Assembly (NCBI RefSeq): GCF_030717995.2 | Contig: NZ_CP157743.1 | Location: 3,312,501-3,376,500, forward strand | Source of the DNA: Methylomarinum sp. Ch1-1 | Lineage (GTDB): Bacteria > Pseudomonadota > Gammaproteobacteria > Methylococcales > Methylomonadaceae | DNA length: 64,000 nucleotides | Direction: 5' to 3' | In this document: in pieces, positions 1 to 64,000 of the stretch | How the letters are laid out: every line of letters starts with the position of its first letter | How positions within the stretch are numbered: position 1 is the stretch's first letter | The notes under the pieces: model-generated | What the model was told of the DNA's origin: nothing | The model's input: the letters and a program-made list of their open reading frames with translations, nothing else | Database searches by the model: none | Made by a program: the position numbers and the translations under genes

Positions 1-1
1 G

Positions 2-34
2 AAACTCAACGAAATCGGCCAATTGACGGCTTGA
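2..34 (+). CDS. arsC: Arsenate reductase C-terminus (partial, cut by window edge)
   Basis: Only the last ten codons are visible; they read [10 protein letters not shown] and then a stop. This matches the usual ending of thioredoxin-coupled, low-molecular-weight-phosphatase-type ArsC proteins. The next gene is an ACR3 arsenite pump starting 20 bp later, as expected in an ars operon that reduces arsenate and exports arsenite. The call rests on a very short peptide plus context. Confidence 0.45.
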
Positions 35-53
35 GAGCCTACGAGGAGAGGTT

Positions 54-1379
<1,326 letters not shown>

Positions 1380-1464
1380 CACCCAATGAAAATGGATTTT
1401 ACAAAATCAAAATCATAACAATCAAAGCGGCGCGCGTTAGCCGCTACGGTCGAGGAGATTAACC

Positions 1465-1611
1465 ATGTTTTCCAAAATTATCGTCGGCACCAGCCTTAGC
1501 GAAACTTCCGGTAAAACCTTGTGTTGCCTGAAAGACCTGCGCCAGGCCGGCGCCAAGGAAGTCATACCATCCCATGCGATTGGTTTTTTCAACACGAAGG
1601 AGAAAAAATGA
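1465..1611 (+). pseudogene. Truncated universal stress protein (UspA-like) fragment
   Basis: An ATG with an AGGAG site (in cgaggagattaacc) opens a 48-codon reading frame starting MFSKIIVGTSLSETSGKT, which is the first beta strand and ATP-binding start of UspA-family proteins (usual length 140-280 residues). After KEVIPSHAIGFF the frame leaves the family and stops, overlapping the ATG of the downstream methyltransferase by two bases. This suggests an old deletion that fused the 5' end of a usp gene to the region in front of the methyltransferase. The remnant may still be translated and couple translation to the next gene. Confidence 0.6.
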
Positions 1612-2450
1612 TTAGTCAAACCGTGACTAACGTCATGCACAGTGATGAGGCAAAAACCAAAGCCGCGATGGCCTACAATGCCGCCGCCGATCATTTCGAC
1701 CATCCGGTCAGTTCGTTTTGGCACCGCTTTGGCCGACGCACTATCGAAAGACTCGATTTACAACCGGGTGAACGCGTACTGGATGTGTGTTCCGGCAGCG
1801 GCGGCTCGGCACTGCCGGCGGCAGTTCGGGTTGGTGCGGACGGCGCCGTGGTGGCGGTCGATCTCGCCGGACGCCTGATCGATCTGGCCAGAGCCAAGGC
1901 CGAAGACCAGCGCCTGAACAACATCGAATTTCGGGTCGACGACATGCTGGCGTTGGGCTATCCCGATCACAGTTTCGATGCGGTTGTTTGCGTATTCGGC
2001 ATTTTCTTCGTGCCGGACATGAGCGAGGCGGTCAGGGAATTATGGCGTATGGTCAAACCGGGTGGTCGGCTGGCTATCACCACCTGGGGGCCGAATTTGT
2101 TCGAGCCGGCCAACGGCGCTTTCTGGGAATCCATTGCCGGCGAATGCCCCGATCTGCATCGAGCCTTCAATCCCTGGGATCGCATCTCGGAACCGGACGG
2201 ATTGAGACAGATGCTGGCCGAAGCCGGTGTACATGAGGTTGACATCCTGGCCGAATCCGGCGCGCATCCATTGAACGGACCGGAAGACTGGTGGAAGATC
2301 GCGATGGGCAGCGGCTATCGGGGTACCTTGGAGCAACTGGATGCGGATACGTTCGAGCGTGTGCGCCAAGGCAATTTGTCCCGCCTTCTTGAACAGCGAG
2401 TGGCGGAGATCGAAACCAACGTCATTTACGCGCTGGCCACTAAAGATTGA
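1608..2450 (+). CDS. Class I SAM-dependent methyltransferase (UbiE/Methyltransf_11 type)
   Basis: Probable cytosolic methyltransferase of 280 residues. SAM-binding motif I, VLDVCSGSGG, lies at about residues 57-66, followed by an acidic loop (VAVDLAGRLIDLAR) and the post-motif FDAVVCVFGIFFVPD, all typical of the Rossmann-like class I fold. ATG 1608 is chosen because an AAGGAG site lies 5 bp upstream; a longer in-frame start at 1521 would overlap the usp fragment. It follows the ars genes, but it lacks the cysteine pattern of ArsM arsenite methylases, so arsenic methylation is not supported. The substrate is unknown. A family related to UbiE/CoQ5 or to small-metabolite methylases is most likely. 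Confidence 0.8.
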   Translation: MISQTVTNVMHSDEAKTKAAMAYNAAADHFDHPVSSFWHRFGRRTIERLDLQPGERVLDVCSGSGGSALPAAVRVGADGAVVAVDLAGRLIDLARAKAEDQRLNNIEFRVDDMLALGYPDHSFDAVVCVFGIFFVPDMSEAVRELWRMVKPGGRLAITTWGPNLFEPANGAFWESIAGECPDLHRAFNPWDRISEPDGLRQMLAEAGVHEVDILAESGAHPLNGPEDWWKIAMGSGYRGTLEQLDADTFERVRQGNLSRLLEQRVAEIETNVIYALATKD

Positions 2451-2509
2451 ACCTATGAATTTGCCGGCAAAAGGCGCCGGTGCATGCTATCCGATAACCA
2501 CAATATTGA

Positions 2510-2820
2510 GGTGTGCTGACGATAGGAAGCGCACCTTGTTTCGATGCGCTTCACGCAGTTCAGCACATCCGAAGGCAAGGCTACATTGGCATGCAACCGT
2601 AGGGTGATTCGCCGCCAGGCAATGCGCCTGGATACCACAATGACCAATTTTGCCTCCGGTGGCGGTTTTTGGCGGCTTGCTTCGCGAAGCCGCCCTACCG
2701 GTGCGGGTAGGGTGTGCTGACGCGAGGAAGCGCACCGGTTTTGATGCGCTTCACGGTGTTCGACACATCCGAAGACAAGACGGTGCTTTGCGTAGGAGCG
2801 CCGCCCTCGGCGCGAAAAGC
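2510..2820 (+). repeat. Composite palindromic repeat (REP1 module pair), copy 1
   Basis: Two REP1 hairpin modules (2510-2570 and 2711-2770) share GGTGTGCTGACG at one end and TTCAGCACATCC at the other, with a second internal inverted pair GAAGCGCA/TGCGCTTC. Between them are CTACATTGGCATGCAAC and a GC-rich palindrome with GGCTTGCTTCGCGAAGCC. The same order recurs at about 39212-39500, with partial copies at 17929 and 51925. A short GAGCGCCGCCCTCGGCGCG hairpin closes the unit. Confidence 0.8.
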
Positions 2821-2876
2821 AAAAGGTTTTATTCAACTTTGCATTGAATGATTCGGCAGTCTAAGTTTACTATTGC

Positions 2877-3163
2877 GTAATTATTCAGCATATTTTTATC
2901 AGCGAGAGTCGATTATTGATTTATCGCAGCAATTCCCACTTTGGCGTTCAAAAAGGGCATGGGGTGTGTTTGGCGAGGATGTCGGCAGCAAGGATGCGGC
3001 CGTCAAGCCCCCAGGGATGGGTTTACGGCGCTCCTCGACAGACACACCCCATGCCCTAAACCCCGCAAAAATACTCAAACTGGGAATTGCTGGATTTATC
3101 GGGCTGTCTGCAACAGGCGGATTTTCGCTCTGACCGCCAAGGAAGGCGGAACTGAATAGTTAC
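2877..3163 (+). mobile_element. MITE-C copy 1, interrupted by MITE-A
   Basis: The ends are GTAATTATTCAG and CTGAATAGTTAC, flanked by the 8-bp direct repeat ACTATTGC (2869-2876 and 3164-3171). The interior matches the uninterrupted copy at 43063-43220 (TTATTGATTTATCGGGCTGT), but here MITE-A is inserted with duplication of GATTTATCG. The GTAA end and 8-bp duplication are the hallmarks of IS66-family elements; no transposase is encoded. Confidence 0.85.
2927..3092 (+). mobile_element. MITE-A copy 1 (166 bp, no MITE-B)
   Basis: The terminal inverted repeats are CAGCAATTCCCACTTTG and its near complement. It is flanked by the 9-bp direct repeat GATTTATCG (2918-2926 and 3093-3101). The unfilled target is preserved at about 43107 inside another MITE-C, giving a filled/empty pair. 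Other copies are at 23300, 26762 and 46305. Confidence 0.88.
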
Positions 3164-3192
3164 ACTATTGCTTACATATCCCATTGTTTTGG

Positions 3193-4353
3193 ATGACAAC
3201 CGTGCCCAGCCGCTACCGCAGAAACAAACAACCTCTCAGGCTAGTCATTATCGGCGGCGGCTATGCCGGCTTATCGGCATTGATCACGCTGAGACACCGC
3301 GCCCCTGATGCCGAAATTACCCTGATCGACCCTCGCCCCTGTCATCTGCTGGTCACCCGTCTGCATGAAACGGTGCGCAAGCCGCTGCAGGACATCCAGA
3401 TCCCCTTCCAAACATTGGCCCGGCGTTTCAATTTTGTTCATATCCAACAAGCGATCCCCTTCGATGAGGCGCAACTGCAAACTTGGAAGGCGAAAAAAAG
3501 CATCCGACTCGGTGAGCAATCGTTAGCGTTCGATTATCTGTTGATGGCGGTCGGCACCCAGCCTGATTCAACTTCTTCTGCAGACGGCGTTTTTGATCTC
3601 GATAGCTTGAGCCGGCATAGCCTGAACACCGAGATCGATAGTCTGCTCGCCGCTCCCGGCAAGCTGAAAAAACATTTCAATGTCATCGGCGCCGGGCCTT
3701 CCGGCATCCAGTTTTGTTTCGAACTGGCTCACCGGCTTGCCAACAGTGGCGCCGATTATCAAATCAACCTGATAGACGGCCATGATACGCTGCTGCCTCT
3801 TTTCCCGGCAGCCGTCGGACGCTATGTTCAAAAACGTCTGGATCAACGAGGCATACGCTTGTTGACCGGTCAATTTTATCGAGGCTTGGACGATCAAACG
3901 TTGCTGTTCGAGCATGCCCACAGCGGCGAACAATCCTCCCTGCCCTCGGACCTGACCTTATTACTGCTCGGAAAAAAACCACGGCTATGCTTACACGCCA
4001 ACAGTTCCGGTCAAATTTTGCTCGGTAACCAAGTTCTAAGCCATCTGTTTACCGCCGGTGACTGTTCGCATTATGATGAGCTGGGTTCGAACCTGCTGAC
4101 TTCGCAAGCGGCGATCCGTAAGGGCAAGGCGGCCGCCAACAACATTTTACTCAACGCGGGGGCCCTGCGTTTCTGCCTGCCCTATATGCATCAGGAACTC
4201 GGCTATCTATTGAGTCTGGGCCCCGATGACGCGGTCGGCTGGGTCGTCAGCAAAAACAATATCATCAGTGGCCTGCCGGCCTATTTGGCCAAACAAGCCA
4301 CCGAAACGCAATACGACCTATTCTTGTCGGGTATCGACAGTTATCTGCTTTAA
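3193..4353 (+). CDS. FAD-dependent NAD(P)H oxidoreductase (NDH-2-like)
   Basis: A 386-residue two-dinucleotide-binding-domain flavoprotein. The N-terminal FAD site is VIIGGGYAG (about 18-26), the central NAD(P)H site is GAGPSGIQ (about 166-173), and the C-terminal FAD ribityl contact is FTAGDCS (about 286-292). This is the architecture of type II NADH dehydrogenases, which pass electrons from NADH to quinone at the membrane without pumping protons. No transmembrane helix is evident; NDH-2 enzymes bind through a C-terminal amphipathic region. ATG 3193 is preferred; an in-frame TTG at 3184 adds three residues. The gene begins 30 bp from the end of a MITE-C, so its promoter probably lies in or was changed by that element. 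Quinone as acceptor is inferred. Confidence 0.75.
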   Translation: MTTVPSRYRRNKQPLRLVIIGGGYAGLSALITLRHRAPDAEITLIDPRPCHLLVTRLHETVRKPLQDIQIPFQTLARRFNFVHIQQAIPFDEAQLQTWKAKKSIRLGEQSLAFDYLLMAVGTQPDSTSSADGVFDLDSLSRHSLNTEIDSLLAAPGKLKKHFNVIGAGPSGIQFCFELAHRLANSGADYQINLIDGHDTLLPLFPAAVGRYVQKRLDQRGIRLLTGQFYRGLDDQTLLFEHAHSGEQSSLPSDLTLLLLGKKPRLCLHANSSGQILLGNQVLSHLFTAGDCSHYDELGSNLLTSQAAIRKGKAAANNILLNAGALRFCLPYMHQELGYLLSLGPDDAVGWVVSKNNIISGLPAYLAKQATETQYDLFLSGIDSYLL

Positions 4354-4562
4354 CCCGGACATTTGGTAACGATGGCCATGAATAGCGTTATTTTCGCTGT
4401 TTAAACCATCAAAAAGGTCGTGGATATCTTTAATATACAAGGTCACTTTGCCGCACTAGCGGTCACCTGATACTTCAAAGTCAAGGAACACTATCGACCC
4501 TTATAGCCGACGGCCAAACAAACACAAAACGAATTATCCAGGCAAATAGTATAATTGCGCTG

Positions 4563-7500
4563 ATGAACAATCCGGTCAATGACGCCCCTAGCCCGATCCT
4601 GCAAGGCTTTCACCCGATCGTCGCCGATTGGTTCGTGCGCCAGTTTGAACGACCTTCCGAAGTCCAGGAACAAGCCTGGCCAGCAATACAGGCCGGCCAG
4701 TCGACGCTGATCGCCGCGCCGACCGGCTCCGGCAAGACGCTGGCGGCATTTCTGGCCGTTATCGACCAGTTGATAAAACAAGGGCTGGAAAACCCGCTGG
4801 CCGATGAAACGTATGTGCTCTATATCTCGCCCTTGAAGGCGCTTTCCAACGATATCCGTAAGAACCTGGAGCAACCCTTGACCGGCATAGACACCGCGCT
4901 GCTAGAGGCCGCTCTTCCAGGGGTGCTGATCCGCGCACAAACCCGCACCGGCGACACCACCCAGGCCGAACGGACGGCGATGAGAAAATCCCCCCCGCAT
5001 ATCCTGGTGACGACTCCCGAATCGCTTTATATATTGTTAACCTCGGAATCCGGTCGCGAGATGCTGAAAACGGTGCGTAGCGTCATTGTCGACGAGATAC
5101 ACGCGTTGGCCGGCAACAAACGCGGCGCCCACTTATTGCTGTCGCTCGAACGCCTGAATGCGATCACCGCACAAGAACCTGTGCGCATCGGCCTGTCGGC
5201 GACACAAAAACCCTTGGACGAAATCGCCCATTATCTGAACGGCGACCGCCCCATCCCCTGTACGATCATAGACACCGGCCATGTGCGCCGACGCGATCTG
5301 CAAATCGAAGTGCCGCGCTCGCCGCTGGAGGCAGTCATGGCCAACGAAGTCTGGAGCGAAATCTATGACAGCCTGGAACAACTGATCATCGAACACAAGA
5401 CCACGTTGATCTTCGTCAACACCCGACGCCAGGCCGAAAGAATCGCCGCCGCGCTGGCGGAACGGCTGGGCGAGACGGCGGTGACCTCGCACCATGGCAG
5501 CCTGGCCAAGGAACACCGGCTGGCCGCCGAACAACGATTGAAACAGGGCGAACTGCAGGCGCTGGTCGCCACCGCCTCGCTGGAGCTGGGCATCGACATT
5601 GGCGATATCGACCTGGTCTGCCAGCTCGGTTCGCCGCACAGTATCGCCGCGTTCCTGCAACGGGTCGGCCGTTCCGGCCACCGTCTCGGCGCGCTGCCCA
5701 AAGGCCGACTGTACCCGCTGTCCCGCGACGATTTGCTCGAATGCAGCGCACTGTTGGCCGCTGTCGCTAAGGACCTGCTGGACAAAATCGAAATTCCGCA
5801 ACATCCGCTGGACGTGCTGGCGCAGCAGATCGTCGCCGAAGTATCCTGCCGTGAATGGAGCGAACGAGAACTGTTCCAGCGTTTCCAGCGCGCATGGCCC
5901 TACCGGCAGCTAAGCGAGCGGCAATTCCAGGCTGTCGTCAAGATGCTTGCCGACGGCTATCACACCCGCCGAGGCCGGCGCGGCGCCTATCTGCACCGCG
6001 ACCTCGTGCACGGCATGCTCAGGCCGCGCAAAGGCGCGCGACTGACCGCGCTGCTGAACGGCGGCGCGATTCCCGACCAGTTCGATTACGACGTCATCCT
6101 GCAGCCGGAAGGCCTGTTCGTCGGCACGCTGAACGAAGATTTCGCCTTCGAGAGCCTGCCCGGAGATATCTTCCAGCTCGGCAATAATTCCTATCGCATG
6201 CTGAAGATCGAACAGGGCAAGGTCCATGTCGAGGACGCCCACGGCCAGCCGCCGAACATTCCGTTCTGGTTCGGCGAAGCGCCGGGGCGCAGCAATGAAT
6301 TGTCGCAGGCCGTCTCCGAGCTGTCGGAAAAAATGGATCGTCTACTGGAGCAAGGCGGCGATGCCGCTTTGACTTATCTTCGCACCGAACTCGACCTGCC
6401 CGAAGCCGCGGCCCGGCAGTTGTTCGATTATCTGGCGATGGCCAAGGCCGCATTGTCGGCGCTGCCTTCGTTTCATGCGATCGTCTTCGAGCGCTTTTTC
6501 GACGAAACCGGCGACATGCATTTCGTCGTCCATTCGCCCTACGGCTCTCGCATCAACCGAGCCTGGGGCTTGGCGCTGCGTAAGCGCTTTTGTCGCCGCT
6601 TCAATTTCGAACTGCAAGCCGCCGCCGGCGAAGACAACATCGTGCTGTCGCTGGGCCCGACCCACAGCTTTCCGCTGGAGGAACCGGCCGGCTATCTGAA
6701 GGCGGCCAGTGTCGAAGGCGTGTTGAAACAAGCCCTGTTGGCCGCGCCGATGTTCCCGACCCGTTGGCGCTGGGTCGCCAATACCGCGTTGGCGGTGCCG
6801 AGAAACCGGGCAGGCAAGAAGGTGCCGGCGCCGTTCCAGCGCAATGACGCCGAAGATCTGGTTTCGGTGATTTTTCCCGACCAGCTGGCCTGTTTCGAGA
6901 ACATCGCCGGCGAACGCGAAATTCCCGACCATCCGCTGGTCAACCAGACTCTGTGGGACTGCCTGCATGAACTAATGGACATCGACGGCCTGAAGCGATT
7001 GCTGGCTGGCATCGAACGGGGCGAAATCCGCATCGTCGCCCGCGATTTAACCAGCCCTTCGCCGCTGGCACAGGAAATCGTCAACGCCCGTCCCTACGCC
7101 TTCCTCGACGACGCCCCGGCCGAGGAGCGCAGAACCTTGGCGGTACAACAGCGCCGCTTTGCCACGCCCCAGGAAGCCGGCGATATCGGCCGCCTGAATC
7201 CCGAAGCGATCGCCCGCGTCCGCGCCGAGGCCTGGCCCGAGGCGCACACCGAGGACGAACTGCATGATGCGCTGGTCGTGCTGGGATTCATCACCGAGGC
7301 GGAAGGCGAACGCGCCCCGCTATCATCGCTACACGAACGCATCGCCCACGGCTGGCCGGCCTTGATGGAAAATCTGCAGCAGAGCGGACGGGCGACGGTA
7401 TTGTCAGCGGCCGGACAGCGCCTATGGGTCGCCGCCGAGCGCCTGCATGAACTGCGAGCGCTATTTCTGGAGGCAAGCATCGTTCCTTCTATCCCGCTGT

Positions 7501-8870
7501 TGACCGACAATGAGGACATCACAGCGGAAGCGGCGATAGAGGAACTGATCCGCAGCCGCATGGAAGGCCTGGGACCGGTCACCGCCGCTGAGTTAGCCGA
7601 GCCGCTGCAGCTGTCGGCTGGGCAAGTGGAACATGCGCTGCAAGTCCTGCAGCAGCAAGGCGTCGTAATCCAGGGTAAATTCACCTCCAATCCTCCGGCG
7701 ACGGAGTGGTGCGAACGCGGTTTGTTAGCTCGAATCCACCGCTATACCTTGAAACAACTGCGCAGCGAAATAGAGCCGGTGTCGCCCTCCGATTTCATGC
7801 GCTTTCTGTTCCGTTGGCACCATTTCGACGAGCCGGGCCAAGGCGAGGAAGCGCTGGCTAAAGTCTTGCAGCAACTGGAAGGCTACAACCTTCCCGCGGC
7901 CAGCTGGGAGGCCGACATACTGCCAAAACGCCTGAAACCCTATTTCGCCTCCGATCTCGACCAATTATGCAACTCCGGCCGCTTTCTCTGGTTACGGCTG
8001 AAACAGGCGAGCGGCAAAAGCCCTAAGGCGGCCGGTAAAACCACAGCGATCGCGCTGGTTTCGCGTGAACATCTGAGCCACTGGCGCAGATATGCGCCGC
8101 TGCCGGACAAGAATACATTGGAGCTGTCTAGCCAGGCGGAAAAAGTCCACGCCGCATTGAAGGAATGGGGCGCCAGTTTCTTTCAGGAGTTGCAGGACGA
8201 AACCGGCCTGCTTAAAACACAGCTGGAAGAGGCGCTGGCGCAATTGGTCGCCGCCGGATTGATCACGTCCGACAGTTTTCAAGGCCTGCGCACACTGATC
8301 TTGCCGCAAAAAATTTTGCAGCGACGCAACAAACGCTACCGGCTGCAGGACCCGCTGGCGAGCGCGGGGCGTTGGTCGCTGCTGCGCCCGGCCAGAAACG
8401 CTGAGACAGACAACTATGGCCCGATCGAACATATCGCCCGCACGTTGCTGAAACGATACGGCGTCGTGTTCCGCAAGCTGCTGGACAAGGAAGAAGGCCT
8501 GCCGAGCTGGCGGGAACTATTGTATATCTACCGCCGCCTGGAAGCGCGCGGCGAAATCCGCGGTGGCCGCTTCGTTCAGGGCTTCGCCGGCGAACAGTTC
8601 GCGCTGCCGGAGGCGCTGGGCGCCCTCAGGGAAGTCCGCAAACTGGAAAAAGGAGGACAACTGGTCTCTATCAGCGCCGCCGATCCGCTGAACCTGACCG
8701 GCATCATCACGCAAGGTGAACGCGTCGGCATCCAGTCGAGCCACCGCTTGCTATTCGAAGACGGCATACCGATCGTCTGGGGTAGCGCCAATAAAATCCA
8801 TTACCTGCGCTCATTCAACGAACAAGAGCAATGGCGATATAAGCAGGCACTGATCGGAATCGGCAGTTGA
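4563..8870 (+). CDS. lhr: Lhr-type large ATP-dependent DNA/RNA helicase
   Basis: A superfamily 2 helicase of 1435 residues, close to the length of Escherichia coli Lhr (1538). The helicase core is N-terminal: Walker A PTGSGKT at about 53-59, DEIH at 177-180, LSAT (motif III), and QRVGRSGH (motif VI). It is followed by the winged-helix and Lhr-core domains, then a long C-terminal extension with further winged-helix-like segments, as in full-length bacterial Lhr. Lhr translocates 3'-5' on single-stranded DNA and is linked to DNA repair. The gene stands alone, with about 200 bp of noncoding sequence before it and no overlapping neighbour. Its GC-rich codon use agrees with the housekeeping genes in the window. 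Confidence 0.93.
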   Translation: MNNPVNDAPSPILQGFHPIVADWFVRQFERPSEVQEQAWPAIQAGQSTLIAAPTGSGKTLAAFLAVIDQLIKQGLENPLADETYVLYISPLKALSNDIRKNLEQPLTGIDTALLEAALPGVLIRAQTRTGDTTQAERTAMRKSPPHILVTTPESLYILLTSESGREMLKTVRSVIVDEIHALAGNKRGAHLLLSLERLNAITAQEPVRIGLSATQKPLDEIAHYLNGDRPIPCTIIDTGHVRRRDLQIEVPRSPLEAVMANEVWSEIYDSLEQLIIEHKTTLIFVNTRRQAERIAAALAERLGETAVTSHHGSLAKEHRLAAEQRLKQGELQALVATASLELGIDIGDIDLVCQLGSPHSIAAFLQRVGRSGHRLGALPKGRLYPLSRDDLLECSALLAAVAKDLLDKIEIPQHPLDVLAQQIVAEVSCREWSERELFQRFQRAWPYRQLSERQFQAVVKMLADGYHTRRGRRGAYLHRDLVHGMLRPRKGARLTALLNGGAIPDQFDYDVILQPEGLFVGTLNEDFAFESLPGDIFQLGNNSYRMLKIEQGKVHVEDAHGQPPNIPFWFGEAPGRSNELSQAVSELSEKMDRLLEQGGDAALTYLRTELDLPEAAARQLFDYLAMAKAALSALPSFHAIVFERFFDETGDMHFVVHSPYGSRINRAWGLALRKRFCRRFNFELQAAAGEDNIVLSLGPTHSFPLEEPAGYLKAASVEGVLKQALLAAPMFPTRWRWVANTALAVPRNRAGKKVPAPFQRNDAEDLVSVIFPDQLACFENIAGEREIPDHPLVNQTLWDCLHELMDIDGLKRLLAGIERGEIRIVARDLTSPSPLAQEIVNARPYAFLDDAPAEERRTLAVQQRRFATPQEAGDIGRLNPEAIARVRAEAWPEAHTEDELHDALVVLGFITEAEGERAPLSSLHERIAHGWPALMENLQQSGRATVLSAAGQRLWVAAERLHELRALFLEASIVPSIPLLTDNEDITAEAAIEELIRSRMEGLGPVTAAELAEPLQLSAGQVEHALQVLQQQGVVIQGKFTSNPPATEWCERGLLARIHRYTLKQLRSEIEPVSPSDFMRFLFRWHHFDEPGQGEEALAKVLQQLEGYNLPAASWEADILPKRLKPYFASDLDQLCNSGRFLWLRLKQASGKSPKAAGKTTAIALVSREHLSHWRRYAPLPDKNTLELSSQAEKVHAALKEWGASFFQELQDETGLLKTQLEEALAQLVAAGLITSDSFQGLRTLILPQKILQRRNKRYRLQDPLASAGRWSLLRPARNAETDNYGPIEHIARTLLKRYGVVFRKLLDKEEGLPSWRELLYIYRRLEARGEIRGGRFVQGFAGEQFALPEALGALREVRKLEKGGQLVSISAADPLNLTGIITQGERVGIQSSHRLLFEDGIPIVWGSANKIHYLRSFNEQEQWRYKQALIGIGS

Positions 8871-9125
8871 AAACTGCCCCAATCAGCTGTAATCAATTTA
8901 GAGTCTATCAAGGCTATGTTTACTATTAGCCAAGCCATTGCCGGTAAGCCCTGGCCCGGCACACCTTCGCCATGGCGAATCACTCTTAATGGTAGAATCT
9001 TATTTACCTTTACCCTATAAACGACCGATTAAATGCTGTACGATGGTCAGTGGAAAGCATGAGCTTTTCAAATCCTTACATTTATTATCGGGGTGCTAAT
9101 CCGATAATCATATCCTTGGAGTATT

Positions 9126-9458
9126 ATGAATTTCATCAAAAAAACAACGCTCACCTTCTTTATGTTAATTTCTATGGCCGCAAGCAGCTTAGCTTTCGCC
9201 GAAGCTTCGGCAAGCGTCAATGAAACGATAGGCCATATCGAAAAAGCCCTAGCGAAAATCGAAAAAAGCGATTTCGCCGGCGCTTATTTACATATCAAAG
9301 CGGCGCGCGCCTCTTCAAAGCAAATTGAAGGCAATGAAGACATTGTGAAAAAAGCCAATAACAAGGTTATTCAAGGACAAATTCAATCTAAAAAAGGCAA
9401 GGTCGAAACTTCTACCGCCGCATTAAACGAAAGCCTGGAACTTTACAGATCGTTATAA
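9126..9458 (+). CDS. Small secreted helical protein, SmbP-like
   Basis: A 110-residue protein with a clear signal peptide (basic start MNFIKK, hydrophobic core, probable cleavage after SLAFAEA). The mature part is predicted to be all helix, rich in Lys, Ala and Glu, with repeated spacing (VNETIGHIEKALAKIEKSD then YLHIKAARASSKQ). This resembles periplasmic small metal-binding proteins of the SmbP type in layout, but it has few histidines, so metal binding is doubtful. An AT-rich upstream region and TTGGAG before the ATG support expression. It has no operon partner. Function not recognised beyond this. Confidence 0.6.
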   Translation: MNFIKKTTLTFFMLISMAASSLAFAEASASVNETIGHIEKALAKIEKSDFAGAYLHIKAARASSKQIEGNEDIVKKANNKVIQGQIQSKKGKVETSTAALNESLELYRSL

Positions 9459-9555
9459 ACGAAATGATTCTCAGGCAAGGCGAACCATCTTCGCCCGCCA
9501 CGACTATCCTTTAGCCTAATCAAGCATGAATAAGCTTTGATAAAGGCTGCAATAG

Positions 9556-9589
9556 CCGCGAACCGTCCCACTCACTGGACGGTTCGCGG
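9556..9589. terminator. Perfect 13-bp inverted repeat with 8-nt loop
   Basis: CCGCGAACCGTCC, loop CACTCACT, GGACGGTTCGCGG. It lies about 100 bp after the small secreted protein gene. No U-run follows, so it may be a Rho-independent-like or mRNA-stabilising hairpin, or a REP-like palindrome. A second, weaker hairpin (CCAGTCA/TGACTGG, 9614-9636) follows. The rest of the 9459-9835 gap shows no recognisable gene. Confidence 0.5.
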
Positions 9590-9835
9590 ACTCCTTGACC
9601 ACCTATCCCCCAACCAGTCAATGTTGACATGACTGGAAACCGCCTTCTCAGCATTCCATTGGCAACCGACCGTTGCATTCTTAAGTAAAACCGGATCATA
9701 CTTCTACACGATGGAATGACGCCAGCGAACCACTTGCTGAGCACGCCGCGGCTGCAGCGAGCTTTTTAAAGCTATTTTGCCGATTCTCCCGGCAGCGCCA
9801 TTGGCCATTGACTGTTTAGATCATGAGCGACAAAA

Positions 9836-10468
9836 ATGCGAAGATATTACTGTATCTCTGGTTTTATAGCGCTGTTAGTCTTTATGACCGGCTGCATGAC
9901 TTTTTCTGGCGACAAACTTGCCGAGCTAGAACCGATCAAACCTTTGCTGTCACCAATCATTGAAACCACGGTCAGCCCGGAATATCAATACGACATCGAT
10001 GTGATGCAGGTGGTCACCCGCAATAAAGATGGCCGTATGGTCAACGACAGGGTGATCAAGATGTTATGGCAAGACAAAGGCTATATTTCCGATTCCAATT
10101 ATGTCGAACTCGGAAACTTCACCGGCAACGCCGATTACAACTTGACCTTGTCCGGACGTCACAGCGTTGATTCCAGCACTGCGATGCAAATCATCAGCGG
10201 CCTCACGCTGATGCTGATCCCCTATACCGTCGATCAAGAATACGATTTGATTTACACGCTGGAAAATGTCAAAACGGGTCGAACCTATACGGCGAAAGCC
10301 TATGAAACGGAAGCGATGGTAGGTTGGCTGCTGTTTTTTCCGGCCTTACCGTTTTCAATGCTGGGCAGCATGCATGCCATCGAGCATTTATCGGAACATA
10401 TCTATCAGGACTTCGTCCGTCAAGGCGCGTTTGCGCCGGACTCCGGCAGCGAAAACAACAGTCATTAG
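9836..10468 (+). CDS. Putative outer-membrane lipoprotein of unknown function
   Basis: A 210-residue protein starting MRRYY, with a hydrophobic segment ending in the lipobox FMTGC, so Cys20 would be lipidated. The residue after Cys is Met, not Asp, which favours sorting to the outer membrane. The middle part (about 45-110) looks beta-rich, and a hydrophobic patch at about 155-175 (GWLLFFPALPFSMLG) could be membrane-associated. I do not recognise the family. It is convergent with the BCCT transporter gene, whose stop lies 86 bp beyond its own. The lipoprotein call is firm from the signal; nothing supports a specific role. Confidence 0.65.
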   Translation: MRRYYCISGFIALLVFMTGCMTFSGDKLAELEPIKPLLSPIIETTVSPEYQYDIDVMQVVTRNKDGRMVNDRVIKMLWQDKGYISDSNYVELGNFTGNADYNLTLSGRHSVDSSTAMQIISGLTLMLIPYTVDQEYDLIYTLENVKTGRTYTAKAYETEAMVGWLLFFPALPFSMLGSMHAIEHLSEHIYQDFVRQGAFAPDSGSENNSH

Positions 10469-10554
10469 CATTTTCGACCAGGAGCACCGCGTCAGCTCGC
10501 CCCCACCATCAAGCGCTTATAAAGATGGGAGCCGCATTGCTCTACATCGAATCC

Positions 10555-12609
10555 TCAAGACTGACTAGACTCCGGGTCTGTCATCAACATTTCATCGTGC
10601 TCCGCCATGTTCCAGGGCAGGCTTTCCGGGGAAATATGCAAAAAGTGCAGATGCTTTTCGAACTGATCGAGTATATCGGTGATGATGTCGTGTTGGTCAT
10701 AACCATAGATGTCGTAGGACTGTCCGCCACGGCGCAAAAACACCTCCGCCCGATAGTAAGTGCGCCCGGCATTATCCTGATGCACCATTTCCGGATAGGC
10801 GTAATCTGGCAGCGCGTGTTCGAGCATGCGAATATCATAGATAAAATCGATCTTGTTTTCCTTGCTCACTTCCAGATAGATTCTGGACCTCGGCTCATCG
10901 TAACGCACCTCGGCGGACCAGTTCTGTTTGCTCAATTCGCGCTTTACCCGATGCATGGCCTTGCTGACCGTCGTGATCATGAACTCTTCTACCTGCTGAC
11001 GGTCGGGAAAAGTCACCAGCCCGAGCAGTCTTTTTTTCCACAAGCCGCGCCCGGAAGTGCCTGAGAAACGATTCTGCACATCCTTCTTCAAGCTGGTGTA
11101 ATGATGCCCCTCGATAACCAGGGCTCGCCACATGCCGAATGCCGAAGCAATCATGATGATCGAAAATGGCAGCGCACTAGCGATCGCCATCGTTTGCAGG
11201 GCGCTGAGGCCGCCGGCCAGCAGCAATGAGGAGGCAACCGCACCTTCGGAAGCCGCCCAGAAAACGCGCTGCCAAACGGGGGTCACGGTGGCGCCGCCGG
11301 AAGCCAATGAATCGATGACCAACGAACCTGAGTCGGATGAAGTCACGAAAAAGGTGATGATCAGTATCACCGTGATGAAGGTGATGAGCGACGACAGCGG
11401 CAAGACTTCATACAGTTTGAACAGAGCCACGGCGTGATCCGCCTGAACTTCGGCAATCAGCGCGCTGTAACCCTGATTCATGATCTGATGCAACGCGGTG
11501 TCGCCAAAAACGGAAAACCACAAAAACGTGAAGATCGAGGGCACCATCATGACGCCGACGACAAACTGACGTATCGTGCGGCCACGGCTGATTTTGGCGA
11601 TAAACAAGCCGACGAAGGGCGCCCAAGAAATCGTCCAGCCAAAGATGAATAAAGTCCAGTTGCCAATCCAGTCGCTGCGTGAATAAGCCTGTAAATTGAA
11701 GGTCCGCTCAATGATATGGTTCAGATAGCTGCCGGTATTTTGCAGAAAACTTTCCAGAATATGGATTGTGGGCCCTACCGCGAAGATGAAAATCATCAGG
11801 GAGACCGCCAATACCATATTCAGTATGGAGAGGCGCTTCACGCCCTTGTCCATACCGGCAACGACGGAGAAAATCGCCAATCCGGTGATAATGCAGATAG
11901 ACATGATTTGAACGGTGACGCTGACGGGCACCCCCGGCCACAGGTAATGGATGCCGGCATTGATTTGGGCCACCGACAGTCCCAGGGTCGTAGCGATGCC
12001 GAACATCGTGCCCAGGATGGCGAATACGTCGACCACATGACCGACGGGGCCATAAATTTTATCGCCGATCAACGGGTATAACGCTGAGCGTATCGATAGC
12101 GGCAGGCCGTGCCGAAAGGCGAAATAGCCCAATACCAGCCCCACCAGACCGTAAATCGCCCAGATATGGAAACCCCAGTGGAAAAACGCAATCTGCATCG
12201 CCTGCTTCGCCGAATCCACCGTTTCGGCCGCGCCTGCCGGCGGTGATGCGTAATGCAAAACCGGTTCGGCTACGCCGAAGAACAGCAAAGCAATCCCATA
12301 ACCGGCGGAAAACAACATCGCAAACCAAGCGGGAAAGCTGTATTGCGGGGCCGCGTGATCCGGTCCCAGCTTGATATTGCCCCATTTGGTGAAAGCGATA
12401 CTGACAATGAACACCAGGAAAAACGCGACCGACAACATATAGAACCAACCGAACTTTTCGGTAATATAAGCTAGTACGCTACTGAATGTTTCACCCGCCA
12501 GCGTTGGATTACTGATCGTGCCTATCACCAGCAGTAAAATAACGACAACGGCCGGAATGAATACCGGAACAAGAATGGTGGATCGAATGCCGTTTTTTAC
12601 TTGGGCCAT
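10555..12609 (-). CDS. BCCT-family betaine/choline-type osmolyte transporter
   Basis: A 684-residue inner-membrane transporter with about twelve hydrophobic helices. It carries the BCCT family core GWTISWAPFVGLFIAKISRGRT (about 324 onward), including the conserved tryptophans of the substrate box, and the downstream FLWFSVFGDTALH. A hydrophilic C-terminal domain of about 150 residues follows the last helix, as in BetT-type carriers where it senses osmotic strength. The family imports glycine betaine, choline, carnitine or ectoine with Na+ or H+, usually under salt stress. The substrate cannot be read from the sequence. The start MAQVKNG is the first ATG before the first helix. Confidence 0.9.
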   Translation of the reverse strand: MAQVKNGIRSTILVPVFIPAVVVILLLVIGTISNPTLAGETFSSVLAYITEKFGWFYMLSVAFFLVFIVSIAFTKWGNIKLGPDHAAPQYSFPAWFAMLFSAGYGIALLFFGVAEPVLHYASPPAGAAETVDSAKQAMQIAFFHWGFHIWAIYGLVGLVLGYFAFRHGLPLSIRSALYPLIGDKIYGPVGHVVDVFAILGTMFGIATTLGLSVAQINAGIHYLWPGVPVSVTVQIMSICIITGLAIFSVVAGMDKGVKRLSILNMVLAVSLMIFIFAVGPTIHILESFLQNTGSYLNHIIERTFNLQAYSRSDWIGNWTLFIFGWTISWAPFVGLFIAKISRGRTIRQFVVGVMMVPSIFTFLWFSVFGDTALHQIMNQGYSALIAEVQADHAVALFKLYEVLPLSSLITFITVILIITFFVTSSDSGSLVIDSLASGGATVTPVWQRVFWAASEGAVASSLLLAGGLSALQTMAIASALPFSIIMIASAFGMWRALVIEGHHYTSLKKDVQNRFSGTSGRGLWKKRLLGLVTFPDRQQVEEFMITTVSKAMHRVKRELSKQNWSAEVRYDEPRSRIYLEVSKENKIDFIYDIRMLEHALPDYAYPEMVHQDNAGRTYYRAEVFLRRGGQSYDIYGYDQHDIITDILDQFEKHLHFLHISPESLPWNMAEHDEMLMTDPESSQS

Positions 12610-12863
12610 AGGCCTACCTCCCCTGATTTACTTGATTTTTTGTGTCATCATGATACACCTGCAGTAAAAAGCTTACAAACCGCCCACCGAGAAGTGGGAT
12701 ATGCTTGGCATGAACTCGGTCTGTATGATTTGGAGGGAAGCAATATCAGCGCTATGGCTATTTGCGTCGATATCCCCAACAACATATCAGGCGCCGACCA
12801 CCATTGTTGCAACTAAATTGCCTTGAATTTAGTCTAATTAATTGAAGCTAAAGGAGGTTTGTT

Positions 12864-13226
12864 ATGAACACATTTCACGTCCATGATAATCACGAAAGTC
12901 ATAGCTCTGATTATAAAGATTTAGCGAGCCTGATATATCTGCTGCAGGCACTCGCATTCCTGTTAGGCGGCATCACTTTTGTGATTGCAGTCGTTATCGG
13001 ATACCTCAATCGAGCTCATGTCAAAGGCACTTGGCTTGAATCTCACTTTCAGTGGCAAATCAATACCTTCTGGGTTGCATTGCTTTCGTTAGTGGTCGGA
13101 ACATTGACGCTACCTTTGGTCATTGGCTATGTCGTATTAATTGGGGCCATCATCTGGACCATTCATAGAATTGTTTATGGCTGGAATGCTCTAAGTAAAT
13201 CCAAAGAAGTTAAACCGATTTTTTAA
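12864..13226 (+). CDS. DUF4870-like small membrane protein
   Basis: A 120-residue protein with a histidine-rich hydrophilic start, three hydrophobic segments (about 28-50, 70-90 and 90-108) and the family stretch GTWLESHFQWQINTFW between the first two helices, typical of DUF4870 membrane proteins. A strong AAGGAGG site lies 8 bp upstream of the ATG. No function is established for the family. It is transcribed divergently from the BCCT transporter across a 254-bp gap and is followed by two perfect hairpins, so it appears monocistronic. Confidence 0.75.
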   Translation: MNTFHVHDNHESHSSDYKDLASLIYLLQALAFLLGGITFVIAVVIGYLNRAHVKGTWLESHFQWQINTFWVALLSLVVGTLTLPLVIGYVVLIGAIIWTIHRIVYGWNALSKSKEVKPIF

Positions 13227-13294
13227 CGCACAGGAAATATGATGATTAATTTAAGTTTGCGGTCTCTCTTATCTTTTCATTATAACCACTTAGC

Positions 13295-13381
13295 AGGACG
13301 GGATTTGTAATCCCGTCCTGAACGTTTCAACCGTGCCCAAAGCCAGTTGAATGTTCGGGGCGGGTTAAATAACCCGCCCCG
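13295..13381. terminator. Two perfect hairpins downstream of the DUF4870-like gene
   Basis: 13295-13319 is AGGACGGGATT, TGT, AATCCCGTCCT. 13356-13381 is CGGGGCGGGTT, AAAT, AACCCGCCCCG. Both have 11-bp perfect stems. Neither has a clear T-tract, so they may act as Rho-independent-like terminators or be palindromic repeats; related GGCGGG-TTAAATA-CCCGCC fragments occur near 18050 and 39128. Confidence 0.5.
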
Positions 13382-13585
13382 CGTGAACGGATTCTGGAAA
13401 CCTCGCCGGTCTTTTTCGCGGCCAAATTGCAGAGAGGTGGTTTTTTTCCGAACACATTGTTACACAACTTTCTCGACAGATGCGCCTCGTTCTTATCACA
13501 TTCTCATTTCCTATCCGAGCTACCGCCATCGCTTGACAGCAATGCGGATCGTCGCTAATTTGAACAAACAAATGATTATAGTCAT

Positions 13586-13672
13586 CGCACTTTAAAGTTC
13601 GGCACCTTAATACCTTCGCCCTCCGGTAGAAGGCTGGATGAGGGCATCAAAAAAACCGAAATTTGAAGTGCG
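13586..13672 (+). repeat. MITE-D copy 1 (about 87 bp)
   Basis: The ends CGCACTT..AAGT and TTTGAAGTGCG are inverted. The core has CCTTCGCCCTCCGGTAGAAGG and GGCTGGATGAGGGCATC. The same element lies in reverse orientation at 24569-24655, with nearly identical core. No coding capacity. Confidence 0.7.
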
Positions 13673-13706
13673 AACAGTATAACCTTTTATCCCAATGAGG
13701 CATGCC

Positions 13707-14291
13707 ATGGCATTACAGCCGTCCCATCGTCGCATCAGCGCGGAAGACTATCTGCAGTATGAATTGTCGACAGACGTCAAGCATCAGCTTGTCGACGGTG
13801 AAATCTTCGCGATGGGCGGCGCGAGCGAGAACCACAATTTATTGGCGGGCAATATCTTTAGCGAATTTAAAAACCGTTTAAAGGGTTGCCCCTGCCGCAC
13901 CTTCATGGCCGACATGAAACTTCGGGTCGCAGAAGATTTTTTCTACCCCGATGTGATGGTCGTTTGCCAGGAGGATAAAGAAAACGACTATTACAAGACC
14001 TCGCCGACCGTCGTCGTCGAAGTCCTATCCAAATCCACGCGGAAATTCGATCAAACGCAAAAGCGCCTGCGCTGCCAACAATTACCCACATTGGAAGAAT
14101 ATGTGCTGGTCGAACAGGATAAAGGCGAAATTCAAGTCTTTAGTCGTAAGGACGGCTGGCAGTCGTTCTATTATTACCTGGGCGACCAAATCACCTTTAA
14201 TTCCCTGAATATCACCGTACCGGTCGAAGCAATATACGACCAGGTCGACATCGAGGATGTCACGATGTTCCACGAACAGAATCAAGAGTAA
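13707..14291 (+). CDS. Uma2-family (DUF820) PD-(D/E)XK endonuclease-like protein
   Basis: A 194-residue protein of the Uma2 family, which has a restriction-endonuclease-like fold and is abundant in cyanobacteria and some proteobacteria. Seen here: the N-terminal EDYLQYE and VDGEIFAMGG motif, the core FYPDVMVVC (catalytic Asp region) and the downstream VVVEVLSKST with a following lysine (FDQTQKR), matching the family's D-ExK arrangement. The start MALQPSHRR at 13707 is preferred; an upstream ATG at 13695 would add four residues. The biological role is unsettled, with defence or mobile-element association proposed. It sits at the edge of the repeat- and IS-rich zone. Confidence 0.8.
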   Translation: MALQPSHRRISAEDYLQYELSTDVKHQLVDGEIFAMGGASENHNLLAGNIFSEFKNRLKGCPCRTFMADMKLRVAEDFFYPDVMVVCQEDKENDYYKTSPTVVVEVLSKSTRKFDQTQKRLRCQQLPTLEEYVLVEQDKGEIQVFSRKDGWQSFYYYLGDQITFNSLNITVPVEAIYDQVDIEDVTMFHEQNQE

Positions 14292-14330
14292 GGTGGGCAA
14301 TGCCACCCTACCCGACTGCTAAGCTCGTAG

Positions 14331-14386
14331 GTCACGTCGCCCAGCAAATAGTCAGGGAACGCTAATGCGCACCCTGACCTACTAAT
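14331..14386. repeat. REP2 palindrome upstream of the RAYT gene
   Basis: GTAGGTCACGTCGCCC and GTCAGGGAACGCTAATGCGCACCCTGACC form the same modules that recur in the array after the RAYT gene (15268-15695). This places REP-type palindromes on both sides of the transposase. Confidence 0.65.
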
Positions 14387-14413
14387 AAATCAAAGAATTT
14401 CATGACAGGCACT

Positions 14414-14721
14414 AGCGCGCCACTATTTCTGCGAAAGCTTGTTTTGGGCATCCCAGCCCAAGCAAGCGGCAGAAATTACGTGGCGATTATTGCCTCCGGC
14501 GGCCCCGATTCGTCCTGCGTCCGTGCCACTCCGCCATATCATCGTAAACTCGATGCTGGCTCCGTCGCACTCCCACAAATGACTTGACGGCGTTTCGGGA
14601 GACTTTTTATTTTGTCTCCACCTTCGCTCTCGCTTCGATTCCGACAAAACAATCGGCCCTACGCCTATCGGGGACTAAAAATCTTCACTTCGCTGGCGCT
14701 CCGTTTCCAAGATTTTCAGCG
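14414..14721 (+). repeat. Dispersed repeat F, copy 1 (about 308 bp)
   Basis: Shares most of its length with 38809-39101: common landmarks are GAAAGCTTGTTTTGGGCATC, CCCCGATTCGTCCTGCGTCC, CACAAATGACTTGACG and TTTCCAAGATTTTCAGCG. No start-to-stop frame is conserved between copies, so it appears noncoding. It ends 23 bp before the RAYT start codon, so it may contain that gene's promoter. Confidence 0.75.
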
Positions 14722-14743
14722 AATGTGTTTATAATCCATATTC

Positions 14744-15262
14744 ATGACCGATATTCGACGATACCCGCCGATCAATCATCCGGTGTTTATTACCGCCGTT
14801 TGCCATCGGCGAAATCCGGTACTGGCTAATGACGCAGACAAAGAATTATTGCTGACGGTCATGCGTGAAGTGAAAAAGGAGATGCCGTTCCGAGTTTTGG
14901 CCTATGTCATACTCGATGACCATTTTCATTGGCTCATCAGGATGGACGAAGGCCATGCTTTCTCTCGAATCCTGCAATCGGTGAAATTGCGTTTTACTCA
15001 TCGCTGGAAGCGGGCAAGAAATATCACGATGCCGACCACCTTGTGGCAACGTCGATTTTGGGACCATATCATTCGTGATACCGAAGACCTGAACCTTCAC
15101 ATGGATTATATTCATTTCAATCCGGTCAAACATGAGATTGTCACCGACCCTGTCGATTATCCGTGGTCATCGTTTCATGTTCATCAATCTAAAGACCGCT
15201 ATCCTAAAGATTGGGGAAGAAAATTAGTTCCCGGGAACATTAAATCAATGATTTTGGAATAG
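14744..15262 (+). CDS. REP-associated tyrosine transposase (RAYT, Y1/HUH type)
   Basis: A 172-residue single-strand transposase of the TnpA-REP group. The metal-binding HUH motif is HFHWL (about residues 64-68, in DDHFHWLIRMDEG). The catalytic tyrosine region is the family-typical MDYIHFNPVKHEIV near 125-138. A basic C-terminus (KDWGRKL) is also typical. These enzymes bind and cleave REP palindromes as single strands and spread them. Here the gene is bracketed by such palindromes (14331-14386 and 15268-15695), the expected cis substrate. It looks intact. Domesticated function versus residual mobility cannot be told from sequence. Confidence 0.92.
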   Translation: MTDIRRYPPINHPVFITAVCHRRNPVLANDADKELLLTVMREVKKEMPFRVLAYVILDDHFHWLIRMDEGHAFSRILQSVKLRFTHRWKRARNITMPTTLWQRRFWDHIIRDTEDLNLHMDYIHFNPVKHEIVTDPVDYPWSSFHVHQSKDRYPKDWGRKLVPGNIKSMILE

Positions 15263-15267
15263 ATTTG

Positions 15268-15695
15268 TCAGGTAGCGCAATCGCGCAACCTGACCTAGCT
15301 GTTTTCCGACCATAAGTTGCATTTTCCGTAGGTCACGTTGCCCGTTCCCTTGCGCCATTGCCGTTCAAACTTGCCACCTAAATCAAACGCAAGGGAGCGG
15401 GTTACGTGACAACCCTGTTTTCCGACCGTAAGTTGCATTTTCCGTAGGTCACGTTGCCCGTTCCCTTGCACCATTGCCGTTCAACCTTGCCAAACCAACC
15501 AATCGCAAGGGAACGGGTTACGTGACAACCCGATGCGCCATCGAAATGTCAGGGAACGCTATCGCGCAACCTGACCTACCTGTTTTCCGACCATAAGTTG
15601 CATTTTCCGTAGGTCATGTTGCCCAGCACCCTAAATTACCTGATAATTTTCAAGATTATTTTCTCATCTGATTATTAGGTGCAGGGTTACATGAC
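15268..15695. repeat. REP2 array downstream of the RAYT gene
   Basis: Three head-to-tail units (15301-15416, 15417-15531, 15582-15695) begin GTTTTCCGACC, continue TTGCATTTTCCGTAGGTCA and, in the first two, close as a hairpin between GTTGCCCGTTCCCTTGC and GCAAGGGAGCGGGTTACGTG. Short GTCAGG...CCTGAC palindromes (15268-15298 and 15547-15580) separate them. The third unit has its interior replaced by a MITE-B-like AGCACCCTAAATTA/ATTAGGTGCAGG pair. Confidence 0.8.
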
Positions 15696-15731
15696 ATTGG
15701 GATTCCATCGGACAGGAAATGGGAACAGGCT

Positions 15732-17074
15732 CTGAGGTATCCCCACAAAATAGTCATATAAAACAATTTTCTATAGCTAAAAATTGATAGATAAATTGTT
15801 TTTTCGGGTCTAATTGTTGAAATACGTAATCTTTCAGCTTCGCCGGGAAGGCCCTATGTCGACCATTAGTTTACCTCCATCATTTGATCAAACTGGCGCT
15901 TCCTGAGCTTCATCGAACCCGGCTTAAATCGCTCATGGCGACCGTAGAGGCTGGCTTGACAGGCGTCTCGGTATCGCTAACGGCCCTGGGGCGCGCACTT
16001 TCCGGCCCGTCCTATATCAAACACAAAATCAAGCGCATCGACCGTCTCCTCGGCAATCCCAATCTCAAGTCTGAGCGCCAAAAGCTCTATGGGGGTCATG
16101 ACACAGTGGTTATTACAGTCATTGTCCTTACCTTTGATTCTTATCGACTGGTCACCGCTCACCGCCGATCAAAGTCAACAGTTATTACGCGCGGCGCTAC
16201 CGACCGGCGGTCGTACCATTACCTTATACGAGGAAGTCCACCCACGCAAAAAACTGGGGAACCCCAAGGTTCAACAGCAGTTTCTGCGTCGTCTTCAGGA
16301 ACTGCTTCCGCCCGGCGTTACCCCCATCATTGTCGCCGACTCCGGGTTTCGCACCCCGTTTTTTCGGGCCGTCGAAGCCCTCAATTGGCATTGGTTGGGT
16401 CGGATTCGCGGCCGAGATTTTATCGCTTGGGCCGATGAGCCCAAGCAATGGCTCCCAGCCAAATCCTTGCATGCTCGCGCTACACGCAAAGCCAAATGCC
16501 TGGGTAAGGCTCTTTGGGTTCGCAGCAATCCGTTACCCGGGGCCTTAGTCGCGTTTTACCGTGCCCCAAACATCGTAAAGATCTGACAGTTCAACACCGC
16601 CCCGCTCAATCCAGATCCAGCCGGAAACAGGCGGCACGCGAAAAAGAGCCCTGGTTACTGGTCGTTTCGCCCTCATTGAAGGATTATACGCCGGTTGATG
16701 TCGTGAATTATTATCGTTCCCGCATGCAAATCGAGGAAGGTTTCCGAGACACGAAAAGCGCGCATTACGGCGCCGACTTAACTCAAGACAGCCGGATAAA
16801 CGCCGAACGACGTGCAAATTTATTATTGATTGCAGCGCTTATCATTTTTGCGCTTTGGCTGATTGGGCTGGGCTTGAAAGGCACTGCCATCGAACGGCAA
16901 ATCAAAGTCTGCAGCAATCGTGATCGTTCACCTTATTCGGTCATTTTTCTTGCTCGTATCGCCTGTCAATATGTGGTATTTGAGTTGCAGGAAAATTTAT
17001 TGGAACACGCTCAAGCTCTCTTGGTTGGTTATTTCAGCACCCTGGAAAAAGCGTAATTTGTGGGGATACCTCAG
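15732..17074 (+). mobile_element. IS4-family (IS10-like ends) insertion sequence
   Basis: Perfect 18-bp terminal repeats CTGAGGTATCCCCACAAA (15732-15749) and its complement (17057-17074) enclose an IS4-family transposase gene. The CTGA..TCCCC end resembles IS10-group ends. Imperfect similarity of the flanks (ATGGGA... outward on both sides) may extend the repeat. No 9-bp target duplication is visible, so one end may be rearranged. Confidence 0.8.
15884..17056 (+). pseudogene. IS4-family DDE transposase with two frameshifts
   Basis: Three consecutive frames make one transposase. 15884 to about 16085 gives the N-terminal part (SLTALGRALSGPSYIKHKIKR). About 16088-16570 gives the DDE core beginning MTQWLLQSLSLPLILIDWS, with the first Asp in DWS and the second in VADSGF. 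About 16570-17056 gives the C-terminal YRSRMQIEEGFRDTKS, the Y-(2)-R-(3)-E-(6)-K signature with the catalytic Glu. The first shift fits one extra G in the GGGGG of ctatgggggtc. The second fits one missing A in ccccaaacatcg, since restoring it gives PKHRKDL. Both are in homopolymers, so either real decay or sequencing error is possible. Confidence 0.85.
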
Positions 17075-17357
17075 GGTCAGTCCCATTTTTCCTTAAGCAC
17101 TTAAATGACATCCTCTCTCCTCAGATTAATTTAATCCGGCCTTTTATATCGACAATCATGATATTAAATGTAAAAAAATTCGTTTGTTCTATTCGGTATT
17201 CAACCTTATAGTATTCAAAAGACGGATATTTGACTCGCTTTCTCTATAACTGGGCCCCGGCTATGGTAAAAACGATGTTTGAAATACTGAGCGAATCTGG
17301 AGTCAAAGACGACAATATAGGCGCGGAAGATTTTTCCTCTAGCACGTAGCACGGCTT
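17075..17357. other. Noncoding, degenerate stretch
   Basis: AT-rich sequence after the IS4 element. No intact frame or recognisable repeat is seen. The last 100 bp probably belonged to the DUF488 gene whose end follows, but carry several stops in all frames. Confidence 0.4.
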
Positions 17358-17528
17358 TGGTTTGACCATAACGCCGAATGGCGGGAAGAACTCAAGACTC
17401 GTTATCTCGCTGAATCCAAAGGCAATAGCAAGCTGAAGCTAAAGCACACCTTGCACCCGCCCCCGTTGGACAAATGCACCGGACGACTGCCCCCGCCCTC
17501 TCAGCGTCACGCAAAAAAGATTTTTTAA
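17358..17528 (+). pseudogene. DUF488 protein C-terminal remnant
   Basis: The frame reads WFDHNAEWREELKTRY and on to a stop. This matches the conserved WFgHdpxxWxEFrxRY block of DUF488 proteins (about 115 residues normally). Upstream of the Trp the reading frame is broken by stops, and no start is available, so only the C-terminal half survives. It lies between the IS4 copy and a cupin gene, consistent with IS-associated decay. Confidence 0.55.
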
Positions 17529-17560
17529 ACTGATGAAATAAGCACAAAGAGGGGTATCAA

Positions 17561-17893
17561 ATGTCAGATACAGACCAACTTGTCGGCACAGTCCTAAATA
17601 TGAAAAACTTAGTCGCTTATCAGACCGGGTCAGTGGTGAGTCGCACTGTTATACATAAGCATGTCGGAACAGTGACTATGTTTGCCTTTGACGCGGGCCA
17701 AGGACTGAGTGAACATACCGCTCCCTTTAACGCGCTTGTCCAGGTCATTGATGGCGTTGCGGATATAACAATAGCAGAGTCAGTCTATACCGTTAGCGAA
17801 GGTGAGATGATCATAATACCTGCCCATAAGCCACATTCCGTAAAAGCAAATACGCGATTTAAGATGCTGCTTGTTATGATCAAAGAACAATGA
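17561..17893 (+). CDS. Single-domain cupin protein
   Basis: A 110-residue cupin_2 protein. Cupin motif 1 is seen as GQGLSEHTAPFNALVQVIDGVADI and motif 2 as VSEGEMIIIPAHKPHSVKA, with candidate metal ligands His and Glu in the usual places. The family is functionally diverse (sensors, isomerases, dioxygenases, storage). An AGAGGGG site lies upstream of the ATG. It has no operon partner and sits between two IS remnants, so it is accessory. No substrate can be inferred. Confidence 0.82.
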   Translation: MSDTDQLVGTVLNMKNLVAYQTGSVVSRTVIHKHVGTVTMFAFDAGQGLSEHTAPFNALVQVIDGVADITIAESVYTVSEGEMIIIPAHKPHSVKANTRFKMLLVMIKEQ

Positions 17894-17928
17894 TTAGCAT
17901 AAGAAGACGCCCAACGACCTCCCCCCCT

Positions 17929-18060
17929 GTGTGAAGCGCATCAAAAACCGGTGCGCTTCCTATCGTCAGCACACCCTACCGCATCGTAGGGCGGCTTCGC
18001 GAAGCAAGCCGCCAAAAACCGCCACCGGGGCAAAATTGGCCGTGCACGCGAGGCGGGGTA
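17929..18060 (-). repeat. REP1 composite, partial reverse copy
   Basis: Reverse complement of part of the 2510-2820 unit: GAAGCGCATCAAAAACCGG..CAGCACACC (17932-17975), then the GGCGGCTTCGCGAAGCAAGCC palindrome and the CCGCCACCGG block. The outer end of the hairpin is truncated. Confidence 0.75.
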
Positions 18061-18242
18061 TTTAACACACCCTAAACGTTTAACTTACTTTAGGCGTACT
18101 TGTCGTTAAATTCTGTTTTGCCACTCATTCATTTAGCGAGGCAGCCCTGCATAATGCATTGATAAGTAAGTAATAAGTCGCTCTATTCGGGTATAATATT
18201 GGAAATCTTGACAATCCAACTTAACGCCCAAATAGAACGCCT

Positions 18243-18936
18243 ATGCATCGTGCCACAAAGCTTCCCGAACTGCCAGCCCTAACCCGCGATTTTCTGCAGC
18301 AAAGCGGATTATTAATGGATAACGTCTTTGCAAGCCGTTGGCAGCAAGTGGGCATGAAGACACTGTTGAGCCGAGCCGGTTTCAAGAAACGTTCAGGCGC
18401 ATCGATTCATGAGGTGATGTACGCCTTAGTGCTCTGGGTCTGGTTGGCGAAAGAGTCCATTGTGATGTTTGCTCGTGACAGCGTGCAAAGTAGTCTGGGC
18501 AAGGATGTGCTGTATGACACCCTGAATCGAGAAGATTTGAATTGGCGCCGTTGTCATAGCCAGGTCGCGCAAAAGGCGGCACGCGCCTTGGTGAGCGCCG
18601 GCCCGAAGGCCTTGGTCTTGGATGATTCGATTCAGCAACGGTTCGGCAAGAAGATGCCGGGGGATGTCCAGTCATTTCGATCATACGACGGGGCGGCATG
18701 TCATGGGGCAGCAGGTGTTGGCCTTGGGCTTGAGTTGCGAAGCCGGCTTCGTGCCGTTGGATAGCGAGCTTTACATCAGCCAACCCCGTGCGAAGCCGTT
18801 GACGCAACCTTTTCAAGATGGGCGTAGTATCGTGGCCAAGCGCTATGCCGCACACAACAACAAGCTAAGCCGGAAACAGTATCTCGGAGTTCGACAAGAA
18901 CGACAAGACGAAAATAAAACACACTCTTTCGTCTGA
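18243..18936 (+). pseudogene. IS4-like transposase fragment, frameshifted and truncated
   Basis: The first frame (18243 to about 18660) has an N-terminal DNA-binding-like region and ends in ALVLDDSIQQRFGKKMPG, with the probable first catalytic Asp. The sequence continues in another frame as MSSHFDHTTGRHVMGQQVLA to 18936. Removing one G from the GGGGG in atgccgggggatg joins the two perfectly. The C-terminal third with the rest of the DDE core is missing before the tRNA gene. AT-rich sequence with CTCTATTCGGG upstream may be the left IS end; no right end was found. Confidence 0.75.
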
Positions 18937-19052
18937 CCAGGTGAGGAATTTTAGCCATGACAACAACCCTTTTGTAGCATGTTTTCGTAGAAAACTGCTT
19001 CTATATTGGGGTTATGTTGTTTTTGTCCTTAAAAATCAAAGACTTGGATAAA

Positions 19053-19140
19053 TGGCGGAGAGAGAGGGATTCGAACCCTCGATACGTTGCCGTATACACA
19101 CTTTCCAGGCGTGCGCCTTCGACCACTCGGCCATCTCTCC
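19053..19140 (-). tRNA. tRNA-Ser (anticodon GGA)
   Basis: The reverse strand reads GGAGAGATGGCCGAGTGG at the 5' end, has an anticodon loop containing CTGGAAA (anticodon GGA), a long class II variable arm, the T-arm GGTTCGAATCC, and ends with an encoded CCA. Length is 88 nt with the 7-bp acceptor stem GGAGAGA/TCTCTCC. It decodes UCU/UCC serine codons. Confidence 0.96.
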
Positions 19141-19210
19141 TAACAGGACCTTCAGCGAGTGCTGAAGAGCCGCCTAGAATACTGTAATTTCTATTTTATT
19201 GCAAATTGGA

Positions 19211-21103
19211 TTATCCCTGCAGCGCATCCAATTCCTCCCAACGCTGATAGGCTTGATCCAAATCCTGGTTGAGCTGCTCCAGTTCGGCGAGCTTGTCATT
19301 GATTTCCGATGGGTCTTTTTTGTAGAAATCGGGATCGTTGATCAATTCATTCAGACCGGCTTGTTTCGTTTCCAATTCATCGATCAACTCTGGCAATTGC
19401 TCCAATTCCTTTTGCTGTTTGAAGCCCAGTTTTTTCGGCTGAGCAATTTTAGGCTTAGGCTTTTCCTTCTTGAAGGTTTCCATTCGCCGCTGTTCTGCCT
19501 GGTCCTTTTTATGCTGATCGGCGATGCGATACCAGTCGGCATAACCGCCGATATATTCGTTGACGACGCCCTCGCCTTCGAAAACAAAGACGCCGGTCAC
19601 GACATTGTCGAGGAAAGTTCGATCGTGGCTGACCAACAGCAAGGTGCCTTGATAATTGACCAGCTTTTCCTCCAAAATCTCCAGCGTTTCCAAATCGAGA
19701 TCGTTGGTCGGTTCGTCCATGATGATCAGGTTGGCCGGTTGGGTAAAAAGACGCGCCAGCAGTAGACGGTTTTTCTCGCCGCCGGACAAACTCTTGACCG
19801 GCGAACGCGCTCTGGCCGGCGCAAACAAAAAGTCGCTCAGGTAGGACATGACATGGCGTTTGCCGCCGTCGATCTCGATGAAATCGCTGCCGTTGCCAAC
19901 GGTTTCGGCCACCGTCAATTCTGGATCGAGCTGTTCGCGCAGCTGATCGAAATACGCCACTTGCAGCTTAGTGCCCTGCTCTATCGTGCCCGAGGTGGGC
20001 TCCAACTGTTTCAACAACAATTTCAACAAAGTTGATTTACCGGCGCCATTCGGACCCAACAGGCCGATCTTGTCGCCGCGTTCGATCAACGTGGAAAAGT
20101 CTTTGATGATGACCTTGTCCTGATATTGAAAGCTGACGTCGGTCGCGTCGATGACTTTCTTGCCCGAGGCTTCGGCCTTGCCAAGATTAAGACGCGCGGC
20201 GCCCTGGGTGTTGCGACGTTCGGCTCGCTCGGCACGCAGTTTCTGCAAGGCCCTGACACGACCTTCGTTACGGGTGCGCCGCGCCTTAATACCCTGCCTG
20301 ATCCAGACTTCCTCTTTCGCCAGCTTCTTGTCAAATTCGGCGTTCTGATTGGCTTCGTCCTCCAATGCGGCGGCTTTGCGGCGCAGATAATCCTGGTAAT
20401 TGCCCGACCATGACACCAATTGACCGCGATCCAGATCGATGATGCGGGTGGCCAGCTTTTGTAAAAAGGAGCGATCGTGGGTCACAAATAATACCGCGCC
20501 TTGAAAGGCCAACACCTGCTCTTCCAGCCAGGCGATGCTTTCGAAATCCAGATGGTTGGTAGGCTCGTCCAAGAGCAGCACTTCCGGTTCGATCACCAGC
20601 GCCCTGGCCAAGGCCACCCGCCGTTTCCAACCGCCGGACAGACTGCCGATCTTGACATCGGCCGGCAAGTTCAATCGACTCAGCGTCGCCTCCACGCGTT
20701 GCTGAAAATGCCAGCCATTATCCGCCTCAAGCTTCTGCTGCATATCGCCCAGGGCCTGTAAGGATGGTTCGCTGCCGTCCATGTGGCTGAGCAATTCATG
20801 GTATTGCACGATCAGTTGACCGAGATCGCCCAAGCCGCCAGCGACGGCGTCATAAATGGTGTCTTCGTCGTTCAGTTCCGGAGCCTGTTCCAGCCAGGCC
20901 ATTTTCAGCTCCGGCTGGCGCCAAACCTCGCCCGAATCGGCGTGTACATAACCGGCGATGATTTTCATCAACGTCGATTTTCCTTCACCGTTGCGGCCTA
21001 GCAGGCCGACTCTTTCTCCGGCATCCAGTTGAAAATTGGCGTTGTCCAGCAAGGCATGTGTGCCATAGGCGATCGAAACATTGTTTAAGCGTATTAAGGG
21101 CAT
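19211..21103 (-). CDS. uup: ABC-F ATPase Uup
   Basis: A cytosolic, non-transport ABC-F protein of 630 residues with two nucleotide-binding domains. Walker A motifs are GRNGEGKST (about 36-44) and GPNGAGKST (about 350-358). Both domains carry LSGG signatures (LSGGWKRR, LSGGEKNR) and LLDEPTNHLD / IMDEPTNDLD Walker B motifs. A charged C-terminal segment rich in Lys and Glu (about 540-630) forms the coiled-coil DNA-binding tail that distinguishes Uup from other ABC-F proteins. Family role: ribosome- and DNA-associated ATPase affecting transposon excision and ribosome assembly. Its start overlaps the end of cinA by 10 bp, so the two are cotranscribed. Confidence 0.93.
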   Translation of the reverse strand: MPLIRLNNVSIAYGTHALLDNANFQLDAGERVGLLGRNGEGKSTLMKIIAGYVHADSGEVWRQPELKMAWLEQAPELNDEDTIYDAVAGGLGDLGQLIVQYHELLSHMDGSEPSLQALGDMQQKLEADNGWHFQQRVEATLSRLNLPADVKIGSLSGGWKRRVALARALVIEPEVLLLDEPTNHLDFESIAWLEEQVLAFQGAVLFVTHDRSFLQKLATRIIDLDRGQLVSWSGNYQDYLRRKAAALEDEANQNAEFDKKLAKEEVWIRQGIKARRTRNEGRVRALQKLRAERAERRNTQGAARLNLGKAEASGKKVIDATDVSFQYQDKVIIKDFSTLIERGDKIGLLGPNGAGKSTLLKLLLKQLEPTSGTIEQGTKLQVAYFDQLREQLDPELTVAETVGNGSDFIEIDGGKRHVMSYLSDFLFAPARARSPVKSLSGGEKNRLLLARLFTQPANLIIMDEPTNDLDLETLEILEEKLVNYQGTLLLVSHDRTFLDNVVTGVFVFEGEGVVNEYIGGYADWYRIADQHKKDQAEQRRMETFKKEKPKPKIAQPKKLGFKQQKELEQLPELIDELETKQAGLNELINDPDFYKKDPSEINDKLAELEQLNQDLDQAYQRWEELDALQG

Positions 21104-22320
21104 TTGTTCTGTAAATAGCGTCTGAGTAAATCCAGCGCCGACAACGCGGCCTGGTTCTGTTTGCGTTCTGGCGGCCCGCCGGCGCTGTGCTGACTGTAAT
21201 GCAGAGCATCGGGCGTCAACAGGACATTATATAAAATAATGCTACGCTCCTGATCGCCAAATTGTTCGGACGCGCCGGAATGCAGTTGCACCAGCGCCAG
21301 TTCCGTACCTTCCCGCTGTTGCAGCTGCCGGGCGCAAGCGACGGCGGTTTGCTGCATATCTTCTTGGTTTATCGACACGTCCAGCTCCGCCGCCAGGCTG
21401 GCCAAACAGCGTCTGTAGCGCGTCGCCGACAACCACGGCTGACCGAGGCATTTGGCCGCGATCAATCCCTGACTGGCCGTCTCCAGCACGCTCAGGGTAT
21501 CGTTTTTCTGCATCATCAATTCGGCGATGACATCGACCAGACCACGCCGGGACTGCCCCCCACGATCTATCACGAATACATAATCGCCTAGGCAATCGGC
21601 GGCCTGGGCAACGCAATCGTCGATATGCTGTACATGGTGATCGCCCGGAAACAACAGCTTGACCTGAACTTCATCGGCGCCGGCGCGAAAACCGAGCCGA
21701 ACATGATCCGGCAACCGCCAATGACTCAGCTTCTGCTGAAGATCCGATTCGCCGATGCCGATACAACGTAAAGTTACTAAGGTATCCGGACGGACAGAAA
21801 AGTTCCGTAACAAGCTCGCCGAGACCGATGTCTCGAACAAGCGTTTCATTTCAGAAGGCACGCCGGGCACGAAAAAGAACAGGCAGCGTTGCTGTCGCAG
21901 CGAGAAACCGGGGGCGGTGCCCCAGTGATTGTCGATGCGTAGCGATCCTTGCGGCAGATAGGCCTGTTTGCGATTGCTCTCGGCCATATCCCGGTTGCGC
22001 CTGCTGAAATAACGTTGAATTTGCTTCAAGGCGATGTCGTCCAACTGCAAAGGCCGCGCAAACGCCTCCGCGACCGCCTCCGCGGTCAGGTCATCAACGG
22101 TCGGTCCCAGGCCTCCGGTGCAAATACAACAATCGGCGCGCTCGGCGATTTCCCGCAATAAGCTTTTCAAGTCATCGAGATCATCGCCAACGACGGTATG
22201 CCGCTTGACGGTGAATCCCAACGCCACCAGCCGCTCAGAAAGCCAGGCGGCATTGCTGTCGACGACATTCCCGCCGACCACTTCTTCACCTTGAGAAAAA
22301 ATTTCCGCGATCGGTTTCAT
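21094..22320 (-). CDS. cinA: CinA-like competence/damage-inducible protein
   Basis: A 408-residue protein. The N-terminal MoCF/COG1058 domain begins MKPIAEIFSQGEEVV, contains the GNVVDSNAAWLSERL block, the CTGGLGPTVDDLT motif and the PGVPSEMKRLF signature. The C-terminal domain (about 245-400) resembles PncC nicotinamide-nucleotide amidase but looks diverged: the usual ESCTGG is replaced by ETASQGLIAAKC. N-terminal domains of this family act on ADP-ribose and NAD-cycle metabolites. The start at 22320 is chosen because its ATG overlaps the upstream stop (ATGA), indicating translational coupling with the AEC gene. The weak C-terminal motif suggests low or absent amidase activity. Confidence 0.85.
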   Translation of the reverse strand: MKPIAEIFSQGEEVVGGNVVDSNAAWLSERLVALGFTVKRHTVVGDDLDDLKSLLREIAERADCCICTGGLGPTVDDLTAEAVAEAFARPLQLDDIALKQIQRYFSRRNRDMAESNRKQAYLPQGSLRIDNHWGTAPGFSLRQQRCLFFFVPGVPSEMKRLFETSVSASLLRNFSVRPDTLVTLRCIGIGESDLQQKLSHWRLPDHVRLGFRAGADEVQVKLLFPGDHHVQHIDDCVAQAADCLGDYVFVIDRGGQSRRGLVDVIAELMMQKNDTLSVLETASQGLIAAKCLGQPWLSATRYRRCLASLAAELDVSINQEDMQQTAVACARQLQQREGTELALVQLHSGASEQFGDQERSIILYNVLLTPDALHYSQHSAGGPPERKQNQAALSALDLLRRYLQNKCP

Positions 22321-23228
22321 AACATTCCGTACCAAAATGGTAAAGTCAATAGGCTCAATAAGGTCGTCACCGTCACCGCCATCGCATACAGCGAGCTGTC
22401 GAGTTGATAGCGATCGCAAAAAACGATGCCGAGCACCATGCTGGGCATCGACAAGTCGAGTATCGCCGCCGCCTTGCTCGGCGCTTCCATTGTCAGGTAT
22501 TGGGACAGATAGATCAGCAGCAATGGTATCAATAACAGCCTGATCACGATGACCGGCAGGATATAGGGCGTATTGCGCAATCTGACGGACTCCCATTTCA
22601 GCGCCAGACCCAGCGAAAACAACATAATCGGCACCACCGCGCCCGACAATTTCAGCAGCACGCCGAGCAGCCAGGCCGGTGCTTCGATGTCGTTGATATT
22701 CAATATCACCGCGGTGATCGCGGCGCAGAACGGCGGCGTCGCCAAAAAGGACAGGATGAATTTTGAACCACCGTCGTCGCGGCCATAATAGCGGGCAATG
22801 GTGATGCCGATAGTAAACAACAGCGGCCCACAAGCAAAATAATCCAGTTGTATCGCCACCGATCTGGCCCAAGCGCCAAAGGTTTGCTCCAGCACCGGCA
22901 GCCCCAGATAGGTGACATTCGGAAACGAGGCCGCCAGAATCAACGCGCCCTTTTGTCGATCGTGAAACTTAAACAAAGTGGTCACCGCCCAGGTCGCGAC
23001 CAGACCCGACAGCACCGCGCTTGCACCTAACACGCTAAATTCAAAGGACTTTAGACCGATGTCTGCAGACCATAGCACTTCCAGCACCATCGCAGGCAGA
23101 AACAGATAGTAAACCACGGAGGTCAACACCGTGCGGGTCTGATCGGCCGATAATCCGGCCGGCGATAAAAACCGCCAACCGGCTCCACAAGCCATGATCA
23201 GCGCCATTTGTATTAGAGTTGAGCTCAT
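22317..23228 (-). CDS. AEC-family transporter (auxin-efflux-carrier type)
   Basis: A 303-residue inner-membrane protein with about ten hydrophobic segments and the AEC/PIN-like ending (LDLSMPSMVLGIVFCDRYQLDSS, then TLLSLLTLPFWYGML). Bacterial members export or import small organic acids such as malate or malonate; the substrate here is unknown. The start MSSTLIQMALIM at 23228 is preferred over an in-frame one 12 codons upstream because it opens directly on the first hydrophobic helix. Its stop overlaps the cinA start by four bases. The operon order is AEC, cinA, uup. Confidence 0.85.
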   Translation of the reverse strand: MSSTLIQMALIMACGAGWRFLSPAGLSADQTRTVLTSVVYYLFLPAMVLEVLWSADIGLKSFEFSVLGASAVLSGLVATWAVTTLFKFHDRQKGALILAASFPNVTYLGLPVLEQTFGAWARSVAIQLDYFACGPLLFTIGITIARYYGRDDGGSKFILSFLATPPFCAAITAVILNINDIEAPAWLLGVLLKLSGAVVPIMLFSLGLALKWESVRLRNTPYILPVIVIRLLLIPLLLIYLSQYLTMEAPSKAAAILDLSMPSMVLGIVFCDRYQLDSSLYAMAVTVTTLLSLLTLPFWYGML

Positions 23229-23299
23229 AGAGTGCTTTTGTTGTTTAATCGTGCATTTTAACATTCACGATTGAAAGGAGTTACGGTAATATAGCCAAG

Positions 23300-23534
23300 C
23301 AGCAATTCCCACTTTGGCGTTCAAAAAGGGCATGGGGTGTGTTTGGCGAGGATGTCGGCAGCAAGGATGCGGCCGTCAAGCCCCCAGGGATGGGTTTACC
23401 CAGCACCTAAATACCATAGACTATTGGCTATGATTTATTATCGTCGTTTATTTAGGTGCTGGGTGAACGGCGCTCCTCGACAGACACACCCCATGCCCTA
23501 AACACCGCAAAAATGTTCAAACTGGGAATTGCTG
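23300..23534 (+). mobile_element. MITE-A copy 2 (235 bp) carrying MITE-B
   Basis: The terminal repeats CAGCAATTCCCACTTTG / CAAACTGGGAATTGCTG are flanked by the 9-bp direct repeat ATAGCCAAG (23291-23299 and 23535-23543). It is 69 bp longer than copy 1 because MITE-B (23399-23463) has inserted between GGGTTTA and CGGCGCTCC. Confidence 0.9.
23399..23463 (+). mobile_element. MITE-B copy 1 (65-bp inverted-repeat element)
   Basis: The ends CCCAGCACCTAAATA and TATTTAGGTGCTGGG are inverted and the centre is AT-rich. It is nested in MITE-A; comparison with the unfilled MITE-A at 2927 shows at most a 2-bp (AC) target duplication. 65-bp copies are at 46377-46441 and 51112-51176; degenerate relatives lie at 24730, 29585 and 15629. 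Confidence 0.85.
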
Positions 23535-23543
23535 ATAGCCAAG

Positions 23544-23755
23544 ACTAACGGCACAAGGTGAAAGAACGCTTGTTGGGACACGCCAGCGCTTTGACCAACC
23601 TAACCTTAAAACTTTAACTCGTAAGATGCGCTGAACCACATGAAGCGTATCGATAGCAATGCCAGCCTTCGGCTCATCCTTTTCGAAAAGTACTGAATCG
23701 ATACCCATAGTCTAGCCTTGTGACCTTACCTATTCATTTCTTTTAACCGATCTTT
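23544..23755. other. Gap between MITE-A and pyrF
   Basis: On the minus strand a 63-codon frame (23517-23708) starts MGIDSVLFEKDEPKAGIAID and has LHVVQRILR. It looks like a transposase-type fragment but I cannot name the family. No clear pyrF promoter elements were identified by eye. Confidence 0.3.
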
Positions 23756-23761
23756 TTGGAT

Positions 23762-24484
23762 ATGACAGACTCTTTTATCTCTAAAAAACCCATCCCGTCA
23801 CGCGAACGTTTAATCATGGCGCTGGACGTCCCCAGCATTCCGGAAGCACAGGCCCTGGTCGAGGAACTGGGCGATTCGGTCGTATTCTACAAAGTCGGCA
23901 TGGAGTTGTTCATGTCCGGCGATTATTTCGCTTTCATCGAGTGGCTCAAACAGCATGATAAAAAAGTCTTCGTCGATCTGAAATTTTTCGACATTCCCGC
24001 CACCGTCGGCCGCGCCATCCGCGCCTTGAGCAGCAAAGGCGTCGACCTGGCCACGATCCACGGTAACGACTCGATCATGGAAGCCGCCGCCAAGGAAAAA
24101 GGCGACCTGAAGGTATTGGCGGTGACCGCATTAACCAGCCTGGACCGCGGCGACCTCGATGATTTAGGCTTTCAATGCGACATCAGAGAACTGGTGTTGT
24201 CGCGCGCCAAGCGCGCGCTGCAAATCGGCTGCGACGGCATCGTCTCATCCGGCCTGGAAGTCGCCATGCTAAGGAAAGAGCTGAACCACAGCCTGTTGGT
24301 TATTACGCCAGGCGTCAGGCCGGTTGACAACCGCGAGGAAGATGATCAGAAACGGGTCGTCAGCGTCGAGCAAGCTTTCCAAAACGGCGCCGATTATATC
24401 GTCGTCGGCCGACCGATCCGGGATGCCGAGAACCGTAAGGAAATGGCGGAGAGAATTCAAGCCCAGATTCAAGCGCAGTTTTAA
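23762..24484 (+). CDS. pyrF: Orotidine 5'-phosphate decarboxylase
   Basis: Cytosolic enzyme of the last step of de novo UMP synthesis, OMP to UMP plus CO2. The 240-residue TIM barrel shows the N-terminal LIMALDVPS, the catalytic DLKFFDIP (Asp72, Lys74, Asp77), LAVTALTSLD and the phosphate-binding VITPGVRP plus DYIVVGRPI. The start at ATG 23762 gives the usual family length; a TTG two codons earlier is also open. It stands alone between MITE-rich gaps and marks the conserved left border of the sterol locus. The assignment is certain by motif. Confidence 0.96.
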   Translation: MTDSFISKKPIPSRERLIMALDVPSIPEAQALVEELGDSVVFYKVGMELFMSGDYFAFIEWLKQHDKKVFVDLKFFDIPATVGRAIRALSSKGVDLATIHGNDSIMEAAAKEKGDLKVLAVTALTSLDRGDLDDLGFQCDIRELVLSRAKRALQIGCDGIVSSGLEVAMLRKELNHSLLVITPGVRPVDNREEDDQKRVVSVEQAFQNGADYIVVGRPIRDAENRKEMAERIQAQIQAQF

Positions 24485-24568
24485 GGCATTCGTAGTCACC
24501 GCTGCTCTGACTTGAAAACCGCCCGGCGAGATGGTCTGAATTGATTCGTTTTTTGCAGATATATTGTT

Positions 24569-24655
24569 CACTCTTCAAATTTCGGTTTTTTTGATGCCCT
24601 CATCCAGCCTTCTCCCGAAGGGCGAAGGTACGAAGGCGCCGAAGTTTGAAGTGCG
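24569..24655 (-). repeat. MITE-D copy 2
   Basis: Reverse-complement counterpart of 13586-13672, with the same GATGCCCTCATCCAGCC core and CGAAGGGCG palindrome. A degenerate MITE-B-like stretch (ACACCTATATTTCATAG.., 24730-24787) follows. The rest of the 24485-24931 gap shows no gene. Confidence 0.7.
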
Positions 24656-24931
24656 ATGACTATATACGACATTTGTCCAACGTGACACAGGGTGATTAGC
24701 AGAGGTTTCGACCACATGTAAGCTGTCGTAAATCCCCAACACCTATATTTCATAGACCTATCGGCTATGTTCGTCTACTCAGGCGGCTTTTCCCTCGGCT
24801 AAAGGCCTTGCAGCGGATCGGAAACAGGAAATTCATTCGATGCGGCACACATCATTAAAAAAATTTCGCTGATGTTGTTTGCGGCCCTATTTATCAGTCC
24901 TCTCTACATTTAATCGACCGAAGACAAATAC

Positions 24932-26518
24932 ATGACAAAAATCGAAGCATTATTCGAACATATACTGACCCATTATCGGGGAATATTCGCCACCTTCTTT
25001 CTCCTGCCTGTTTCCGTCGTCTATGGAGCCTACACGGACGCTCGTAACCGGATTATTTTTCGCCTCAACAGCGCTCCCGCCAAACACGACGCCAGAGTTA
25101 ATGCCATCATCCGGCAAATCGACGATTGGAAAAAACAAGGCGCCGGACAAAAACTCTGCACGGCCAGATCGGGCTGGAAAACCATGAGCGAGATGGTGCC
25201 CAAATACAAGCTTTCCCATCGCCGGATCAATATCGATCTGTACGACTTGCTTGAAGTAGACGAACAACGTCGCATTATTCGGGTGGAACCGTTAGTGACC
25301 ATGGGCCAGATCTCTCGCAGCCTGACATCGCGGGGCTGGACCTTGCCCGTGATACCGGAACTGGATAGTTTGACCGTGGGAGGCTTGATCATGGGGTTCG
25401 GCGTGGAAACCAGCAGCCATAAATACGGTTTGTTCCAACATATTTGCGAAGCTTTCGAGATCGTCACGGCGGAAGGGAAACTGGTCAAATGCAGCCCGAA
25501 CGAAAATCCGGAACTCTTTTATCAGATTCCGTGGAGCCACGGCACTCTAGGGTTTCTGGTGGCCGCCGAATTAAAGATCATCCCGATGAAAAAATACGTC
25601 CGGGTTCACTATCACCCCGTATATAGTCTGGACAGAATGATCAACCTGTTCGAGCAAGCCTCTCGCGACACCGAGAACAACGACTTCGTCGAAGGACTGG
25701 TTTACGGCCGCGATCAAGCGGTGATCATGACAGGAACATTAACCGACACCGTCGGTACGGACGGTTCCTTAAACGTCATCGGACGCTGGTATAAGCCCTG
25801 GTTTTACAAACATGTCGAGCGTTATCTGAACCGCAAGGAGGAAGCTGTCGAATATCTGCCGCTGCGGGATTATTATCATCGCCATACCCGCGGTTATTTC
25901 TGGACCATGGAAGAAATCATCCCGTTCGGGAATCACCCCCTCTTCAGAGCATTACTGGGCTGGGCTCTTCCACCCCGGATTGAGTTGCTGAAATATACGG
26001 AAACCGAAACCACCCGAAGGCTTCGGGAAAAATTTCATGTAGTCCAGGACATGTTGATGCCTATCCGCCATCTGAAACCATCCATCGACTATTTCGACGA
26101 ACATTTTAACCTCTATCCATTATGGCTTTCACCGATGGCGATTAAGGACAACGGCGAACATGCAAGCTTCGTTCAGCCATTTAAGAAGGAAAATGGCACG
26201 GTGGATGAACTGTTTGTCGATATCGGCGCCTACGGTACGCCATGCAAAAAGAATTTCGACAATACCGTTGCCCTGCCATTGTTGGAAAAGTTCGTCATCG
26301 AGCACGGGGGTTACCAGGCCTTGTATGCGAGAACCATGCTGAGTCGGGAAGATTTCCGATCGATGTTCGATCATACCGGCTATGACGAAATGCGACAAAA
26401 ACTGCCTTATTGCCGGCAAGCCTTCGATGAAGTTTACGATAAGGTTTCCTCGAATGGCCGGGTTTCGCCCGTGGAAATGAGACGCCTGGAAAAAGCGGAA
26501 AGTAAACGGTCGCGTTGA
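24932..26518 (+). CDS. DHCR24-like FAD-dependent delta24-sterol reductase
   Basis: A 528-residue flavoprotein expected to reduce the C24-C25 side-chain double bond of lanosterol-type sterols using NADPH. Similarity to human DHCR24 is striking by recall, for example RIIRVEPLVTMGQI, TLPVIPELDSLTVGGLIMG, SSHKYGLFQHIC, WSHGTLGFLVAAEL, VEGLVYGRDQAVIMTG and YYHRHTRGYFWTME. The FAD_binding_4 (PCMH-type) domain covers about 60-240. A single N-terminal hydrophobic stretch (IFATFFLLPVSVVYGAY, about 19-35) should anchor it in the membrane, as in the eukaryotic enzyme. It is the first gene of the sterol locus; saturated side chains are known in Methylococcus sterols. Reaction inferred from family and context. 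Confidence 0.88.
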   Translation: MTKIEALFEHILTHYRGIFATFFLLPVSVVYGAYTDARNRIIFRLNSAPAKHDARVNAIIRQIDDWKKQGAGQKLCTARSGWKTMSEMVPKYKLSHRRINIDLYDLLEVDEQRRIIRVEPLVTMGQISRSLTSRGWTLPVIPELDSLTVGGLIMGFGVETSSHKYGLFQHICEAFEIVTAEGKLVKCSPNENPELFYQIPWSHGTLGFLVAAELKIIPMKKYVRVHYHPVYSLDRMINLFEQASRDTENNDFVEGLVYGRDQAVIMTGTLTDTVGTDGSLNVIGRWYKPWFYKHVERYLNRKEEAVEYLPLRDYYHRHTRGYFWTMEEIIPFGNHPLFRALLGWALPPRIELLKYTETETTRRLREKFHVVQDMLMPIRHLKPSIDYFDEHFNLYPLWLSPMAIKDNGEHASFVQPFKKENGTVDELFVDIGAYGTPCKKNFDNTVALPLLEKFVIEHGGYQALYARTMLSREDFRSMFDHTGYDEMRQKLPYCRQAFDEVYDKVSSNGRVSPVEMRRLEKAESKRSR

Positions 26519-26660
26519 GTCGTTCAACCGAACCGCCGACATCATGCTAAATGTTTCGCTGTTCCTGTCGCCGCTTGACTAAGAAAATGCTGATCAATGC
26601 AGTATGTCCTGGAGGGCTGGACGCTCGCCCCAAATCGATCAGAATAAGTGATTGACTTTG

Positions 26661-26738
26661 CCCGGCAAATAAAATCACAGTTTTATTTCCCGGGCGCCGG
26701 GAAATCTAGGACGGATTTATTCAACGCGTCCCAAATAG
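26661..26738 (+). repeat. Dispersed repeat E, copy 1
   Basis: Shares GGCAAATAAAATC, CGCC(G/A)..GAAATC and AGGACGGATTTATTC with 27096-27171. Internal complementarity (AATAAAATC/ ..TTTTATTTCCCGGG) suggests a hairpin. Noncoding. Confidence 0.65.
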
Positions 26739-26761
26739 AAATCCTGCTTTCCATATTGATC

Positions 26762-26808
26762 CAGCAATTCCCACTTTGGCGTTCAAAAATACTCAAACTG
26801 AATTGCTG
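26762..26808 (+). mobile_element. MITE-A minimal copy (47 bp)
   Basis: Only the terminal repeats and adjoining bases remain (CAGCAATTCCCACTTTGGCG ... CAAACTGAATTGCTG), yet the flanking 9-bp duplication ATATTGATC (26753-26761 and 26809-26817) is perfect. So this is an internally deleted element that either transposed as such or was deleted after insertion. Confidence 0.88.
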
Positions 26809-27095
26809 ATATTGATCCACAAATTTGTGGATTACCCTGTTACCGAGTAGAATGGAAAAGTTTGTCTGCATCCGCCAATGTTCTTATGCAAGGATAAACA
26901 TAAGGAAATGTTGATTAATTCTTTATTTCCTGAAGTGCAGGGAGGCACGACAAAAATCGTTCTCAGTTAGCAATTTATTTGCGATAAAAGTCGCGAAGCG
27001 ACACCATGCTCTCCCTCGCCCTCCGGGAGAGGGAACGATCAGGCGCTTGACGTGTTGATTGACCAGGATGGCGCCAAACGCCATGATCGTTGATA

Positions 27096-27171
27096 CGGCA
27101 AATAAAATCGCATTTTGAGTTGCCGGACGCCAAGAAATCCAGGACGGATTTATTCGGTGCCTCCATAATTT
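27096..27171 (+). repeat. Dispersed repeat E, copy 2
   Basis: Second copy of the repeat at 26661-26738. Just upstream (27012-27032) is a CCCTCGCCCTCCGGGAGAGGG palindrome. The 26519-27217 gap as a whole holds repeats E, the 47-bp MITE-A and no gene; the sterol promoter for cyp51 must lie in its last part. Confidence 0.6.
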
Positions 27172-27217
27172 GTGGGGCATCAGCGTATCTTAAGAGCAAA
27201 CACTTTAAAATTGGGTT

Positions 27218-28861
27218 ATGACCAAGAAGACTCACGATAAAACCGTTCTTATGGGGAAATCCCCACCTAAGATGGCCGGCGCATTGCCGCTATTAGGTCA
27301 TATGCTCGAATTTGGCAAGAATCCCTTTGCCTACATGATGAAACTTAGAAATACCCTAGGAGAAATCGGTGAATTCCGCATGTTTCATCAGCAAATGGTG
27401 CTGCTAACCGGCCCGGAAGCCAGTGAAGCCTTTTTTCGCGCTCCCGATGCCCAACTGGATCAAAGTCAAGCCTATAAAATCATGACGCCGATCTTTGGCA
27501 AGGGCGTCGTTTTCGATGCCCCGCCGCATAAAAAAGATCAACAGCTCAAAATGCTGATGCCGGTATTGCGTGATCAACCGATGCGGGGTTATGCCCGAGT
27601 GATCGTTCGGGAAGTCGAACAGATGATTGCCGACTGGGGGGATAGCGGTGAAATAGATTTGCTCGAGTTCATGAAAGAACTCACCATATACACCTCCAGC
27701 CACTGCCTACTGGGCGATGAATTCCGTTATGAACTCAACGAAGAGTTCGCGCGCATATACCATGACCTTGAACAGGGCGTCAATCCCCTGGCCTTCGTCT
27801 TTCCCTATCTTCCCTTGCCCGTATTTCGCCGTCGCGACAAAGCCCGCGCCAGGCTGCAGGAATTGGTCACCGCCATCATCGACAAAAGAGCGAGAAAAGC
27901 GGAAAAAAGTGAAGATGCATTTCAGATGCTGATTGATGCCCGCTACGACGACGGCACTCGCCTATCCGCGCATGAAATCACCGGTATGTTAATCGGCACC
28001 ATTTTTGCCGGCCACCATACCACGGCTGGCACGGCGGCCTGGACCTTATTGGAATTGGCGCGCCGACCGGAATATTTGGACGCCGTGTTACAGGAACTGG
28101 ATGGCAATTTCGGCGCCGAAGGCGAAGTGACTTTCCAATCCTTGCGCGAAATTCCGGTACTGGAAAACGTCATCAAAGAAGTGTTGCGTTTGCATCCGCC
28201 GTTGATATTTTTAATCCGCAAGGTCGTGCAAGATTTTCATTTCAAAGATTATACCGTCAAGGCAGGAAAATACGTCTGCGCTTCGCCGCGCGTGTCCCAT
28301 CGCATCGCCGGCGTTTTCCCGGATCCGGAAAAATTCGATCCCGATCGTTATACGGAGGCACGCCAGGAAGATGCCCGCCCTTTTAGCTGGATCGCCTTCG
28401 GCGGGGGTAAGCACAAATGCTCCGGCAACGCATTCGCCATGCTGCAACTAAAGGCGATTTTCTGTATTTTGCTGCGCCGCTATACCTTTGAATTAATCGA
28501 CGACAAAGACAGTTATCAGGATGACTTTACCCAAATGGTGGTGCAGCCACAATCACCTTGCCGGGTTCGTTATGTCAAACGATCGCCCATCGCCGACGCC
28601 CAATCCGGGGCGGCCCTCGCTGACAACCAACAAAGCCAGGCGACGACCACTCCGGGCTTTCGAATAATGCTCGATCGGGAGCTTTGCCAGGGGCATGCCA
28701 CCTGCATGACCGAAGCGCCTGAACTTTTTCGGGTGGACGATGCCGGTCATGTCACCGTTTTACAAGAAAACCCGTCGTCCGAGTTACTGAAAAAAGCTCG
28801 GCAAGCCGAAAAATATTGCCCAACCCAGGCAATTAAAATTGAACTCAACAACCGCACCTAA
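27218..28861 (+). CDS. cyp51: CYP51 sterol 14alpha-demethylase fused to a 3Fe-4S ferredoxin
   Basis: A 547-residue fusion enzyme that removes the 14alpha-methyl group of lanosterol in three O2-dependent steps. The P450 domain shows the CYP51-type I-helix motif FAGHHTTAGTAAW, the ExxR motif EVLRLHPP and the haem loop FGGGKHKCSG (Cys401). An Ala/Gln-rich linker (about 458-480) joins a ferredoxin with ligands Cys490, Cys496 and Cys534-Pro; the central position is His (CQGHATC), which predicts a 3Fe-4S cluster. The same fusion is known from Methylococcus capsulatus. No N-terminal membrane anchor is present, unlike eukaryotic CYP51. It is followed immediately by the NTF2-like gene. Confidence 0.96.
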   Translation: MTKKTHDKTVLMGKSPPKMAGALPLLGHMLEFGKNPFAYMMKLRNTLGEIGEFRMFHQQMVLLTGPEASEAFFRAPDAQLDQSQAYKIMTPIFGKGVVFDAPPHKKDQQLKMLMPVLRDQPMRGYARVIVREVEQMIADWGDSGEIDLLEFMKELTIYTSSHCLLGDEFRYELNEEFARIYHDLEQGVNPLAFVFPYLPLPVFRRRDKARARLQELVTAIIDKRARKAEKSEDAFQMLIDARYDDGTRLSAHEITGMLIGTIFAGHHTTAGTAAWTLLELARRPEYLDAVLQELDGNFGAEGEVTFQSLREIPVLENVIKEVLRLHPPLIFLIRKVVQDFHFKDYTVKAGKYVCASPRVSHRIAGVFPDPEKFDPDRYTEARQEDARPFSWIAFGGGKHKCSGNAFAMLQLKAIFCILLRRYTFELIDDKDSYQDDFTQMVVQPQSPCRVRYVKRSPIADAQSGAALADNQQSQATTTPGFRIMLDRELCQGHATCMTEAPELFRVDDAGHVTVLQENPSSELLKKARQAEKYCPTQAIKIELNNRT

Positions 28862-28871
28862 GAAACAGAAA

Positions 28872-29474
28872 ATGACCGCATACCCCAGAGCAGAACTTGA
28901 AGAAATGGTTGAACGGTGGCTAGAGGCAAATCGTAACGCCGAAAAGGAAGGCAACTGGGCTAAATATCTCGGAGCGATGTATACCGATGACGCCGAATAC
29001 CGCTGGAATATCGGTCCCAATGAGGAATTTGTCGCGCGCAGCCGAAAAGAGATAGAGGAATGGGCCTTAGGAGTGCAAATGGAAGGCTTTGAAGAATGGC
29101 GCTATCCCTATCATCGCATTTTAATCGATGAAAAACTGGGCGAGGTCATCGGCTTGTGGCGACAAGTGTCCCCCGCATTGCGCGAAGACGGCAGCCATTA
29201 TGAAGTCGCCGGCATAGGCGGCTCTTGGTTTCGTTACGGCGGCCATTACAAATGGGAATGGCAACGGGATTTTTTCGATTTAGGCAATGTCAAAGCCTTG
29301 TTTTTTGAATTAGCCGCCGATGGCAAGCTAGACCCGGCCGTCAAGCGTAAAATTGGTAAATTAGCCAAAGGGCAATTGCTTCCGGGCCACGAGCGTTTAC
29401 GCAAACAATCGGGCTTATGGAAAAGACTGAAGGGAGTTATCGCCATGGTGAGGATCGCCCTGATTAACAAATAA
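28872..29474 (+). CDS. NTF2/SnoaL-like protein next to CYP51
   Basis: A 200-residue protein starting MTAYPRAELEEMVERWLEANRNAEK, the alpha helix and following beta segments (MYTDDAEYRWNIGPNEEF, WRYPYHRILIDEKLGEVIGLWR) of the NTF2/SnoaL/ketosteroid-isomerase cone fold. A C-terminal extension of about 55 residues is basic (KRKIGKLAKGQLLPGHERLRK) and ends in a hydrophobic stretch. ATG 28872 lies 11 bp after the cyp51 stop; an earlier in-frame start would overlap cyp51. Position suggests a sterol-pathway role (isomerase, binding protein or P450 helper). NTF2-like proteins also occur in the mycobacterial CYP51 neighbourhood (Rv0760c). Function not proven. Confidence 0.7.
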   Translation: MTAYPRAELEEMVERWLEANRNAEKEGNWAKYLGAMYTDDAEYRWNIGPNEEFVARSRKEIEEWALGVQMEGFEEWRYPYHRILIDEKLGEVIGLWRQVSPALREDGSHYEVAGIGGSWFRYGGHYKWEWQRDFFDLGNVKALFFELAADGKLDPAVKRKIGKLAKGQLLPGHERLRKQSGLWKRLKGVIAMVRIALINK

Positions 29475-29584
29475 TGCACTATTTGATGATGCATAACATT
29501 CAGCCCGCCATGGCGTGCTACCGCATCCGCTCCCGGCGGATGTCGGCATTTCCACCCTCCATGGCGGGCAGATGTCGCATCCAA

Positions 29585-29648
29585 CCCGGCGCCTAAATAC
29601 GGTAGGCTATTAGTTATGATTAATAATCTACGTAGTTTCAGGTAGCGG
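29585..29648 (+). repeat. Degenerate MITE-B-like sequence
   Basis: CGCCTAAATACGGTAGGCTATTAGTTATGAT resembles the MITE-B left half; the right repeat is degraded (GTTTCAGGTAGCGG). It lies in the noncoding gap before the oxidosqualene cyclase gene, close to its promoter. Confidence 0.5.
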
Positions 29649-29768
29649 ACAAACGTCGTTTTTAATGCAAGCAACAGACAGATAGAAAAGAATTGTTATA
29701 CTCTATGATTACGAATCCTTTAAGAACTGCGCCTCGCCTCATCAAGTAATACCCCCGTATCAGAAACT

Positions 29769-32015
29769 ATGTTGAATATAAAACCGGGCTGGAAAAACTG
29801 GCAACTGCTGACGGAAAAGGGAAGACAGGTTTGGGCATTCAAGTCCGACTCGCAGAATATCAACGAGCATTTGCAAAATGTCGACAATTTTACCGATGAA
29901 GATATAAAGCAGTTTGCCGAAGACTTTCGCTTCGACAGAACCGCCAATCCCAATTCCGGCGACAAGGTATACCGACACGCAGCGATCGCCGCCAGGTTTC
30001 GGCCATACGGCGGGCAAATCCCGCAAGCAGAGAACTCCGAACAGCAAGGCGTTATCGATGCCTTGGTCAAAGGCATGAACTTCTATTCCTTTCTGCAGAG
30101 TGACGACGGCCATTGGCCCGGTGATTACGGTGGTCCGCTTTTTCTGTTACCCGGCCTGCTGATCGCCGCTTATATCTCGGAAACGCCGTTTCCCCAAGCG
30201 CACCGGGAAATGATGAAACTTTATTTGTTCAATCATCAAAACCCGGATGGCGGCTGGGGGATGCATATCGAAGGCGAATCGACCATGTTCGGCACCGTCA
30301 TGCAATACGTGTCACTGCGCCTGCTTGAAGTCGATAAAAATCATCAGCAATTAATCAGGGCCAGAGAGTGGATCAAAAAGCATGGCGGCGCGACTGGCAT
30401 TCCTTCCTGGGGGAAATTCTATCTGTCGGTTTTGAATTGTTATGACTGGCGGGGATTCAACAGCCTGTTTCCGGAAATGTGGTTGTTTCCCAAATGGTTG
30501 CCGGTTCATCCCTGGCGTTACTGGTGTCATAGCCGTATGGTCTACCTGCCCATGGCCTATTGTTATGCCCGGCGCATCCAGGCGCCGGAAAATGACCTGA
30601 TTCTGTCATTGCGAGAGGAAATCTATAACGAAGATTTCAACGCGATCGACTGGCCGAAACAACGTGACGCCGTATGTGAAAAAGATCGCTATACCACGCC
30701 CTCTAAGGTGCTGAAATGGATGAATTTTTTCACCAATCAATATGAAAGATTCTACAGCTCATGGTTAAGAGCAAAATCCATCGATTTCATCTTGAAATAT
30801 CTCAATGCCGAGGATGAGCAAACCCACTACATCAACATTGGTCCCGTCAACCAAGCCATTAATTCCATTTGTATCTGGCATGCCTACGGTAAGAATTCCT
30901 CGCAATTCAAACAGCATGTCGCACGTTGGTATGATTATTTATGGGTTGCCGAAGATGGCATGAAAATGAATGGCTACAACGGTTCTCAGCTTTGGGATAC
31001 TGCGTTTGCCAGCCGCGCGATGCTGGAAAGCAGCCTGGGGAAACTGTTTCCGGATACTATTGCGAAAAGCTACCGATTTATCGAACTGTCCCAAATTAAT
31101 CAGGAGCACCCAACCCATGGCGAATTTTTCCGCCATCCCATGATAGGCAGTTGGCCCTTTTCGACTGCGGAAAATGGTTGGCCCGTCTCCGACTGCACGG
31201 CGGAAGGACTTAGCGCCACACTGGCCATACACCGCTCCGGTCTGGTGCGGCCCGTGGTCGATGAACATCGTATCAAACAGGCTGTCGATGTCATCCTGTC
31301 TTACCAAAACACCGATGGCGGCTGGGCCACTTATGAACTGACCCGCGGCCCCAAATGGCTGGAAAAACTCAACCCTTCCGAAGTATTTGCCGATATAATG
31401 ATCGATTACTCGTGGACCGAATGTACGGCGGCCTGCGTCATTTCCTTATTGGACTTTCGGCAAACCTATCCGGATTACAAAACTCGCGAAATATGCAGGG
31501 CCATCAGTGCAGGCATCGACTTTATCCTTAAACAACAAAAAGCGGATGGCTCTTGGTATGGTGGCTGGGCGGTCTGTTTCACTTATGCAACCTGGTTCGC
31601 TGTGGAAGCCCTCAGCAATGCCAGGGGCGCAGGCTATTATGACGATGCGCAACTGATGACCGGCATCGAAAAAGCGTGCGCCTTCCTGGTCGCCAAGCAA
31701 AAAACCGATGGCGGCTGGGGAGAGACCTTCGAATCCTGTGCCAAATTAGTTTACACCGAGACACCCAATTCACAGGTAATCAATACGGCCTGGGCCCTGC
31801 TAACGCTGTTTGCGGCTGATTTTACTGATGCAAAAGTCCTGGACGCCGGCGTCAGATTATTGTTGGACAGACAAACCGACCTGGGTGACTGGTCGCAGGA
31901 AAATATTTCCGGTGTATTTAACTATAATTGTATGATCACCTATGCGAATTATAGGAATATCTTCCCTATTTGGGCCTTGAATCGCTATTTTAGTCGCTAT
32001 ATTGCTGATAAGTAA
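29769..32015 (+). CDS. osc: Oxidosqualene cyclase (lanosterol-synthase type)
   Basis: A 748-residue membrane-associated triterpene cyclase converting (S)-2,3-oxidosqualene to a protosterol-derived sterol, most likely lanosterol. The catalytic motif is DCTAE (Asp475), diagnostic of oxidosqualene cyclases rather than squalene-hopene cyclases (DxDD). QW repeats are seen as QSDDGHW, QNPDGGW, QNTDGGW, QKADGSW, QKTDGGW and RQTDLGDW, with MWCYCR-like YWCHSRMVYLPMAYCYARR. The length matches the family. It is paired with squalene monooxygenase 218 bp downstream. Its last codon and stop come from an inserted MITE-C; the uninterrupted gene would have ended IADN-stop instead of IADK-stop. Confidence 0.96.
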   Translation: MLNIKPGWKNWQLLTEKGRQVWAFKSDSQNINEHLQNVDNFTDEDIKQFAEDFRFDRTANPNSGDKVYRHAAIAARFRPYGGQIPQAENSEQQGVIDALVKGMNFYSFLQSDDGHWPGDYGGPLFLLPGLLIAAYISETPFPQAHREMMKLYLFNHQNPDGGWGMHIEGESTMFGTVMQYVSLRLLEVDKNHQQLIRAREWIKKHGGATGIPSWGKFYLSVLNCYDWRGFNSLFPEMWLFPKWLPVHPWRYWCHSRMVYLPMAYCYARRIQAPENDLILSLREEIYNEDFNAIDWPKQRDAVCEKDRYTTPSKVLKWMNFFTNQYERFYSSWLRAKSIDFILKYLNAEDEQTHYINIGPVNQAINSICIWHAYGKNSSQFKQHVARWYDYLWVAEDGMKMNGYNGSQLWDTAFASRAMLESSLGKLFPDTIAKSYRFIELSQINQEHPTHGEFFRHPMIGSWPFSTAENGWPVSDCTAEGLSATLAIHRSGLVRPVVDEHRIKQAVDVILSYQNTDGGWATYELTRGPKWLEKLNPSEVFADIMIDYSWTECTAACVISLLDFRQTYPDYKTREICRAISAGIDFILKQQKADGSWYGGWAVCFTYATWFAVEALSNARGAGYYDDAQLMTGIEKACAFLVAKQKTDGGWGETFESCAKLVYTETPNSQVINTAWALLTLFAADFTDAKVLDAGVRLLLDRQTDLGDWSQENISGVFNYNCMITYANYRNIFPIWALNRYFSRYIADK

Positions 32016-32176
32016 CTATTCAGTATAAAAATGCTTTTACTATCAATTGCTTGCGGAAGAAGTGTATGCGACAGGGATGTCGCATCCAAGCCTATAGGGA
32101 CATATCCACGGCGTCTTCTGGAGCAAGTAACTGATAGTAAAAGAAATATTTTCTCAGTATCAAGCTGAATAGTTAC
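32012..32176 (+). mobile_element. MITE-C copy 2 (165 bp) overlapping the cyclase stop codon
   Basis: The ends GTAACTATTCAG and CTGAATAGTTAC are flanked by the 8-bp direct repeat GCTGATAA (32004-32011 and 32177-32184). The interior (TCAATTGCTTGCGGAAGAAG, ATGTCGCATCCAAGCCTATA, ACGGCGTCTTCTGGAGCAAG) matches the 51004 copy, here without MITE-B. Confidence 0.92.
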
Positions 32177-32233
32177 GCTGATAATTAATAACCCACGGAA
32201 GACCTTTAGAGGATGTGCTTTAAGTAGCTCAAT

Positions 32234-33634
32234 ATGAAATCAGAGTTCGATATTTGTATTATCGGCGCAGGCATGGCAGGCGCAACAATCGCCGCTTATC
32301 TCGCCCCCAGAGGCATTCGGATCGCGCTGATCGATCAAAGTTACGACGAGAAAAAACGTATCGTCGGTGAATTGCTGCAACCAGGAGCCGTATTAACGCT
32401 GGAGCAGCTGGGGCTGAAGCATCTACTGGATGGATTCGAGGCTCAGCCGGTCGCAGGATATGCCTTATTACAGGGCGACGAAAAAACCACCATTGCTTAT
32501 CCGCCTTCACATAACGGAATGGGCTTGCATAATGGCCGCTTTTTGCAACGAATCAGGGCTTCCGCCCTACAGAACGACACGGTCACGCAAATACACGGCA
32601 AGGCCCTGCGATTACTGGAAAACGACCGACATGAAATCATAGGTGTCAGTTACCGGGATTCCCTTTCTTCACAAATCCATTCCGTTTACGCCCCTTTAAC
32701 CATAACCAGCGACGGGTTCTTTTCCAATTTTAGAGAGCATCTCAGCAATAATGAAAAAACCGTAACTTCTTATTTTATCGGTTTGATTCTTAAAGATTGC
32801 GAAATGCCCTTCCCCAACCACGGACATGTATTTTTATCGGGACCGACTCCCTTTATTTGCTATCCGATTTCCAACAATGAAGTCAGATTGTTAATCGATT
32901 TCCCCGGCCAACAGACGCCGCGAAAAGTGCTGCTGCAACAGCATTTGGATACCAATGTCACGCCTTATATCCCCAAATCCATGCTGAAAAGCTACGAACA
33001 GTCTTTGCGACAGGGCGGTTTCAAGGTCATGCCCAACCATTATTTGGCGGCCAATCCTAAAATCCGCAAAGGGGCCGTGATGCTAGGGGATGCGCTCAAT
33101 ATGCGCCACCCCCTGACCGGTGGAGGGCTGACGGCGGTATTTTCCGATATTCAGATTTTGAGCGCCTATTTATTGGCTATGCCCGATTTTTCCAATACCG
33201 ATTTGATTCATACAAAGATCGAATCCTATTACCGGGACAGACAGAGAGCCAATGCCAACCTCAATATACTGGCCAACGCACTCTATGCCGTGATGTCCAA
33301 TGAACTACTGAAACTGGCAGTCTTTAAATACCTTCAGTGTGGCGGAAACAACGCCCAGGAGTCGATCGCCATTTTGGCGGGATTGAACAGGAGTCATTCC
33401 GTATTATTCAAGCAATTTTGTTTTTTGGCGATGTTCGGCGCCTGTAATTTGGTGCGTCAAAACGTTTTGAATTTACCCAAGGCCCTAAAACTGCTTACCG
33501 ATGCCTTCTGCATCATTAAGCCATTGATCAAAAACGAACTTCCCACAGTGTCACTTTTTTATCATAATCTCGCGAGAATAAAGACGCATATGCTTTCATA
33601 TTTAAATAATGGCTCCAAAATTCAAAGACCCTAG
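32234..33634 (+). CDS. sqmo: Squalene monooxygenase (squalene epoxidase)
   Basis: A 466-residue FAD monooxygenase making (S)-2,3-oxidosqualene from squalene with O2, the committed oxygen-requiring step of sterol synthesis. Motifs: N-terminal FAD site CIIGAGMAGATIAAYLA (GxGxxG at about 11-16), the squalene-epoxidase block VGELLQPGAVLTLEQLGL, and the second FAD motif LGDALNMRHPLTGGGLTAVFSD. A hydrophobic C-terminal half anchors it in the membrane. It follows the cyclase; only the MITE-C separates them, so cotranscription may have been affected by that insertion. A reductase partner is not encoded nearby. Confidence 0.95.
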   Translation: MKSEFDICIIGAGMAGATIAAYLAPRGIRIALIDQSYDEKKRIVGELLQPGAVLTLEQLGLKHLLDGFEAQPVAGYALLQGDEKTTIAYPPSHNGMGLHNGRFLQRIRASALQNDTVTQIHGKALRLLENDRHEIIGVSYRDSLSSQIHSVYAPLTITSDGFFSNFREHLSNNEKTVTSYFIGLILKDCEMPFPNHGHVFLSGPTPFICYPISNNEVRLLIDFPGQQTPRKVLLQQHLDTNVTPYIPKSMLKSYEQSLRQGGFKVMPNHYLAANPKIRKGAVMLGDALNMRHPLTGGGLTAVFSDIQILSAYLLAMPDFSNTDLIHTKIESYYRDRQRANANLNILANALYAVMSNELLKLAVFKYLQCGGNNAQESIAILAGLNRSHSVLFKQFCFLAMFGACNLVRQNVLNLPKALKLLTDAFCIIKPLIKNELPTVSLFYHNLARIKTHMLSYLNNGSKIQRP

Positions 33635-33716
33635 CTCTGAGACAGGTTTCGCTTTGCTCTAACTATTCAAGATACAAACGCTTTTTGATCTATTGAGATT
33701 CTATTTAATAACAGAC

Positions 33717-33761
33717 GTAACTATTCAGTATCTTTCAGGGTTTAGGGAGTAGACCAAGAAT
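33717..33761 (-). repeat. Truncated MITE-C end
   Basis: GTAACTATTCAGTATCTTTC and the following GTTTAGGGAGTAGACC match the reverse complement of the right end of the 43063 copy. The other end is missing. A shorter CTAACTATTCAAGATAC lies at about 33658. Confidence 0.65.
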
Positions 33762-33769
33762 TAGGCTAG

Positions 33770-33841
33770 CCGCCTACCGAATTAGTCCAGATGGTGCGGG
33801 AAGCCTACGAAGATTTTGTGCGCAGAGGCATGATTTTCTAA
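33770..33841 (+). pseudogene. Short gene-end remnant before the Rieske fragment
   Basis: The frame PPTELVQMVREAYEDFVRR then GMIF-stop has a protein-like composition but no start. It directly abuts the truncated MITE-C, so an element-associated deletion may have removed the rest of the gene. I do not recognise the family. Confidence 0.3.
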
Positions 33842-33883
33842 AACCCGTGCTCCCTCTCCTAACCATCAACCGAAGCTCAAAAG

Positions 33884-34315
33884 ATGAACAACGCACAACT
33901 GAAATATTCCCCCCCAACCTTTGCGAACGCCAAGAACCCACGGCAAAAAGCCCGCGCCTCCGGCTTGGACCCGAATCGTTGCTACGGGGTGGAATACGAC
34001 AATGCGATCAAAAAAGGCCCAATAAAAGAGGTGACTTTTTGGAAGACATCGATCGCCCTTTGCCGGGGCAAGAATGACGAACTCGCGGCGGAGCAAAACC
34101 GCTGCCCGTATCGCCAGCTCAACCTGACACATGGCGCAGTTGACCGGTGCAATCTGCGTTGCGCCTACCATGGCGGGTCTTTCAACCGGGGAGGCAGGCT
34201 AGAAGACTACTCCCATGACAGCTTTGGCAAACCGCTGATCAAAAGACAATGGCGAACCTATCCGATGCAGGTCCGCTATGGTTTGATATTGATCACCAGA
34301 GTTCCCGGCAAATGA
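33884..34315 (+). pseudogene. sdmA: Decayed Rieske oxygenase (SdmA-like) fragment
   Basis: 143 codons containing one Rieske-type domain, NRCPYRQLNLTHG..LRCAYHGGSF. The canonical 2Fe-2S motif is C-x-H..C-x2-H. Here the first histidine is replaced by tyrosine (CPY), while the second half CAYH is kept. The whole C-terminal catalytic domain with the mononuclear iron site (about 200 or more residues) is absent, since the next gene starts at its stop (ATGA). In Methylococcus, the Rieske protein SdmA with reductase SdmB removes one C-4 methyl from sterols. Position and domain suggest a dead sdmA; an alternative is a shortened Rieske ferredoxin-like protein, which the lost histidine makes unlikely. 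Confidence 0.6.
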
Positions 34316-37026
34316 AAATCACGCAGCGAATGGCCAAACTAGCGGAATATTTCGCTCTGCATCCAAGATGGGTTTTAGGGCTGACCCTGGTGTTGACGAT
34401 CATTGCCGGCTGGGCCGCTCAACAACTCCCGATTCATACCTCGCGTCAAGCGCTACTTCCCCAGAATACGGAGGTCGCGCAACGCTTCAACGATTTCTTG
34501 CAGAATTTCGGCGCCGCTTCGGATCTGATCGTCGTTTTGGAAGGCGCTCCACGCAGCGAACTGGAGTCCTTTGCCAACGATCTGGCCGCCAGGCTTAGAG
34601 CCGAACCCGAGATTGGACGGGCGACCTCCCGTCTCGACATGACATTTTTTCTGAACCATGCCTACCTGTTGCTGCCGAACGAAGGGCTGGATAAACTATC
34701 GGCCCTCGCTAACAACCCCATTGCGATCGACGGGGGATTGGAACATAACCTGGAAAAAGCCCTGAACTGGAGCCGAAAAAATTCTCCATCGGTGGGAACG
34801 GACATCGAGCTACAGACCGCCGAGGCCGGCCTGAACCTGGCCACGTTTTTCCTGGAACAATGGCGGCGCTGGTTATTCGCCGAAACAGTTCCTGAAGACC
34901 TGGACTGGAACCGGCTATTGGAAAAAAGTAGCGTGGGTGGCATGACCGACGGCTACTTTGCTTCACACGATGGTGGGATGCTGTTTGTTTTCGTCCACCC
35001 GAAAAACGCTTCCGGCAATTTCGAGCATTTGGGCCCCTTCGTCGATAAGGTCAAGCGGGTATCGGCGAACTTGATCGATCTAAGCCAAACCGCCGGCCAT
35101 ACTCCACCGACCGTTGGCTTGACCGGACTGCCGGCGCTCGAATATGAGGAATATGTCAACATTCGCCAGGATATCAAGTTCGTGACCATAACCTCCGCCA
35201 GCCTGGTCGCCATGTTGATTTTACTGGTAGTACGCAGCCTGCGCTGGGCCGCGCTCATTTTCATTCCGATGGGAATCGGCGTCCTGTGGAGCCTGGGCCT
35301 GGCACTGATCAGCGTCGGCCATCTGAATATGATCACCGCGGCCTTCATCGCCATTCTGTTCGGTCTGGGGGCGGATTACGGCATTTTCACCACCTCACGC
35401 ATCGCCGAGGAGCGCCGAGCAGGCAAACCCTTGCTGGAAGCGATCGGAGCCGGGATCGGTTCCTCTTTCACTGCGGTGTTGACGGCGGGCGGTGCTTCGC
35501 TACTGATCTTCGGCGCCCTCAGCACGGTCGATTTTCCAGGCTTCTCCGAACTGGGCATCATAGCGGCTTGCGGCGTGCTGATGATCCTGCTCAGCACTTG
35601 GCTGGTTCAGCCCGCGCTCTACGCCCTGTTGCCGCCAAAACTCAGAGTCGACTCCTCGCCAAAACCGGGTCTCTCCCCCGCTGCGTCGACCAAAAGCCTT
35701 ACCGGGTTTCCCAAGTTGCTCTCCTTAACCCTTGTCATACTGGCCATAGGTACTGCTGTCTTCGGCGGACTGAAAGGGTTCGCGGCCGATTTCGACTACG
35801 ACGTGCTGGCGATGTTACCCGAAGATTCCCAGGCGGCCTATTATCAACGGCGCATGGTTGAAGAGAGCGACATTCAACCCGAGGTCATTATTTTTACCGC
35901 ACAAGACATGGACGAGGCTCGACGAATCAATCGTGAGGCAGGTAAGCTGAAGACGATTGCGCAGACGCAATCTTTGACCGGCCTTTTTCCCGAGGATGCC
36001 GACCATCGGCTTCGGCAGGCCGAGAGTATCGGTGAGACGTTCTCCCGGAGCGATTACCGCAAGCAACTCGCCGAACTGGAGCACGAAGGCCTGTCGTCAA
36101 CATCATTCGAGTTAGTGAAGGCGATATTGGCGAACAGCACCACTATCATCGATCAGGCTCAGGAACAGGCATTCTCAGCGGGCCATGTCAGCCTGGTCGA
36201 GAGCTTGGAGAACATACGCGAGCAGTTGCGGGCGATAGCGGCTCAACTCAAGTCCGACGACCCATTGAGCCGGGCGCGCAGCGAGAGTTTTTTACGCGCC
36301 TTGATATCGGGCGCAAATGACGGACTCGATATCGTCGACCAATGGCATCAGGCGCGGCCGCTGATTCCGGAGAAGTTGCCGCCGGCCTTGCGTGAGCGTT
36401 TCTTTGCCAACGATGGCACTATCGCGGTTTACGCCTTTCCGGCAAAAACCGTATACGACCCCGACAACCTGGATGCTCTAATACAAGACGTCTATAGCAT
36501 TTCTCCGCATGCGACCGGCTTTCCGACCACGCAACAGGCCTTTGCCAAAGCCATGGTGGCAAGTTTTTCCCGCGGGACGCAATTATCGCTGGCGCTTTGT
36601 CTGCTTTGGGTCATGGCGGCAACACGCAGTCCGCTCGGGTTTACGCTGGCGGCACTCCCCCTGCTGATCGGCGGCGGTTGGATGCTGGGACTGATGGCTC
36701 TAAGCGGCATACGATATAATTATGCCAACATTGTTGCCCTGCCTTTGGTGATGGCGCTGGCTGTCGATTACGGTGTGTGGTTCAGCTATCGTTGGCGCGA
36801 ATTGAAGTTACATTCACCGTTTCAGGTCAGTCTGACTGTCGGCAAGGCCATCGGCCTGGCTGCCGGCACGTCATTGGCCGGCCTCGGCGCCATCACGTTG
36901 GCCAGCTATCGAGGCGTATCCTCGCTGGGCATGAGCGTCACGATCGGATTATTATGCTGTCTGACCGCAACCCTCGTCGTGAATCCAGCCATCGGACAAT
37001 TACTAGACTACAAGAGAAATAGATAA
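34312..37026 (+). CDS. bstA: RND-superfamily sterol transporter BstA (MMPL/HpnN-like)
   Basis: A 904-residue inner-membrane RND transporter of the HpnN/MMPL type. It has an N-terminal helix, a periplasmic loop of about 220 residues, a block of five to six helices (VTITSASLVAMLILLVVRSL ... ALISVGHLNMITAAF), then the same arrangement duplicated in the second half. Charged residues in the central helices (GLGADYGIFTTSR and ALAVDYGVWFSYRWRE) are the probable proton-relay sites. ATG 34312 overlaps the Rieske stop and opens on the first helix; a longer start at 34249 lies inside that gene. In Methylococcus, BstA moves C-4-modified sterols from the inner membrane to BstB. It is cotranscribed with bstB and bstC. 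Confidence 0.9.
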   Translation: MKITQRMAKLAEYFALHPRWVLGLTLVLTIIAGWAAQQLPIHTSRQALLPQNTEVAQRFNDFLQNFGAASDLIVVLEGAPRSELESFANDLAARLRAEPEIGRATSRLDMTFFLNHAYLLLPNEGLDKLSALANNPIAIDGGLEHNLEKALNWSRKNSPSVGTDIELQTAEAGLNLATFFLEQWRRWLFAETVPEDLDWNRLLEKSSVGGMTDGYFASHDGGMLFVFVHPKNASGNFEHLGPFVDKVKRVSANLIDLSQTAGHTPPTVGLTGLPALEYEEYVNIRQDIKFVTITSASLVAMLILLVVRSLRWAALIFIPMGIGVLWSLGLALISVGHLNMITAAFIAILFGLGADYGIFTTSRIAEERRAGKPLLEAIGAGIGSSFTAVLTAGGASLLIFGALSTVDFPGFSELGIIAACGVLMILLSTWLVQPALYALLPPKLRVDSSPKPGLSPAASTKSLTGFPKLLSLTLVILAIGTAVFGGLKGFAADFDYDVLAMLPEDSQAAYYQRRMVEESDIQPEVIIFTAQDMDEARRINREAGKLKTIAQTQSLTGLFPEDADHRLRQAESIGETFSRSDYRKQLAELEHEGLSSTSFELVKAILANSTTIIDQAQEQAFSAGHVSLVESLENIREQLRAIAAQLKSDDPLSRARSESFLRALISGANDGLDIVDQWHQARPLIPEKLPPALRERFFANDGTIAVYAFPAKTVYDPDNLDALIQDVYSISPHATGFPTTQQAFAKAMVASFSRGTQLSLALCLLWVMAATRSPLGFTLAALPLLIGGGWMLGLMALSGIRYNYANIVALPLVMALAVDYGVWFSYRWRELKLHSPFQVSLTVGKAIGLAAGTSLAGLGAITLASYRGVSSLGMSVTIGLLCCLTATLVVNPAIGQLLDYKRNR

Positions 37027-37862
37027 TGCGAAAAATCTGCCTGTTTATTGCTTTCATATGGACAACCTCGGTCGTCCATGCAGCCAACGAACCCGAAATG
37101 ATCGTGGTCTGCTACCCCGGGGGGAGCGTCAATACCAGGGATGCCAACGATGCGATGAGTTCCATGTTGCGGGTCGTGGAGCGTATCGGTCAATGGCAGG
37201 AAAACGGCTTTAACAGTCGATTTACCAGCCAAACCGACGAATGCCGGAAGCTGATGACCGAATACGAGCCCAAATTCGCGATTACCTCCCTAGGCCTCTA
37301 TCTGGAATTGCGCAAACGGCACAACTTGCTACCGCTGGTTCAACCCAGGATTAACGGGCGCACCAGTGAACGCTATCGGGTTCTGGCCAAGCAAGGCAAG
37401 TATAACAGCCTGGACCAGATGCAAGGACTAAGCCTGGGCGGTACGGTTTTGGCCGAGCCCGCCTTCATCGACAAGATCGTATTTGCCGGACAATACGACC
37501 TCGCCCAACACTTTCACCTAAAACCGTCCAAACTCGCGATCCGCACCTTACGCTCTTTGGACAAAGGGGAACTGGACGCCGTCATCTTGAACGAACAACA
37601 ATTCTCGGGACTTTCCGCACTGCATTTGCAATCGCCTCTCGAGGTCGTGTTCATATCGGCCGATATTCCGCTGATGGGTGTTGTGGCCAACGGCTCGGCC
37701 ACGACCGAGGAAGAGCGCGCCCGCTTCAGCCTGGCGCTGCAACATATGTGTAGCGACAGCGAGGGGCAAAAGCTCTGCGAACTGTTTGGCGTGGAATCCT
37801 TCAACCCTGTAGATGACGCGGTATTCGAGCCGCTGTTCAAGCTGTGGACCGAAGGGGGCTAG
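37026..37862 (+). CDS. bstB: Periplasmic sterol-binding protein BstB (PBP-like)
   Basis: A 278-residue secreted protein with a signal peptide (MRKICLFIAFIWTTSVVHAA). The mature part resembles periplasmic substrate-binding proteins of the PhnD/PstS-like type (MIVVCYPGGSVNTRD, FAITSLGLYLEL, LSLGGTVLAEPAF, LDKGELDAVILNEQQ). In Methylococcus the homologous BstB binds sterols in the periplasm and shuttles them between BstA and BstC. The start codon overlaps the bstA stop by one base (TAATG), so translation is coupled. Identification depends on the conserved bstA-bstB-bstC order as much as on sequence. Confidence 0.85.
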   Translation: MRKICLFIAFIWTTSVVHAANEPEMIVVCYPGGSVNTRDANDAMSSMLRVVERIGQWQENGFNSRFTSQTDECRKLMTEYEPKFAITSLGLYLELRKRHNLLPLVQPRINGRTSERYRVLAKQGKYNSLDQMQGLSLGGTVLAEPAFIDKIVFAGQYDLAQHFHLKPSKLAIRTLRSLDKGELDAVILNEQQFSGLSALHLQSPLEVVFISADIPLMGVVANGSATTEEERARFSLALQHMCSDSEGQKLCELFGVESFNPVDDAVFEPLFKLWTEGG

Positions 37863-37866
37863 GACG

Positions 37867-38676
37867 TTGCGCCGATTTCTCTGTTCAACCATTGCGATAT
37901 CGACATTTCTGGCCGGCTGCGCCGAGCTACGGAGCGATCCTGTCGGATTCGAGGATCTTGCCGACTGCCCCGAACAGACGACCGCAGGACTGATTAATCG
38001 ACAAAACCGACTCGGTCCTACGAGCAACAGCCAATCCCTTCAATGCGCATTGATTTTTTTACGCAACAGCGATGACCCCCGGCTTCGGCGCTCCCCGCTG
38101 GCTTCCCGCCTGTGTCTGCATCTGGCCGAACGTGAACCCGATCAGACAAAACGTGAACAACTTGCCGCCGAAGGGGTGGCTTTTGCCGAAGCGGCCTTAG
38201 CCCGGGACGGCGCCGATGACGGTGCGCTGCATTATTATCTGGCGGCCAACCTGGGTCTTGTCGTACGCGAACACATCGCATTGGCCATGAACAACCTAGA
38301 GCGGCTAGAACGCGAAATGCAACAAGCGCTGATATTGAATCCAGATATCGATCATGGCGGACCACTGCGCCTGTTGGGGGCGCTATATCTGAAAGCTCCC
38401 GCTTGGCCGACCGGCATCGGAGATATCGATAAATCACTGACTCTGCTGGCACGGGCCGTCGAACAACACCCGGAACATCCGCTTAACCACCTGTTCTACG
38501 CTCAGGCGCTTTGGCATGAAGATTATGAAACCAATCTGGGCCAGGTCAAAACCGAATTCGCGCTGGGAGAATCGTTATTGACCGAGGCTGACTGGGGCCA
38601 CAACGTCGTTCCGTGGAAAAACGAGTTCATCGAATTCGCACAGGAAATTGGACAGATTGAATCATCAAACCGATAA
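37867..38676 (+). CDS. bstC: Outer-membrane TPR-like lipoprotein BstC
   Basis: A 269-residue protein starting at TTG 37867 just after the bstB stop, behind a GGGGG-rich ribosome site. This start gives a complete lipoprotein signal with lipobox LAGC (Cys18). An ATG farther upstream is buried in bstB. The mature part is helical with repeats typical of TPR/TRAP T-component folds (EQLAAEGVAFAEAALARDG, RLEREMQQALILNPDID, LTLLARAVEQHPEHPLNHLF). In Methylococcus BstC receives sterols at the outer membrane. The lipidated N-terminus agrees with that placement. Last gene of the sterol locus. Confidence 0.85.
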   Translation: MRRFLCSTIAISTFLAGCAELRSDPVGFEDLADCPEQTTAGLINRQNRLGPTSNSQSLQCALIFLRNSDDPRLRRSPLASRLCLHLAEREPDQTKREQLAAEGVAFAEAALARDGADDGALHYYLAANLGLVVREHIALAMNNLERLEREMQQALILNPDIDHGGPLRLLGALYLKAPAWPTGIGDIDKSLTLLARAVEQHPEHPLNHLFYAQALWHEDYETNLGQVKTEFALGESLLTEADWGHNVVPWKNEFIEFAQEIGQIESSNR

Positions 38677-38808
38677 ATAATGACGAAACCCGTTCAATCT
38701 AAGGATCAGGACGCCTGGAGCCACTCCCAATCCGAGAATAAATGGGGGTCAGAGCAGGGCTACCTCATTAAATGAATGAGTGGCAAAACAGAAAATTAGC
38801 AACAAACA

Positions 38809-39101
38809 AGCGCGCCACTATTTTTGCGAAAGCTTGTTTTGGGCATCCCAGCCCAATCAAGCGGCAAAAATTACGTGGCAACCATTGCCTTCGGCAGCCC
38901 CGATTCGTCCTGCGTCCGTGCCACTTCGCCAACTCGATGCGGGCTCCGCCGCACTTCCACAAATGACTTGACGCCGTGTCGGGAAGCCTTTTATTTTGTC
39001 TCCACCTTCGCTCACGCTACGATTCCGACAAAACAACCGGCCCTACGGCTATCGGGGACTAAATCTTCACTTCGCACGCTCCGTTTCCAAGATTTTCAGC
39101 G
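38809..39101 (+). repeat. Dispersed repeat F, copy 2 (about 293 bp)
   Basis: Second copy of the 14414-14721 repeat, with several small indels. In this copy no transposase follows. It forms the first part of a 1-kb gene-free zone after bstC. Confidence 0.75.
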
Positions 39102-39122
39102 TACGCCTAAAGTAAGTTAAAC

Positions 39123-39505
39123 GTTTAGGGTGTGTTAAATAGCCCGCCCCGTGCGCATTGAATGCTTTTAGCCGATCCGCTGCGCGTGATCCATCTCACG
39201 GATGTGGGTAGGGTGTGCTGACGAGAGGAAGCGCACCATTTTTGATGCGCTTCACGCTGTTCAGCACATCCGAAGGCAAGGCTACATTGGCATGCAACAG
39301 GATTCGCCGCCAGGGAATCCACCTGGATTCGCACAACGGCCAATTTTGCCCCGGTGGCGGTTTTTGGCGGCTTGCTTCGCGAAGCCGCCCTACGATACGC
39401 TAGGGTGTGCTGACGAGAGGAAGCGCGCCGGTTTTTGATGCGTTTCACGCTGTTCGGTACATCCGAAGGCAAGTCAGTGCTTTGCATAGGAGCGTCGCCT
39501 TGGAG
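39123..39505 (+). repeat. REP1 composite, copy 2
   Basis: Contains REP1 hairpins at 39212-39271 and 39404-39464, separated by the same CTACATTGGCATGCAAC, CCAGG..CCTGGAT and GCTTGCTTCGCGAAGCC blocks as at 2510-2820. It is preceded by GGGTGTGTTAAATAGCCCGCCCCG, which also appears (reversed) at 18045. Confidence 0.8.
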
Positions 39506-39552
39506 CCCTGGGGGTCATGGAGCCCTGGGGGTCATGGAGCCCTGGGGGTCAG
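39500..39552 (+). repeat. 17-bp tandem repeat, three copies
   Basis: GGAGCCCTGGGGGTCAT is repeated head to tail, the last copy ending GGTCAGAG. No coding frame spans it. The GGGGGTCA(G)AG tail is similar to 38745 (GGGGGTCAGAG). Confidence 0.8.
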
Positions 39553-39691
39553 AGTAAAATTAAATCTTATCTTTCGCCAACCAACAGGGCGCCCGACCTT
39601 TTTGTCTGATACCCACCGGCCGGTCAGTTTTTCGATTTATGCTTTAAACCTTCATTCCCTAGCGCCAGCCCTTTGTTCAGCGTCCGTCGAA

Positions 39692-40102
39692 TCTATTCCA
39701 GTAATTCTCCTTCGATATGTCGCTTGAATAACACCCGATATCTGGCTTGCCGCTCAATTGCCTCTCTACCTAACACCATATACAGTACATGAGGTGTAGT
39801 ACATAGTTCGGATAATTTACCAAACGAATTGCTGGCGTAGCTCGACCAAATATATCCCGACGGCTATCCCACCATGCCTGCCCTAACCGGATTCAACTCG
39901 ATATAGCGATAAAGTTCCAATAGGTAGATTTCGTCCTGAACCAGGCATGAATATCGACCTGATATTTCTCCGAAGCTTCCTTTAGCCAATTAGCAGACAC
40001 TGCAAAATCGTGTTTGTCGGCAAAACAAACCTGCCGATTATTACCGCGCTGAATGATGTGTTGTAGTGTTCCAATCGGACATACTCTCGATAGCCTTGCC
40101 AT
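39692..40102 (-). pseudogene. Y1 (HUH) transposase with internal deletion
   Basis: The minus strand begins MARLSRVCPIGTLQHIIQRG, the N-terminal beta-hairpin of Y1_Tnp transposases, and runs to VDIHAW. The segment that should carry the HxH motif is missing. Sequence resumes with YRYIELNPVRAGMVG, the catalytic-tyrosine and NPVRAG block, then an in-frame stop, and homology-like sequence (WSSYASNSFGKLSEL, ending HIEGELLE) to about 39692. The family is related to the intact RAYT at 14744 but belongs to the longer subgroup. Certainly non-functional. Confidence 0.75.
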
Positions 40103-40279
40103 TTTTTTTCCTGCAGTCATCAAATTGATGTGGCAAACTTCAAATTTCACCCTAATTATACGATGCGACTCATGGCTTTTTGAAATGCTGTTTTTTCAGC
40201 AGAGATTTTTTTGGCTTATTGACACAGGACAGGCTGGCAAACGGGTGCCCCCAATTATTCCTGCCAATTATTTTGAGAA

Positions 40280-40777
40280 TTAATCGTCGTCCTGATCCGG
40301 CAATACTATGCTCGCCTCGGATTGTTGATGAAGATCGGAATCAGTGAAGGTTCTTATATCGCAGCAAAACTCAATCTGGAGATTATTCGGATCAAGCAAG
40401 AAGATTGATTTTGCATGTCCAAGATCGATCACCTGAGAAACATCTATCCCCTGGTCTTCCAGCTTATTGCGCATTTTTTCGAGGCCGTCGAGGGTATGAA
40501 TCTTCAGGGCGAAATGATACATGCCGCCCGGCAACCCAAGCGCGCCGTTGATTCCGGTATCATATTCCGCCGGAATGCCCGAGATTTCTTTCGGCTCCAT
40601 GAAAACAATGAACTGTTGATCGCCCACTTCAAAATAGGCTTGGCGCAACATACCTCCTTCTTTGATTCGGGTCTTATGCTCGGCGACAAGGGGGAAACCG
40701 AGCACATTCTTATAGAATTGAATCGTGGCATCCATATCGAGCGTTGATAAACCGACGTGTGAAAATCCGCTGCCCAT
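40280..40777 (-). CDS. VOC-superfamily (glyoxalase/dioxygenase-like) protein
   Basis: A 165-residue protein with two beta-alpha-beta-beta-beta repeats. The first begins FSHVGLSTLDMDATIQFYKNVLGF and the second MYHFALKIHTLDGLEKMRNKL. Candidate metal ligands are His in SHVGL, His in MYHFAL and Glu in LQIEFCC, the usual vicinal-oxygen-chelate set. The C-terminus has a hydrophilic tail ending DDD. The family covers isomerases, dioxygenases and resistance proteins that sequester small molecules. It lies downstream of the GMC oxidoreductase on the same strand, 139 bp away, at the end of the putative RiPP locus, so tailoring or self-protection is possible but unproven. Confidence 0.78.
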   Translation of the reverse strand: MGSGFSHVGLSTLDMDATIQFYKNVLGFPLVAEHKTRIKEGGMLRQAYFEVGDQQFIVFMEPKEISGIPAEYDTGINGALGLPGGMYHFALKIHTLDGLEKMRNKLEDQGIDVSQVIDLGHAKSIFLLDPNNLQIEFCCDIRTFTDSDLHQQSEASIVLPDQDDD

Positions 40778-40915
40778 TACCCTACCTCTCTGTTTGCTTT
40801 TTAAAAACTACCAAATTTCATTTCCGAGTTCAACTTGAAGTTCCAATTATCAGCAATGTTCAATTTGAGAATCGAAAGGGTGAGGGAAAGGATTTTCAGC
40901 TACTTGAAGTCCTAT

Positions 40916-42343
40916 TCATCCACCGCGAACCTGCTCAAGCTTCGTGCGTATATGATCAGCTAAGCGGAGAGTCAACGCAATAAGGGTAAATGTTGGATTA
41001 GCCCAGCTAGCACTCGGAAACACGCTGCCACCAGCAATATAAATGTTGCTGTAATCGTGCATCCGACTATTAGAGTCAACGACGCCATCGGCTTTATTCC
41101 TGGACATGCGTGTGGTGCCGAGATGATGATTCGAATGGAGTAATAAGCTATCATCGCGATCGATCAGATGGATAGTATCCCGCACCTTGCCGACATTAAT
41201 ACGCTCAAATTCGCGGCTTAAATAATTCGCCGTCTTTTCGTATGACTTCCAATCAAGTTCCGTGAGCCGCCAATCCAGGCGGACCCGACGCATTCCCAGG
41301 GAATCCGTTCGATCAGACAGGGTAAGCCGGCTGTTCGGATTGGGCGCTTGCTCCAAAAACATACCAACCTTCGGCGTTTCGTCGTCACTCATACTTGGCG
41401 TCCGATATATATGAGCACGAGCATTCAAAATTTGCGCTTCTTTCTGTATTCGTTCCGACAGCCCTACGCACAACAAAAACTGTTTTTCTTCGTCGAAATA
41501 CCCTCGTTCGAGCCAATTCTTGAATAAACCGACTCTTTCCACGGTCAACGCGCTAATAGACAGATGCGGATGTTCCATGAAGTTTCGTCCCACCCAGTCG
41601 TTGGCGTTACCCAGTCCGTGGCAAACTTGGGTATCCGAATTAAGCAGAATGCGCGCTGTCTCGATGCCACCGCACGCCAAAACAAAGATGTCGGCTGAAA
41701 TATGGCCTTCTCGCCCACTCAAGGTGCGTATTTTGAGCGTTGAGGCCATGCTGTGTTCAGCGTCTAGCCGAATATCAACGACATTCGCATGGGTCAACGT
41801 TATCACATTCTTCGATGTATCGAAGTGATCCCGATGGTGTTCGCTAATTCTCACGGTTGGCGTCCCAAACCGCCAAACAGTGGGGATGACAATCTCATTA
41901 TCGAAAGGAAGTTGGATTTCAGCGCGTCTCGCAATATCTCGAGGGTCAAAATTAAGATCGTCGATATTTAGTAATTTGGCGGTTTTTTCATAATAAGGTT
42001 TAATGGCTTCCACCCCGAATGGCCAACCACTGCCGGGAACCCATTCACGATGAGTGAAGTCATGAGAATCGAAAACAGCGCAATATCCTGCCCATAGTGC
42101 GGAAGACCCGCCGAATTGACGTGTGCGTGTTTCAGTCAGCGGGTAGTCGATGCCCACACATTCACCGATTTGCAGCGCCTGCAGGTCTGCATCGACTTCA
42201 AATCCGCCGCTTTCGATAACAAGCACCGGACCCAAATCGGCCAATTCATTCGCCAAAGTCAGTCCCGCAGGCCCCGCCCCAACGATAGCTATCTGAACCG
42301 ACCGATTCAAATTCACTTTTTCATCTCGAGAATCAAGGATCAT
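40916..42343 (-). CDS. GMC-family FAD-dependent oxidoreductase
   Basis: A 475-residue flavoprotein. It has an N-terminal ADP-binding fold IAIVGAGPAGLTLANEL (GxGxxG at 22-27), the family block QFGGSSALWAGYC, a central CGGIETARILL, and the GMC C-terminal catalytic region HHLGTTRM and SWANPTFTLIALTLRLADH, providing the usual His and Asn. Members oxidise alcohols (glucose, choline, sugars, hydroxyl groups on natural products). It is divergent from the 2OG oxygenase gene (105-bp gap), suggesting shared regulation. Its codon use is more AT-rich than the housekeeping genes, as in the rest of this locus. Substrate unknown; acting on the modified peptide is a hypothesis. Confidence 0.85.
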   Translation of the reverse strand: MILDSRDEKVNLNRSVQIAIVGAGPAGLTLANELADLGPVLVIESGGFEVDADLQALQIGECVGIDYPLTETRTRQFGGSSALWAGYCAVFDSHDFTHREWVPGSGWPFGVEAIKPYYEKTAKLLNIDDLNFDPRDIARRAEIQLPFDNEIVIPTVWRFGTPTVRISEHHRDHFDTSKNVITLTHANVVDIRLDAEHSMASTLKIRTLSGREGHISADIFVLACGGIETARILLNSDTQVCHGLGNANDWVGRNFMEHPHLSISALTVERVGLFKNWLERGYFDEEKQFLLCVGLSERIQKEAQILNARAHIYRTPSMSDDETPKVGMFLEQAPNPNSRLTLSDRTDSLGMRRVRLDWRLTELDWKSYEKTANYLSREFERINVGKVRDTIHLIDRDDSLLLHSNHHLGTTRMSRNKADGVVDSNSRMHDYSNIYIAGGSVFPSASWANPTFTLIALTLRLADHIRTKLEQVRGG

Positions 42344-42447
42344 GTCAAATACATTCGTTCTTGTTATTATTGAATTTTAAGCCCGATTGCACCAAACTTT
42401 GAGCGACTATCATAGATATTACTTAATAACTTGAGAACCATGCCATC

Positions 42448-43047
42448 ATGATTATTCCGCGAGGCCAACTCACATCATTAAAGTCGGACATTGTTAATAT
42501 CGGATTTGCGTCTATAGAAAACTCAATAAATGATGCCTTATTTGTAGCGCTCCGAGAGGAAGCTTTAGCTCAAAAATCACGAGCTCGCCGCGCAGTCGAC
42601 AATGGTTCGGTTTCCTATAGGGGGCAACTGGCTGACCTTGGAGAAGTTGCGAGAGCTTTTTTGACTAGTCATCCATTTGCTGAATTTTTACGGTCAATCT
42701 TTGCTCAACGTTTCATTCTCTCCGAGGAATCAAGTTGTTACACTTACTATGGGACTGGCGATTTCTTAAGCCCGCATCGAGACGTTGCGGATGATTGCCT
42801 AGCGACAGTCTTAGTGTATTTAGAGGCCACCTCCCCAGATCCGAATAAGCTCGACACGGGGTTAGTGTTGAAAATATACGAAGACGGTGTTGGAAAACCG
42901 GCTAATCTCCGACATATGATCAAGACACGCAACGGTTTAGTCGTTGTGGGCCGCGGTTCAGCAGTATGGCATGGTCGGCCACCGCTGCTTGCTGGCGAAC
43001 AAGTGGTTGTTTTGACCGCATGTTTTTCAGCATGCGCCTTGATCTAA
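42448..43047 (+). CDS. 2OG-Fe(II) oxygenase (prolyl-hydroxylase-like)
   Basis: A 199-residue non-haem iron dioxygenase-like protein. The core YTYYGTGDFLSPHRDVADDC contains the HxD pair (His110, Asp112), and the distal histidine is likely His175 in AVWHGRPPL. The double-stranded beta-helix context (ATVLVYLEAT, GLVVVGRGSAVWHG) fits the family. A clear arginine for 2-oxoglutarate is not obvious after the distal His, so the cosubstrate is less certain. Such enzymes hydroxylate peptides, amino acids or small molecules. It is divergent from the GMC gene and convergent with the arginase-like gene; a MITE-C lies just behind its stop. Confidence 0.75.
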   Translation: MIIPRGQLTSLKSDIVNIGFASIENSINDALFVALREEALAQKSRARRAVDNGSVSYRGQLADLGEVARAFLTSHPFAEFLRSIFAQRFILSEESSCYTYYGTGDFLSPHRDVADDCLATVLVYLEATSPDPNKLDTGLVLKIYEDGVGKPANLRHMIKTRNGLVVVGRGSAVWHGRPPLLAGEQVVVLTACFSACALI

Positions 43048-43062
43048 TAATAAAGATTTTAC

Positions 43063-43220
43063 GTAATTATTCAGCGTAGTTTTACTAAGAGGGAGTAGGT
43101 TATTGATTTATCGGGCTGTCTGCAACAGGACGTTGCAGTCAGAGCTTACATGGATGTATTCACGCGTCCCGAGAAATCAATGACCTACTGCCTAAAACCC
43201 GAAAGATACTGAATAGTTAC
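43063..43220 (+). mobile_element. MITE-C copy 3 (158 bp, second interior type)
   Basis: The ends GTAATTATTCAG and CTGAATAGTTAC are flanked by the 8-bp direct repeat GATTTTAC (43055-43062 and 43221-43228). Its interior is the type seen at 2877, here uninterrupted (TTATTGATTTATCGGGCTGT), and provides the empty site for MITE-A. It lies between the 2OG oxygenase and arginase-like genes. Confidence 0.92.
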
Positions 43221-43268
43221 GATTTTACAAATTTCAAAACCTTAGTCTGATTACCTACCCATTTTCAT

Positions 43269-44264
43269 TTATTTGATTCTGTCCTCTATTTCTGTTAAAA
43301 GCCAATCCCAATGATATGCCGAGCAAAATCCGGGAGAAGTCGCTATTATCCAATGGTCCACACGAACCTGCATCGCGTGTAAAGCGTCAAAAAATCGTTC
43401 CAATTTTTGGATCACTTGATATTTCAAGTCGTGATTGGGAAAATGAAAAGCTGTTCCGACATTACCGTTGAAATCATTGATAAAGTAGTCGAGGTCAATG
43501 TGCACGATGACCTGACCTTCAGGGGTGCTTGCCAGCACTTTATCGACGTTGTTCCCACCTCGATACGTTCCCGCGCTATTCTGCCAATCTGAATTTGCCA
43601 GACGAATTGCGGCAAATTGTTTATTGGGAATGAGCTCATAGCAGTAGTTCTCTTGAATCACGTTGTATAAGTCATAGGTACTGCTCGCACTATTATTTAG
43701 ATGCCTTACATGAACTTTATGATCGGAGTAGTACAGCGGCGTGATAAAGCTTCCTATGCCGATACAGCCCGAATATATAGCAGACTCCCAATCATTACGA
43801 ACTGAAGGATCAAATGATTTGCCCGTTGATGGATCCGTCAATCCTTCTCCGGTACGTTCAAGCAACGTCGACATCATATCGGTATGATCATCCAGATGGA
43901 TGAGAACTAAGTCATCCGCACGATCATTTCTACCTAAATGGTCGGCCAAGAAGTAGCCTGACCAAGAATCCTCAAAACACAAATCAAATGATGCCCTTCT
44001 TGATCGATAGTCGAGAATATCCCCTAAGAGCATGCCTTTTTTATACTTGCCCAAGGCCTTAGAAAGATACGGATCAATCGTGTGATAATACATATCTGGA
44101 CCCAGCATGCGGAAACCTAACTCGTTTTCGAGCAATTCGAACTCGACATTGCGAACGATGCTTCGAATTTTTCTCACGGTCTCTCCAGCACCATGACTTA
44201 ATAAGAAGGATCTGTCGATAGGAATCGTATTAATGGCATCAGATGGACGATTGAGAAATCTCAT
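43269..44264 (-). CDS. UPF0489 / peptide-arginase-like metallohydrolase
   Basis: A protein of about 331 residues with the ureohydrolase (arginase) metal motifs: HLDDHTDMM (about 123-131) and HIDLDYF (about 260), corresponding to the DxHxD and DxD manganese ligands. This pattern fits UPF0489, the family of the peptide arginase OspR, which converts arginine in RiPP precursors to ornithine with release of urea. It lies directly downstream of the radical SAM gene, and the precursor ends in two arginines, so the context fits. ATG 44264 is used; an in-frame TTG at 44291 is an alternative. A tiny overlapping frame in front (ending at the ATGA) might couple translation. Activity is inferred. Confidence 0.75.
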   Translation of the reverse strand: MRFLNRPSDAINTIPIDRSFLLSHGAGETVRKIRSIVRNVEFELLENELGFRMLGPDMYYHTIDPYLSKALGKYKKGMLLGDILDYRSRRASFDLCFEDSWSGYFLADHLGRNDRADDLVLIHLDDHTDMMSTLLERTGEGLTDPSTGKSFDPSVRNDWESAIYSGCIGIGSFITPLYYSDHKVHVRHLNNSASSTYDLYNVIQENYCYELIPNKQFAAIRLANSDWQNSAGTYRGGNNVDKVLASTPEGQVIVHIDLDYFINDFNGNVGTAFHFPNHDLKYQVIQKLERFFDALHAMQVRVDHWIIATSPGFCSAYHWDWLLTEIEDRIK

Positions 44265-44464
44265 GAGAGAGGCACCGATGTTGCAAAACAATGAAGCGTT
44301 TTCATACTTGTGATATTTAGACGGGGGCCGAAACCATCATACCTCTGGCTTAGATTCCTCAGGCGCCCTACGAGTAAATCAACAGAATTTGATATGTCTA
44401 CATTTTCATTCTTCTCCAAGTCGTAATTAGATGAAGATTCTCAACCAAAACAGGATTAAAAGGC

Positions 44465-45673
44465 TTAGTTGCTTTCGTTTAAGTGACTCAATAGTGTATT
44501 CGCAAAGGTCTTGACATGAATAAGGCATTCCGGGGTTTGGGCCACGTTAAATCTCTCAAATCTTCTGAATTTAATCAGATTGTAACCGCCGGAACAGAGA
44601 TTAAAATACTCGCATCCAGCTTCGCAAGCTCGGTGGCTTGCTTCGAAATCACTTGCTATTTTTTGAAGCTTGGTCGAATTAGCAATTTCATCAAGACTTG
44701 CATTCAATACATTGCCAACCACCAACCCTTTGCCGTCGCCATACAAATCCTTAAGGTCTTTGCACTCGTCTACCGTCAATCCGGCATAGAAAGTCGTGAG
44801 ATCGCCATTTGCTTCGATACTCAATGTTTTAAACGGCTTACTCATGCTGCGAGCATCATATTTCTGACGTCCATTCGCTTCCCCGAATAGCATATTGTAG
44901 AAAATCGAAAAATTTCGGATTTGTGGAAATTTCTTGTTTTCGTGCTTTGAGATTTCATTCAATAGCGAACGCAAGAACAAGTCATACTTGTTTGCATACG
45001 ACTCAATTTTTTTGCTGTCTTCACTATCTATAAAAATTTCGTCGTGAAGATTGAAATGAAATTCACGAATATACTTCGAGAATCGTGAGAAATACTCTAA
45101 AAATTCGACCGGATGCTCCAAGCTTTCTGGCGAAACCACCGCGATTACATCGAAGTCAATACCGTTTTCGCATAATAGCTGCATTCCCTGCTGAGTTAAG
45201 GTGTGTGAGGGTTTCCCCGACCAGTTTTTTCGGTACAAATCATGAAGAGACGCCGGGCCGTCACAACTAACCCCAATTGTCAAAAGCTCACCATACTCAT
45301 TGATGAGATCACACCACTCTTGATTGATCAGTGTGCCATTAGTCTGAATATCGAAGCGTATATTAAAATCTGATAAACAGTAATAATCCCTTATTTTCAA
45401 GATGCGCTCAATCGCTTCTCGATAATAAGAGGGTTTTAATATAAGTGGTTCACCGGAATGCCAACTCACGCGCAATGTCTTGTCAACATAACGACTAGAT
45501 AACAACTTTTCGAATATAGTTTCAATGGTGGATATAGCCATCGCCGATTTATTTCGGCGGCTTTCTTCTGATAGGTAACAATACGAACAATTTAAATTAC
45601 AAAAGGATGTGCTCTGAAGAACCACCATTTCTACAGGGCCAACCGGGATATTGCCTTCACTGAGCCTATTCAT
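44465..45673 (-). CDS. Radical SAM/SPASM peptide maturase
   Basis: A 402-residue radical SAM enzyme. The 4Fe-4S site CNLNCSYC (Cys25, Cys29, Cys32) is at the N-terminus, as usual for the peptide-crosslinking class, followed by the SAM-contact stretch VSWHSGEPLIL and DIQTNGTLI. The C-terminus has the SPASM-like cysteine cluster CEAGCEYFNLCSGG plus a later Cys (TPECL), which holds auxiliary clusters. This layout is typical of cyclophane- or thioether-forming RiPP maturases (for example XyeB- and GrrM-like groups). The 55-residue precursor gene lies 228 bp upstream on the same strand. An AT-rich gene. The exact crosslink cannot be read from sequence. Confidence 0.88.
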   Translation of the reverse strand: MNRLSEGNIPVGPVEMVVLQSTSFCNLNCSYCYLSEESRRNKSAMAISTIETIFEKLLSSRYVDKTLRVSWHSGEPLILKPSYYREAIERILKIRDYYCLSDFNIRFDIQTNGTLINQEWCDLINEYGELLTIGVSCDGPASLHDLYRKNWSGKPSHTLTQQGMQLLCENGIDFDVIAVVSPESLEHPVEFLEYFSRFSKYIREFHFNLHDEIFIDSEDSKKIESYANKYDLFLRSLLNEISKHENKKFPQIRNFSIFYNMLFGEANGRQKYDARSMSKPFKTLSIEANGDLTTFYAGLTVDECKDLKDLYGDGKGLVVGNVLNASLDEIANSTKLQKIASDFEASHRACEAGCEYFNLCSGGYNLIKFRRFERFNVAQTPECLIHVKTFANTLLSHLNESN

Positions 45674-45711
45674 TTTATTTCGTAGATTCTATTGATAACG
45701 TAGCCGGACGG

Positions 45712-45746
45712 CCATTTGAAACTGGAGACGATCCGAGTTCCAAATG
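45712..45746 (-). terminator. Hairpin between precursor and radical SAM gene (proximal)
   Basis: On the minus strand CCATTTGGAACT and AGTTTCAAATGG pair with one mismatch around an 11-nt loop. It sits 39 bp before the radical SAM start. It could attenuate transcription or define an mRNA processing end, keeping the precursor in excess over the enzyme. There is no strong U-run. Confidence 0.45.
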
Positions 45747-45810
45747 GCGATTAGATACGAAAATACATTTCTATCGAATGATTATGACAAACGCTTGGGA
45801 ACATCCCGGA

Positions 45811-45899
45811 AAATGAAAGCGTCAAGCGGGCTTGATTGAGCCCTCTCCCATTAGGGGCGCCTTGAAACTTTTATCGTAAAAACGCTTGACGTGCGCGTC
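45811..45899 (-). other. Long-range inverted repeat after the precursor stop
   Basis: GCGTCAAGCG on one side and CGCTTGACG on the other enclose a second hairpin, GGGCTTGATTGAGCCC, giving a cruciform-like structure within 90 bp directly after the precursor stop. A probable transcript-end or stability element; the GCTTGACGTG piece also occurs near 27041, so it may derive from a dispersed repeat. Confidence 0.45.
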
Positions 45900-45901
45900 A
45901 G

Positions 45902-46069
45902 CTATCGACGCATCATCGGTCCCCACGAAGCCGCACAAGTAGATTTTACTTCCTCGGCCCCTGAGACGGCTAACGGTCCATAGTGCTTGAGTTTCCCTTT
46001 TATATGTGCTGACTTAGCTTTAGAAACGGCAGTTGAGATATCGAAGCATTGAACGTTTTGAATAGTCAT
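45902..46069 (-). CDS. Putative RiPP precursor peptide (55 aa)
   Basis: A short gene with a near-ideal AAGGAG site 5 bp before ATG. The peptide begins MTIQNVQCFDISTAVSKAKS, has a charged helical leader (AHIKGKLKHYGPLAVSG) and a C-terminal segment AEEVKSTCAASWGPMMRR. Leader-core architecture, small size and the position directly upstream of a radical SAM/SPASM maturase on the same strand mark it as the substrate. The core probably starts after the SGAEE region. Trp49 is the likely aromatic partner for a radical-SAM crosslink, and Arg54-Arg55 are the likely arginase targets. Cys45 could also be modified. There is no signal peptide. I inferred this gene from both frame and ribosome site. Family: resembles, but is not proven to be, the XYE-type precursors. 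Confidence 0.78.
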   Translation of the reverse strand: MTIQNVQCFDISTAVSKAKSAHIKGKLKHYGPLAVSGAEEVKSTCAASWGPMMRR

Positions 46070-46102
46070 ATTGGCTCCTTAATATTTGTACTGTAAGCAT
46101 GA

Positions 46103-46128
46103 TAAGAAGTGAATTAATTCACTTCTTA
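46103..46128. promoter_or_regulatory. 26-bp perfect palindrome upstream of the RiPP precursor
   Basis: TAAGAAGTGAATT followed directly by its exact reverse complement, with no spacer. It lies 34 bp upstream of the precursor ATG, between ATG and the probable promoter. Length and perfect symmetry fit an operator for a dimeric repressor (MarR/TetR/Xre type) or a 5'-UTR hairpin. No regulator gene is found next to the locus. The remaining sequence 46129-46294 shows nothing recognisable. Confidence 0.6.
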
Positions 46129-46304
46129 CTAGATTTTTAGCATATAAAAGTTTAACTCGCAACGGCTTAATGACTGAATTCGCAATCCAGCCTACAATCA
46201 AGCTTATGCGGCTTTGAGCAAATGCTCATGACAAGTGATTACAGTAATTCAATGACTGTAGCCTCGAAAATTTTTGTCGTGTACAAAGGTCAGCCAATTA
46301 ACAC

Positions 46305-46530
46305 CAGCAATTCATCAGTTTGAGTATTTTTGCGGGGTTTAGGGCATGGGGTGTGTCTGTCGAGGAGCGCCGTTCACCCAGCACCTAAATAAACGACGAT
46401 AATAAATCATAGCCAATAGTCTATGGTATTTAGGTGCTGGGTAAACCCATCCCTGGGGGCTTGACGGCAGCATCCTTGCTGCCGACATCCTCGCCAAACA
46501 CACCCCATGCCCTTTTTGAACGCCAAAGTG
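46305..46530 (-). mobile_element. MITE-A copy 4, left part (interrupted by IS1111-type element)
   Basis: Reverse-oriented MITE-A that also carries MITE-B. Its other end, GGAATTGCTG, is at 48000-48009, beyond the inserted IS. The outer duplication is CAATTAACAC (46295-46304 and 48010-48019), 9-10 bp. The IS split the terminal repeat between CCAAAGTG and GGAATTGCTG. Confidence 0.9.
46377..46441 (-). mobile_element. MITE-B copy 2 nested in MITE-A
   Basis: Reverse complement of the 23399-23463 element at exactly the same position within MITE-A. This shows that the MITE-A/MITE-B composite has itself transposed as a unit. Confidence 0.88.
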
Positions 46531-46611
46531 ATGATATGGACTCCTCTCCACCCTCTAACGGTGTCACAATACACCTACTAACAACTTAAACAGAACAAAG
46601 AGGAGTTCGAG

Positions 46612-47625
46612 ATGAATCTTAACGTAGTGGGTTTAGATATTGCAAAACTAGTGTTTCATATGTTCATGATGCAAGACGGCAAAGCAAAGAAAAAGAAATT
46701 GAAACGGTCGGAACTGTTGGCCTTTGTGGCTCAGATGCCGGTGAGCGTGATCGCGATGGAAGCCTGCGGCGGCGCTCATCATTGGGCCCGGGCATTTCAG
46801 GCCCTGGGCCACGAAGTAGTGCTGTTGAATACTCGCTTCGTGAAGGCATTCGTGGTTGGCAATAAAAACGATTACAACGACGCCGAGGCGATTTACACGG
46901 CGGCCTGCCAGCCGAACAAACGCAGCGTGGCGATCAAAGGCATTGAGCAGCAAGACTTAGCCATGCTGCAAGGTGTCCGGCGAGGTAAGGTGGACGAACG
47001 CACGGCCTTGGTCAATCAAATGCGCGGTTATCTGGCTGAACGAGGCATCGTGCTGCCGCGTAGCGTGAATCAGTTCAGAAAACAACTGCCCAGTATTCTG
47101 GAGGACGGGGAAAATGACCTCAGCACGCTGAGCCGGAAGCTGTTTGCCGAGCAGTATCAAGCGCTGAAAGCCTTGGACGAAGCGATCCGGGCTCTGGACC
47201 GGGAAATTACGGCAGTATGCCAAAACAATGCCTTAGCCCGACGATTGCTTGACATACCGGGTATCGGTCCTTTGACCGCCATTTTGGCCACGGCTGACGT
47301 CGGCGATGGCAAGGGTTATGATTCGAGCCGAGATTACGCGGCCAGCTTGGGCGTGGTGCCAAGGCAGCACAGCAGCGGCGATAAGCAGGTATTACTGGGC
47401 ATCAGTAAACGCGGCAACCGCCAATTGCGCACATCCTTGATTCACGGGGCAAGAGCGGTGCTGAAATACTGCGGTGACAAGAGCGACCCCTTGAGCCTGT
47501 GGCTCAAAGGCTTGATTGAACGGCGAGGCTTCAACAAAGCGGCCGTGGCTTTGGCCAACAAGAACGCCCGGATCATTTGGGCGCTGGCAACGCGTGGCGG
47601 CGATTACGTGCCACAAATGGCCTAA
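46612..47625 (+). CDS. IS110/IS1111-group DEDD transposase
   Basis: A 337-residue serine-assisted DEDD recombinase. The N-terminal RuvC-like domain starts VVGLDIAK, with the first Asp, then MEACGGAHHWAR (Glu) and KNDYNDAEAIYTA (Asp-Asp). The C-terminal transposase_20 domain carries LLDIPGIGPLTAILATADVGDGKGYDSSRDYAASLGVVPRQHSSG-type sequence, including the Tnp20 helix-hairpin and the conserved serine region (GISKRGNRQLRTSLIHGARA). Ribosome site AGAGGAG precedes the ATG. The gene is intact, so the element may be active. IS110 enzymes use an element-encoded bridge RNA to choose the target. Confidence 0.95.
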   Translation: MNLNVVGLDIAKLVFHMFMMQDGKAKKKKLKRSELLAFVAQMPVSVIAMEACGGAHHWARAFQALGHEVVLLNTRFVKAFVVGNKNDYNDAEAIYTAACQPNKRSVAIKGIEQQDLAMLQGVRRGKVDERTALVNQMRGYLAERGIVLPRSVNQFRKQLPSILEDGENDLSTLSRKLFAEQYQALKALDEAIRALDREITAVCQNNALARRLLDIPGIGPLTAILATADVGDGKGYDSSRDYAASLGVVPRQHSSGDKQVLLGISKRGNRQLRTSLIHGARAVLKYCGDKSDPLSLWLKGLIERRGFNKAAVALANKNARIIWALATRGGDYVPQMA

Positions 47626-47999
47626 GCCGATGAAAACCGGGTTATCCACCCTTTGCCCACAAGCTCCGAGCACGATTGAAGGGCTCTACGCATGTGGACA
47701 AAGCGTGGATAACCCTAACAACACTGTAGTAAACGAGTTCAACCAAATTGCGGAGGCAAGACTCTCAAAGTGATGACATTCAACAGGTCAGACCGGCGCT
47801 TTTAAAATCCGTTATTCCCGAAGATTCCTTGAAATCGGCAAAGTGATAGAGATAAAAGCGCGCGGATAGCTTCATCAGGGCCCGAAGGTCGATAAATACC
47901 TTCATCAAGAGGCCGAATATATGGCGGCAATCTCGATCTCTGTTGGAAACATCATTTTTGAACAATCTTGGCTTGCAATTGGAGAGGAGTCCATATATG
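47626..47999 (+). ncRNA. Candidate bridge RNA region at the right end of the IS1111 element
   Basis: 374 noncoding bases after the transposase stop. The most obvious structure is a strong stem between GTTATCCACCCTTTGCCCAC (47641 on) and GTGGACAAAGCGTGGATAAC (47694-47713). CAAAGTG, identical to the base run left of the insertion site, occurs twice farther on (47766-47772 and 47839-47845), in positions that could be guide loops. IS1111-group elements encode their bridge RNA on this side. The stem arms also resemble DnaA boxes (TTATCCAC). The RNA boundaries cannot be set by eye. Confidence 0.45.
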
Positions 48000-48091
48000 G
48001 GAATTGCTGCAATTAACACTCGACTTTGAGGCTATATTCCAATTTAGGTTACACTTAAGCGGTAATTTTGTTTGCAACCGGGAAACCGTAA

Positions 48092-49195
48092 ATGTCGGAT
48101 ATTTATATTTTTGGGTCTGGATATAAAGCGCAATTAATATTAACTTGGTTAACGGATCATGGCGACCTTTCCAGAGATCACATTTCCGGCATTATTGATT
48201 ATCCCGAATTCTTAAATGATGTAGACACTGAGATCCTCGGCGTTCCGGTCACGTCTTATAACGACATTAAAGGGCGACTTTGCAAAAATGATATCTTTAT
48301 AATTGTCAGCCGATTATTTAACGAGGCGATTGCTGAGCTTTTTTCGCAAAATTTTTATAACGTTTTCGACGGCGAAGCTGTCATTCAGCGTGAAAACAAG
48401 ATTCAAAAGTTTTTGAACATCGCGTCAGATCTTTATATCGGCCCCTCCCCCCCTAAAACGTGCGAATCTGAAAATCATAATTATCTCAGGTATATTGCAA
48501 AACCATTAGAGGCAAACAAAGTGCCAATGCACAAACTCTTTATTGTAAATAGCATCCCCAAATCTGGAACAGTCTGGATGATGGCGATGCTTGAAAGAGT
48601 GTTGGGAGTAAGAGCAAATCAGCAAATCACGTTATCACACCTTCGAGATATAGAAGTTGACTGGCCAAAACCAAACAATCACGGCGCGGTGGTGCTGGTC
48701 CGCGATATGCGAGACGTCGTGGTTTCGTGGTTTCACCACCTAAGCCGCGTTGATCTGCAGAACGGATTTTCTTCACCCCGCTACCCCAATGTAGAGGATT
48801 TTTACTTCGAGCACTTTATCGCCCAACTATTTGGCAGCTCCCGCTACTATTTTGGCGAACTTGAAAAATGGTTGGATTTTGTTGGCGCCAACAGTTTCCC
48901 CGTCATCAAATATGAAGACTTAGTCTCCGATACCTCGGCATCCCTTCGGAAAGTTATGAATTTTTGGAAAATCAGCGTTCCAGACCAGGCGCTTTTCGAT
49001 ATTGCGCAAGAACATTCATTCGGTAATATGCAGAAAAATTTCTTTGATCAAGAAGGATTCGTTGCCGACATGTTGAAAACCGGCCACCTGCGCAGTGGCC
49101 GTGTTGGTGCATGGGAGGAGGAAATGCCTACACGAGTGGCAGAAGATATCAATCGGAGATTTTTTGGTTACCAGCGCCGCTTGCAATACCTATAA
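48092..49195 (+). CDS. Sulfotransferase-domain protein with N-terminal nucleotide-binding-like domain
   Basis: A 367-residue protein. The C-terminal two thirds is a PAPS-dependent sulfotransferase: the 5'-phosphosulfate loop IPKSGTVWMM (Lys157) and the 3'-phosphate site VRDMRDVVVSWFHHL, followed by YEDLV and the PAPS-binding-like LRSGRVGAWEEEM near the C-terminus. The N-terminal 110 residues (MSDIYIFGSGYKAQLILTWL) resemble the PglD-type acyltransferase N-terminal Rossmann-like domain. The combination suggests sulfation of a glycan or other surface or small-molecule acceptor. It stands alone after the IS1111 element. A link with the RiPP locus on the other side of the IS is possible but unsupported. 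Confidence 0.82.
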   Translation: MSDIYIFGSGYKAQLILTWLTDHGDLSRDHISGIIDYPEFLNDVDTEILGVPVTSYNDIKGRLCKNDIFIIVSRLFNEAIAELFSQNFYNVFDGEAVIQRENKIQKFLNIASDLYIGPSPPKTCESENHNYLRYIAKPLEANKVPMHKLFIVNSIPKSGTVWMMAMLERVLGVRANQQITLSHLRDIEVDWPKPNNHGAVVLVRDMRDVVVSWFHHLSRVDLQNGFSSPRYPNVEDFYFEHFIAQLFGSSRYYFGELEKWLDFVGANSFPVIKYEDLVSDTSASLRKVMNFWKISVPDQALFDIAQEHSFGNMQKNFFDQEGFVADMLKTGHLRSGRVGAWEEEMPTRVAEDINRRFFGYQRRLQYL

Positions 49196-49263
49196 CCAGC
49201 ATCTCGTCAAATCCTAAACAAGCAATATATCGGCCAATGCCTGGACTTGCGAGACTAGCGGCG

Positions 49264-50925
49264 CTATGTCCGCGTCTGGGTACGCCAGTTGCTAACGATG
49301 CCTTCGACATCGAGATCGTCCGGCCCTTCCCGCCAACTGGTGTAATAATCCACATCGTTGCTCTTCGGTTCGGGGTTGGGACGATAGATTTGCACGCGAG
49401 TCGGCAGCGGCGCGGCCTCGCCCAGCACCAAGGCTTCCCCTCGTCCGAGTGAAGTCAGAATATCGGTCAAATCCCCTTCCGCTTCCGGCACCAGCCCGCG
49501 GATATATTGCTGATCGTCGGGGTTGGTCGTTCTCAAACAGATGAAGGAGCTGCATTGCGACAACATGGTTTCGGACAGTTCGGTCGGGCGCTGGCTGACG
49601 ACGCCGATGGAAACGCCGTATTTCCGCCCTTCCTTAGCGATCCGTTCCATCATTTTCTTGGTGCCTTCGAACTGCCCGCCTCTTTCTCTCGGAATGTAGG
49701 CATGGGCCTCCTCGCAGATCAGCGTGATCGGAAATTCACGCCGTTTCGGATTCCAATAGTTGAATTCATAGGCGAGCCGACCGACCTGGGCGGAAACCGC
49801 AGGCCTGACATCGGTCGGCACCGAACTCAAATCGACCACGGTGATGTTGGCTTTTTTCTCCCCCAGACCGATAAACTGTCTTAACAAATCGGCCATGCCT
49901 TCGGAGCTATTGCGCTTTTTCGGCTTGAGCAGGAAATCGTAACGCACGTCGTTAAAGCGGCTCTGCATCCGTACCAGGAATTCATCGAATTGGCCGAACA
50001 AGGCGCCCTGGGTTTTACCGAAATCTTTTCTCTCTTCATTGGCGTTTTTAAACTGCATATACATTTCCGCCAACGAGAAATAAATAGGCGTATCGATCGA
50101 CACGACGCCAAGACCGATTTTTTTCGCTTCCTTACGTTTCAATTGCTGTAAGACCTCGCGCATGAAGGCCATTTGCATCGAGGCGCCGCTGTCATCCTTG
50201 TCGATGAACAAATCCACCAGTTCCGCATAGGTCATCATCCAATAAGGCATTTCCATGTCCAGCGCGTCGACATAATTGACCATCTCATCGGGAAACGCCG
50301 ATTCAATCGAGCCGTCGTCATTTTTCCAACAATATTCACCGTGCAGATCCAACATGATCAAATGGGTTCTCGGCATAGCCTTGATGGTGTGCTGGATCAG
50401 GCTGGTGACGGTCCATGATTTTCCGGAGCCGGACTGACCGAGTATCGCGAAATGGCGACCGAATAATGCTCTGGGATCCAGACTCAGATGATAGTCCTTA
50501 TGCGTGGACAGCTGACCGATAAAGAAATTGTAATCGCGAAACTTGGAAAAAATGGCGTTGATTTCATCCAGGCCGACGGCATAAACCCGTGCGCCGGGTG
50601 TCGGGTAATGGCGCACCCCTCTGACAAAGGAATTTCCCGCTTGAATTTCACCGACCGGAATCAACGAAATGAAGCGGTCCGATGCGCGTTGACCCTGCTG
50701 ATCGAAACGATCGCGCTCCCACATCTTAAACACCAGCGCCAACACTCCAATATTGGATTGTCTTATCACCACGTAGGATCCTATATGGCCGACCAGAATC
50801 TCCTCCTCGCCAACTTTAATGACCGGTAATTCCGTCGCATGTTCCGGTGCTATCCGAGCATCCATGCCGTCACCCCTTACTTCGGTTAAATAGCCAATCA
50901 AAATACTGGATTCTTGTTCTGTCAT
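49264..50925 (-). CDS. herA: HerA-like FtsK/HerA ATPase (orphan)
   Basis: A 553-residue hexameric ATPase of the HerA/DUF87 group. It has an N-terminal HAS-barrel domain (about 1-120), Walker A GQSGSGKS (Lys169), the DLHGEY block, Walker B ITLICEEAHAYIP and the sensor/arginine region GVVSQRPTELSETMLSQ. Bacterial HerA proteins pair with NurA-like or with SIR2/DUF4297 nucleases in anti-phage defence. No such nuclease is next to it here: downstream is the convergent sulfotransferase and upstream a MITE-C. It may therefore act with a partner elsewhere, or in DNA repair. Confidence 0.88.
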   Translation of the reverse strand: MTEQESSILIGYLTEVRGDGMDARIAPEHATELPVIKVGEEEILVGHIGSYVVIRQSNIGVLALVFKMWERDRFDQQGQRASDRFISLIPVGEIQAGNSFVRGVRHYPTPGARVYAVGLDEINAIFSKFRDYNFFIGQLSTHKDYHLSLDPRALFGRHFAILGQSGSGKSWTVTSLIQHTIKAMPRTHLIMLDLHGEYCWKNDDGSIESAFPDEMVNYVDALDMEMPYWMMTYAELVDLFIDKDDSGASMQMAFMREVLQQLKRKEAKKIGLGVVSIDTPIYFSLAEMYMQFKNANEERKDFGKTQGALFGQFDEFLVRMQSRFNDVRYDFLLKPKKRNSSEGMADLLRQFIGLGEKKANITVVDLSSVPTDVRPAVSAQVGRLAYEFNYWNPKRREFPITLICEEAHAYIPRERGGQFEGTKKMMERIAKEGRKYGVSIGVVSQRPTELSETMLSQCSSFICLRTTNPDDQQYIRGLVPEAEGDLTDILTSLGRGEALVLGEAAPLPTRVQIYRPNPEPKSNDVDYYTSWREGPDDLDVEGIVSNWRTQTRT

Positions 50926-51003
50926 TTTGTTACCCGTTTAGAAATACACCTAACAAGCTTAGTTCAGTTTTTAACGAGTAGGAAAATTTTATATAATTCA
51001 GAT

Positions 51004-51237
51004 GTAACTATTCAGCTTGATACTGAGAAAATATTTCTTTTACTATCAATTGCTTGTGGAAGAAGTGTATGCGACAGGGATGTCGCATCCAAGCCTATAG
51101 GGACATATTGACCCAACACCTAAATTCCATAGGCTAATGGCTGCGATAAATCATCTTCGTTTATTTAGGTGCTGGGTGAACGGCGTCTTCTGGAGCAAGT
51201 AACTGATAGTAAATGCATTTTTATACTGAATAGTTAC
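51004..51237 (+). mobile_element. MITE-C copy 4 (234 bp) carrying MITE-B
   Basis: The ends GTAACTATTCAG and CTGAATAGTTAC are flanked by the 8-bp direct repeat ATTCAGAT (50996-51003 and 51238-51245). The interior matches the 32012 copy, but MITE-B is inserted before ACGGCGTC. The two outer arms are exchanged relative to 32012, while the interior keeps its direction. It lies in the promoter region of herA. Confidence 0.92.
51112..51176 (+). mobile_element. MITE-B copy 3 nested in MITE-C
   Basis: A 65-bp element with ends CCCAACACCTAAAT and ATTTAGGTGCTGGG. The empty site in the 32012 MITE-C reads GACATATCCACGGCG. The right flank GAACGGCG is the same as for the copies inside MITE-A, suggesting target preference. 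Confidence 0.85.
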
Positions 51238-51363
51238 ATTCAGATCTGATGATTGATTAGGCAAATCGAATCGGCAGTGAAGCTGAACCGCTAACCCGGA
51301 AGTTGATGCAGGGAAACAATGTCTCCTGGTAATTTGACCGGCGAAATGCCGAATAGTTAAGCA

Positions 51364-51813
51364 ATGACGGACAAAATAATCGCATTATTGCAGCCATTAC
51401 GCGGCTATACACTATCGTTCAGAAAAATCCTACGGGCCCTAGTGATCGCTACGCTGATCATCATGCCGGAAGAGATTTTCGACCTGCTATTTACGCTGCT
51501 GGAATACGCTTTTGAAGGCTTCGAGCTTTTACTGGAAGAAGCCATCCAGCATTTTTTTCATCTCAACAAAGCCGACACTCAGCGCTATGTCTTTTATATA
51601 CTTATCGCGCTGGCCGCCGCTGTCGCGGTCGTCTTATGCCTCAAGGCGCCCGACTGGTGGCGGCGCCTGAAAACAACTTCGACGCAAGCTTACCAACAAC
51701 AAAAAGAAGAGACTCGGCGTTATTGGGCGCACCTGAACCGAATGCAACGGATATTGCTGGTGAGCGTGTATCTTCCCCTGGGCCTATATATCACGTCCTT
51801 TTTCATCATCTAG
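51364..51813 (+). CDS. Membrane protein of unknown function
   Basis: A 149-residue protein with three hydrophobic stretches: about 20-45 (RALVIATLIIMPEEIFDLLF, broken by acidic residues), about 78-98 (FYILIALAAAVAVVLCL) and a C-terminal one at about 132-148 (LLVSVYLPLGLYITSFF). A long positively charged segment (RRLKTTSTQAYQQQKEETRR) lies between the second and third. I recognise no family. It is not in an operon. A frame of this length with coherent hydrophobicity and normal codon use is likely real. Confidence 0.6.
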   Translation: MTDKIIALLQPLRGYTLSFRKILRALVIATLIIMPEEIFDLLFTLLEYAFEGFELLLEEAIQHFFHLNKADTQRYVFYILIALAAAVAVVLCLKAPDWWRRLKTTSTQAYQQQKEETRRYWAHLNRMQRILLVSVYLPLGLYITSFFII

Positions 51814-51829
51814 TCTAATCACAATTCCG

Positions 51830-52041
51830 TGGGAGCGCCGCCCTCGGCGCGAGGCGAGGGTTCAATATCGGATAACTTTTTTGACGGATCCACGATGCTT
51901 GATCCGTCCTACGAACTGCGGGTGGGGTGTGCTGACGACAGGAAGCACACCGGTTTTTGATGCGCTTCACGCTGTTCAGCATATCCTAGAGTAGTTGACG
52001 TAGGAGCGCCGCCCTCGGCGCGGGAAAAAAGGGGATTGTCC
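51830..52041 (+). repeat. REP1-type repeat and CGCC hairpins
   Basis: One REP1 hairpin (51925-51986: GGTGTGCTGACG..TTCAGCATATCC) between two GAGCGCCGCCCTCGGCGCG palindromes (51832 and 52004). The same modules are found at 2510-2820. It fills the gap after feoC. Confidence 0.75.
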
Positions 52042-52089
52042 ACCTTTCTTTTCTCGTCTTGATCCGACCTTCGAATTGCGCCTTAGCGA

Positions 52090-52311
52090 TCATTCCACCC
52101 ATTCATACAGCTCGGTCAAGGTCGGGTCGCATTGACAACAGCTGGTGCCGCAGGATGAATTCAACGGCAATCGTCGAACCTTGCCCTTGCTGATCCACTT
52201 CTCCAGCATGCCTCGCAAGGCATTGGCGTCGATATTGAAATGAATTACCAAGTCGCTTAACGAAACTCTATGATGTTGTTTAAGATAACTTTTCAATTCA
52301 GACAAAATCAT
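52090..52311 (-). CDS. feoC: FeoC-like regulator of ferrous iron transport
   Basis: A 73-residue winged-helix protein, MILSELKSYLKQHHRVSLSD at the N-terminus with the helix-turn-helix (LVIHFNIDANALRGMLEKWISKGKVRRL) and a cysteine-rich C-terminal loop (CGTSCCQC) that in FeoC binds a 4Fe-4S cluster. FeoC controls the stability or nucleotide use of FeoB. Its start overlaps the feoB stop by 14 bp, so the order feoA-feoB-feoC is a single transcription unit. Confidence 0.92.
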   Translation of the reverse strand: MILSELKSYLKQHHRVSLSDLVIHFNIDANALRGMLEKWISKGKVRRLPLNSSCGTSCCQCDPTLTELYEWVE

Positions 52312-54628
52312 TTTTAATCTCTTCGATTGGATGGTTTCTGCCGTATAACCATAAGCCCGCCATCACCGCAAGGAAAAAGCCGCCTAACAGCATCAACCAC
52401 AACAGCGAGGTTTGCGGGTGCTGCACAAAGGTCATCAATTGATAGAACAAGGTGGCGGTCATATAAGCCAAACCGGTGGTCCAAAGCACGACAAACACGG
52501 CCCAGCCGCCGCCGGTTTCCCGATAGATCGCGGCGGTTGCGGCAACACAGGGTGCATACAGTAAAATGAACAACAGATAGGCAAATGCGCCGATTTGACC
52601 GTCAAAGCTTGCCTGCATCGCGGCGAATGTCGCGGTATTGACCGCCTGTTCGCTAGCAGCTGCTTCGATATCGGCGACTTCGCCGATATCCAGCCCTAAC
52701 GGATCGAGCAGGTTATCGGCAACCGCAATTAGATTCTCCGGTATCGTTTGAAAAGCCCCCCCTAATGCCTCACCAAGGTCGAACGCTTGCCCCCCTTCGG
52801 CTGTATCATCCGCGCCCATCTGACCGTACAAGGCGTCCAGCGTGCCGACCACCGCCTCCTTGGCCAAGACACCGGTAAAGATACCGACGGTAGCCGGCCA
52901 GTTATCTGGACTGATGCCCATCGGCTCAAAGGCAGGCGTCAGACCTCGGCCAATTTCACTCAACACCGAGCTTTCACTGTTTTCCTGGCCGAAACTGCCA
53001 TCGGTGCCCAATGCATTGAGGAAGTTCAACACCAGCACCATCGGCACGATAACCTTGCCGGCATTAAATATAAAGGTCTTTAGCCTGTCCCAGGTTTTCA
53101 AGAATACGCCGCGCAGGGTCGGTAGATGATAAGCCGGCAGTTCCATGATGAACGGCGTGACCTCACCTTTGAACAAGGTATGACGCATGATCAGCCCGGT
53201 CACGACGGCGGCGACGATACCGAACAAATACAGACCGAATACCAGATTCTGACCTCCTACCGGAAAAAATGCCGCCGCAAACAACGCATAGACCGGAAGC
53301 CGGGCGCCACAGGACATGAACGGATTCATCAGGTTGGTTAAAATCCGGTCGCGACGGTTATCAAGAGTCCGTGTCGCCATGATCGCGGGCACATTGCAGC
53401 CGAAACCGACGATCATCGGCACGAACGATTTACCGGGCAGACCGATCATACACATGAAACGATCCATGACGAAGGCGGCGCGGGACATGTAGCCTGAATC
53501 CTCCAGTGCCGACAAGAATATAAACAAGAATCCTACAATCGGAATAAAGGTTGCCACCACCTGTACGCCGCCTCCGGCGCCGTCGGCAATCAAGACAACC
53601 AGCCATTCCGGTAGCTGCATCTGTTGTAGCAACAGGCTCAGACCATCGACTAAGAAAGCGCCGGTCGCCTGATCAAAGAAATCGATGAAGGCGCTGCCGA
53701 TGTTGATGGTAAACATGAACATCGCATACATCACCAATAGAAAAATCGGGATACCCAGGAAACGATTCAACACGACTCGATCGATTTGATCGCTGGCGTG
53801 CCTGGAGACTTCGTGCAATTTACACACCGAAGCCTGGGTCAATGTATTGACGAAACTGTAACGCGCATCGGCGGTCAGGATATCGATTTCCTCATCGGCC
53901 TTGGCTTCGACGATCGCCTGTAATCGTTCGGATTCGCCGATCAACTCCGGACCGGCAATTTTTTTCGCCAGCGTATCATTCTCCAACAAACGCAGACTGA
54001 GCCAGCGTAGATCGCAGGCATTAGCCGCGGCCTTAATGGCCATCTGAGGCAACAGTTCATCGATGGCGTTTTCGATTTCTGCATGATAGGAAATCGCGAC
54101 CTCGGGAATCGGCGGCTCGCTAAAGGCCTGGTTCACGACTTTTTTCAGCTGCTTCAGCCCCTGACCGGTCGAAGCGCTAATAGGAATGACGGGGCAACCC
54201 AGCAAGTTCGCCAACGCAGCCGTGTCGATCTTAACGCCACGTCTGGTTACCGCATCCATCATGTTCAAGGCGACGACCATCGGCACACGCATTTCGAGCA
54301 GTTGTGACGTTAAATAAAGATTACGCTCTATATTGGTGGCATCGATGATATTAATAATCAGGCCGGCTTCATGGCTGGCGACATAGTCTCTAGCCACTTT
54401 TTCATCCAGAGAAACCGAGTCGTCGGCCGACTCCAGCGAATAAGTGCCGGGCAGATCGACCAATTCAATCTTAATGTCCTCGAATGTATATTCGCCGGTC
54501 TTTTTTTCCACCGTCACGCCGGGCCAATTACCGACATGTTGTTTGGCGCCGGTTAATGCGTTGAATAATGTGGTTTTTCCGCAATTGGGATTGCCTACCA
54601 CACCAACCGTAAACTGCTTACTAGTCAT
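52298..54628 (-). CDS. feoB: Ferrous iron permease FeoB
   Basis: A 776-residue inner-membrane Fe2+ transporter. The cytosolic N-terminal G domain has G1 GNPNCGKTT (12-20), G3 DLPGTYSL, G4 NMMD and G5 SASTGQG, then a guanine-dissociation-inhibitor-like helical domain. The membrane part has two GATE regions with conserved cysteines (FGCNVPAIMATR and SCGARLPVYALF). The length is normal. The start overlaps the feoA stop (ATGA). Fur-controlled through the site upstream of feoA. All key motifs are intact. Confidence 0.97.
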   Translation of the reverse strand: MTSKQFTVGVVGNPNCGKTTLFNALTGAKQHVGNWPGVTVEKKTGEYTFEDIKIELVDLPGTYSLESADDSVSLDEKVARDYVASHEAGLIINIIDATNIERNLYLTSQLLEMRVPMVVALNMMDAVTRRGVKIDTAALANLLGCPVIPISASTGQGLKQLKKVVNQAFSEPPIPEVAISYHAEIENAIDELLPQMAIKAAANACDLRWLSLRLLENDTLAKKIAGPELIGESERLQAIVEAKADEEIDILTADARYSFVNTLTQASVCKLHEVSRHASDQIDRVVLNRFLGIPIFLLVMYAMFMFTINIGSAFIDFFDQATGAFLVDGLSLLLQQMQLPEWLVVLIADGAGGGVQVVATFIPIVGFLFIFLSALEDSGYMSRAAFVMDRFMCMIGLPGKSFVPMIVGFGCNVPAIMATRTLDNRRDRILTNLMNPFMSCGARLPVYALFAAAFFPVGGQNLVFGLYLFGIVAAVVTGLIMRHTLFKGEVTPFIMELPAYHLPTLRGVFLKTWDRLKTFIFNAGKVIVPMVLVLNFLNALGTDGSFGQENSESSVLSEIGRGLTPAFEPMGISPDNWPATVGIFTGVLAKEAVVGTLDALYGQMGADDTAEGGQAFDLGEALGGAFQTIPENLIAVADNLLDPLGLDIGEVADIEAAASEQAVNTATFAAMQASFDGQIGAFAYLLFILLYAPCVAATAAIYRETGGGWAVFVVLWTTGLAYMTATLFYQLMTFVQHPQTSLLWLMLLGGFFLAVMAGLWLYGRNHPIEEIKNDFV

Positions 54629-54864
54629 AATTTCTCAATAATCAGCACTGATGCTTCGTTTTTTCTTAAAGATAATGAGAATCCACGAATTTTTATTTCG
54701 ACCGGGTCACCCAATGGGGCAAATCGAGTCACGGTGAACGCCGTACCCGGTGTCAATCCCATCGCCAATAGGCGTTTTCTATACGCCTTGCCCGAATTAT
54801 CAAAGCCGAGAATCCGTCCTGAGTCACCGACCGATAAGCTATTTAAAGTTTGCGACATTAGCAA
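54625..54864 (-). CDS. feoA: FeoA, SH3-like partner of FeoB
   Basis: A 79-residue cytosolic protein with an SH3-like beta-barrel: LSVGDSGRILGFDN, a middle RLLAMGLTPGTAFTVTRFAP and IKIRGFSLSLRKNEA, the three conserved blocks of FeoA. It is needed for FeoB-mediated Fe2+ uptake. First gene of the operon. An AGGAGAC site lies upstream of the start; the 5' region carries a Fur box. Confidence 0.95.
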   Translation of the reverse strand: MLMSQTLNSLSVGDSGRILGFDNSGKAYRKRLLAMGLTPGTAFTVTRFAPLGDPVEIKIRGFSLSLRKNEASVLIIEKL

Positions 54865-54946
54865 TGTTAGTCTCCTGGGTTAGGATAAGTTTTCAAACCG
54901 GACAAAAAGGTTAGCGGATTAAACGTATGCTATGAAAATAATGTTT

Positions 54947-54968
54947 ATTAATAATCATTCTCATTAGT
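54947..54968 (-). promoter_or_regulatory. Fur box in front of feoABC
   Basis: ATTAATAATCATTCTCATTA is close to the Fur consensus GATAATGATAATCATTATC on the reverse strand (AATGAGAATGATTATT). It lies about 85-105 bp upstream of feoA, as expected for iron repression of ferrous uptake. Confirmation would need a Fur matrix score. Confidence 0.75.
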
Positions 54969-55086
54969 AATCAATATAGCACATTGTCACTTGATAATAC
55001 AGGGGATTTGAGGCGTAGCCGCCAAGCTTTTGCAATATGTAGTCGCTTAGCAATGAGAGTTGACAACTGACAGAAAGTCAAAGTGC

Positions 55087-55338
55087 CTATTTGAGGTTAT
55101 TTTTATCTATTTTTTTGCTCAACTGCACATATTGCGCCTTAAGCTTCACAATATGCAACAATGCGGCTAGAAAGCCGATGGCGATGCCGGCAAACAACTC
55201 AATGGTCAAGGCAACCGTTAAAGGAAGGGAAATTGTAATGAAATAAAGATCAATCTCTACCGATTGAAAATTTAAAATAGAAAAAATCAACGCAATAATA
55301 AAGACCGCAAAAAAAACAATAAGGGCTAAAAGTCTCAT
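55087..55338 (-). CDS. lapA: LapA-domain (DUF1049) inner-membrane protein
   Basis: An 83-residue protein with two hydrophobic helices (LLALIVFFAVFIIALIFSIL and ALTIELFAGIAIGFLAALL) separated by the family stretch NFQSVEIDLYFITISLPL, and a short basic coiled tail (KLKAQYVQLSKKI). This is LapA/YciS, which with LapB regulates LPS assembly through LpxC. It follows ihfB, the standard gammaproteobacterial order; the tail is followed by no lapB in this window. Confidence 0.9.
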   Translation of the reverse strand: MRLLALIVFFAVFIIALIFSILNFQSVEIDLYFITISLPLTVALTIELFAGIAIGFLAALLHIVKLKAQYVQLSKKIDKNNLK

Positions 55339-55385
55339 TAAAGGTTTGTTTTACATTATTAATGTTGCGTTGATTAGACTGCCGT

Positions 55386-55691
55386 TTAATCGACAATTTT
55401 GCATTTTTCACGGGTGGCGTCGACGCGATCGCGCAGCTCCTTACCCGGTTTAAAATGCGGCACATGTTTTTCGGTTAAAGAAACAGACTCACCGGTTTTA
55501 GGGTTTCTACCCATTCTAGGCGGGCGATGATGTAAAGAAAAGCTACCAAATCCGCGAATTTCAATTCTTTCGCCGCTCGCCAATGTCTCGCTCATCTGTT
55601 CGATAATGCATTTTACCGCCAACTCGACATCTTTAAGAGCAAGATGTGGTTGCTGCCTTGCAAGCGTCTCGATTAATTCTGATTTTGTCAC
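55386..55691 (-). CDS. ihfB: Integration host factor beta subunit
   Basis: A 101-residue DNA-bending protein of the HU/IHF family. It starts with GTG ([11 protein letters not shown]), has the dimerising helices and the DNA-binding arm signature [22 protein letters not shown] with the intercalating Pro. It binds DNA with the alpha subunit (gene not in the window). IHF is a candidate host factor for the many transposons and palindromes seen here. It lies after rpsA with a hairpin between them. Confidence 0.96.
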
Positions 55692-55711
55692 ACTTAATCC
55701 TGAATAAATAA

Positions 55712-55738
55712 AGAGGAGGACGAATTATATCATCCTCC
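55712..55738 (-). terminator. Terminator-like hairpin between rpsA and ihfB
   Basis: The reverse strand reads GGAGGATGA, TATAAT, TCGTCCTCC with 9 pairs (one G-U), followed by TCTTTATTTATT. This fits a Rho-independent, possibly leaky, terminator after rpsA; ihfB is usually expressed by read-through and its own promoter. Confidence 0.6.
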
Positions 55739-55747
55739 CCTATAAGC

Positions 55748-57409
55748 TTATTTATCGATTTGTTTAAAGATATCACCTAAAGTTGGTGTGCCGGCAGCTT
55801 GCTGACCGTAATCTTTAATGGCAGAGGATTCTTCATCAAGGTCTTTCGCCTTAACGGAAAGCGAAATACTTTTAGCCTTTTTGTCCACACCGATAAATTT
55901 GGCTTCGATCTTATCGCCTTCATTCAACAATGTCCGCGCGTCTTCGACACGGTCACGCTGAATTTCGGAAGCACGCAGGTAACCTTCGACATTCTCCGCC
56001 AAGGTCACGACGGCGCCTTTAGCGTCGACTTCTTTGATCGTACCAGTGACCAAGCTGCCTTTTTCGTGCAAGGCGATGTAGTTTTGGAACGGATCCTGTT
56101 CCAGTTGCTTGATGCCCAGAGAGATGCGCTCACGTTCGGAATCCACCGCCAGAATAACGGTTTCAACTTCGTCGCCTTTCTTGTAATTGCGAATCGCTTC
56201 TTCGTCGTTTTCGTTCCAAGAAATGTCAGACATGTGAACCAAACCGTCGATGCCGCCATCGAGGCCGATGAAGATACCGAAGTCGGTGATCGACTTGATC
56301 TTACCGCTGATTTTGTCGCCTTTGTTGTGGGTTGCCGCAAACTCATCCCATGGATTCGGACGACATTGCTTCATGCCCAGAGAAATACGACGACGTTCTT
56401 CGTCGATTTCCAACACCATCACTTCGACTTCGTCGCCTAATTGTACGACTTTGGCCGGATTGACGTTTTTGTTGGTCCAGTCCATTTCTGACACGTGAAC
56501 CAGGCCTTCGACGCCTTCTTCGATCTCAACAAAACAACCATAGTCGGTCAGGTTGTTGACCTTGCCGAACACACGAGTGCCGGCAGGATAACGACGGGCG
56601 ATGTTTTGCCATGGATCTTCCTCCATCTGCTTCATGCCCAGCGATACGCGGGTTTTCTCTTTGTCGAACTTAAGAACTTTAACCTGAACTTCCTGACCGA
56701 TTTCCACACATTCGGAAGGATGACGTACGCGGCGCCATGCCATATCGGTGATGTGCAGCAGGCCATCGATGCCGCCCAGGTCGATAAACGCGCCATAATC
56801 GGTCAGGTTTTTGACCACACCGGTGACGATCGCGCCATCTTCCAGCGTCTTCATCAGCTCTTCTCTTTCCGCGCTGTATTCTTTTTCGACGACGGCGCGG
56901 CGAGACAGAACGACGTTGTTACGTTTCTGATCGATCTTGATGACTTTGAATTCCAGATCGCGGCCTTCCAGGAAGGTCGTGTCTCTGATTGGACGAACGT
57001 CCACTAATGAACCGGGCAGGAATGCACGTAATGCACCAACGGAAACGGTGAAACCGCCGCGCACTTTTCCAGTAATGCGGCCGACGATGGTTTCATCATT
57101 TTCGAAGGCTTGTTCCAGCTCGCCCCAGGCTTTGTTTTTCTTAGCTTTATCGCGGGAAAGAAGTGTGGACCCCAGTCCATCTTCGAATAAATCGAGAGCT
57201 ACCTCAATTTCATCGCCAACTTCAACCTCCAGGTCGCCATCCGCATTTAAAAACTGCCATTTCGGAATCACACCTTCAGATTTGGCTTGAGTACTGACGA
57301 TAACGAACTCATTTTCGATATCAACAACAGTACCCGTTAACATTGCGCCAGGACGCATCTCTGTCTTGGCTAAACTCTCTTCAAATAAATCAGCAAAGCT
57401 TTCGCTCAT
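55748..57409 (-). CDS. rpsA: 30S ribosomal protein S1
   Basis: A 553-residue RNA-binding ribosomal protein with six S1 domains. Repeated VxGxVkxixdyGafV-type motifs are seen ([94 protein letters not shown]). It brings mRNA to the 30S subunit and is essential. Start [14 protein letters not shown] at 57409 is the family start; the ten codons before it in frame are not part of S1. The cmk-rpsA-ihfB order is conserved in gammaproteobacteria. Confidence 0.97.
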
Positions 57410-57514
57410 ATTTTCTTTCCCAAACTTGTTGTAACTCAAACAAGCTCTTACATTTCATTAAAGTTAAAAAAAATTGCTTACTAAACCAATATAATAAGCA
57501 ACGCCTACAAAGCC

Positions 57515-58171
57515 CTAACGGACTAAATTAATCACCTTGTCTATCACCTGCTCGATCGTCATATCAGAGGAGTCGATATAAAGCGCGTCTTCGGCCATTG
57601 CTAGCGGCGCCGTGTCGCGCTCACGATCACGGCGATCACGCTCTTCGATATCCCTGGTGATTTGGTCAAGGTTAGCACCAATTCCTTTTTCAATCAACTG
57701 TTTATATCGCCTTTTCGCCCTTTCCGTGGCGCTGGCCGATAAATAGATCTTATATTTGGCATCGGGAAACACCACCGTGCCCATGTCCCGCCCGTCCGCG
57801 ACCAACCCGGGAAGTCGTTGAAAATCCTTTTGTTTCTGCAACAATACCGCCCTAACCTCAGGATAGGCGGCAATCATGGAAGCGGTATTTCCGGTCGTTT
57901 CCGCACCTAGCCGAGAGGTAATATCGTCGCCATTCAATATCACGGTCAGTTCGTCGCCGCACTCAAAGTCTAACCGCATTCCTTGCGCGACCTCGACAAT
58001 GGTCTCTATGTTATGCAAATCGACGCCGGCATTCAATACCGCAATCGCCAGCGAGCGATAAATCGAACCGCTGTCCAGATAATGCCAGCCTAGCTTCTTG
58101 GCGACAGCCCGGCTGACCGTTCCTTTTCCGGCCCCGCTGGGGCCATCGATGGTTAAAACGGGAATATTCAT
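57515..58171 (-). CDS. cmk: Cytidylate kinase
   Basis: A 218-residue cytosolic kinase phosphorylating CMP and dCMP with ATP. P-loop GPSGAGKGT at about 10-18, the CMP-binding region LDSGSIYRSLA, DGRDMGTVVFP and the lid with arginines (RRYKQLIEKG, RDRRDRER). Its start overlaps the aroA stop by four bases (ATGA). Part of the serC-to-rpsA cluster. No anomaly. Confidence 0.97.
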   Translation of the reverse strand: MNIPVLTIDGPSGAGKGTVSRAVAKKLGWHYLDSGSIYRSLAIAVLNAGVDLHNIETIVEVAQGMRLDFECGDELTVILNGDDITSRLGAETTGNTASMIAAYPEVRAVLLQKQKDFQRLPGLVADGRDMGTVVFPDAKYKIYLSASATERAKRRYKQLIEKGIGANLDQITRDIEERDRRDRERDTAPLAMAEDALYIDSSDMTIEQVIDKVINLVR

Positions 58172-59481
58172 GATGTACTGTTTAAGTTCAGGCCTAACGT
58201 GGTCGCCAACTCCCGGAACTCAGGAAAGGAGGTATTGACATTTTCGCAATCTCGAATGACGATCGTATCGCTGGCGCGCAAACCGGCAATCGAAAATGCC
58301 ATCGCGATGCGGTGATCACCATGAGAATCGACTTCCCCTCCCCCGATCAGACTGCCGTTGATAATCATGCCGTCCTCGGTCGGCTGAGCATCGACGCCGA
58401 GAATCTGTAAGCCGTCCGCCATCACTTGAATGCGGTCGGATTCCTTAACTCGCAATTCTTTTGCGCCGGTCAAACGGGTTTGCCCTTCTGCGCATGCGGC
58501 CGCGACAAAAAGCACCGGAAACTCGTCGATTGCCAATGGCACCAGCTCTTCAGGAATGTCGATGCCTTGCAACTGACTGGAACGCACGCGGATATCAGCG
58601 ACCGGTTCACCGCCAACCGAACGCTCGTTCATGACTTCGATGTTCGCACCCATCAGACGCAAGATATCGATCACGCCGGTACGGGTCGGATTGATGCCGA
58701 CGTGCTTCAAGGTTACATCGGAATCCGGTGCGATACTGGCGCCGACCAAAAAGAAGGCGGCCGAGGAAATATCGCTGGGCACGTCGATGTCACAAGCTTT
58801 CAACGAGCCCTTGGAATCGATCATCGCCTTACCGCCTTCGCGTTTGACCGGATAAGAGAAGCCATTCAACATTCTTTCGGTGTGATCCCGGGTCGGCGCC
58901 GGTTCGGTGACGCTGGTTTGGCCTTCTGCGTACATGCCGGCCAGCAACAAACAGGATTTGACCTGGGCGCTGGCCATAGGCAGATCGTAATGAATCCCCT
59001 TCAGCGCCACTCCCCCTTTAATCCTCAATGGCGCCGTGCCGTCGACCTCGGTTTCGATCTTTGCCCCCATCAGCGCCAGCGGCTCGGTCACGCGACGCAT
59101 CGGCCGCGATTCCAGCGATTTATCGCCGGTCAACACGCTGTCGAATTGCTGCCCCGACAACAAACCGCACAACAGACGCATCGACGTTCCGGAATTGCCC
59201 AGATATAAGGGCTCTTTTGGCTGTTTCAAGCCGTGTTTACCGACCCCATGGATCGTCACCTCGCCATTGGCGGGCCCCTCAATTTCGACCCCCATCGCAC
59301 GGAACGCCTGTAAAGTCGCCAATGCATCCTCGGCATTCAGAAAGCCGGTCACATGAGTGACGCCTTCCGCCAACGAACCCAACATAATCGAGCGATGCGA
59401 CATCGACTTGTCACCCGGGACCCTGATTTCTCCGCGCAAATTGCCGCCGGGATTAACTGTATAAGTAATAGATTGTGCCAT
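58168..59481 (-). CDS. aroA: 5-Enolpyruvylshikimate-3-phosphate synthase
   Basis: A 437-residue shikimate-pathway enzyme joining PEP and shikimate 3-phosphate. Signature LGNSGTSMRLLCG, the N-terminal GDKSMSHRSIMLGSLA with the S3P-binding Lys, and RVKESDRI plus HGDHRIAMAFS near the C-terminus. The PEP-loop reads NSGTSMRL with the usual Gly and Thr. One base separates it from the tyrA stop, so all genes from tyrA to cmk form one unit. Confidence 0.97.
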   Translation of the reverse strand: MAQSITYTVNPGGNLRGEIRVPGDKSMSHRSIMLGSLAEGVTHVTGFLNAEDALATLQAFRAMGVEIEGPANGEVTIHGVGKHGLKQPKEPLYLGNSGTSMRLLCGLLSGQQFDSVLTGDKSLESRPMRRVTEPLALMGAKIETEVDGTAPLRIKGGVALKGIHYDLPMASAQVKSCLLLAGMYAEGQTSVTEPAPTRDHTERMLNGFSYPVKREGGKAMIDSKGSLKACDIDVPSDISSAAFFLVGASIAPDSDVTLKHVGINPTRTGVIDILRLMGANIEVMNERSVGGEPVADIRVRSSQLQGIDIPEELVPLAIDEFPVLFVAAACAEGQTRLTGAKELRVKESDRIQVMADGLQILGVDAQPTEDGMIINGSLIGGGEVDSHGDHRIAMAFSIAGLRASDTIVIRDCENVNTSFPEFRELATTLGLNLNSTS

Positions 59482-59482
59482 G

Positions 59483-60361
59483 TTATTTTTCTAATTGATC
59501 AAGAAAACGTTGCCGTGCCTCTCTGGCATACGTAAAGGTTTCAAAAAGCCGCTGGTTTTCGCCCTGCTCCAGCATCTGTTGTATTCGGTGCAATTCAGAC
59601 TGTAGCTGCTGAATCAGCGGTATGATTTCCTGTTTATTGGCCATGCAGATATCCAACCACATCGTCGGATCGCTGGAAGCAATACGACTGAAATCCTTGA
59701 AACCGCCGGCGGCGTATTTGAAGATTTCGACCTGCTCATCTTTGCGTCCAAGCAAATCAACCAACGCGAAGGCCAAAATATGTGGCAAATGGCTGGTCGC
59801 CGCCAACACCGTATCGTGATGATCAACCTCCATTAACGACACGGTCGAGCCCAAGCCTTCCCAGAACCGGGTCACCTTGTCCAACGCCTGGACATTGGAA
59901 TCTTCGACCGGAGTGATGATCAATCGCTTATTGTCAAACAAATCCGCTCTGCCGGCATCGACGCCGCTGCATTCGGCGCCGGCGATCGGATGAGCCGGGA
60001 TGAAATTTGTCGGAACCCGGCCGAACACAGTCGTGGCGGCCTTAACGACGCTACCCTTGGTGCTGCACACATCGGTATAAACGGCGTCTTTGTTCCAATA
60101 GGGTCGCAGGAGTTTGAACACCGGCTCCACCGCACCGACCGGCGTAGCGATAACGATGCAATCAGCCGATTCGACGGCGGGCGCGATGTCGATGAAATAA
60201 TCATCGATCACGTTCAGCCGTTTGGCCAACTGCAGATTAGCCAGATCCTGTTCCCGGCCATAGGCATCGATTTTTTTACACAGGCCTTGCTTGCGTGCAG
60301 CTCTGGCGACAGAACTGCCGATCAGTCCGATACCGATGATGCACAGGCGCTCAAACATCAT
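59483..60361 (-). CDS. tyrA: Prephenate dehydrogenase
   Basis: A 292-residue NAD-dependent enzyme of tyrosine synthesis. N-terminal dinucleotide site CIIGIGLIGSSVARAARK, the HPIAGAECSG motif with catalytic His, and the helical dimerisation domain (HHDTVLAATSHLPHILAFALVDLL). There is no ACT or chorismate-mutase domain. Two adjacent ATGs; the first overlaps the hisC stop by 11 bp. Confidence 0.94.
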   Translation of the reverse strand: MMFERLCIIGIGLIGSSVARAARKQGLCKKIDAYGREQDLANLQLAKRLNVIDDYFIDIAPAVESADCIVIATPVGAVEPVFKLLRPYWNKDAVYTDVCSTKGSVVKAATTVFGRVPTNFIPAHPIAGAECSGVDAGRADLFDNKRLIITPVEDSNVQALDKVTRFWEGLGSTVSLMEVDHHDTVLAATSHLPHILAFALVDLLGRKDEQVEIFKYAAGGFKDFSRIASSDPTMWLDICMANKQEIIPLIQQLQSELHRIQQMLEQGENQRLFETFTYAREARQRFLDQLEK

Positions 60362-61457
60362 TTAATATTTCGCTCAAGGCCTTGATAAACAGCTGATTTT
60401 CTTTTTCCGTGCCGATGCTAACGCGCAAATGCTTCGGCATTTCATAATTCGCCACCGGCCGGACGATCACGCCTTTGCGCAATAAGGCCTGGTAGATCGG
60501 CTCGCCTTCCCGCCTTAAATCAACCGAGACGAAATTACCGGCCGAAGGGATCCATGCCAAGCCCAGAGTCCTAAAAGCTTCGGTCAACTGCTGCATGCCG
60601 GCGTTATTGGCGGCGATCGCCCGCCCCAGGTATTCGGAATCGGCCAGCGCGGTCTCCGCGGCGACCAGGGCCAGCATATTGTTATTGAACGGCTGTCTGA
60701 CCCGATTTAACAAATCGGCCATTTCCGCCGACGACACGCTGTAACCGACACGCAAGCCGGCCAAACCATAGGCCTTCGAAAAAGTACGGGTGATGATTAA
60801 GTTAGGGTATTTCGCCAACCAAGTCAGCGCATCCGCTCTAGACTGCGGATCGACATATTCATAATAGGCTTCATCGAGCACGCAGATCACCGAGGCGGGC
60901 AAAGCCTTGATGAAGGCTTCCAGCGCCTCTTTAGACAGCAAGGTGCCGGTCGGATTATTCGGATTGGCGATGAAAACCAGACGGGTGCGATCATTGACCT
61001 GCGCCAACATCGCCGTCAGATCATGACCGTAGTCTTTCGCGGCGACGACCCTGGCCTTCGCTCCGACCGCCTGAGTGACCAAAGGATAGACGGCAAACGC
61101 ATGCTGGGAAAACACCACTTCCAGCTCCGGCGTCAGGAAAGTTCTGGCGATCAGCTCCAGAATTTCATTGGAGCCGTTACCGAGGGTCAACTGCTCGGTC
61201 GACACCGCCAACTTTTCCGCCAGCGCGGTTTTCAATTTAAAGCCGTTACCGTCAGGATAACGGGGCAATTCCGGCAATGCCGCCTGTATCGCCGCCGCAA
61301 CCCTGGGATTAGCGCCCAGCGGATTTTCGTTGGAAGCCAGCTTGACGATATCGCTAAGCCCTAGTTCGCGTTCCAGCTCTTCGATCGGCTTACCGGGAAC
61401 ATAAGGCACGAGTTTTTGTACGCCGGGAACGGCTAATTGGGTAATGGAATGATTCAT
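60351..61457 (-). CDS. hisC: Histidinol-phosphate/aromatic aminotransferase
   Basis: A 368-residue class I/II PLP enzyme. The PLP lysine is in TFSKAYGLAGLRVGY; other motifs are SNENPLGANP, NGSNEILELI and IANPNNPTG. In this gene order (pheA-hisC-tyrA) a HisC2-type enzyme often transaminates both imidazole-acetol phosphate and aromatic keto acids such as phenylpyruvate. Substrate breadth is inferred from context. Confidence 0.93.
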   Translation of the reverse strand: MNHSITQLAVPGVQKLVPYVPGKPIEELERELGLSDIVKLASNENPLGANPRVAAAIQAALPELPRYPDGNGFKLKTALAEKLAVSTEQLTLGNGSNEILELIARTFLTPELEVVFSQHAFAVYPLVTQAVGAKARVVAAKDYGHDLTAMLAQVNDRTRLVFIANPNNPTGTLLSKEALEAFIKALPASVICVLDEAYYEYVDPQSRADALTWLAKYPNLIITRTFSKAYGLAGLRVGYSVSSAEMADLLNRVRQPFNNNMLALVAAETALADSEYLGRAIAANNAGMQQLTEAFRTLGLAWIPSAGNFVSVDLRREGEPIYQALLRKGVIVRPVANYEMPKHLRVSIGTEKENQLFIKALSEILNDV

Positions 61458-61478
61458 TGAATTCGAATAAAAGAAGAC

Positions 61479-62564
61479 TTAAATGACGGCCTTGGGATAG
61501 GAACCCAGCACTTTCAGCATGTGAACATTATGTTTCAGCGCATTGAGCGCTTTCGCGACATTGTCATCGTCACAATGCCCATTCAGATCGATAAAAAACA
61601 CATAGTCCCACAAGCCCTGGCGCGAAGGACGCGACTCGATATGGGTCATGCTGATGCCATGATCGGCTAACGGACCGAGAATCTTATGCAGCGCGCCCGG
61701 CTGGTTACCGGTGGACACCAGGATCGAGGTTTTATCATGGCCGGTCGATGCAGGTTGCTGATAGCCGATGATGATGAAGCGGGTGGTATTATTGGAATCA
61801 TCCTCGATATTTTTCTCGATGATCTTCAAATCATACAATTCCGCCGCCACCGCTCCGGCGATGGCCGCCTTATCGTTGCTCTGCGCGGCCAGACGGGCCG
61901 CTTCGGCATTACTGCTGACCGCTGTGCATTCGACGCCGGGCAAATAGCTGCTCAACCACTGGCGACACTGGGCCAACGATTGTTGATGCGAAAACACCTC
62001 GGTGATACCGCTCAAGTCGTTCATCTTACCCATCAGATTCTGATGCACGCGGATTTCGACTTCACCGCAGATTTGCAGCGGCGATGTCATGAAGCGGTCC
62101 AACGTATGGGCGACGACGCCTTCGGTTGAATTTTCCACCGGCACCACGCCGAACTGGCAATGACCGTTTTCCACGGTATTAAAAATATCGTTGATGGTCG
62201 GCACCGGTATATCATTAACGGCATGACCGAAGTGTTTGAAAGTCGCCTGCTGGGTAAAGGTTCCTTTAGGACCGAGAAACGCCACTTCCAGCGGTTTTTC
62301 CAAGGCCAGACAGGCCGACATCAATTCACGAAAAAACCGCACCGCGGTCTCATCGGCCAAGGGCCCTGGATTCAACTCCTTGATGCGCCGCAACACCAGC
62401 GTCTCCCGGTCCGGACGATAAAAGGTGTTGGTTTCCCCTTCGGCGATCTTGGTTCTGGCAACCTCCATCGCACATTCGGCGCGCTGGTTGATCAATTCAA
62501 GAATCTGCCGATCGATCGCATCGATTTTTTCCCGCAATTCTGAGAGTGGAATAATAGCCGTCAT
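61479..62564 (-). CDS. pheA: Bifunctional chorismate mutase/prephenate dehydratase
   Basis: A 361-residue P-protein. The N-terminal AroQ chorismate mutase (LREKIDAIDRQILELINQRA), then the prephenate dehydratase domain (AFLGPKGTFTQQA; ENSTEGVVAHTLD; NNTTRFIIIG with the catalytic Thr), and a C-terminal ACT domain (PGALHKILGPLADHGISMTHIESRP) for feedback by phenylalanine. Length and domain order are normal. It lies 12 bp after serC. Confidence 0.97.
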   Translation of the reverse strand: MTAIIPLSELREKIDAIDRQILELINQRAECAMEVARTKIAEGETNTFYRPDRETLVLRRIKELNPGPLADETAVRFFRELMSACLALEKPLEVAFLGPKGTFTQQATFKHFGHAVNDIPVPTINDIFNTVENGHCQFGVVPVENSTEGVVAHTLDRFMTSPLQICGEVEIRVHQNLMGKMNDLSGITEVFSHQQSLAQCRQWLSSYLPGVECTAVSSNAEAARLAAQSNDKAAIAGAVAAELYDLKIIEKNIEDDSNNTTRFIIIGYQQPASTGHDKTSILVSTGNQPGALHKILGPLADHGISMTHIESRPSRQGLWDYVFFIDLNGHCDDDNVAKALNALKHNVHMLKVLGSYPKAVI

Positions 62565-62576
62565 AATCTCGGTGTA

Positions 62577-63656
62577 TTAATGGGTTCTTTCAAATTCAGC
62601 CATAAATTCAATCAGGGCATCGACGCCTGACTCCGGCATCGCATTGTAAATGCTGGCGCGCATGCCGCCCACCGAGCGATGCCCTTTCAGAGCCCCTAAC
62701 CCGTTTTTCTCGGCCAAGGCTAAAAATTCCTTATCCAAGGCGCTGTCCGCCAATACGAACGGCACGTTCATGCGTGAACGGCAGCTCTTATCGACTGGAT
62801 TACGGTATAACGCGGATTGATCGACAGCCCGGTAAAGTTTTTCGGCCTTGTCGATGTTCCGTTGTTCGATGGCGGCGATACCGCCCTGCTGTTTCAACCA
62901 TTGCAACACCAAGCCCAGCAAATACCAGTTATAAGTCGCCGGCGTATTCAGCATCGAGTCGTTATTGATCTGCTGCTGATAATCGAACACCGGCGGCACC
63001 GAGGAGTCGGCATGACCGATCAAGTCATCGCGAACGATCACGACGGTGACACCCGCCGGGCCCATATTTTTCTGGGCGCCGGCATAAATCAGCCCGAAGC
63101 GACTGACATCGAATTGACGCGACAGAATATTCGATGACATATCCGCCACCAGCGGCATATCGCCGACTTCCGGAGTCTCTGGAAACTCGACGCCATGGAT
63201 CGTTTCATTGGATGTATAGTGAAAATAGGCCGCGTCCGGATCGATGTCCCAGCGCTCACGCTCGGGAATCGTGGTAAAACGGCTATCTTCAGAGCTGGCC
63301 GAGACTTGCACCTGACAATATCGACTTGCATCCTTGATCGCCTTGCCGGACCAAGCGCCGGTATTGACATAACAAGCCTTATTCTTGCCGTTTAACAGGT
63401 TCAACGGGATGAAGGAAAATTGAGCGGTCGCTCCACCCTGCAGCAGCGCGATCTTATAATGATCGGGAATCGCCAATAACTCACGTAAATCCTGATACAA
63501 GGTTTCGGCGATGGTCATGAAATGCTTGCCGCGATGACTCATCTCCATCACCGACATGCCGGTGCCGCGCCAGTCCAGCATTTCCTGCTGGGCTTGCAAT
63601 AATACCGCTTCAGGCAATGCCGAAGGTCCGGCGCTAAAATTATAAATCCGAGACAT
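62577..63656 (-). CDS. serC: Phosphoserine aminotransferase
   Basis: A 359-residue class V PLP aminotransferase making 3-phosphoserine from 3-phosphohydroxypyruvate; it also serves pyridoxine synthesis. Start MSRIYNFSAGPSALPEAVL is standard. PLP lysine is in YAGAQKNMGPAGV; the C-terminus shows LKGHRSVGGMRASIYNA. In gammaproteobacterial methanotrophs serine metabolism also supports C1 assimilation. Clear orthologue. Confidence 0.97.
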   Translation of the reverse strand: MSRIYNFSAGPSALPEAVLLQAQQEMLDWRGTGMSVMEMSHRGKHFMTIAETLYQDLRELLAIPDHYKIALLQGGATAQFSFIPLNLLNGKNKACYVNTGAWSGKAIKDASRYCQVQVSASSEDSRFTTIPERERWDIDPDAAYFHYTSNETIHGVEFPETPEVGDMPLVADMSSNILSRQFDVSRFGLIYAGAQKNMGPAGVTVVIVRDDLIGHADSSVPPVFDYQQQINNDSMLNTPATYNWYLLGLVLQWLKQQGGIAAIEQRNIDKAEKLYRAVDQSALYRNPVDKSCRSRMNVPFVLADSALDKEFLALAEKNGLGALKGHRSVGGMRASIYNAMPESGVDALIEFMAEFERTH

Positions 63657-63661
63657 CGATA

Positions 63662-64000
63662 TTATTCTCCTTCATCATCGGTCTCATCGACTTGAGACGC
63701 TTCATCTATCTGAGAGATTTCTTCTTCCGGCAAGCCTTCTATGCGACCCACGCCAACCACTTTCTCGCCGGCGTCGGGGCGGATAACGGTGACGCCCTGC
63801 GTGTTCCTGCCGACGACGGAGATTTCGTTGACTCGGGTGCGAACCAGCGTGCCGCCATTGGTGATCAACATGATTTCGTCGCCATCGTTGACCAGCACCG
63901 CGCCGACCACCGCGCCATTGCGCTCCGAGGTCTGTATCGCGATCAAACCTTGTCCGCCGCGCTTATGACAAGTGAATTCTTCCAATCGGGTTCTTTTGCC
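63662..64000 (-). CDS. gyrA: DNA gyrase subunit A, C-terminal part (cut by window end)
   Basis: 113 C-terminal residues. The visible part is the beta-pinwheel DNA-wrapping domain: GKRTRLEEFTCHKRGGQGLI, LVRTRVNEISVVGRNTQGV, then an acidic tail (EEEISQIDEASQVDETDDEGE) typical of GyrA. The start lies outside the window. Its stop is 5 bp from the serC start, so they may be cotranscribed. Confidence 0.96.
   Translation of the reverse strand, partial: GKRTRLEEFTCHKRGGQGLIAIQTSERNGAVVGAVLVNDGDEIMLITNGGTLVRTRVNEISVVGRNTQGVTVIRPDAGEKVVGVGRIEGLPEEEISQIDEASQVDETDDEGE

Follow-up and report, generated by a model that had tools for sequence, protein, structure and literature searches.

Within the window, the 64,000-nucleotide stretch of Methylomarinum sp. 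Ch1-1 DNA analyzed here, positions 24932-38676 appear to hold a Methylobacter-type locus for sterol synthesis and export from which C-4 demethylation has been lost, with the Bst transporter predicted to carry a 4,4-dimethyl sterol; we put the probability of this homology-based reading at roughly 0.77. It draws on gene content and order, family assignments, retained residues, the remains of sdmB and sdmA, and the lack of other copies of these genes, from which the reactions, the product and the cargo are predicted. Seven intact open reading frames (ORFs) on the plus strand encode a Delta24-reductase-like protein, a CYP51-ferredoxin fusion, an oxidosqualene cyclase (OSC), a squalene monooxygenase (SMO), BstA, BstB and BstC, with Pfam and NCBIfam support, as the original prediction had it (see table). 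Its description of these genes as contiguous holds loosely: bstA, bstB and bstC overlap or abut, but gaps of ~700 bp and ~680 bp precede CYP51 and bstA, respectively, and the latter gap contains the sdmB and sdmA remains. These remains, and an ORF for an 8,14-sterol reductase (8,14-Bsr), are additional to the genes then named. Homology supports well the proposal of a compact unit for sterol production, modification and outer-membrane delivery, which the locus would thus probably form. The term near-complete needs correcting for the C-4 demethylase module, of which fragments are left after deletion. A squalene-synthase-family gene is present elsewhere in the same genome (4.77 Mb, rated 100% complete).

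Table. Features of the sterol locus, in coordinates of the window
Feature	Coordinates	Strand	Size	Basis
Delta24-sterol reductase (DHCR24-type FAD enzyme), predicted	24932..26518	+	528 aa	FAD_binding_4 the only domain match
CYP51 (sterol 14-alpha-demethylase) with C-terminal ferredoxin fusion	27218..28861	+	547 aa	p450, 265 bits; Fer4_15/Fer4_13
8,14-sterol reductase (8,14-Bsr), NTF2 fold	28839..29474	+	211-aa ORF	Homology and kept residues
Oxidosqualene cyclase, lanosterol-synthase type	29769..32015	+	748 aa	SQHop_cyclase; TIGR01787, 679 bits, over cut-off
Squalene monooxygenase	32234..33634	+	466 aa	Squalene epoxidase PF08491, 266 bits, over cut-off
sdmB remnant, internal stop	33755..33841	+	final ~27 codons	tblastn, M. 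luteus SdmB 317-343
sdmA remnant, N-terminal Rieske domain only	33884..34315	+	143 aa of 368	NF052579 (SdmA), partial match
BstA, RND inner-membrane sterol transporter	34312..37026	+	904 aa	NF045600, 1563.7 bits (cut-off 1400)
BstB, periplasmic sterol-binding protein	37026..37862	+	278 aa	NF045601, 451.1 bits (cut-off 350)
BstC, outer-membrane-associated sterol-binding lipoprotein	37813..38676	+	287 aa	NF045602, 404.7 bits (cut-off 350)

In relatives, sdmB-sdmA sits exactly between SMO and bstA, the position at which the window retains pieces of both genes. The sdmB piece is 78% identical to the end of Methylobacter luteus SdmB (E 5e-10, one stop), and a collinear blastn alignment pairs positions 33755-34281 with 14781-15314 of the M. 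luteus locus L090 (76% identity, E 1e-112). SdmB is an NAD(P)-dependent reductase of ~340 aa, of which a 27-codon tail with a stop is left; SdmA has ~350-370 aa and combines a Rieske domain with a C-terminal non-haem iron domain, and here it is truncated after about codon 133, the non-haem iron domain is missing, and the match to NF052579 covers profile positions 4-124 of 351 at 96 bits (cut-off 600). Searches of the whole genome returned no SdmB match at E<=1e-30 and, at E<=1e-8, no SdmA match beyond the remnant itself (residues 1-142).

The Rieske fragment forms an open frame of 143 aa, which we count, together with three FA_hydroxylase-family genes in the genome, against the main explanation. 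When aligned with eight full-length SdmA sequences, it is changed at 9 of the 85 columns invariant among them, including the histidine of the Rieske CxH ligand pair, which is replaced by tyrosine. The corresponding shares in BstB (12/122) and BstA (38/467) are close to this value, so that sequence decay alone is no proof that the fragment is dead; decay at the codon level (mean pN/pS of 0.228 vs 0.140 among the others) is suggestive only. We rejected the idea that the frame is an intact pathway gene for a stand-alone ferredoxin, given the lost histidine and the adjoining sdmB tail.

The remaining enzymes outline a coherent route. Squalene would be epoxidized by SMO, which is 75-83% identical to the gene following OSC in most family relatives and 56-61% identical to that of Methyloprofundus-type loci. 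OSC would then form lanosterol: its best solved match is human lanosterol synthase (1w6k, E 1.5e-216), and alignment to this structure shows that the equivalents of V453 and D455 are kept, including the DCTAE acid, as in lanosterol synthases; V453 denotes lanosterol and I453 cycloartenol (available text of PMC4919349). The next protein combines a P450 and an Fe-S ferredoxin, as defines CYP51 with a fused ferredoxin, is mostly 81-86% identical to OSC neighbors in family relatives, and would remove the C-14 methyl group to give a Delta8,14 diene. Reduction of the diene to the Delta8(14) monoene is assigned to 8,14-Bsr, an ORF without a match among Pfam and NCBIfam profiles, whose true start is probably at 28872, giving 200 aa. 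It shares 69% identity with the gene of the M. capsulatus-like genome G017 and, in alignment to that gene, keeps all six tested residues (Y37, Y43, Y78, Y80, D133 and D136), which are taken from the M. capsulatus NTF2-fold enzyme described in 2026 (PMC13277303). The assignment uses these residues and the adjacency to CYP51, with the NTF2 fold carried over from the described enzyme; the M. capsulatus gene lies away from OSC, whereas here, as in relatives, it lies between CYP51 and OSC. A search of the genome for ERG24 gave no match, but a control search was silent too, which makes this weak evidence.

Saturation of the side chain would fall to the Delta24-reductase, which is 80% identical over 522 aa to a gene that lies 1.5 kb beyond bstC in M. 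luteus; the position of that gene matches MetluDRAFT_1263, named a DHCR24 homolog in PMC4919349. Solved structures give distant matches only. SdmA, SdmB, Delta24-reductase and 8,14-Bsr were searched for in 80 genomes (76 OSC-bearing genomes, G131 and the congeners G143, G157 and G179; the OSC-bearing G093 and G107 lie outside this set), and 8,14-Bsr was found in 72 and Delta24-reductase (E<=1e-60) in 54 of them. Deletion of sdmB and of the part of sdmA coding for the catalytic domain would leave both C-4 methyl groups in place, making 4,4-dimethylcholest-8(14)-en-3-ol the expected end product and a 4,4-dimethyl sterol the predicted cargo of Bst. Published sterol profiles, as given in the available part of PMC4919349, fit this proposal: M. 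luteus, which has sdmAB and Delta24-reductase, makes 4,4-dimethyl and 4-methyl sterols saturated at C-24, and M. alcaliphilum makes a 4,4-dimethyl sterol only.

Outward movement of the 4,4-dimethyl sterol would proceed from BstA in the inner membrane via periplasmic BstB to BstC at the outer membrane. The three proteins exceed their NCBIfam equivalog cut-offs and are encoded together, and BstB and BstC match the M. capsulatus BstB and the BstC structures (7t1m, E 9e-108; 7t1s, E 4.7e-86). For bstA, the ORF list gives a start at 34249, whereas BstA starts of relatives align with 34312. Equivalents of the residues contacting the sterol hydroxyl group, listed in the accessible text of PMC10942540, are all kept (E118, Y120 and N192 in BstB; E86 in BstC). 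According to the same text, the Bst proteins of M. capsulatus show in vitro a 30-90-fold higher affinity for 4-monomethyl than for 4,4-dimethyl sterol. This is hard to square with a 4,4-dimethyl cargo and is counted against the main explanation. By the same account, gene removal in M. capsulatus failed. We considered whether the Bst pocket has changed convergently in lineages without sdmAB and rejected this for want of evidence: between seven sdmAB-less and ten sdmAB-bearing rows, no column of BstA or BstB separates the two groups, and one column of BstC does.

The one-block arrangement was put forward as a novelty; gene-order comparison instead shows the same block in M. luteus, Methylobacter sp. 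BlB1 and others, and we reject a unique cluster. Much of it had been described in close relatives: in M. luteus and M. whittenburyi, the published locus tags put four of the genes inside a run of 11 (Wei et al. 2016, PMC4919349, available part). In M. luteus (L090/L180; MetluDRAFT_1253-1263), the order CYP51-Bsr-OSC-SMO-...-bstABC and the strand are the same and Delta24-reductase belongs to the locus as well, although it follows bstC there and precedes CYP51 in the window, and sdmB-sdmA between SMO and bstA is intact there and fragmentary here. The arrangement of the window, Delta24-reductase-CYP51-Bsr-OSC-SMO-bstABC without sdmAB, recurs in Methylobacter sp. BlB1 (L033/L181), the nearest named locus by OSC, and in G129 (L172) and G142 (L173), but unlike in the window no sdm remains were found in their SMO-bstA gaps (~160-490 bp). 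For Methylococcus, the statement that the genes are not in one block proved right: they lie on four contigs in the M. capsulatus-like G017, and at ~0.61, 0.73, 2.46 and 2.79 Mb in the complete Methylococcus-group genome G041. Window BstA, BstB and BstC belong to the same equivalogs as those of M. capsulatus (PMC10942540, in the text available), and BstB and BstC are 60% and 55% identical to the G017 copies. The M. capsulatus sdmAB-bstABC operon has a functional sdmAB, however, and the OSC and SMO there come from a different lineage (33-34% and 22-23% identity) and lie elsewhere in the genome. The locus is not from Methylococcus, and its arrangement is ordinary for its own family. At E<=1e-60, OSC was absent from the three other sampled members of its genus (g1); pyrF and three upstream genes are conserved in all three, which places only the left flank of the block.

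Among the 16 BstA-bearing genomes of the family sample, nine have full sdmAB, six have none and one, the genome of the window, has a relic. Methylomonas lenta likewise carries bst without sdmAB. Trees were built from 14 loci holding OSC and BstA together, leaving aside L176, L177 and L178 (BstA located away from OSC), L186 and L187 (family f4), L046 (contig without bst), and L033, L040, L042, L043, L045, L066, L068, L085 and L090 (duplicates of G-handle loci). Grouping all six sdmAB-less loci on the tree as a single clade was rejected (p-AU 6.8e-5), and presence or absence of sdmAB changes at least four times on the tree.

It is unlikely that Bst in sdmAB-less lineages mainly serves another cargo (another lipid, or sterol moving inward) and merely inherited its place beside OSC. 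The 4-monomethyl preference in vitro favors such a cargo, as does G131, which keeps BstA without an OSC or 8,14-Bsr match, albeit with BstA on a contig of only 7.8 kb; against it, bstABC directly follows SMO in five further genomes without sdmAB (L172, L173, L174/L042, L175/L040 and L181/L033), and the sterol contacts are unchanged. We regard as quite improbable a persisting C-4 demethylation, by an ERG25-like FA_hydroxylase or with the Rieske remnant as partner, that would still supply Bst with 4-monomethyl sterol. The unchanged Bst pocket, the open frame of the remnant and the FA_hydroxylase genes, which belong to the ERG25 superfamily, are compatible with this, and one of the latter (591 aa, L200) lacks a close relative among seven genomes, G157 included. 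The other two, however, have orthologs (77% and 89%) in the congener G157, which has no OSC, the remnant is short of both the iron domain and a Rieske ligand, and Methylococcales tested by Wei et al. had no eukaryotic-type C-4 demethylase homologs, as stated in the available part of that paper.

An assembly or sequencing artefact masking an intact sdmAB would have one point in its favor, a single assembly as the sole source. It is very hard to reconcile, however, with the divergence of the fragment (76% identity to M. luteus DNA and numerous substitutions), its stop and its missing ligand, with the loss of both module ends and the lack of another copy in a genome rated 100% complete, or with the same absence in five other OSC-bearing genomes. 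Loss of C-4 demethylation from a retained sterol locus is the reading we prefer.

The one-block locus is already known from relatives; what is worth keeping is the presence of sdmB and sdmA fragments beside retained bstABC, with no other copy in the genome. There is about an even chance that export by BstABC is independent of C-4 demethylation, such that SdmAB was lost in several methanotroph lineages, Bst with an unchanged pocket carries 4,4-dimethyl sterols in vivo, and Sdm and Bst are separable modules. If true, the cargo in vivo would run contrary to the 4-monomethyl preference in vitro, and organisms retaining Bst after loss of the enzyme for its best in vitro ligand would be natural tests of cargo specificity. 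Loci without sdmAB would also predict in which methanotrophs the steranes left behind are of the 4,4-dimethyl instead of the 4-methyl kind, and the question bears on the role of bacterial sterols and on the true cargo of Bst.

The sterol locus is real; its type is already known, and it is a variant with a loss. The seven sterol genes named in the original prediction are intact ORFs with family matches (see table), and BstA, BstB and BstC exceed the NCBIfam equivalog cut-offs. The oxidosqualene cyclase (OSC) aligns with human lanosterol synthase across 96–744 and contains both the catalytic acid D455 and V453, the latter a mark of lanosterol synthases by a rule quoted in PMC4919349. An additional ORF, 8,14-sterol reductase (Bsr), was not in the prediction and gave no match in Pfam or NCBIfam; its product is 69% identical to that of the gene in G017, a Methylococcus capsulatus-like genome, and Y37, Y43, Y78, Y80, D133 and D136 are all present. 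The G017 BstB shows no visible difference from M. capsulatus chain 7t1m when aligned. A squalene-synthase-family gene was also found in the window's genome.

Features of the sterol block, its surroundings and related loci
Feature	Sequence	Position	Strand	Remarks
Seven sterol genes	window	24932–38676	+
Bsr ORF	window	28839–29474		211 aa; between CYP51 and OSC
Stretch collinear with sdmB–sdmA	window	33755–34281		matches M. luteus L090 14781–15314 (76%, E 1e-112)
Direct repeat, 74 nt	window	26663–26736, 27096–27169		D24R–CYP51 gap; copies 80% alike
Further direct repeats	window	39209–39473		3' of bstC
Candidate RiPP cluster	window	40916–45673		GMC oxidoreductase, GrrM/OscB-like radical SAM/SPASM protein
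Weak peptide-arginase-like ORF	window	43269–44291		in candidate RiPP cluster
Transposase gene	window	14744–15262
Transposase gene	window	15884–16438
Transposase gene	window	18243–18764
Transposase gene	window	46612–47625
Putative insertion element	M. luteus L180	14661–15797	-	378-aa ORF between bstC and D24R
FA_hydroxylase-family gene	L200 (window's genome)	745–2520		591 aa; G000:C2 near 3843745

As judged by synteny in relatives, published locus tags and the Bst and 8,14-Bsr papers, the one-block arrangement is already known. The order D24R (Delta24-reductase-like)–CYP51–Bsr–OSC–SMO (squalene monooxygenase)–bstABC on one strand is common to the window, L172 (genome G129), L181/L033 (Methylobacter sp. 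BlB1) and L173 (G142); locus L185/L043 has the same order but with intact sdmB–sdmA, its D24R being 5'-incomplete, whereas in M. luteus (L180/L090) D24R follows bstC. The CYP51, OSC, SMO and DHCR24 tags in Wei et al. 2016 cluster in both M. luteus (1253, 1255, 1256, 1263) and M. whittenburyi (3865, 3867, 3868, 3875) (PMC4919349), in some species the bst genes are neighbors of osc and smo (PMC10942540), and a figure of the 8,14-Bsr paper depicts such clusters, according to its legend (PMC13277303). The predicted dispersal in the Methylococcus group holds (G041 has Bsr at 0.61 Mb, OSC at 0.73, D24R at 2.46 and sdmAB/bst at 2.79), and the OSC and SMO of that group are of another lineage (33–34% and 22–23% identity to the window's). 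Across 201 sampled genomes of the order, OSC (E≤1e-60) occurs in 78, including 43 from the family of the window, and BstA (E≤1e-100) in 43, of which 16 are in the family. In the Methylothermaceae OSC loci L093 and L094 (52% OSC identity), SMO and D24R lie on the opposite strand; these loci also encode an RND protein 23–24% like BstA.

The transposase genes and fragments flanking the block on both sides comprise a REP-associated tyrosine transposase, two IS4/IS701-like fragments and an IS110 transposase. Beside the block lies what is possibly a cyclophane RiPP cluster, whose radical SAM/SPASM protein scores 293 bits against a TIGR04261 cut-off of 310; no Gly-rich precursor was found among the small ORFs.

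Remains of the C-4 demethylase genes sdmB and sdmA, overlooked in the prediction, occupy the SMO–bstA gap. Compared with M. luteus L090, the window lacks about 948 nt of sdmB ahead of the collinear stretch and about 709 nt of sdmA behind it. What is left is an sdmB tail of 27 codons interrupted by an internal stop (E 5e-10) and the Rieske domain of sdmA, in which the first ligand histidine, present in 8/8 full-length relatives compared, is a tyrosine. The Rieske remnant is changed at 9 of 85 invariant columns, similar to BstB (12 of 122), which weakens the argument from sequence decay. Throughout the window's genome (4.77 Mb, three contigs, completeness rated 100%), the relic is the sole SdmA match at E≤1e-8 and SdmB has none at E≤1e-30; an ERG24 search also found nothing, which says little since control genomes were silent too. 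Two of the three FA_hydroxylase-family genes in the genome have orthologs (77% and 89%) in the congener G157, which lacks OSC, and the third (L200) has only weak matches there and no close match among FA_hydroxylase loci of related genomes. The N-terminal half of the L200 protein is FA_hydroxylase-like; the C-terminal half, judged by eye, is apparently creatininase-like.

According to the Bst paper, bst homologs occur in all other methanotroph genomes having sdmAB, and in methanotrophs that produce sterols they always co-localize with osc, sdmA and sdmB (PMC10942540). The present sample does not fit this wording in either direction. Among the 16 BstA-positive family genomes, nine have full-length SdmA and SdmB (G088, G136, G146, G151, G160, G180, G186, G190, G197), six have neither (G051, G128, G129, G131, G142, G182; G131 also lacks OSC) and the window's has the relic. 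Conversely, full-length SdmA and SdmB occur without BstA at E≤1e-100 in G121 and G194 of the family and in G037, G055, G058, G064 and G073 of family f4, and seven genomes of genus g4 have SdmA (42–43%) and SdmB without it (SdmB partial in G175), although with 3–4 candidates scored per genome a very divergent BstA could escape. A tree built from seven joined proteins of 14 loci requires at least four changes in sdm status, a count that does not distinguish gain from loss. Grouping the six sdmAB-less rows (p-AU 6.8e-5), or the window with loci L173, L174 and L175 (p-AU 7.7e-5), was rejected on this tree, with groups chosen after the tree was viewed and several inner branches weak. We favor loss of sdmAB over gain, because the sdmBA position is common to relatives and remains are present in the window. 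The literature covered, including passages of PMC12004948, PMC10202945 and PMC6460317 and with Lee et al. 2018 (SdmAB) outside its scope, reports neither bst retained without sdmAB nor sdm remains.

The pathway deduced from the named gene families would run from squalene epoxidation through cyclization to lanosterol, C-14 demethylation, Delta8,14 to Delta8(14) reduction and side-chain saturation to sterol export. Since C-4 demethylation is missing, the predicted product is 4,4-dimethylcholest-8(14)-en-3-ol. Published profiles agree with this gene-to-product logic: the sterols that M. luteus makes are all C-24-saturated, side-chain saturation is absent from M. lacus, which lacks DHCR24, and M. 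alcaliphilum produced nothing but a 4,4-dimethyl sterol (Wei et al., PMC4919349). We infer that the genus of M. alcaliphilum is g2, because L107 (M. buryatense) and genome G008 report the same OSC place; neither sdmAB nor BstA occurs in any of the five genomes of g2 at the thresholds applied (SdmA E≤1e-8, SdmB E≤1e-30, BstA E≤1e-100).

At the listed pocket positions, the window BstB agrees with its M. capsulatus counterpart in 20 of 22 and retains E118, Y120 and N192, and BstC agrees in 13 of 16 and retains E86; as a group, the sdmAB-less rows show no shift at these positions. Compared with relatives, the window's BstA has a mean pN/pS of 0.27 and its BstB one of 0.32 (0.24 for each among relatives), so purifying selection appears to act on both. 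The predicted 4,4-dimethyl product is in tension with the affinities of the M. capsulatus Bst proteins (Kd 2.4–4.4 uM for 4-monomethyl versus at least 81–232 uM for 4,4-dimethyl sterol; PMC10942540). If the product prediction is true, sdmAB-less lineages would transport a sterol of weak in vitro binding. The sdm loss variant sharpens the question of Bst cargo.

What the first reader, a model, noticed from the sequence alone, without database searches (positions are those of the whole stretch)
43269..46069. Probable RiPP locus: 55-aa precursor, radical SAM/SPASM maturase and peptide-arginase-like enzyme
Seen: a 55-codon gene with an AAGGAG ribosome site lies directly upstream of a radical SAM gene (CNLNCSYC, SPASM-like CEAGCEYFNLC), followed by a UPF0489-like gene with DDHTD and HIDLDYF metal motifs, all on the minus strand. 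Known: radical SAM/SPASM enzymes crosslink RiPP precursors, and UPF0489 includes peptide arginases that make ornithine. Inference: the product is a crosslinked, ornithine-containing peptide. I do not recall this combination from a methanotroph.
Basis: partly seen in the sequence, partly recalled or inferred. Interest (0 to 1): 0.93.

Follow-up and report, generated by a model that had tools for sequence, protein, structure and literature searches.

The report
New cyclophane-type RiPP gene cluster

Summary
In detail: a 55-aa precursor gene, a radical SAM/SPASM gene and an arginase-like gene lie in that order on the minus strand. The interpretation largely holds and can be extended. Four other genomes (Zobellella, Caballeronia, Variovorax, Paraburkholderia) carry a homologous precursor directly before a 52-64% identical radical SAM gene; all five precursors end in SWGP[MA]M[RK][RK]. 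The radical SAM proteins form one clade (100/100) inside a GrrM/OscB-like group, apart from sulfatase maturases. The third protein keeps all six predicted metal ligands, and its family profile finds one solved structure only, the peptide arginase OspR. The cluster is larger than reported: Zobellella has a seven-gene block that adds a sulfotransferase, GMC oxidoreductase, VOC protein and 2OG-Fe(II) oxygenase; all seven have counterparts in the window (40280-49195), rearranged, with an IS110 element between precursor and sulfotransferase. Arginase-like relatives also sit in all five plasmid-borne yhhAB cyclophane clusters found, where YhhB is known to crosslink onto Arg. Radical SAM plus peptide arginase is not new as a pairing; the precursor family, enzyme set and arginase subfamily appear to be. 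The chemistry (Trp-Gly-Pro crosslink, Arg to Orn, sulfation) is inferred, not shown.

The parts
45902..46069 (-). precursor peptide gene, 55 aa (MTIQNVQCFDISTAVSKAKSAHIKGKLKHYGPLAVSGAEEVKSTCAASWGPMMRR)
   Evidence: Shine-Dalgarno aaggag; homologues upstream of radical SAM genes in four genomes; invariant SWGP, Y-x-P-L, ST
44465..45673 (-). radical SAM/SPASM peptide maturase, GrrM/OscB-like
   Evidence: TIGR04261 293 bits; PF04055 and PF13186; clade tree
43269..44264 (-). peptide-arginase-like protein (UPF0489/ureohydrolase relative)
   Evidence: invariant DxHxD, H188, HIDLDYF; PF12640 matched by all five family members, below the curated cut-off for the window protein; profile hit to 8BRP only
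42448..43047 (+). 2OG-Fe(II) oxygenase-like protein
   Evidence: HRD...HxR motif invariant in four clusters; PF13640/PF13661 below cut-off; orthologues in L002, L003, L005
40916..42343 (-). GMC-family flavoprotein oxidoreductase
   Evidence: PF05199 73 bits; orthologue in all five clusters, 45-55% identity
40280..40777 (-). VOC/glyoxalase-fold protein
   Evidence: PF00903 51 bits; orthologue in all five clusters, 48-62% identity
48092..49195 (+). sulfotransferase-domain protein, 367 aa, inferred part of the cluster
   Evidence: PF00685 82 bits; 47% identical over full length to the gene that lies between arginase and GMC in the Zobellella block
46612..47625 (+). IS110-family transposase that separates the sulfotransferase gene from the precursor gene; not part of the pathway
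   Evidence: PF01548/PF02371; 17-nt inverted repeats 46534-46550 and 47980-47996 read

Best explanation
The seven genes make one RiPP of a family I call SWGP. Shown by sequence: a precursor with a conserved Y-x-P-L motif and an invariant C-terminal SWGP, always beside a GrrM/OscB-like radical SAM enzyme, a GMC flavoprotein and a VOC protein, usually with a 2OG-Fe(II) oxygenase. Inferred: the radical SAM enzyme binds the leader and makes an i/i+2 carbon-carbon crosslink from Trp49, most simply to the beta-carbon of Pro51, giving a three-residue cyclophane. The oxygenase and the GMC enzyme (with the VOC protein) then oxidise the core further. In the two gammaproteobacterial versions the arginase-like enzyme converts Arg54 and/or Arg55 to ornithine and the sulfotransferase adds sulfate to a hydroxyl group of the peptide. 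No dedicated protease or exporter was identified in the window's cluster, so removal of the leader would be by host functions. The activity of the product is unknown. The confidence given is for a RiPP with a radical SAM-made crosslink and an arginase-type tailoring step; the exact Trp-Pro bond is less sure (see rivals).
For: Precursor homologues beside radical SAM homologues in five genomes of five genera, with the C-terminal end strongly conserved. Radical SAM best match GrrM/OscB by 97 bits over the next model; OscB crosslinks Trp C7 to the beta-carbon of residue i+2 (PMC11002830). The only aromatic residue of the C-terminal part is invariant Trp49, in Trp-Gly-Pro. Arginase family: six ligand positions invariant in five relatives, OspR the only PDB profile hit, all five members match UPF0489. 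Contiguous same-strand block in Zobellella holds all seven genes. The arginase relatives also accompany YhhA/YhhB in 5 of 5 plasmids, whose core carries YDR/HHR/HNR and whose enzyme crosslinks onto Arg: an independent link between this arginase family and Arg-containing cyclophane peptides.
Against: No product or activity data. The radical SAM protein is below the curated GrrM cut-off (293 vs 310 bits). Pro at i+2 is not among the crosslinked residues listed in the review read here (Asn, Asp, Arg, Ser, Ala). The second peptide-arginase motif, EEH(N/H)EAF, is absent and replaced by a VRHL segment. Caballeronia has a core ending in RR but no arginase, so Arg presence and arginase do not track one to one. 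Structure predictions of the arginase were too poor to use (mean pLDDT 51 and 41), and the Foldseek search with the first found no significant match.
Confidence: 0.7

Rival explanations
1. RiPP, but the radical SAM enzyme makes something other than a Trp-Pro cyclophane: for example a Trp crosslink to Met52/Met53, a Tyr30-centred crosslink, or an epimerisation, with a multi-step oxidation by GMC, VOC and 2OG enzymes.
For: Met53 and the Tyr30-x-Pro32-Leu33 motif are also invariant; Tyr30 is likewise in an aromatic-X-Pro setting; the SWGP clade is distinct from named GrrM members.
Against: The characterised triceptide relatives described in PMC11002830 make i/i+2 cyclophanes.
Confidence: 0.35
2. 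The arginase-like protein is not an arginase acting on the peptide but another ureohydrolase-type hydrolase (for instance agmatinase-like or acting on a different guanidine or amide).
For: Motif 2 of peptide arginases is missing; scores to PF12640 and NF052474 are below cut-off; Caballeronia keeps RR without it.
Against: Full set of metal ligands; the only PDB profile hit is a peptide arginase; the same family beside YhhA/YhhB, whose product has crosslinked Arg.
Confidence: 0.2
3. A RiPP-derived redox cofactor in the style of mycofactocin or PQQ, in which the GMC and VOC proteins use or build the cofactor rather than tailor a secreted peptide.
For: GMC and VOC are part of the most conserved set; the GMC protein has weak matches to the mycofactocin enzyme MftG and to pyranose oxidase.
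Against: No mycofactocin- or PQQ-type companion genes were seen in the clusters; the distribution is very sporadic, unlike a cofactor; arginase and sulfotransferase are unusual for a cofactor.
Confidence: 0.1
4. The peptide is a signal or effector of a conflict system, sensed or guarded by the neighbouring TIR/NB-ARC proteins.
For: In Caballeronia and Paraburkholderia the precursor is divergent from 36% identical NB-ARC-TPR-TIR proteins, and the Variovorax locus has a TIR protein upstream; FxSxx peptide/radical SAM systems are coupled to TIR AP-ATPases (PMC7159879).
Against: The window's genome and Zobellella lack the NB-ARC-TPR-TIR homologue; the Variovorax protein is of a different architecture; islands collect unrelated genes.
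Confidence: 0.15

Closest known systems
GrrM/OscB three-residue cyclophane (triceptide) maturases, TIGR04261
   Same: radical SAM/SPASM domain; small precursor gene directly upstream; best profile match; groups with GrrM-like proteins in the tree
   Different: below the curated cut-off; precursor has one SWGP end instead of Gly-rich repeats; extra GMC, VOC, 2OG, arginase and sulfotransferase genes
yhhA/yhhB cyclophane RiPP system
   Same: cyclophane-forming radical SAM plus the same arginase-like family (5 of 5 plasmids), oxidative tailoring
   Different: radical SAM protein is of the FxsB/YhhB branch fused to an HExxH hydroxylase; unrelated precursor (SYDRMHHRHNRS end); GNAT and glycosyltransferase instead of GMC/VOC/sulfotransferase
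Peptide arginases OspR, FlmR, OhkR, PbsE (PF12640, NF052474)
   Same: DxHxD and IDLDYF metal motifs; RiPP context; OspR is the only profile hit in the PDB
   Different: very distant (21.8 bits to NF052474, cut-off 350); lacks EEH(N/H)EAF
FxSxx-COOH radical SAM peptide systems with TIR AP-ATPases (PMC7159879)
   Same: radical SAM/SPASM-modified small peptide near a TIR-NB-ARC-TPR protein in Burkholderiales loci
   Different: different radical SAM branch and peptide; no such gene in the window's genome

Membership tests
RiPP biosynthetic cluster | small precursor gene conserved next to its modifying enzyme across genomes | tested here: met
   five genomes, same position, E 3e-14 to 3e-7
RiPP biosynthetic cluster | modified peptide product | not testable with these tools
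   needs expression and mass spectrometry
GrrM/OscB (TIGR04261) | score above the curated cut-off of 310 bits | tested here: not met
   293.4 bits (window), 288.4 bits (Zobellella); so a sister group, not filed as a member
GrrM/OscB (TIGR04261) | precursor with Gly-rich repeats and aromatic-X-Asn/Asp motifs | tested here: not met
   single SWGP[MA]M end
Triceptide / three-residue cyclophane forming enzymes | i to i+2 aromatic to beta-carbon crosslink | not testable with these tools
   sequence only; invariant Trp49-Gly50-Pro51 is the candidate
Radical SAM/SPASM | CxxxCxxC and SPASM cysteines | tested here: met
   PF04055 74 bits, PF13186 21.6 bits; cysteines invariant in five proteins
Anaerobic sulfatase maturase | best profile and tree position with anSME | tested here: not met
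   146 bits against cut-off 349; separate in the tree
Peptide arginase (PF12640) | DxHxD and LDIDLDYF metal motifs | tested here: met
   HLDDHTD and HIDLDYF, with D125, H127, D129, D257, D259 invariant
Peptide arginase (PF12640) | EEH(N/H)EAF motif | tested here: not met
   invariant VRHL (H188) in its place
Peptide arginase (PF12640) | score above the gathering cut-off of 27 bits | tested here: not met
   18.9 bits for the window protein; a distant relative rather than a member
Peptide arginase (PF12640) | Arg to Orn conversion on a peptide | not testable with these tools
   no assay

The most novel reading that the evidence does not exclude
The cluster makes a new RiPP class in which a radical SAM enzyme crosslinks Trp to Pro (Trp-Gly-Pro cyclophane), and a previously unrecognised branch of peptide arginases, shared with the yhh pathway, makes ornithine in crosslinked peptides, followed by GMC oxidation and sulfation; in Burkholderiales the peptide is tied to TIR/NB-ARC immunity.
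Probability: 0.2. Interest if true: 0.8.

Novelty: new variant of a known kind. Interest (0 to 1): 0.55.

Why it matters
It defines a small precursor family that none of the searched libraries covers, with a compact enzyme set ready for heterologous expression, and it predicts an unreported crosslink partner (Pro). It also suggests that the unannotated gene in yhhAB clusters is a peptide arginase, which would make the natural yhh products crosslinked ornithine peptides: a direct test on a pathway whose radical SAM step is already characterised.

Tried and rejected
Anaerobic sulfatase maturase: rejected on scores and tree. Chance small ORF: rejected. Chance co-location of GMC/VOC/2OG/sulfotransferase genes: rejected by the contiguous block in Zobellella. 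A methanotroph-wide system: rejected. Viral contigs hold no relative of the arginase. Plasmid search with the sulfotransferase: no match. More distant radical SAM relatives L006-L009 have no arginase nearby and no recognisable SWGP precursor. A possible attenuator between precursor and radical SAM gene does not fold clearly better than shuffles (z -1.36) and is not claimed.

Full report
Observation. The three genes are present as described: a 55-aa ORF at 45902-46069(-) behind an aaggag site, a radical SAM/SPASM gene at 44465-45673(-), and a gene with DDHTD and HIDLDYF motifs at 43269 to about 44264(-). The genome holds a strong match to the PmoA/AmoA family, so 'methanotroph' is plausible.

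The precursor is real. A scan of about 85,000 species genomes with the radical SAM protein gave four close relatives: Zobellella endophytica (L002, 64% identity), Paraburkholderia (L005, 54%), Caballeronia (L003, 52%) and Variovorax (L004, 52%). In each, a small frame just upstream matches the window's 55-aa ORF (E 3e-14, 2e-9, 9e-9, 3e-7). The five peptides share 14 invariant columns, including G-x-L-x-x-Y-x-P-L and S-T-x-x-x-S-W-G-P-x-M, and end in two basic residues.

The radical SAM enzyme. Best profile is GrrM/OscB, 293 bits against a cut-off of 310; next AmcB 196 and anaerobic sulfatase maturase 146. In a tree the five proteins form one group (100/100) inside a GrrM-like group (97/95), apart from sulfatase maturases, DarE and YhhB. 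OscB and its kin make i/i+2 bonds from an aromatic ring to a beta-carbon (PMC11002830). Trp49-Gly50-Pro51 is therefore the prime candidate; that Pro is the partner is inference.

The arginase-like protein. Single-sequence searches are weak (PF12640 18.9 bits, NF052474 21.8 bits). With four relatives, the DxHxD triad, one histidine (H188) and the two aspartates of HIDLDYF are invariant, a profile of the family finds one entry in the whole PDB, the peptide arginase OspR (8BRP, E 2.9e-5), and all five members match UPF0489. The second motif of known peptide arginases is absent. I therefore call it a distant relative that probably works like a peptide arginase, not a member.

An independent line. 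The only plasmid relatives lie on five records, and these are the same five that carry YhhB. The gene follows yhhB where annotated. YhhA ends in SYDRMHHRHNRS, and YhhB joins Tyr and His to the beta-carbon of Arg (PMC11002830). An arginase for crosslinked Arg would fit.

The cluster is larger. In Zobellella seven genes run head to tail: precursor, radical SAM, arginase, sulfotransferase, GMC, VOC, 2OG oxygenase. All seven have orthologues in the window between 40280 and 49195 (45-64% identity; precursor 56% over 43 residues), but the 2OG and sulfotransferase genes are inverted and an IS110 element with 17-nt inverted repeats lies between precursor and sulfotransferase. The Burkholderiales loci keep precursor, radical SAM, VOC and GMC, with the 2OG gene in two of three, and have no arginase match anywhere in the genome; no sulfotransferase orthologue was seen in the stretches read.

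Distribution. The arginase occurs in 1 of 151 genomes of the window's family and 1 of 369 of its class; the precursor in one genome each of the sampled genera, of the Zobellella family and of 398 genomes of the Caballeronia family (other hits being weak partial matches). This, with lower GC over 43-46 kb and interspersed repeats on both sides, suggests horizontal spread.

Prior knowledge. Peptide arginases occur with several precursor types and with radical SAM enzymes (PMC12703449; PMC12257519; NF052473/NF052474). Among the papers listed for the WGPMM string none held it, and none of the papers listed held 'GMC oxidoreductase' together with such peptides; subscription papers are mostly not in that library. 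The combination is thus a new variant of a known kind.

Uncertain. The chemistry of every step, the order of steps, the sulfation target, leader removal, export and biological role are inferred or unknown. In two Burkholderiales loci the precursor faces an NB-ARC-TPR-TIR gene, recalling FxSxx systems (PMC7159879), but the window's genome has no such homologue.

Noticed in passing
L021 5995-7002; L022 about 5896-7332; L023 about 5890-6840; L042 3863-4729: Unannotated peptide-arginase-like gene follows yhhB in cyclophane RiPP clusters on Novosphingobium and Rhizobium plasmids; the same five of five plasmid records hold both.
   Followed up: partly
L003 2160-5348, L005 2166-5354, L004 398-3748: TIR proteins (NB-ARC-TPR-TIR in two, TIR with an FGE-sulfatase domain in one) lie upstream of the Burkholderiales SWGP precursors.
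   Followed up: partly
window 27218-37026: Sterol-type gene block: P450 fused to a ferredoxin domain, oxidosqualene cyclase, squalene epoxidase, sterol transporter BstA.
   Followed up: no
window 39203-39473 and 51917-51995: Interspersed direct repeats about 12.5 kb apart on either side of the cluster.
   Followed up: no
window 46341-46513 and 51066-51185: Palindromic element (26-nt arms) beside the precursor gene, with a 120-nt inverted copy near 51.1 kb, 77% complementary.
   Followed up: no
L042 305-2646: An IS21 element splits yhhB from its HExxH part on the Rhizobium L51/94 plasmid.
   Followed up: no

What the first reader, a model, noticed from the sequence alone, without database searches (positions are those of the whole stretch)
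45902..46069. Precursor core ends SWGPMMRR, offering one Trp and two terminal Arg as modification sites
The peptide has a helical, Lys-rich leader with HYGPLAVSGAEE and a short tail STCAASWGPMMRR. A lone Trp followed by Gly-Pro fits a three-residue aromatic crosslink motif poorly if the third residue must be polar, so the crosslink could be of another kind (for example to Cys45 or Met). The terminal Arg-Arg matches the presence of an arginase. This substrate-enzyme match is the strongest internal argument for the locus.
Basis: inference. Interest (0 to 1): 0.8.

Follow-up and report, generated by a model that had tools for sequence, protein, structure and literature searches.

The report
Conserved Trp-Arg peptide with arginase
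A tiny gene makes a peptide whose last eight residues (Ser-Trp-Gly-Pro-Ala/Met-Met-Arg-Arg) hardly change in twelve unrelated bacteria, always beside the same set of modifying enzymes, so this is an undescribed pathway to one particular modified peptide in which the Trp and the next-to-last Arg are the best candidate sites.

Summary
On the minus strand, 45902-46069 encodes a 55-residue peptide ending STCAASWGPMMRR, with a good ribosome-binding site. I found 11 further loci in Alpha-, Beta- and Gammaproteobacteria. Their leaders average 29% pairwise identity; the last eight residues average 93%: S-W-G-[P/S]-[A/M]-M-R-[R/K]. Ser48, Trp49, Gly50, Met53 and Arg54 are invariant. Cys45 is not, and Arg55 becomes Lys once while the arginase stays. 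The likely arginase target is therefore Arg54, and a Cys45 crosslink is unlikely. All 12 loci carry the same radical SAM/SPASM enzyme (a clade beside GrrM/OscB), an arginase-like protein and a VOC metalloprotein; 11 carry a GMC oxidoreductase; 10 carry a 2OG-Fe(II) oxygenase and a sulfotransferase. The window's sulfotransferase (48092-49195) lies beyond an IS110 element and was not in the finding. The arginase-like protein has the OspR peptide-arginase fold (Z 17.6) and five of six metal ligands; the sixth, His, appears replaced by Asp/Glu. Best reading: an undescribed cyclophane-type RiPP with a Trp crosslink, probably to the i+2 Pro/Ser, an Arg54-to-ornithine change, hydroxylation and sulfation. 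The chemistry is inferred; the gene set and conserved core are shown.

The parts
45902..46069 (-). precursor peptide, 55 aa
   Evidence: homologues in 11 loci
45905..45928 (-). conserved tail SWGPMMRR (residues 48-55), the presumed core
   Evidence: mean pairwise identity 93% against 29% for the leader; codons
46075..46079 (-). AGGAG ribosome-binding site of the precursor
   Evidence: read directly
44465..45673 (-). radical SAM/SPASM peptide maturase, clade next to GrrM/OscB
   Evidence: TIGR04261 293 bits (cut-off 310); alignment; tree
43269..44264 (-). peptide-arginase-like ureohydrolase (ATG at 44264; a TTG start at 44291 is possible)
42448..43047 (+). 2-oxoglutarate/Fe(II) oxygenase with HxD...H motif
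40916..42343 (-). GMC-family FAD oxidoreductase
   Evidence: PF05199/PF00732; orthologues in 10 of the 11 other loci
40280..40777 (-). VOC (glyoxalase/extradiol dioxygenase fold) metalloprotein with invariant His7, His88, Glu136
   Evidence: PF00903; alignment
48092..49195 (+). PAPS-type sulfotransferase with an extra N-terminal domain, separated from the precursor by an IS110 element
   Evidence: PF00685; orthologues in 9 other loci
46612..47625 (+). IS110-family transposase between precursor and sulfotransferase (insertion, not part of the pathway)
   Evidence: NF033542

Best explanation
The locus makes one defined modified peptide (a RiPP) from the C-terminal SWGPMMRR. Shown: the precursor, the radical SAM enzyme, the arginase-like enzyme and the VOC protein travel together in all 12 loci, and the tail is under strong purifying selection. 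Inferred: the radical SAM enzyme makes a C-C bond from the Trp49 ring to the beta-carbon of residue 51 (Pro here, Ser in two loci), a three-residue cyclophane; the arginase-like enzyme turns Arg54 (perhaps also Arg55) into ornithine with release of urea; the 2OG oxygenase hydroxylates Pro51 or the new ornithine; the sulfotransferase sulfates a hydroxyl; the GMC enzyme oxidises an alcohol; the VOC protein either reshapes the product or protects the host. A host protease removes the leader; none is encoded nearby.
For: Twelve loci with the same set. Invariant S48, W49, G50, M53, R54 against a drifting leader. The radical SAM enzyme has the CxxxCxxC and SPASM cysteines, scores best against GrrM/OscB and is one clade (98/100). 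OscB joins Trp C7 to the i+2 C-beta and MscB joins Phe to the i+2 Ser C-beta (PMC11002830). An ordinary GrrM locus without arginase nearby, in the window's own family, has W-x-N repeats and no terminal Arg-Arg (L078). The arginase model (pLDDT 91) matches OspR at Z 17.6, the next ureohydrolase at 10.7; D125, H127, D129, D257 and D259 are invariant in 48 of 48. Members of the same arginase clade sit in Yhh triceptide loci whose YhhA tails always hold Arg. The radical SAM orthologue was never found without the arginase in about 1,190 genomes of seven sampled groups.
Against: No chemistry was tested. Pro as i+2 partner has no precedent that I could find. The arginase-like protein misses Pfam and NCBIfam cut-offs and lacks the MnA His of OspR (an invariant Asp/Glu lies at that place by spacing), so Arg hydrolysis is not certain. 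Which hydroxyl is made or sulfated is unknown: the nearest folds of the oxygenase are both Lys/Orn-acting and prolyl hydroxylases.
Confidence: 0.6

Rival explanations
1. The product is a small peptide-derived cofactor or metallophore rather than an antibiotic-like RiPP, comparable in logic to mycofactocin, PQQ or methanobactin: the C-terminal residues are excised and oxidised into one fixed small molecule.
For: The core is almost invariant across three classes, unlike most antibiotic RiPPs; a GMC oxidoreductase is present, as in mycofactocin clusters (weak matches to MftG models); sulfotransferases occur in methanobactin clusters (own knowledge; PMC3621798 holds the term).
Against: The distribution is very sparse and often next to mobile elements, with no obligate partner enzyme seen; no TonB receptor or peptidase recurs in the clusters; YhhA triceptides also have a near-invariant core.
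Confidence: 0.2
2. The radical SAM enzyme joins Trp49 to Met53 or Arg54 (or makes a Met thioether-type link), giving a larger ring than a three-residue cyclophane.
For: Met53 and Arg54 are invariant while residue 51 varies between Pro and Ser. YhhB, which works beside a related arginase, bonds to Arg C-beta (PMC11002830).
Against: The closest characterised relatives (GrrM/OscB) all make i to i+2 bonds; Trp to Arg54 would be i+5.
Confidence: 0.2
3. The arginase-like protein is a catalytically altered ureohydrolase that does not make ornithine, for example a leader-binding partner, or an enzyme acting on another amidino group.
For: Position of the OspR MnA His is Asp/Glu in all 48 homologues; PF12640 and NF052474 score far below cut-off.
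Against: Five of six metal ligands are invariant over 48 proteins and Arg54 is invariant, which a non-catalytic partner would not need.
Confidence: 0.2

Closest known systems
GrrM/OscB triceptide maturases (TIGR04261)
   Same: Radical SAM/SPASM peptide maturase, aromatic residue in the core, precursor gene adjacent.
   Different: Below the TIGR04261 cut-off (293 against 310 bits), separate clade, one Trp in a fixed SWG[P/S] tail instead of W-x-N or Gly-rich repeats, and partnered with arginase, oxygenase, GMC, VOC and sulfotransferase.
Yhh system (YhhA/YhhB), a triceptide family
   Same: Cyclophane maturase plus a member of the same arginase-like clade (26-30% identity) and conserved Arg in a near-invariant core tail.
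   Different: YhhB is fused to or followed by a HEXXH protein and crosslinks Tyr/His to Arg; accessory genes are GNAT and glycosyltransferase; core is SYDRMHHRHNRS.
Peptide arginases OspR, FlmR, OhkR, PbsE, BipC (PF12640)
   Same: Fold (Z 17.6 to OspR 8BRP), DXHXD and DIDLDYF metal motifs, RiPP gene neighbourhood.
   Different: No EEH(N/H)EAF motif: by spacing the His ligand is replaced by an invariant Asp/Glu; below family cut-offs; extra ~90 residues at the N-terminus.
Biphenomycin-type clusters (bip, pbs)
   Same: Combination of arginase, a hydroxylase for the new ornithine, and a radical SAM crosslinking enzyme (PMC12257519, PMC12707348).
   Different: [quoted passage not shown] none of these was found here; here there are a SPASM enzyme and a sulfotransferase.

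Membership tests
GrrM/OscB subfamily (TIGR04261) | score above curated cut-off of 310 bits | tested here: not met
   293.4 bits for the window protein, 283 for L007
GrrM/OscB subfamily (TIGR04261) | radical SAM CxxxCxxC and SPASM cysteines | tested here: met
   C25, C29, C32, C350, C354, C360, C383 invariant in 9 aligned sequences; PF13186 21.6 bits, just at cut-off
GrrM/OscB subfamily (TIGR04261) | precursor with repeated W/F/Y-x-N or Gly-rich motifs | tested here: not met
   single SWG[P/S][A/M]MR[R/K] tail against WYNWNNWPNWSNWRNF in a typical GrrM locus
Triceptides (three-residue cyclophanes) | C-C bond between an aromatic ring and C-beta of residue i+2 | not testable with these tools
   sequence allows Trp49 to Pro/Ser51; needs MS/MS and NMR
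Peptide arginases (PF12640 / NF052474) | score above the family's cut-off | tested here: not met
   PF12640 18.9 bits against 27; NF052474 21.8 against 350
Peptide arginases (PF12640 / NF052474) | arginase fold closest to OspR | tested here: met
   8BRP best in Foldseek (prob 1.00) and Z 17.6 over 219 residues, next ureohydrolase 10.7
Peptide arginases (PF12640 / NF052474) | DXHXD and DIDLDYF metal motifs | tested here: met
   D125, H127, D129, D257, D259 invariant in 48 of 48; aligned to OspR
Peptide arginases (PF12640 / NF052474) | EEH(N/H)EAF motif with the His ligand of MnA | tested here: not met
   Region reads ED[S/C/N]WxG; the place of OspR His12, judged by spacing and by the start of the structural alignment, is Asp (45) or Glu (3)
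Peptide arginases (PF12640 / NF052474) | converts peptidyl Arg to Orn | not testable with these tools
   needs an enzyme assay
Biphenomycin-type RiPP | MNIO, B12-radical SAM enzyme and FRF-type core | tested here: not met
   none of the conserved genes is either enzyme, and the tail has no FRF
Mycofactocin | MftA-like precursor and MftG-type GMC protein | tested here: not met
   precursor matches no NCBIfam model; GMC far below MftG cut-offs (42.8 against 400 bits)

The most novel reading that the evidence does not exclude
A new RiPP family whose product is a single, chemically fixed Trp-crosslinked, ornithine-containing, hydroxylated and sulfated octapeptide, made with a peptide arginase that uses an Asp/Glu in place of the usual His metal ligand; because the core hardly changes across three bacterial classes, the product may be a cofactor-like or signalling molecule rather than a weapon.
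Probability: 0.3. Interest if true: 0.8.

Novelty: new variant of a known kind. Interest (0 to 1): 0.6.

Why it matters
It defines an uncurated RiPP family with a fixed core and an unusual tailoring set (cyclophane-type radical SAM enzyme with arginase-like protein, 2OG oxygenase, GMC, VOC and sulfotransferase). It also links two cyclophane systems (this one and Yhh) through one divergent clade of arginase-like enzymes that current profiles miss, so arginases in RiPP pathways are probably under-counted. Natural variants (Pro/Ser51, Arg/Lys55, with and without the oxygenase and sulfotransferase) make the site assignments directly testable.

Tried and rejected
Cys45 crosslink: Cys45 occurs only in the window, L007 and L008. 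Both terminal Arg essential: L011 ends in Lys with the arginase kept. Small ORF 44261-44419 (RYDGFGPR..., stop overlapping the arginase ATG) as a second precursor: no match in the related loci, and in L007 the radical SAM and arginase genes overlap with no space for it. Second precursor copy in the genome: only this one found. PF12640 as a probe for the arginase clade: it rang in none of eight genomes, including ones known to carry the clade, nor in the controls, so it says nothing about absence. Plasmid search with an OspR fragment to get a canonical N-terminus: no match. Paper searches for YhhA and for WGPAMRR: none. The Pro51 link with the oxygenase and sulfotransferase (10 of 10 with, 0 of 2 without; Fisher 0.015) probably rests on one evolutionary change, so it is a lead only; genome-wide absence in the two Ser loci was shown for the oxygenase, not for the sulfotransferase.

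Full report
Observation.

Neighbourhood. Going down the minus strand: precursor; a radical SAM/SPASM maturase that scores best against GrrM/OscB but below its cut-off (293 of 310 bits); an arginase-like protein with weak matches to peptide arginase models; then, with a 2OG-Fe(II) oxygenase on the plus strand between them, a GMC oxidoreductase and a VOC protein. On the other side, beyond an IS110 transposase, lies a sulfotransferase at 48092-49195.

Relatives. The arginase is absent from 300 other genomes of the order and 368 of the class. Plasmid hits at about 29% lie in YhhA/YhhB triceptide loci, where this protein is annotated as hypothetical. A scan of 84,980 genomes with an alignment of these gave nine loci with 37-46% identical arginases. 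All have the same radical SAM enzyme (36-64%) and a VOC protein; eight have GMC, seven the 2OG oxygenase and sulfotransferase. Two further complete loci came from a radical SAM search in the family of the Erythrobacter locus (L069, L070). With the window that makes 12. The window's gene order is that of the Hyphomonadaceae loci, apart from the IS110 element, while its radical SAM enzyme groups with Halomonas and Zobellella.

Precursor homologues. All 12 end in SWG[P/S][A/M]MR[R/K] at the very C-terminus. Leaders average 29% pairwise identity, the last eight residues 93%, with codon changes mostly silent. S48, W49, G50, M53 and R54 are invariant. Cys45 is in 3 of 12. Arg55 is Lys in Caballeronia. 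In Competibacter (L010) both precursor and radical SAM gene are frame-disrupted in the assembly, so only its tail is used.

Radical SAM enzyme. CxxxCxxC and SPASM cysteines are conserved. A tree puts the 11 readable sequences in one clade (98/100) apart from five GrrM and two YhhB proteins. In sampled groups (105, 221, 299, 298, 75, 39 and 151 genomes) every orthologue of this clade also has the arginase. The only other strong hits are ordinary GrrM-like proteins; the one in the window's own family (L078) has no arginase on its 10 kb contig piece and a W-x-N repeat precursor.

Arginase-like protein. The model (pLDDT 91) is closest to OspR by Foldseek and by VIA-align (Z 17.6, 219 residues, 3.7 A; next 10.7). 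In OspR, MnA is held by His12 and Asp43, MnB by His41 and Asp167, with Asp39 and Asp165 bridging (PMC10028609). The five residues other than His12 map to D129, H127, D259, D125 and D257, invariant in 48 homologues. His12 falls, by spacing, on D99, which is Asp in 45 and Glu in 3. This mapping is an inference from the alignment start (model 90 to chain 3), not from measured coordinates.

Independent support for the Arg link. Nearly all the more distant homologues (L019-L051) lie behind a YhhA gene ending in a variant of SYDRMHHRHNRS, and YhhB bonds Tyr and His to Arg C-beta (PMC11002830). So one arginase clade serves two cyclophane systems, both with fixed C-terminal Arg.

2OG oxygenase. The model (pLDDT 91.4) is nearest to Lys/Orn-acting BesD/HalB-type enzymes and to prolyl 4-hydroxylases. 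HxD is kept, so hydroxylation rather than halogenation is expected. It is missing from the whole genomes of the two Ser51 loci and present in all Pro51 loci. The same two loci lack the sulfotransferase locally and have instead a dual-specificity-phosphatase-like protein and an unknown 411-residue protein. This hints at Pro51 as the hydroxylation and sulfation site, but counts as one event.

Mechanism. Shown: a conserved gene set and a conserved tail. Inferred: Trp49 crosslink, Arg54 to ornithine, hydroxylation, sulfation, an alcohol oxidation. Export is unclear: only alphaproteobacterial loci have an SbmA/BacA-like ABC transporter. No protease is encoded nearby.

Novelty. No paper found or curated family names this precursor. 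The parts are known kinds; the combination, the fixed SWGPAMRR core and the altered arginase metal site are new here, hence new variant of a known kind.

Noticed in passing
L002:8995-10002, L003:8863-9729, L004:8842-9840: YhhA/YhhB triceptide loci on Novosphingobium and Rhizobium plasmids carry an unrecognised arginase-like gene followed by GNAT and glycosyltransferase genes; L003 and L004 lie beside CBASS genes and L002 beside a Piwi-domain gene.
   Followed up: partly
46612-47625: IS110 transposase lies between the precursor and the sulfotransferase; relatives with the same gene order have these two genes adjacent and divergent.
   Followed up: partly
44261-44419: 52-codon ORF (TTG start) whose stop overlaps the arginase ATG (ATGA); reads RYDGFGPR; no homologue found.
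   Followed up: yes
39864-40150: Remnant resembling a REP-associated (IS200-like) transposase, by eye.
   Followed up: no
L012:832-2613, L012:2690-5194, L069:6545-8947: SbmA/BacA-like ABC transporter and an approximately 800-residue protein with a weak pentapeptide-repeat match recur in alphaproteobacterial loci; possible export or self-protection.
   Followed up: partly
L078:7781-9526: Ordinary GrrM locus in the window's bacterial family with precursor tail QWYNWNNWPNWSNWRNF.
   Followed up: partly
49264-50925: HerA-like ATPase (PF01935) next to the sulfotransferase.
   Followed up: no
L011:14019-16955: AAA/TPR (STAND-like) protein downstream of the Caballeronia cluster, and a carbamoyltransferase next to its GMC gene.
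   Followed up: no
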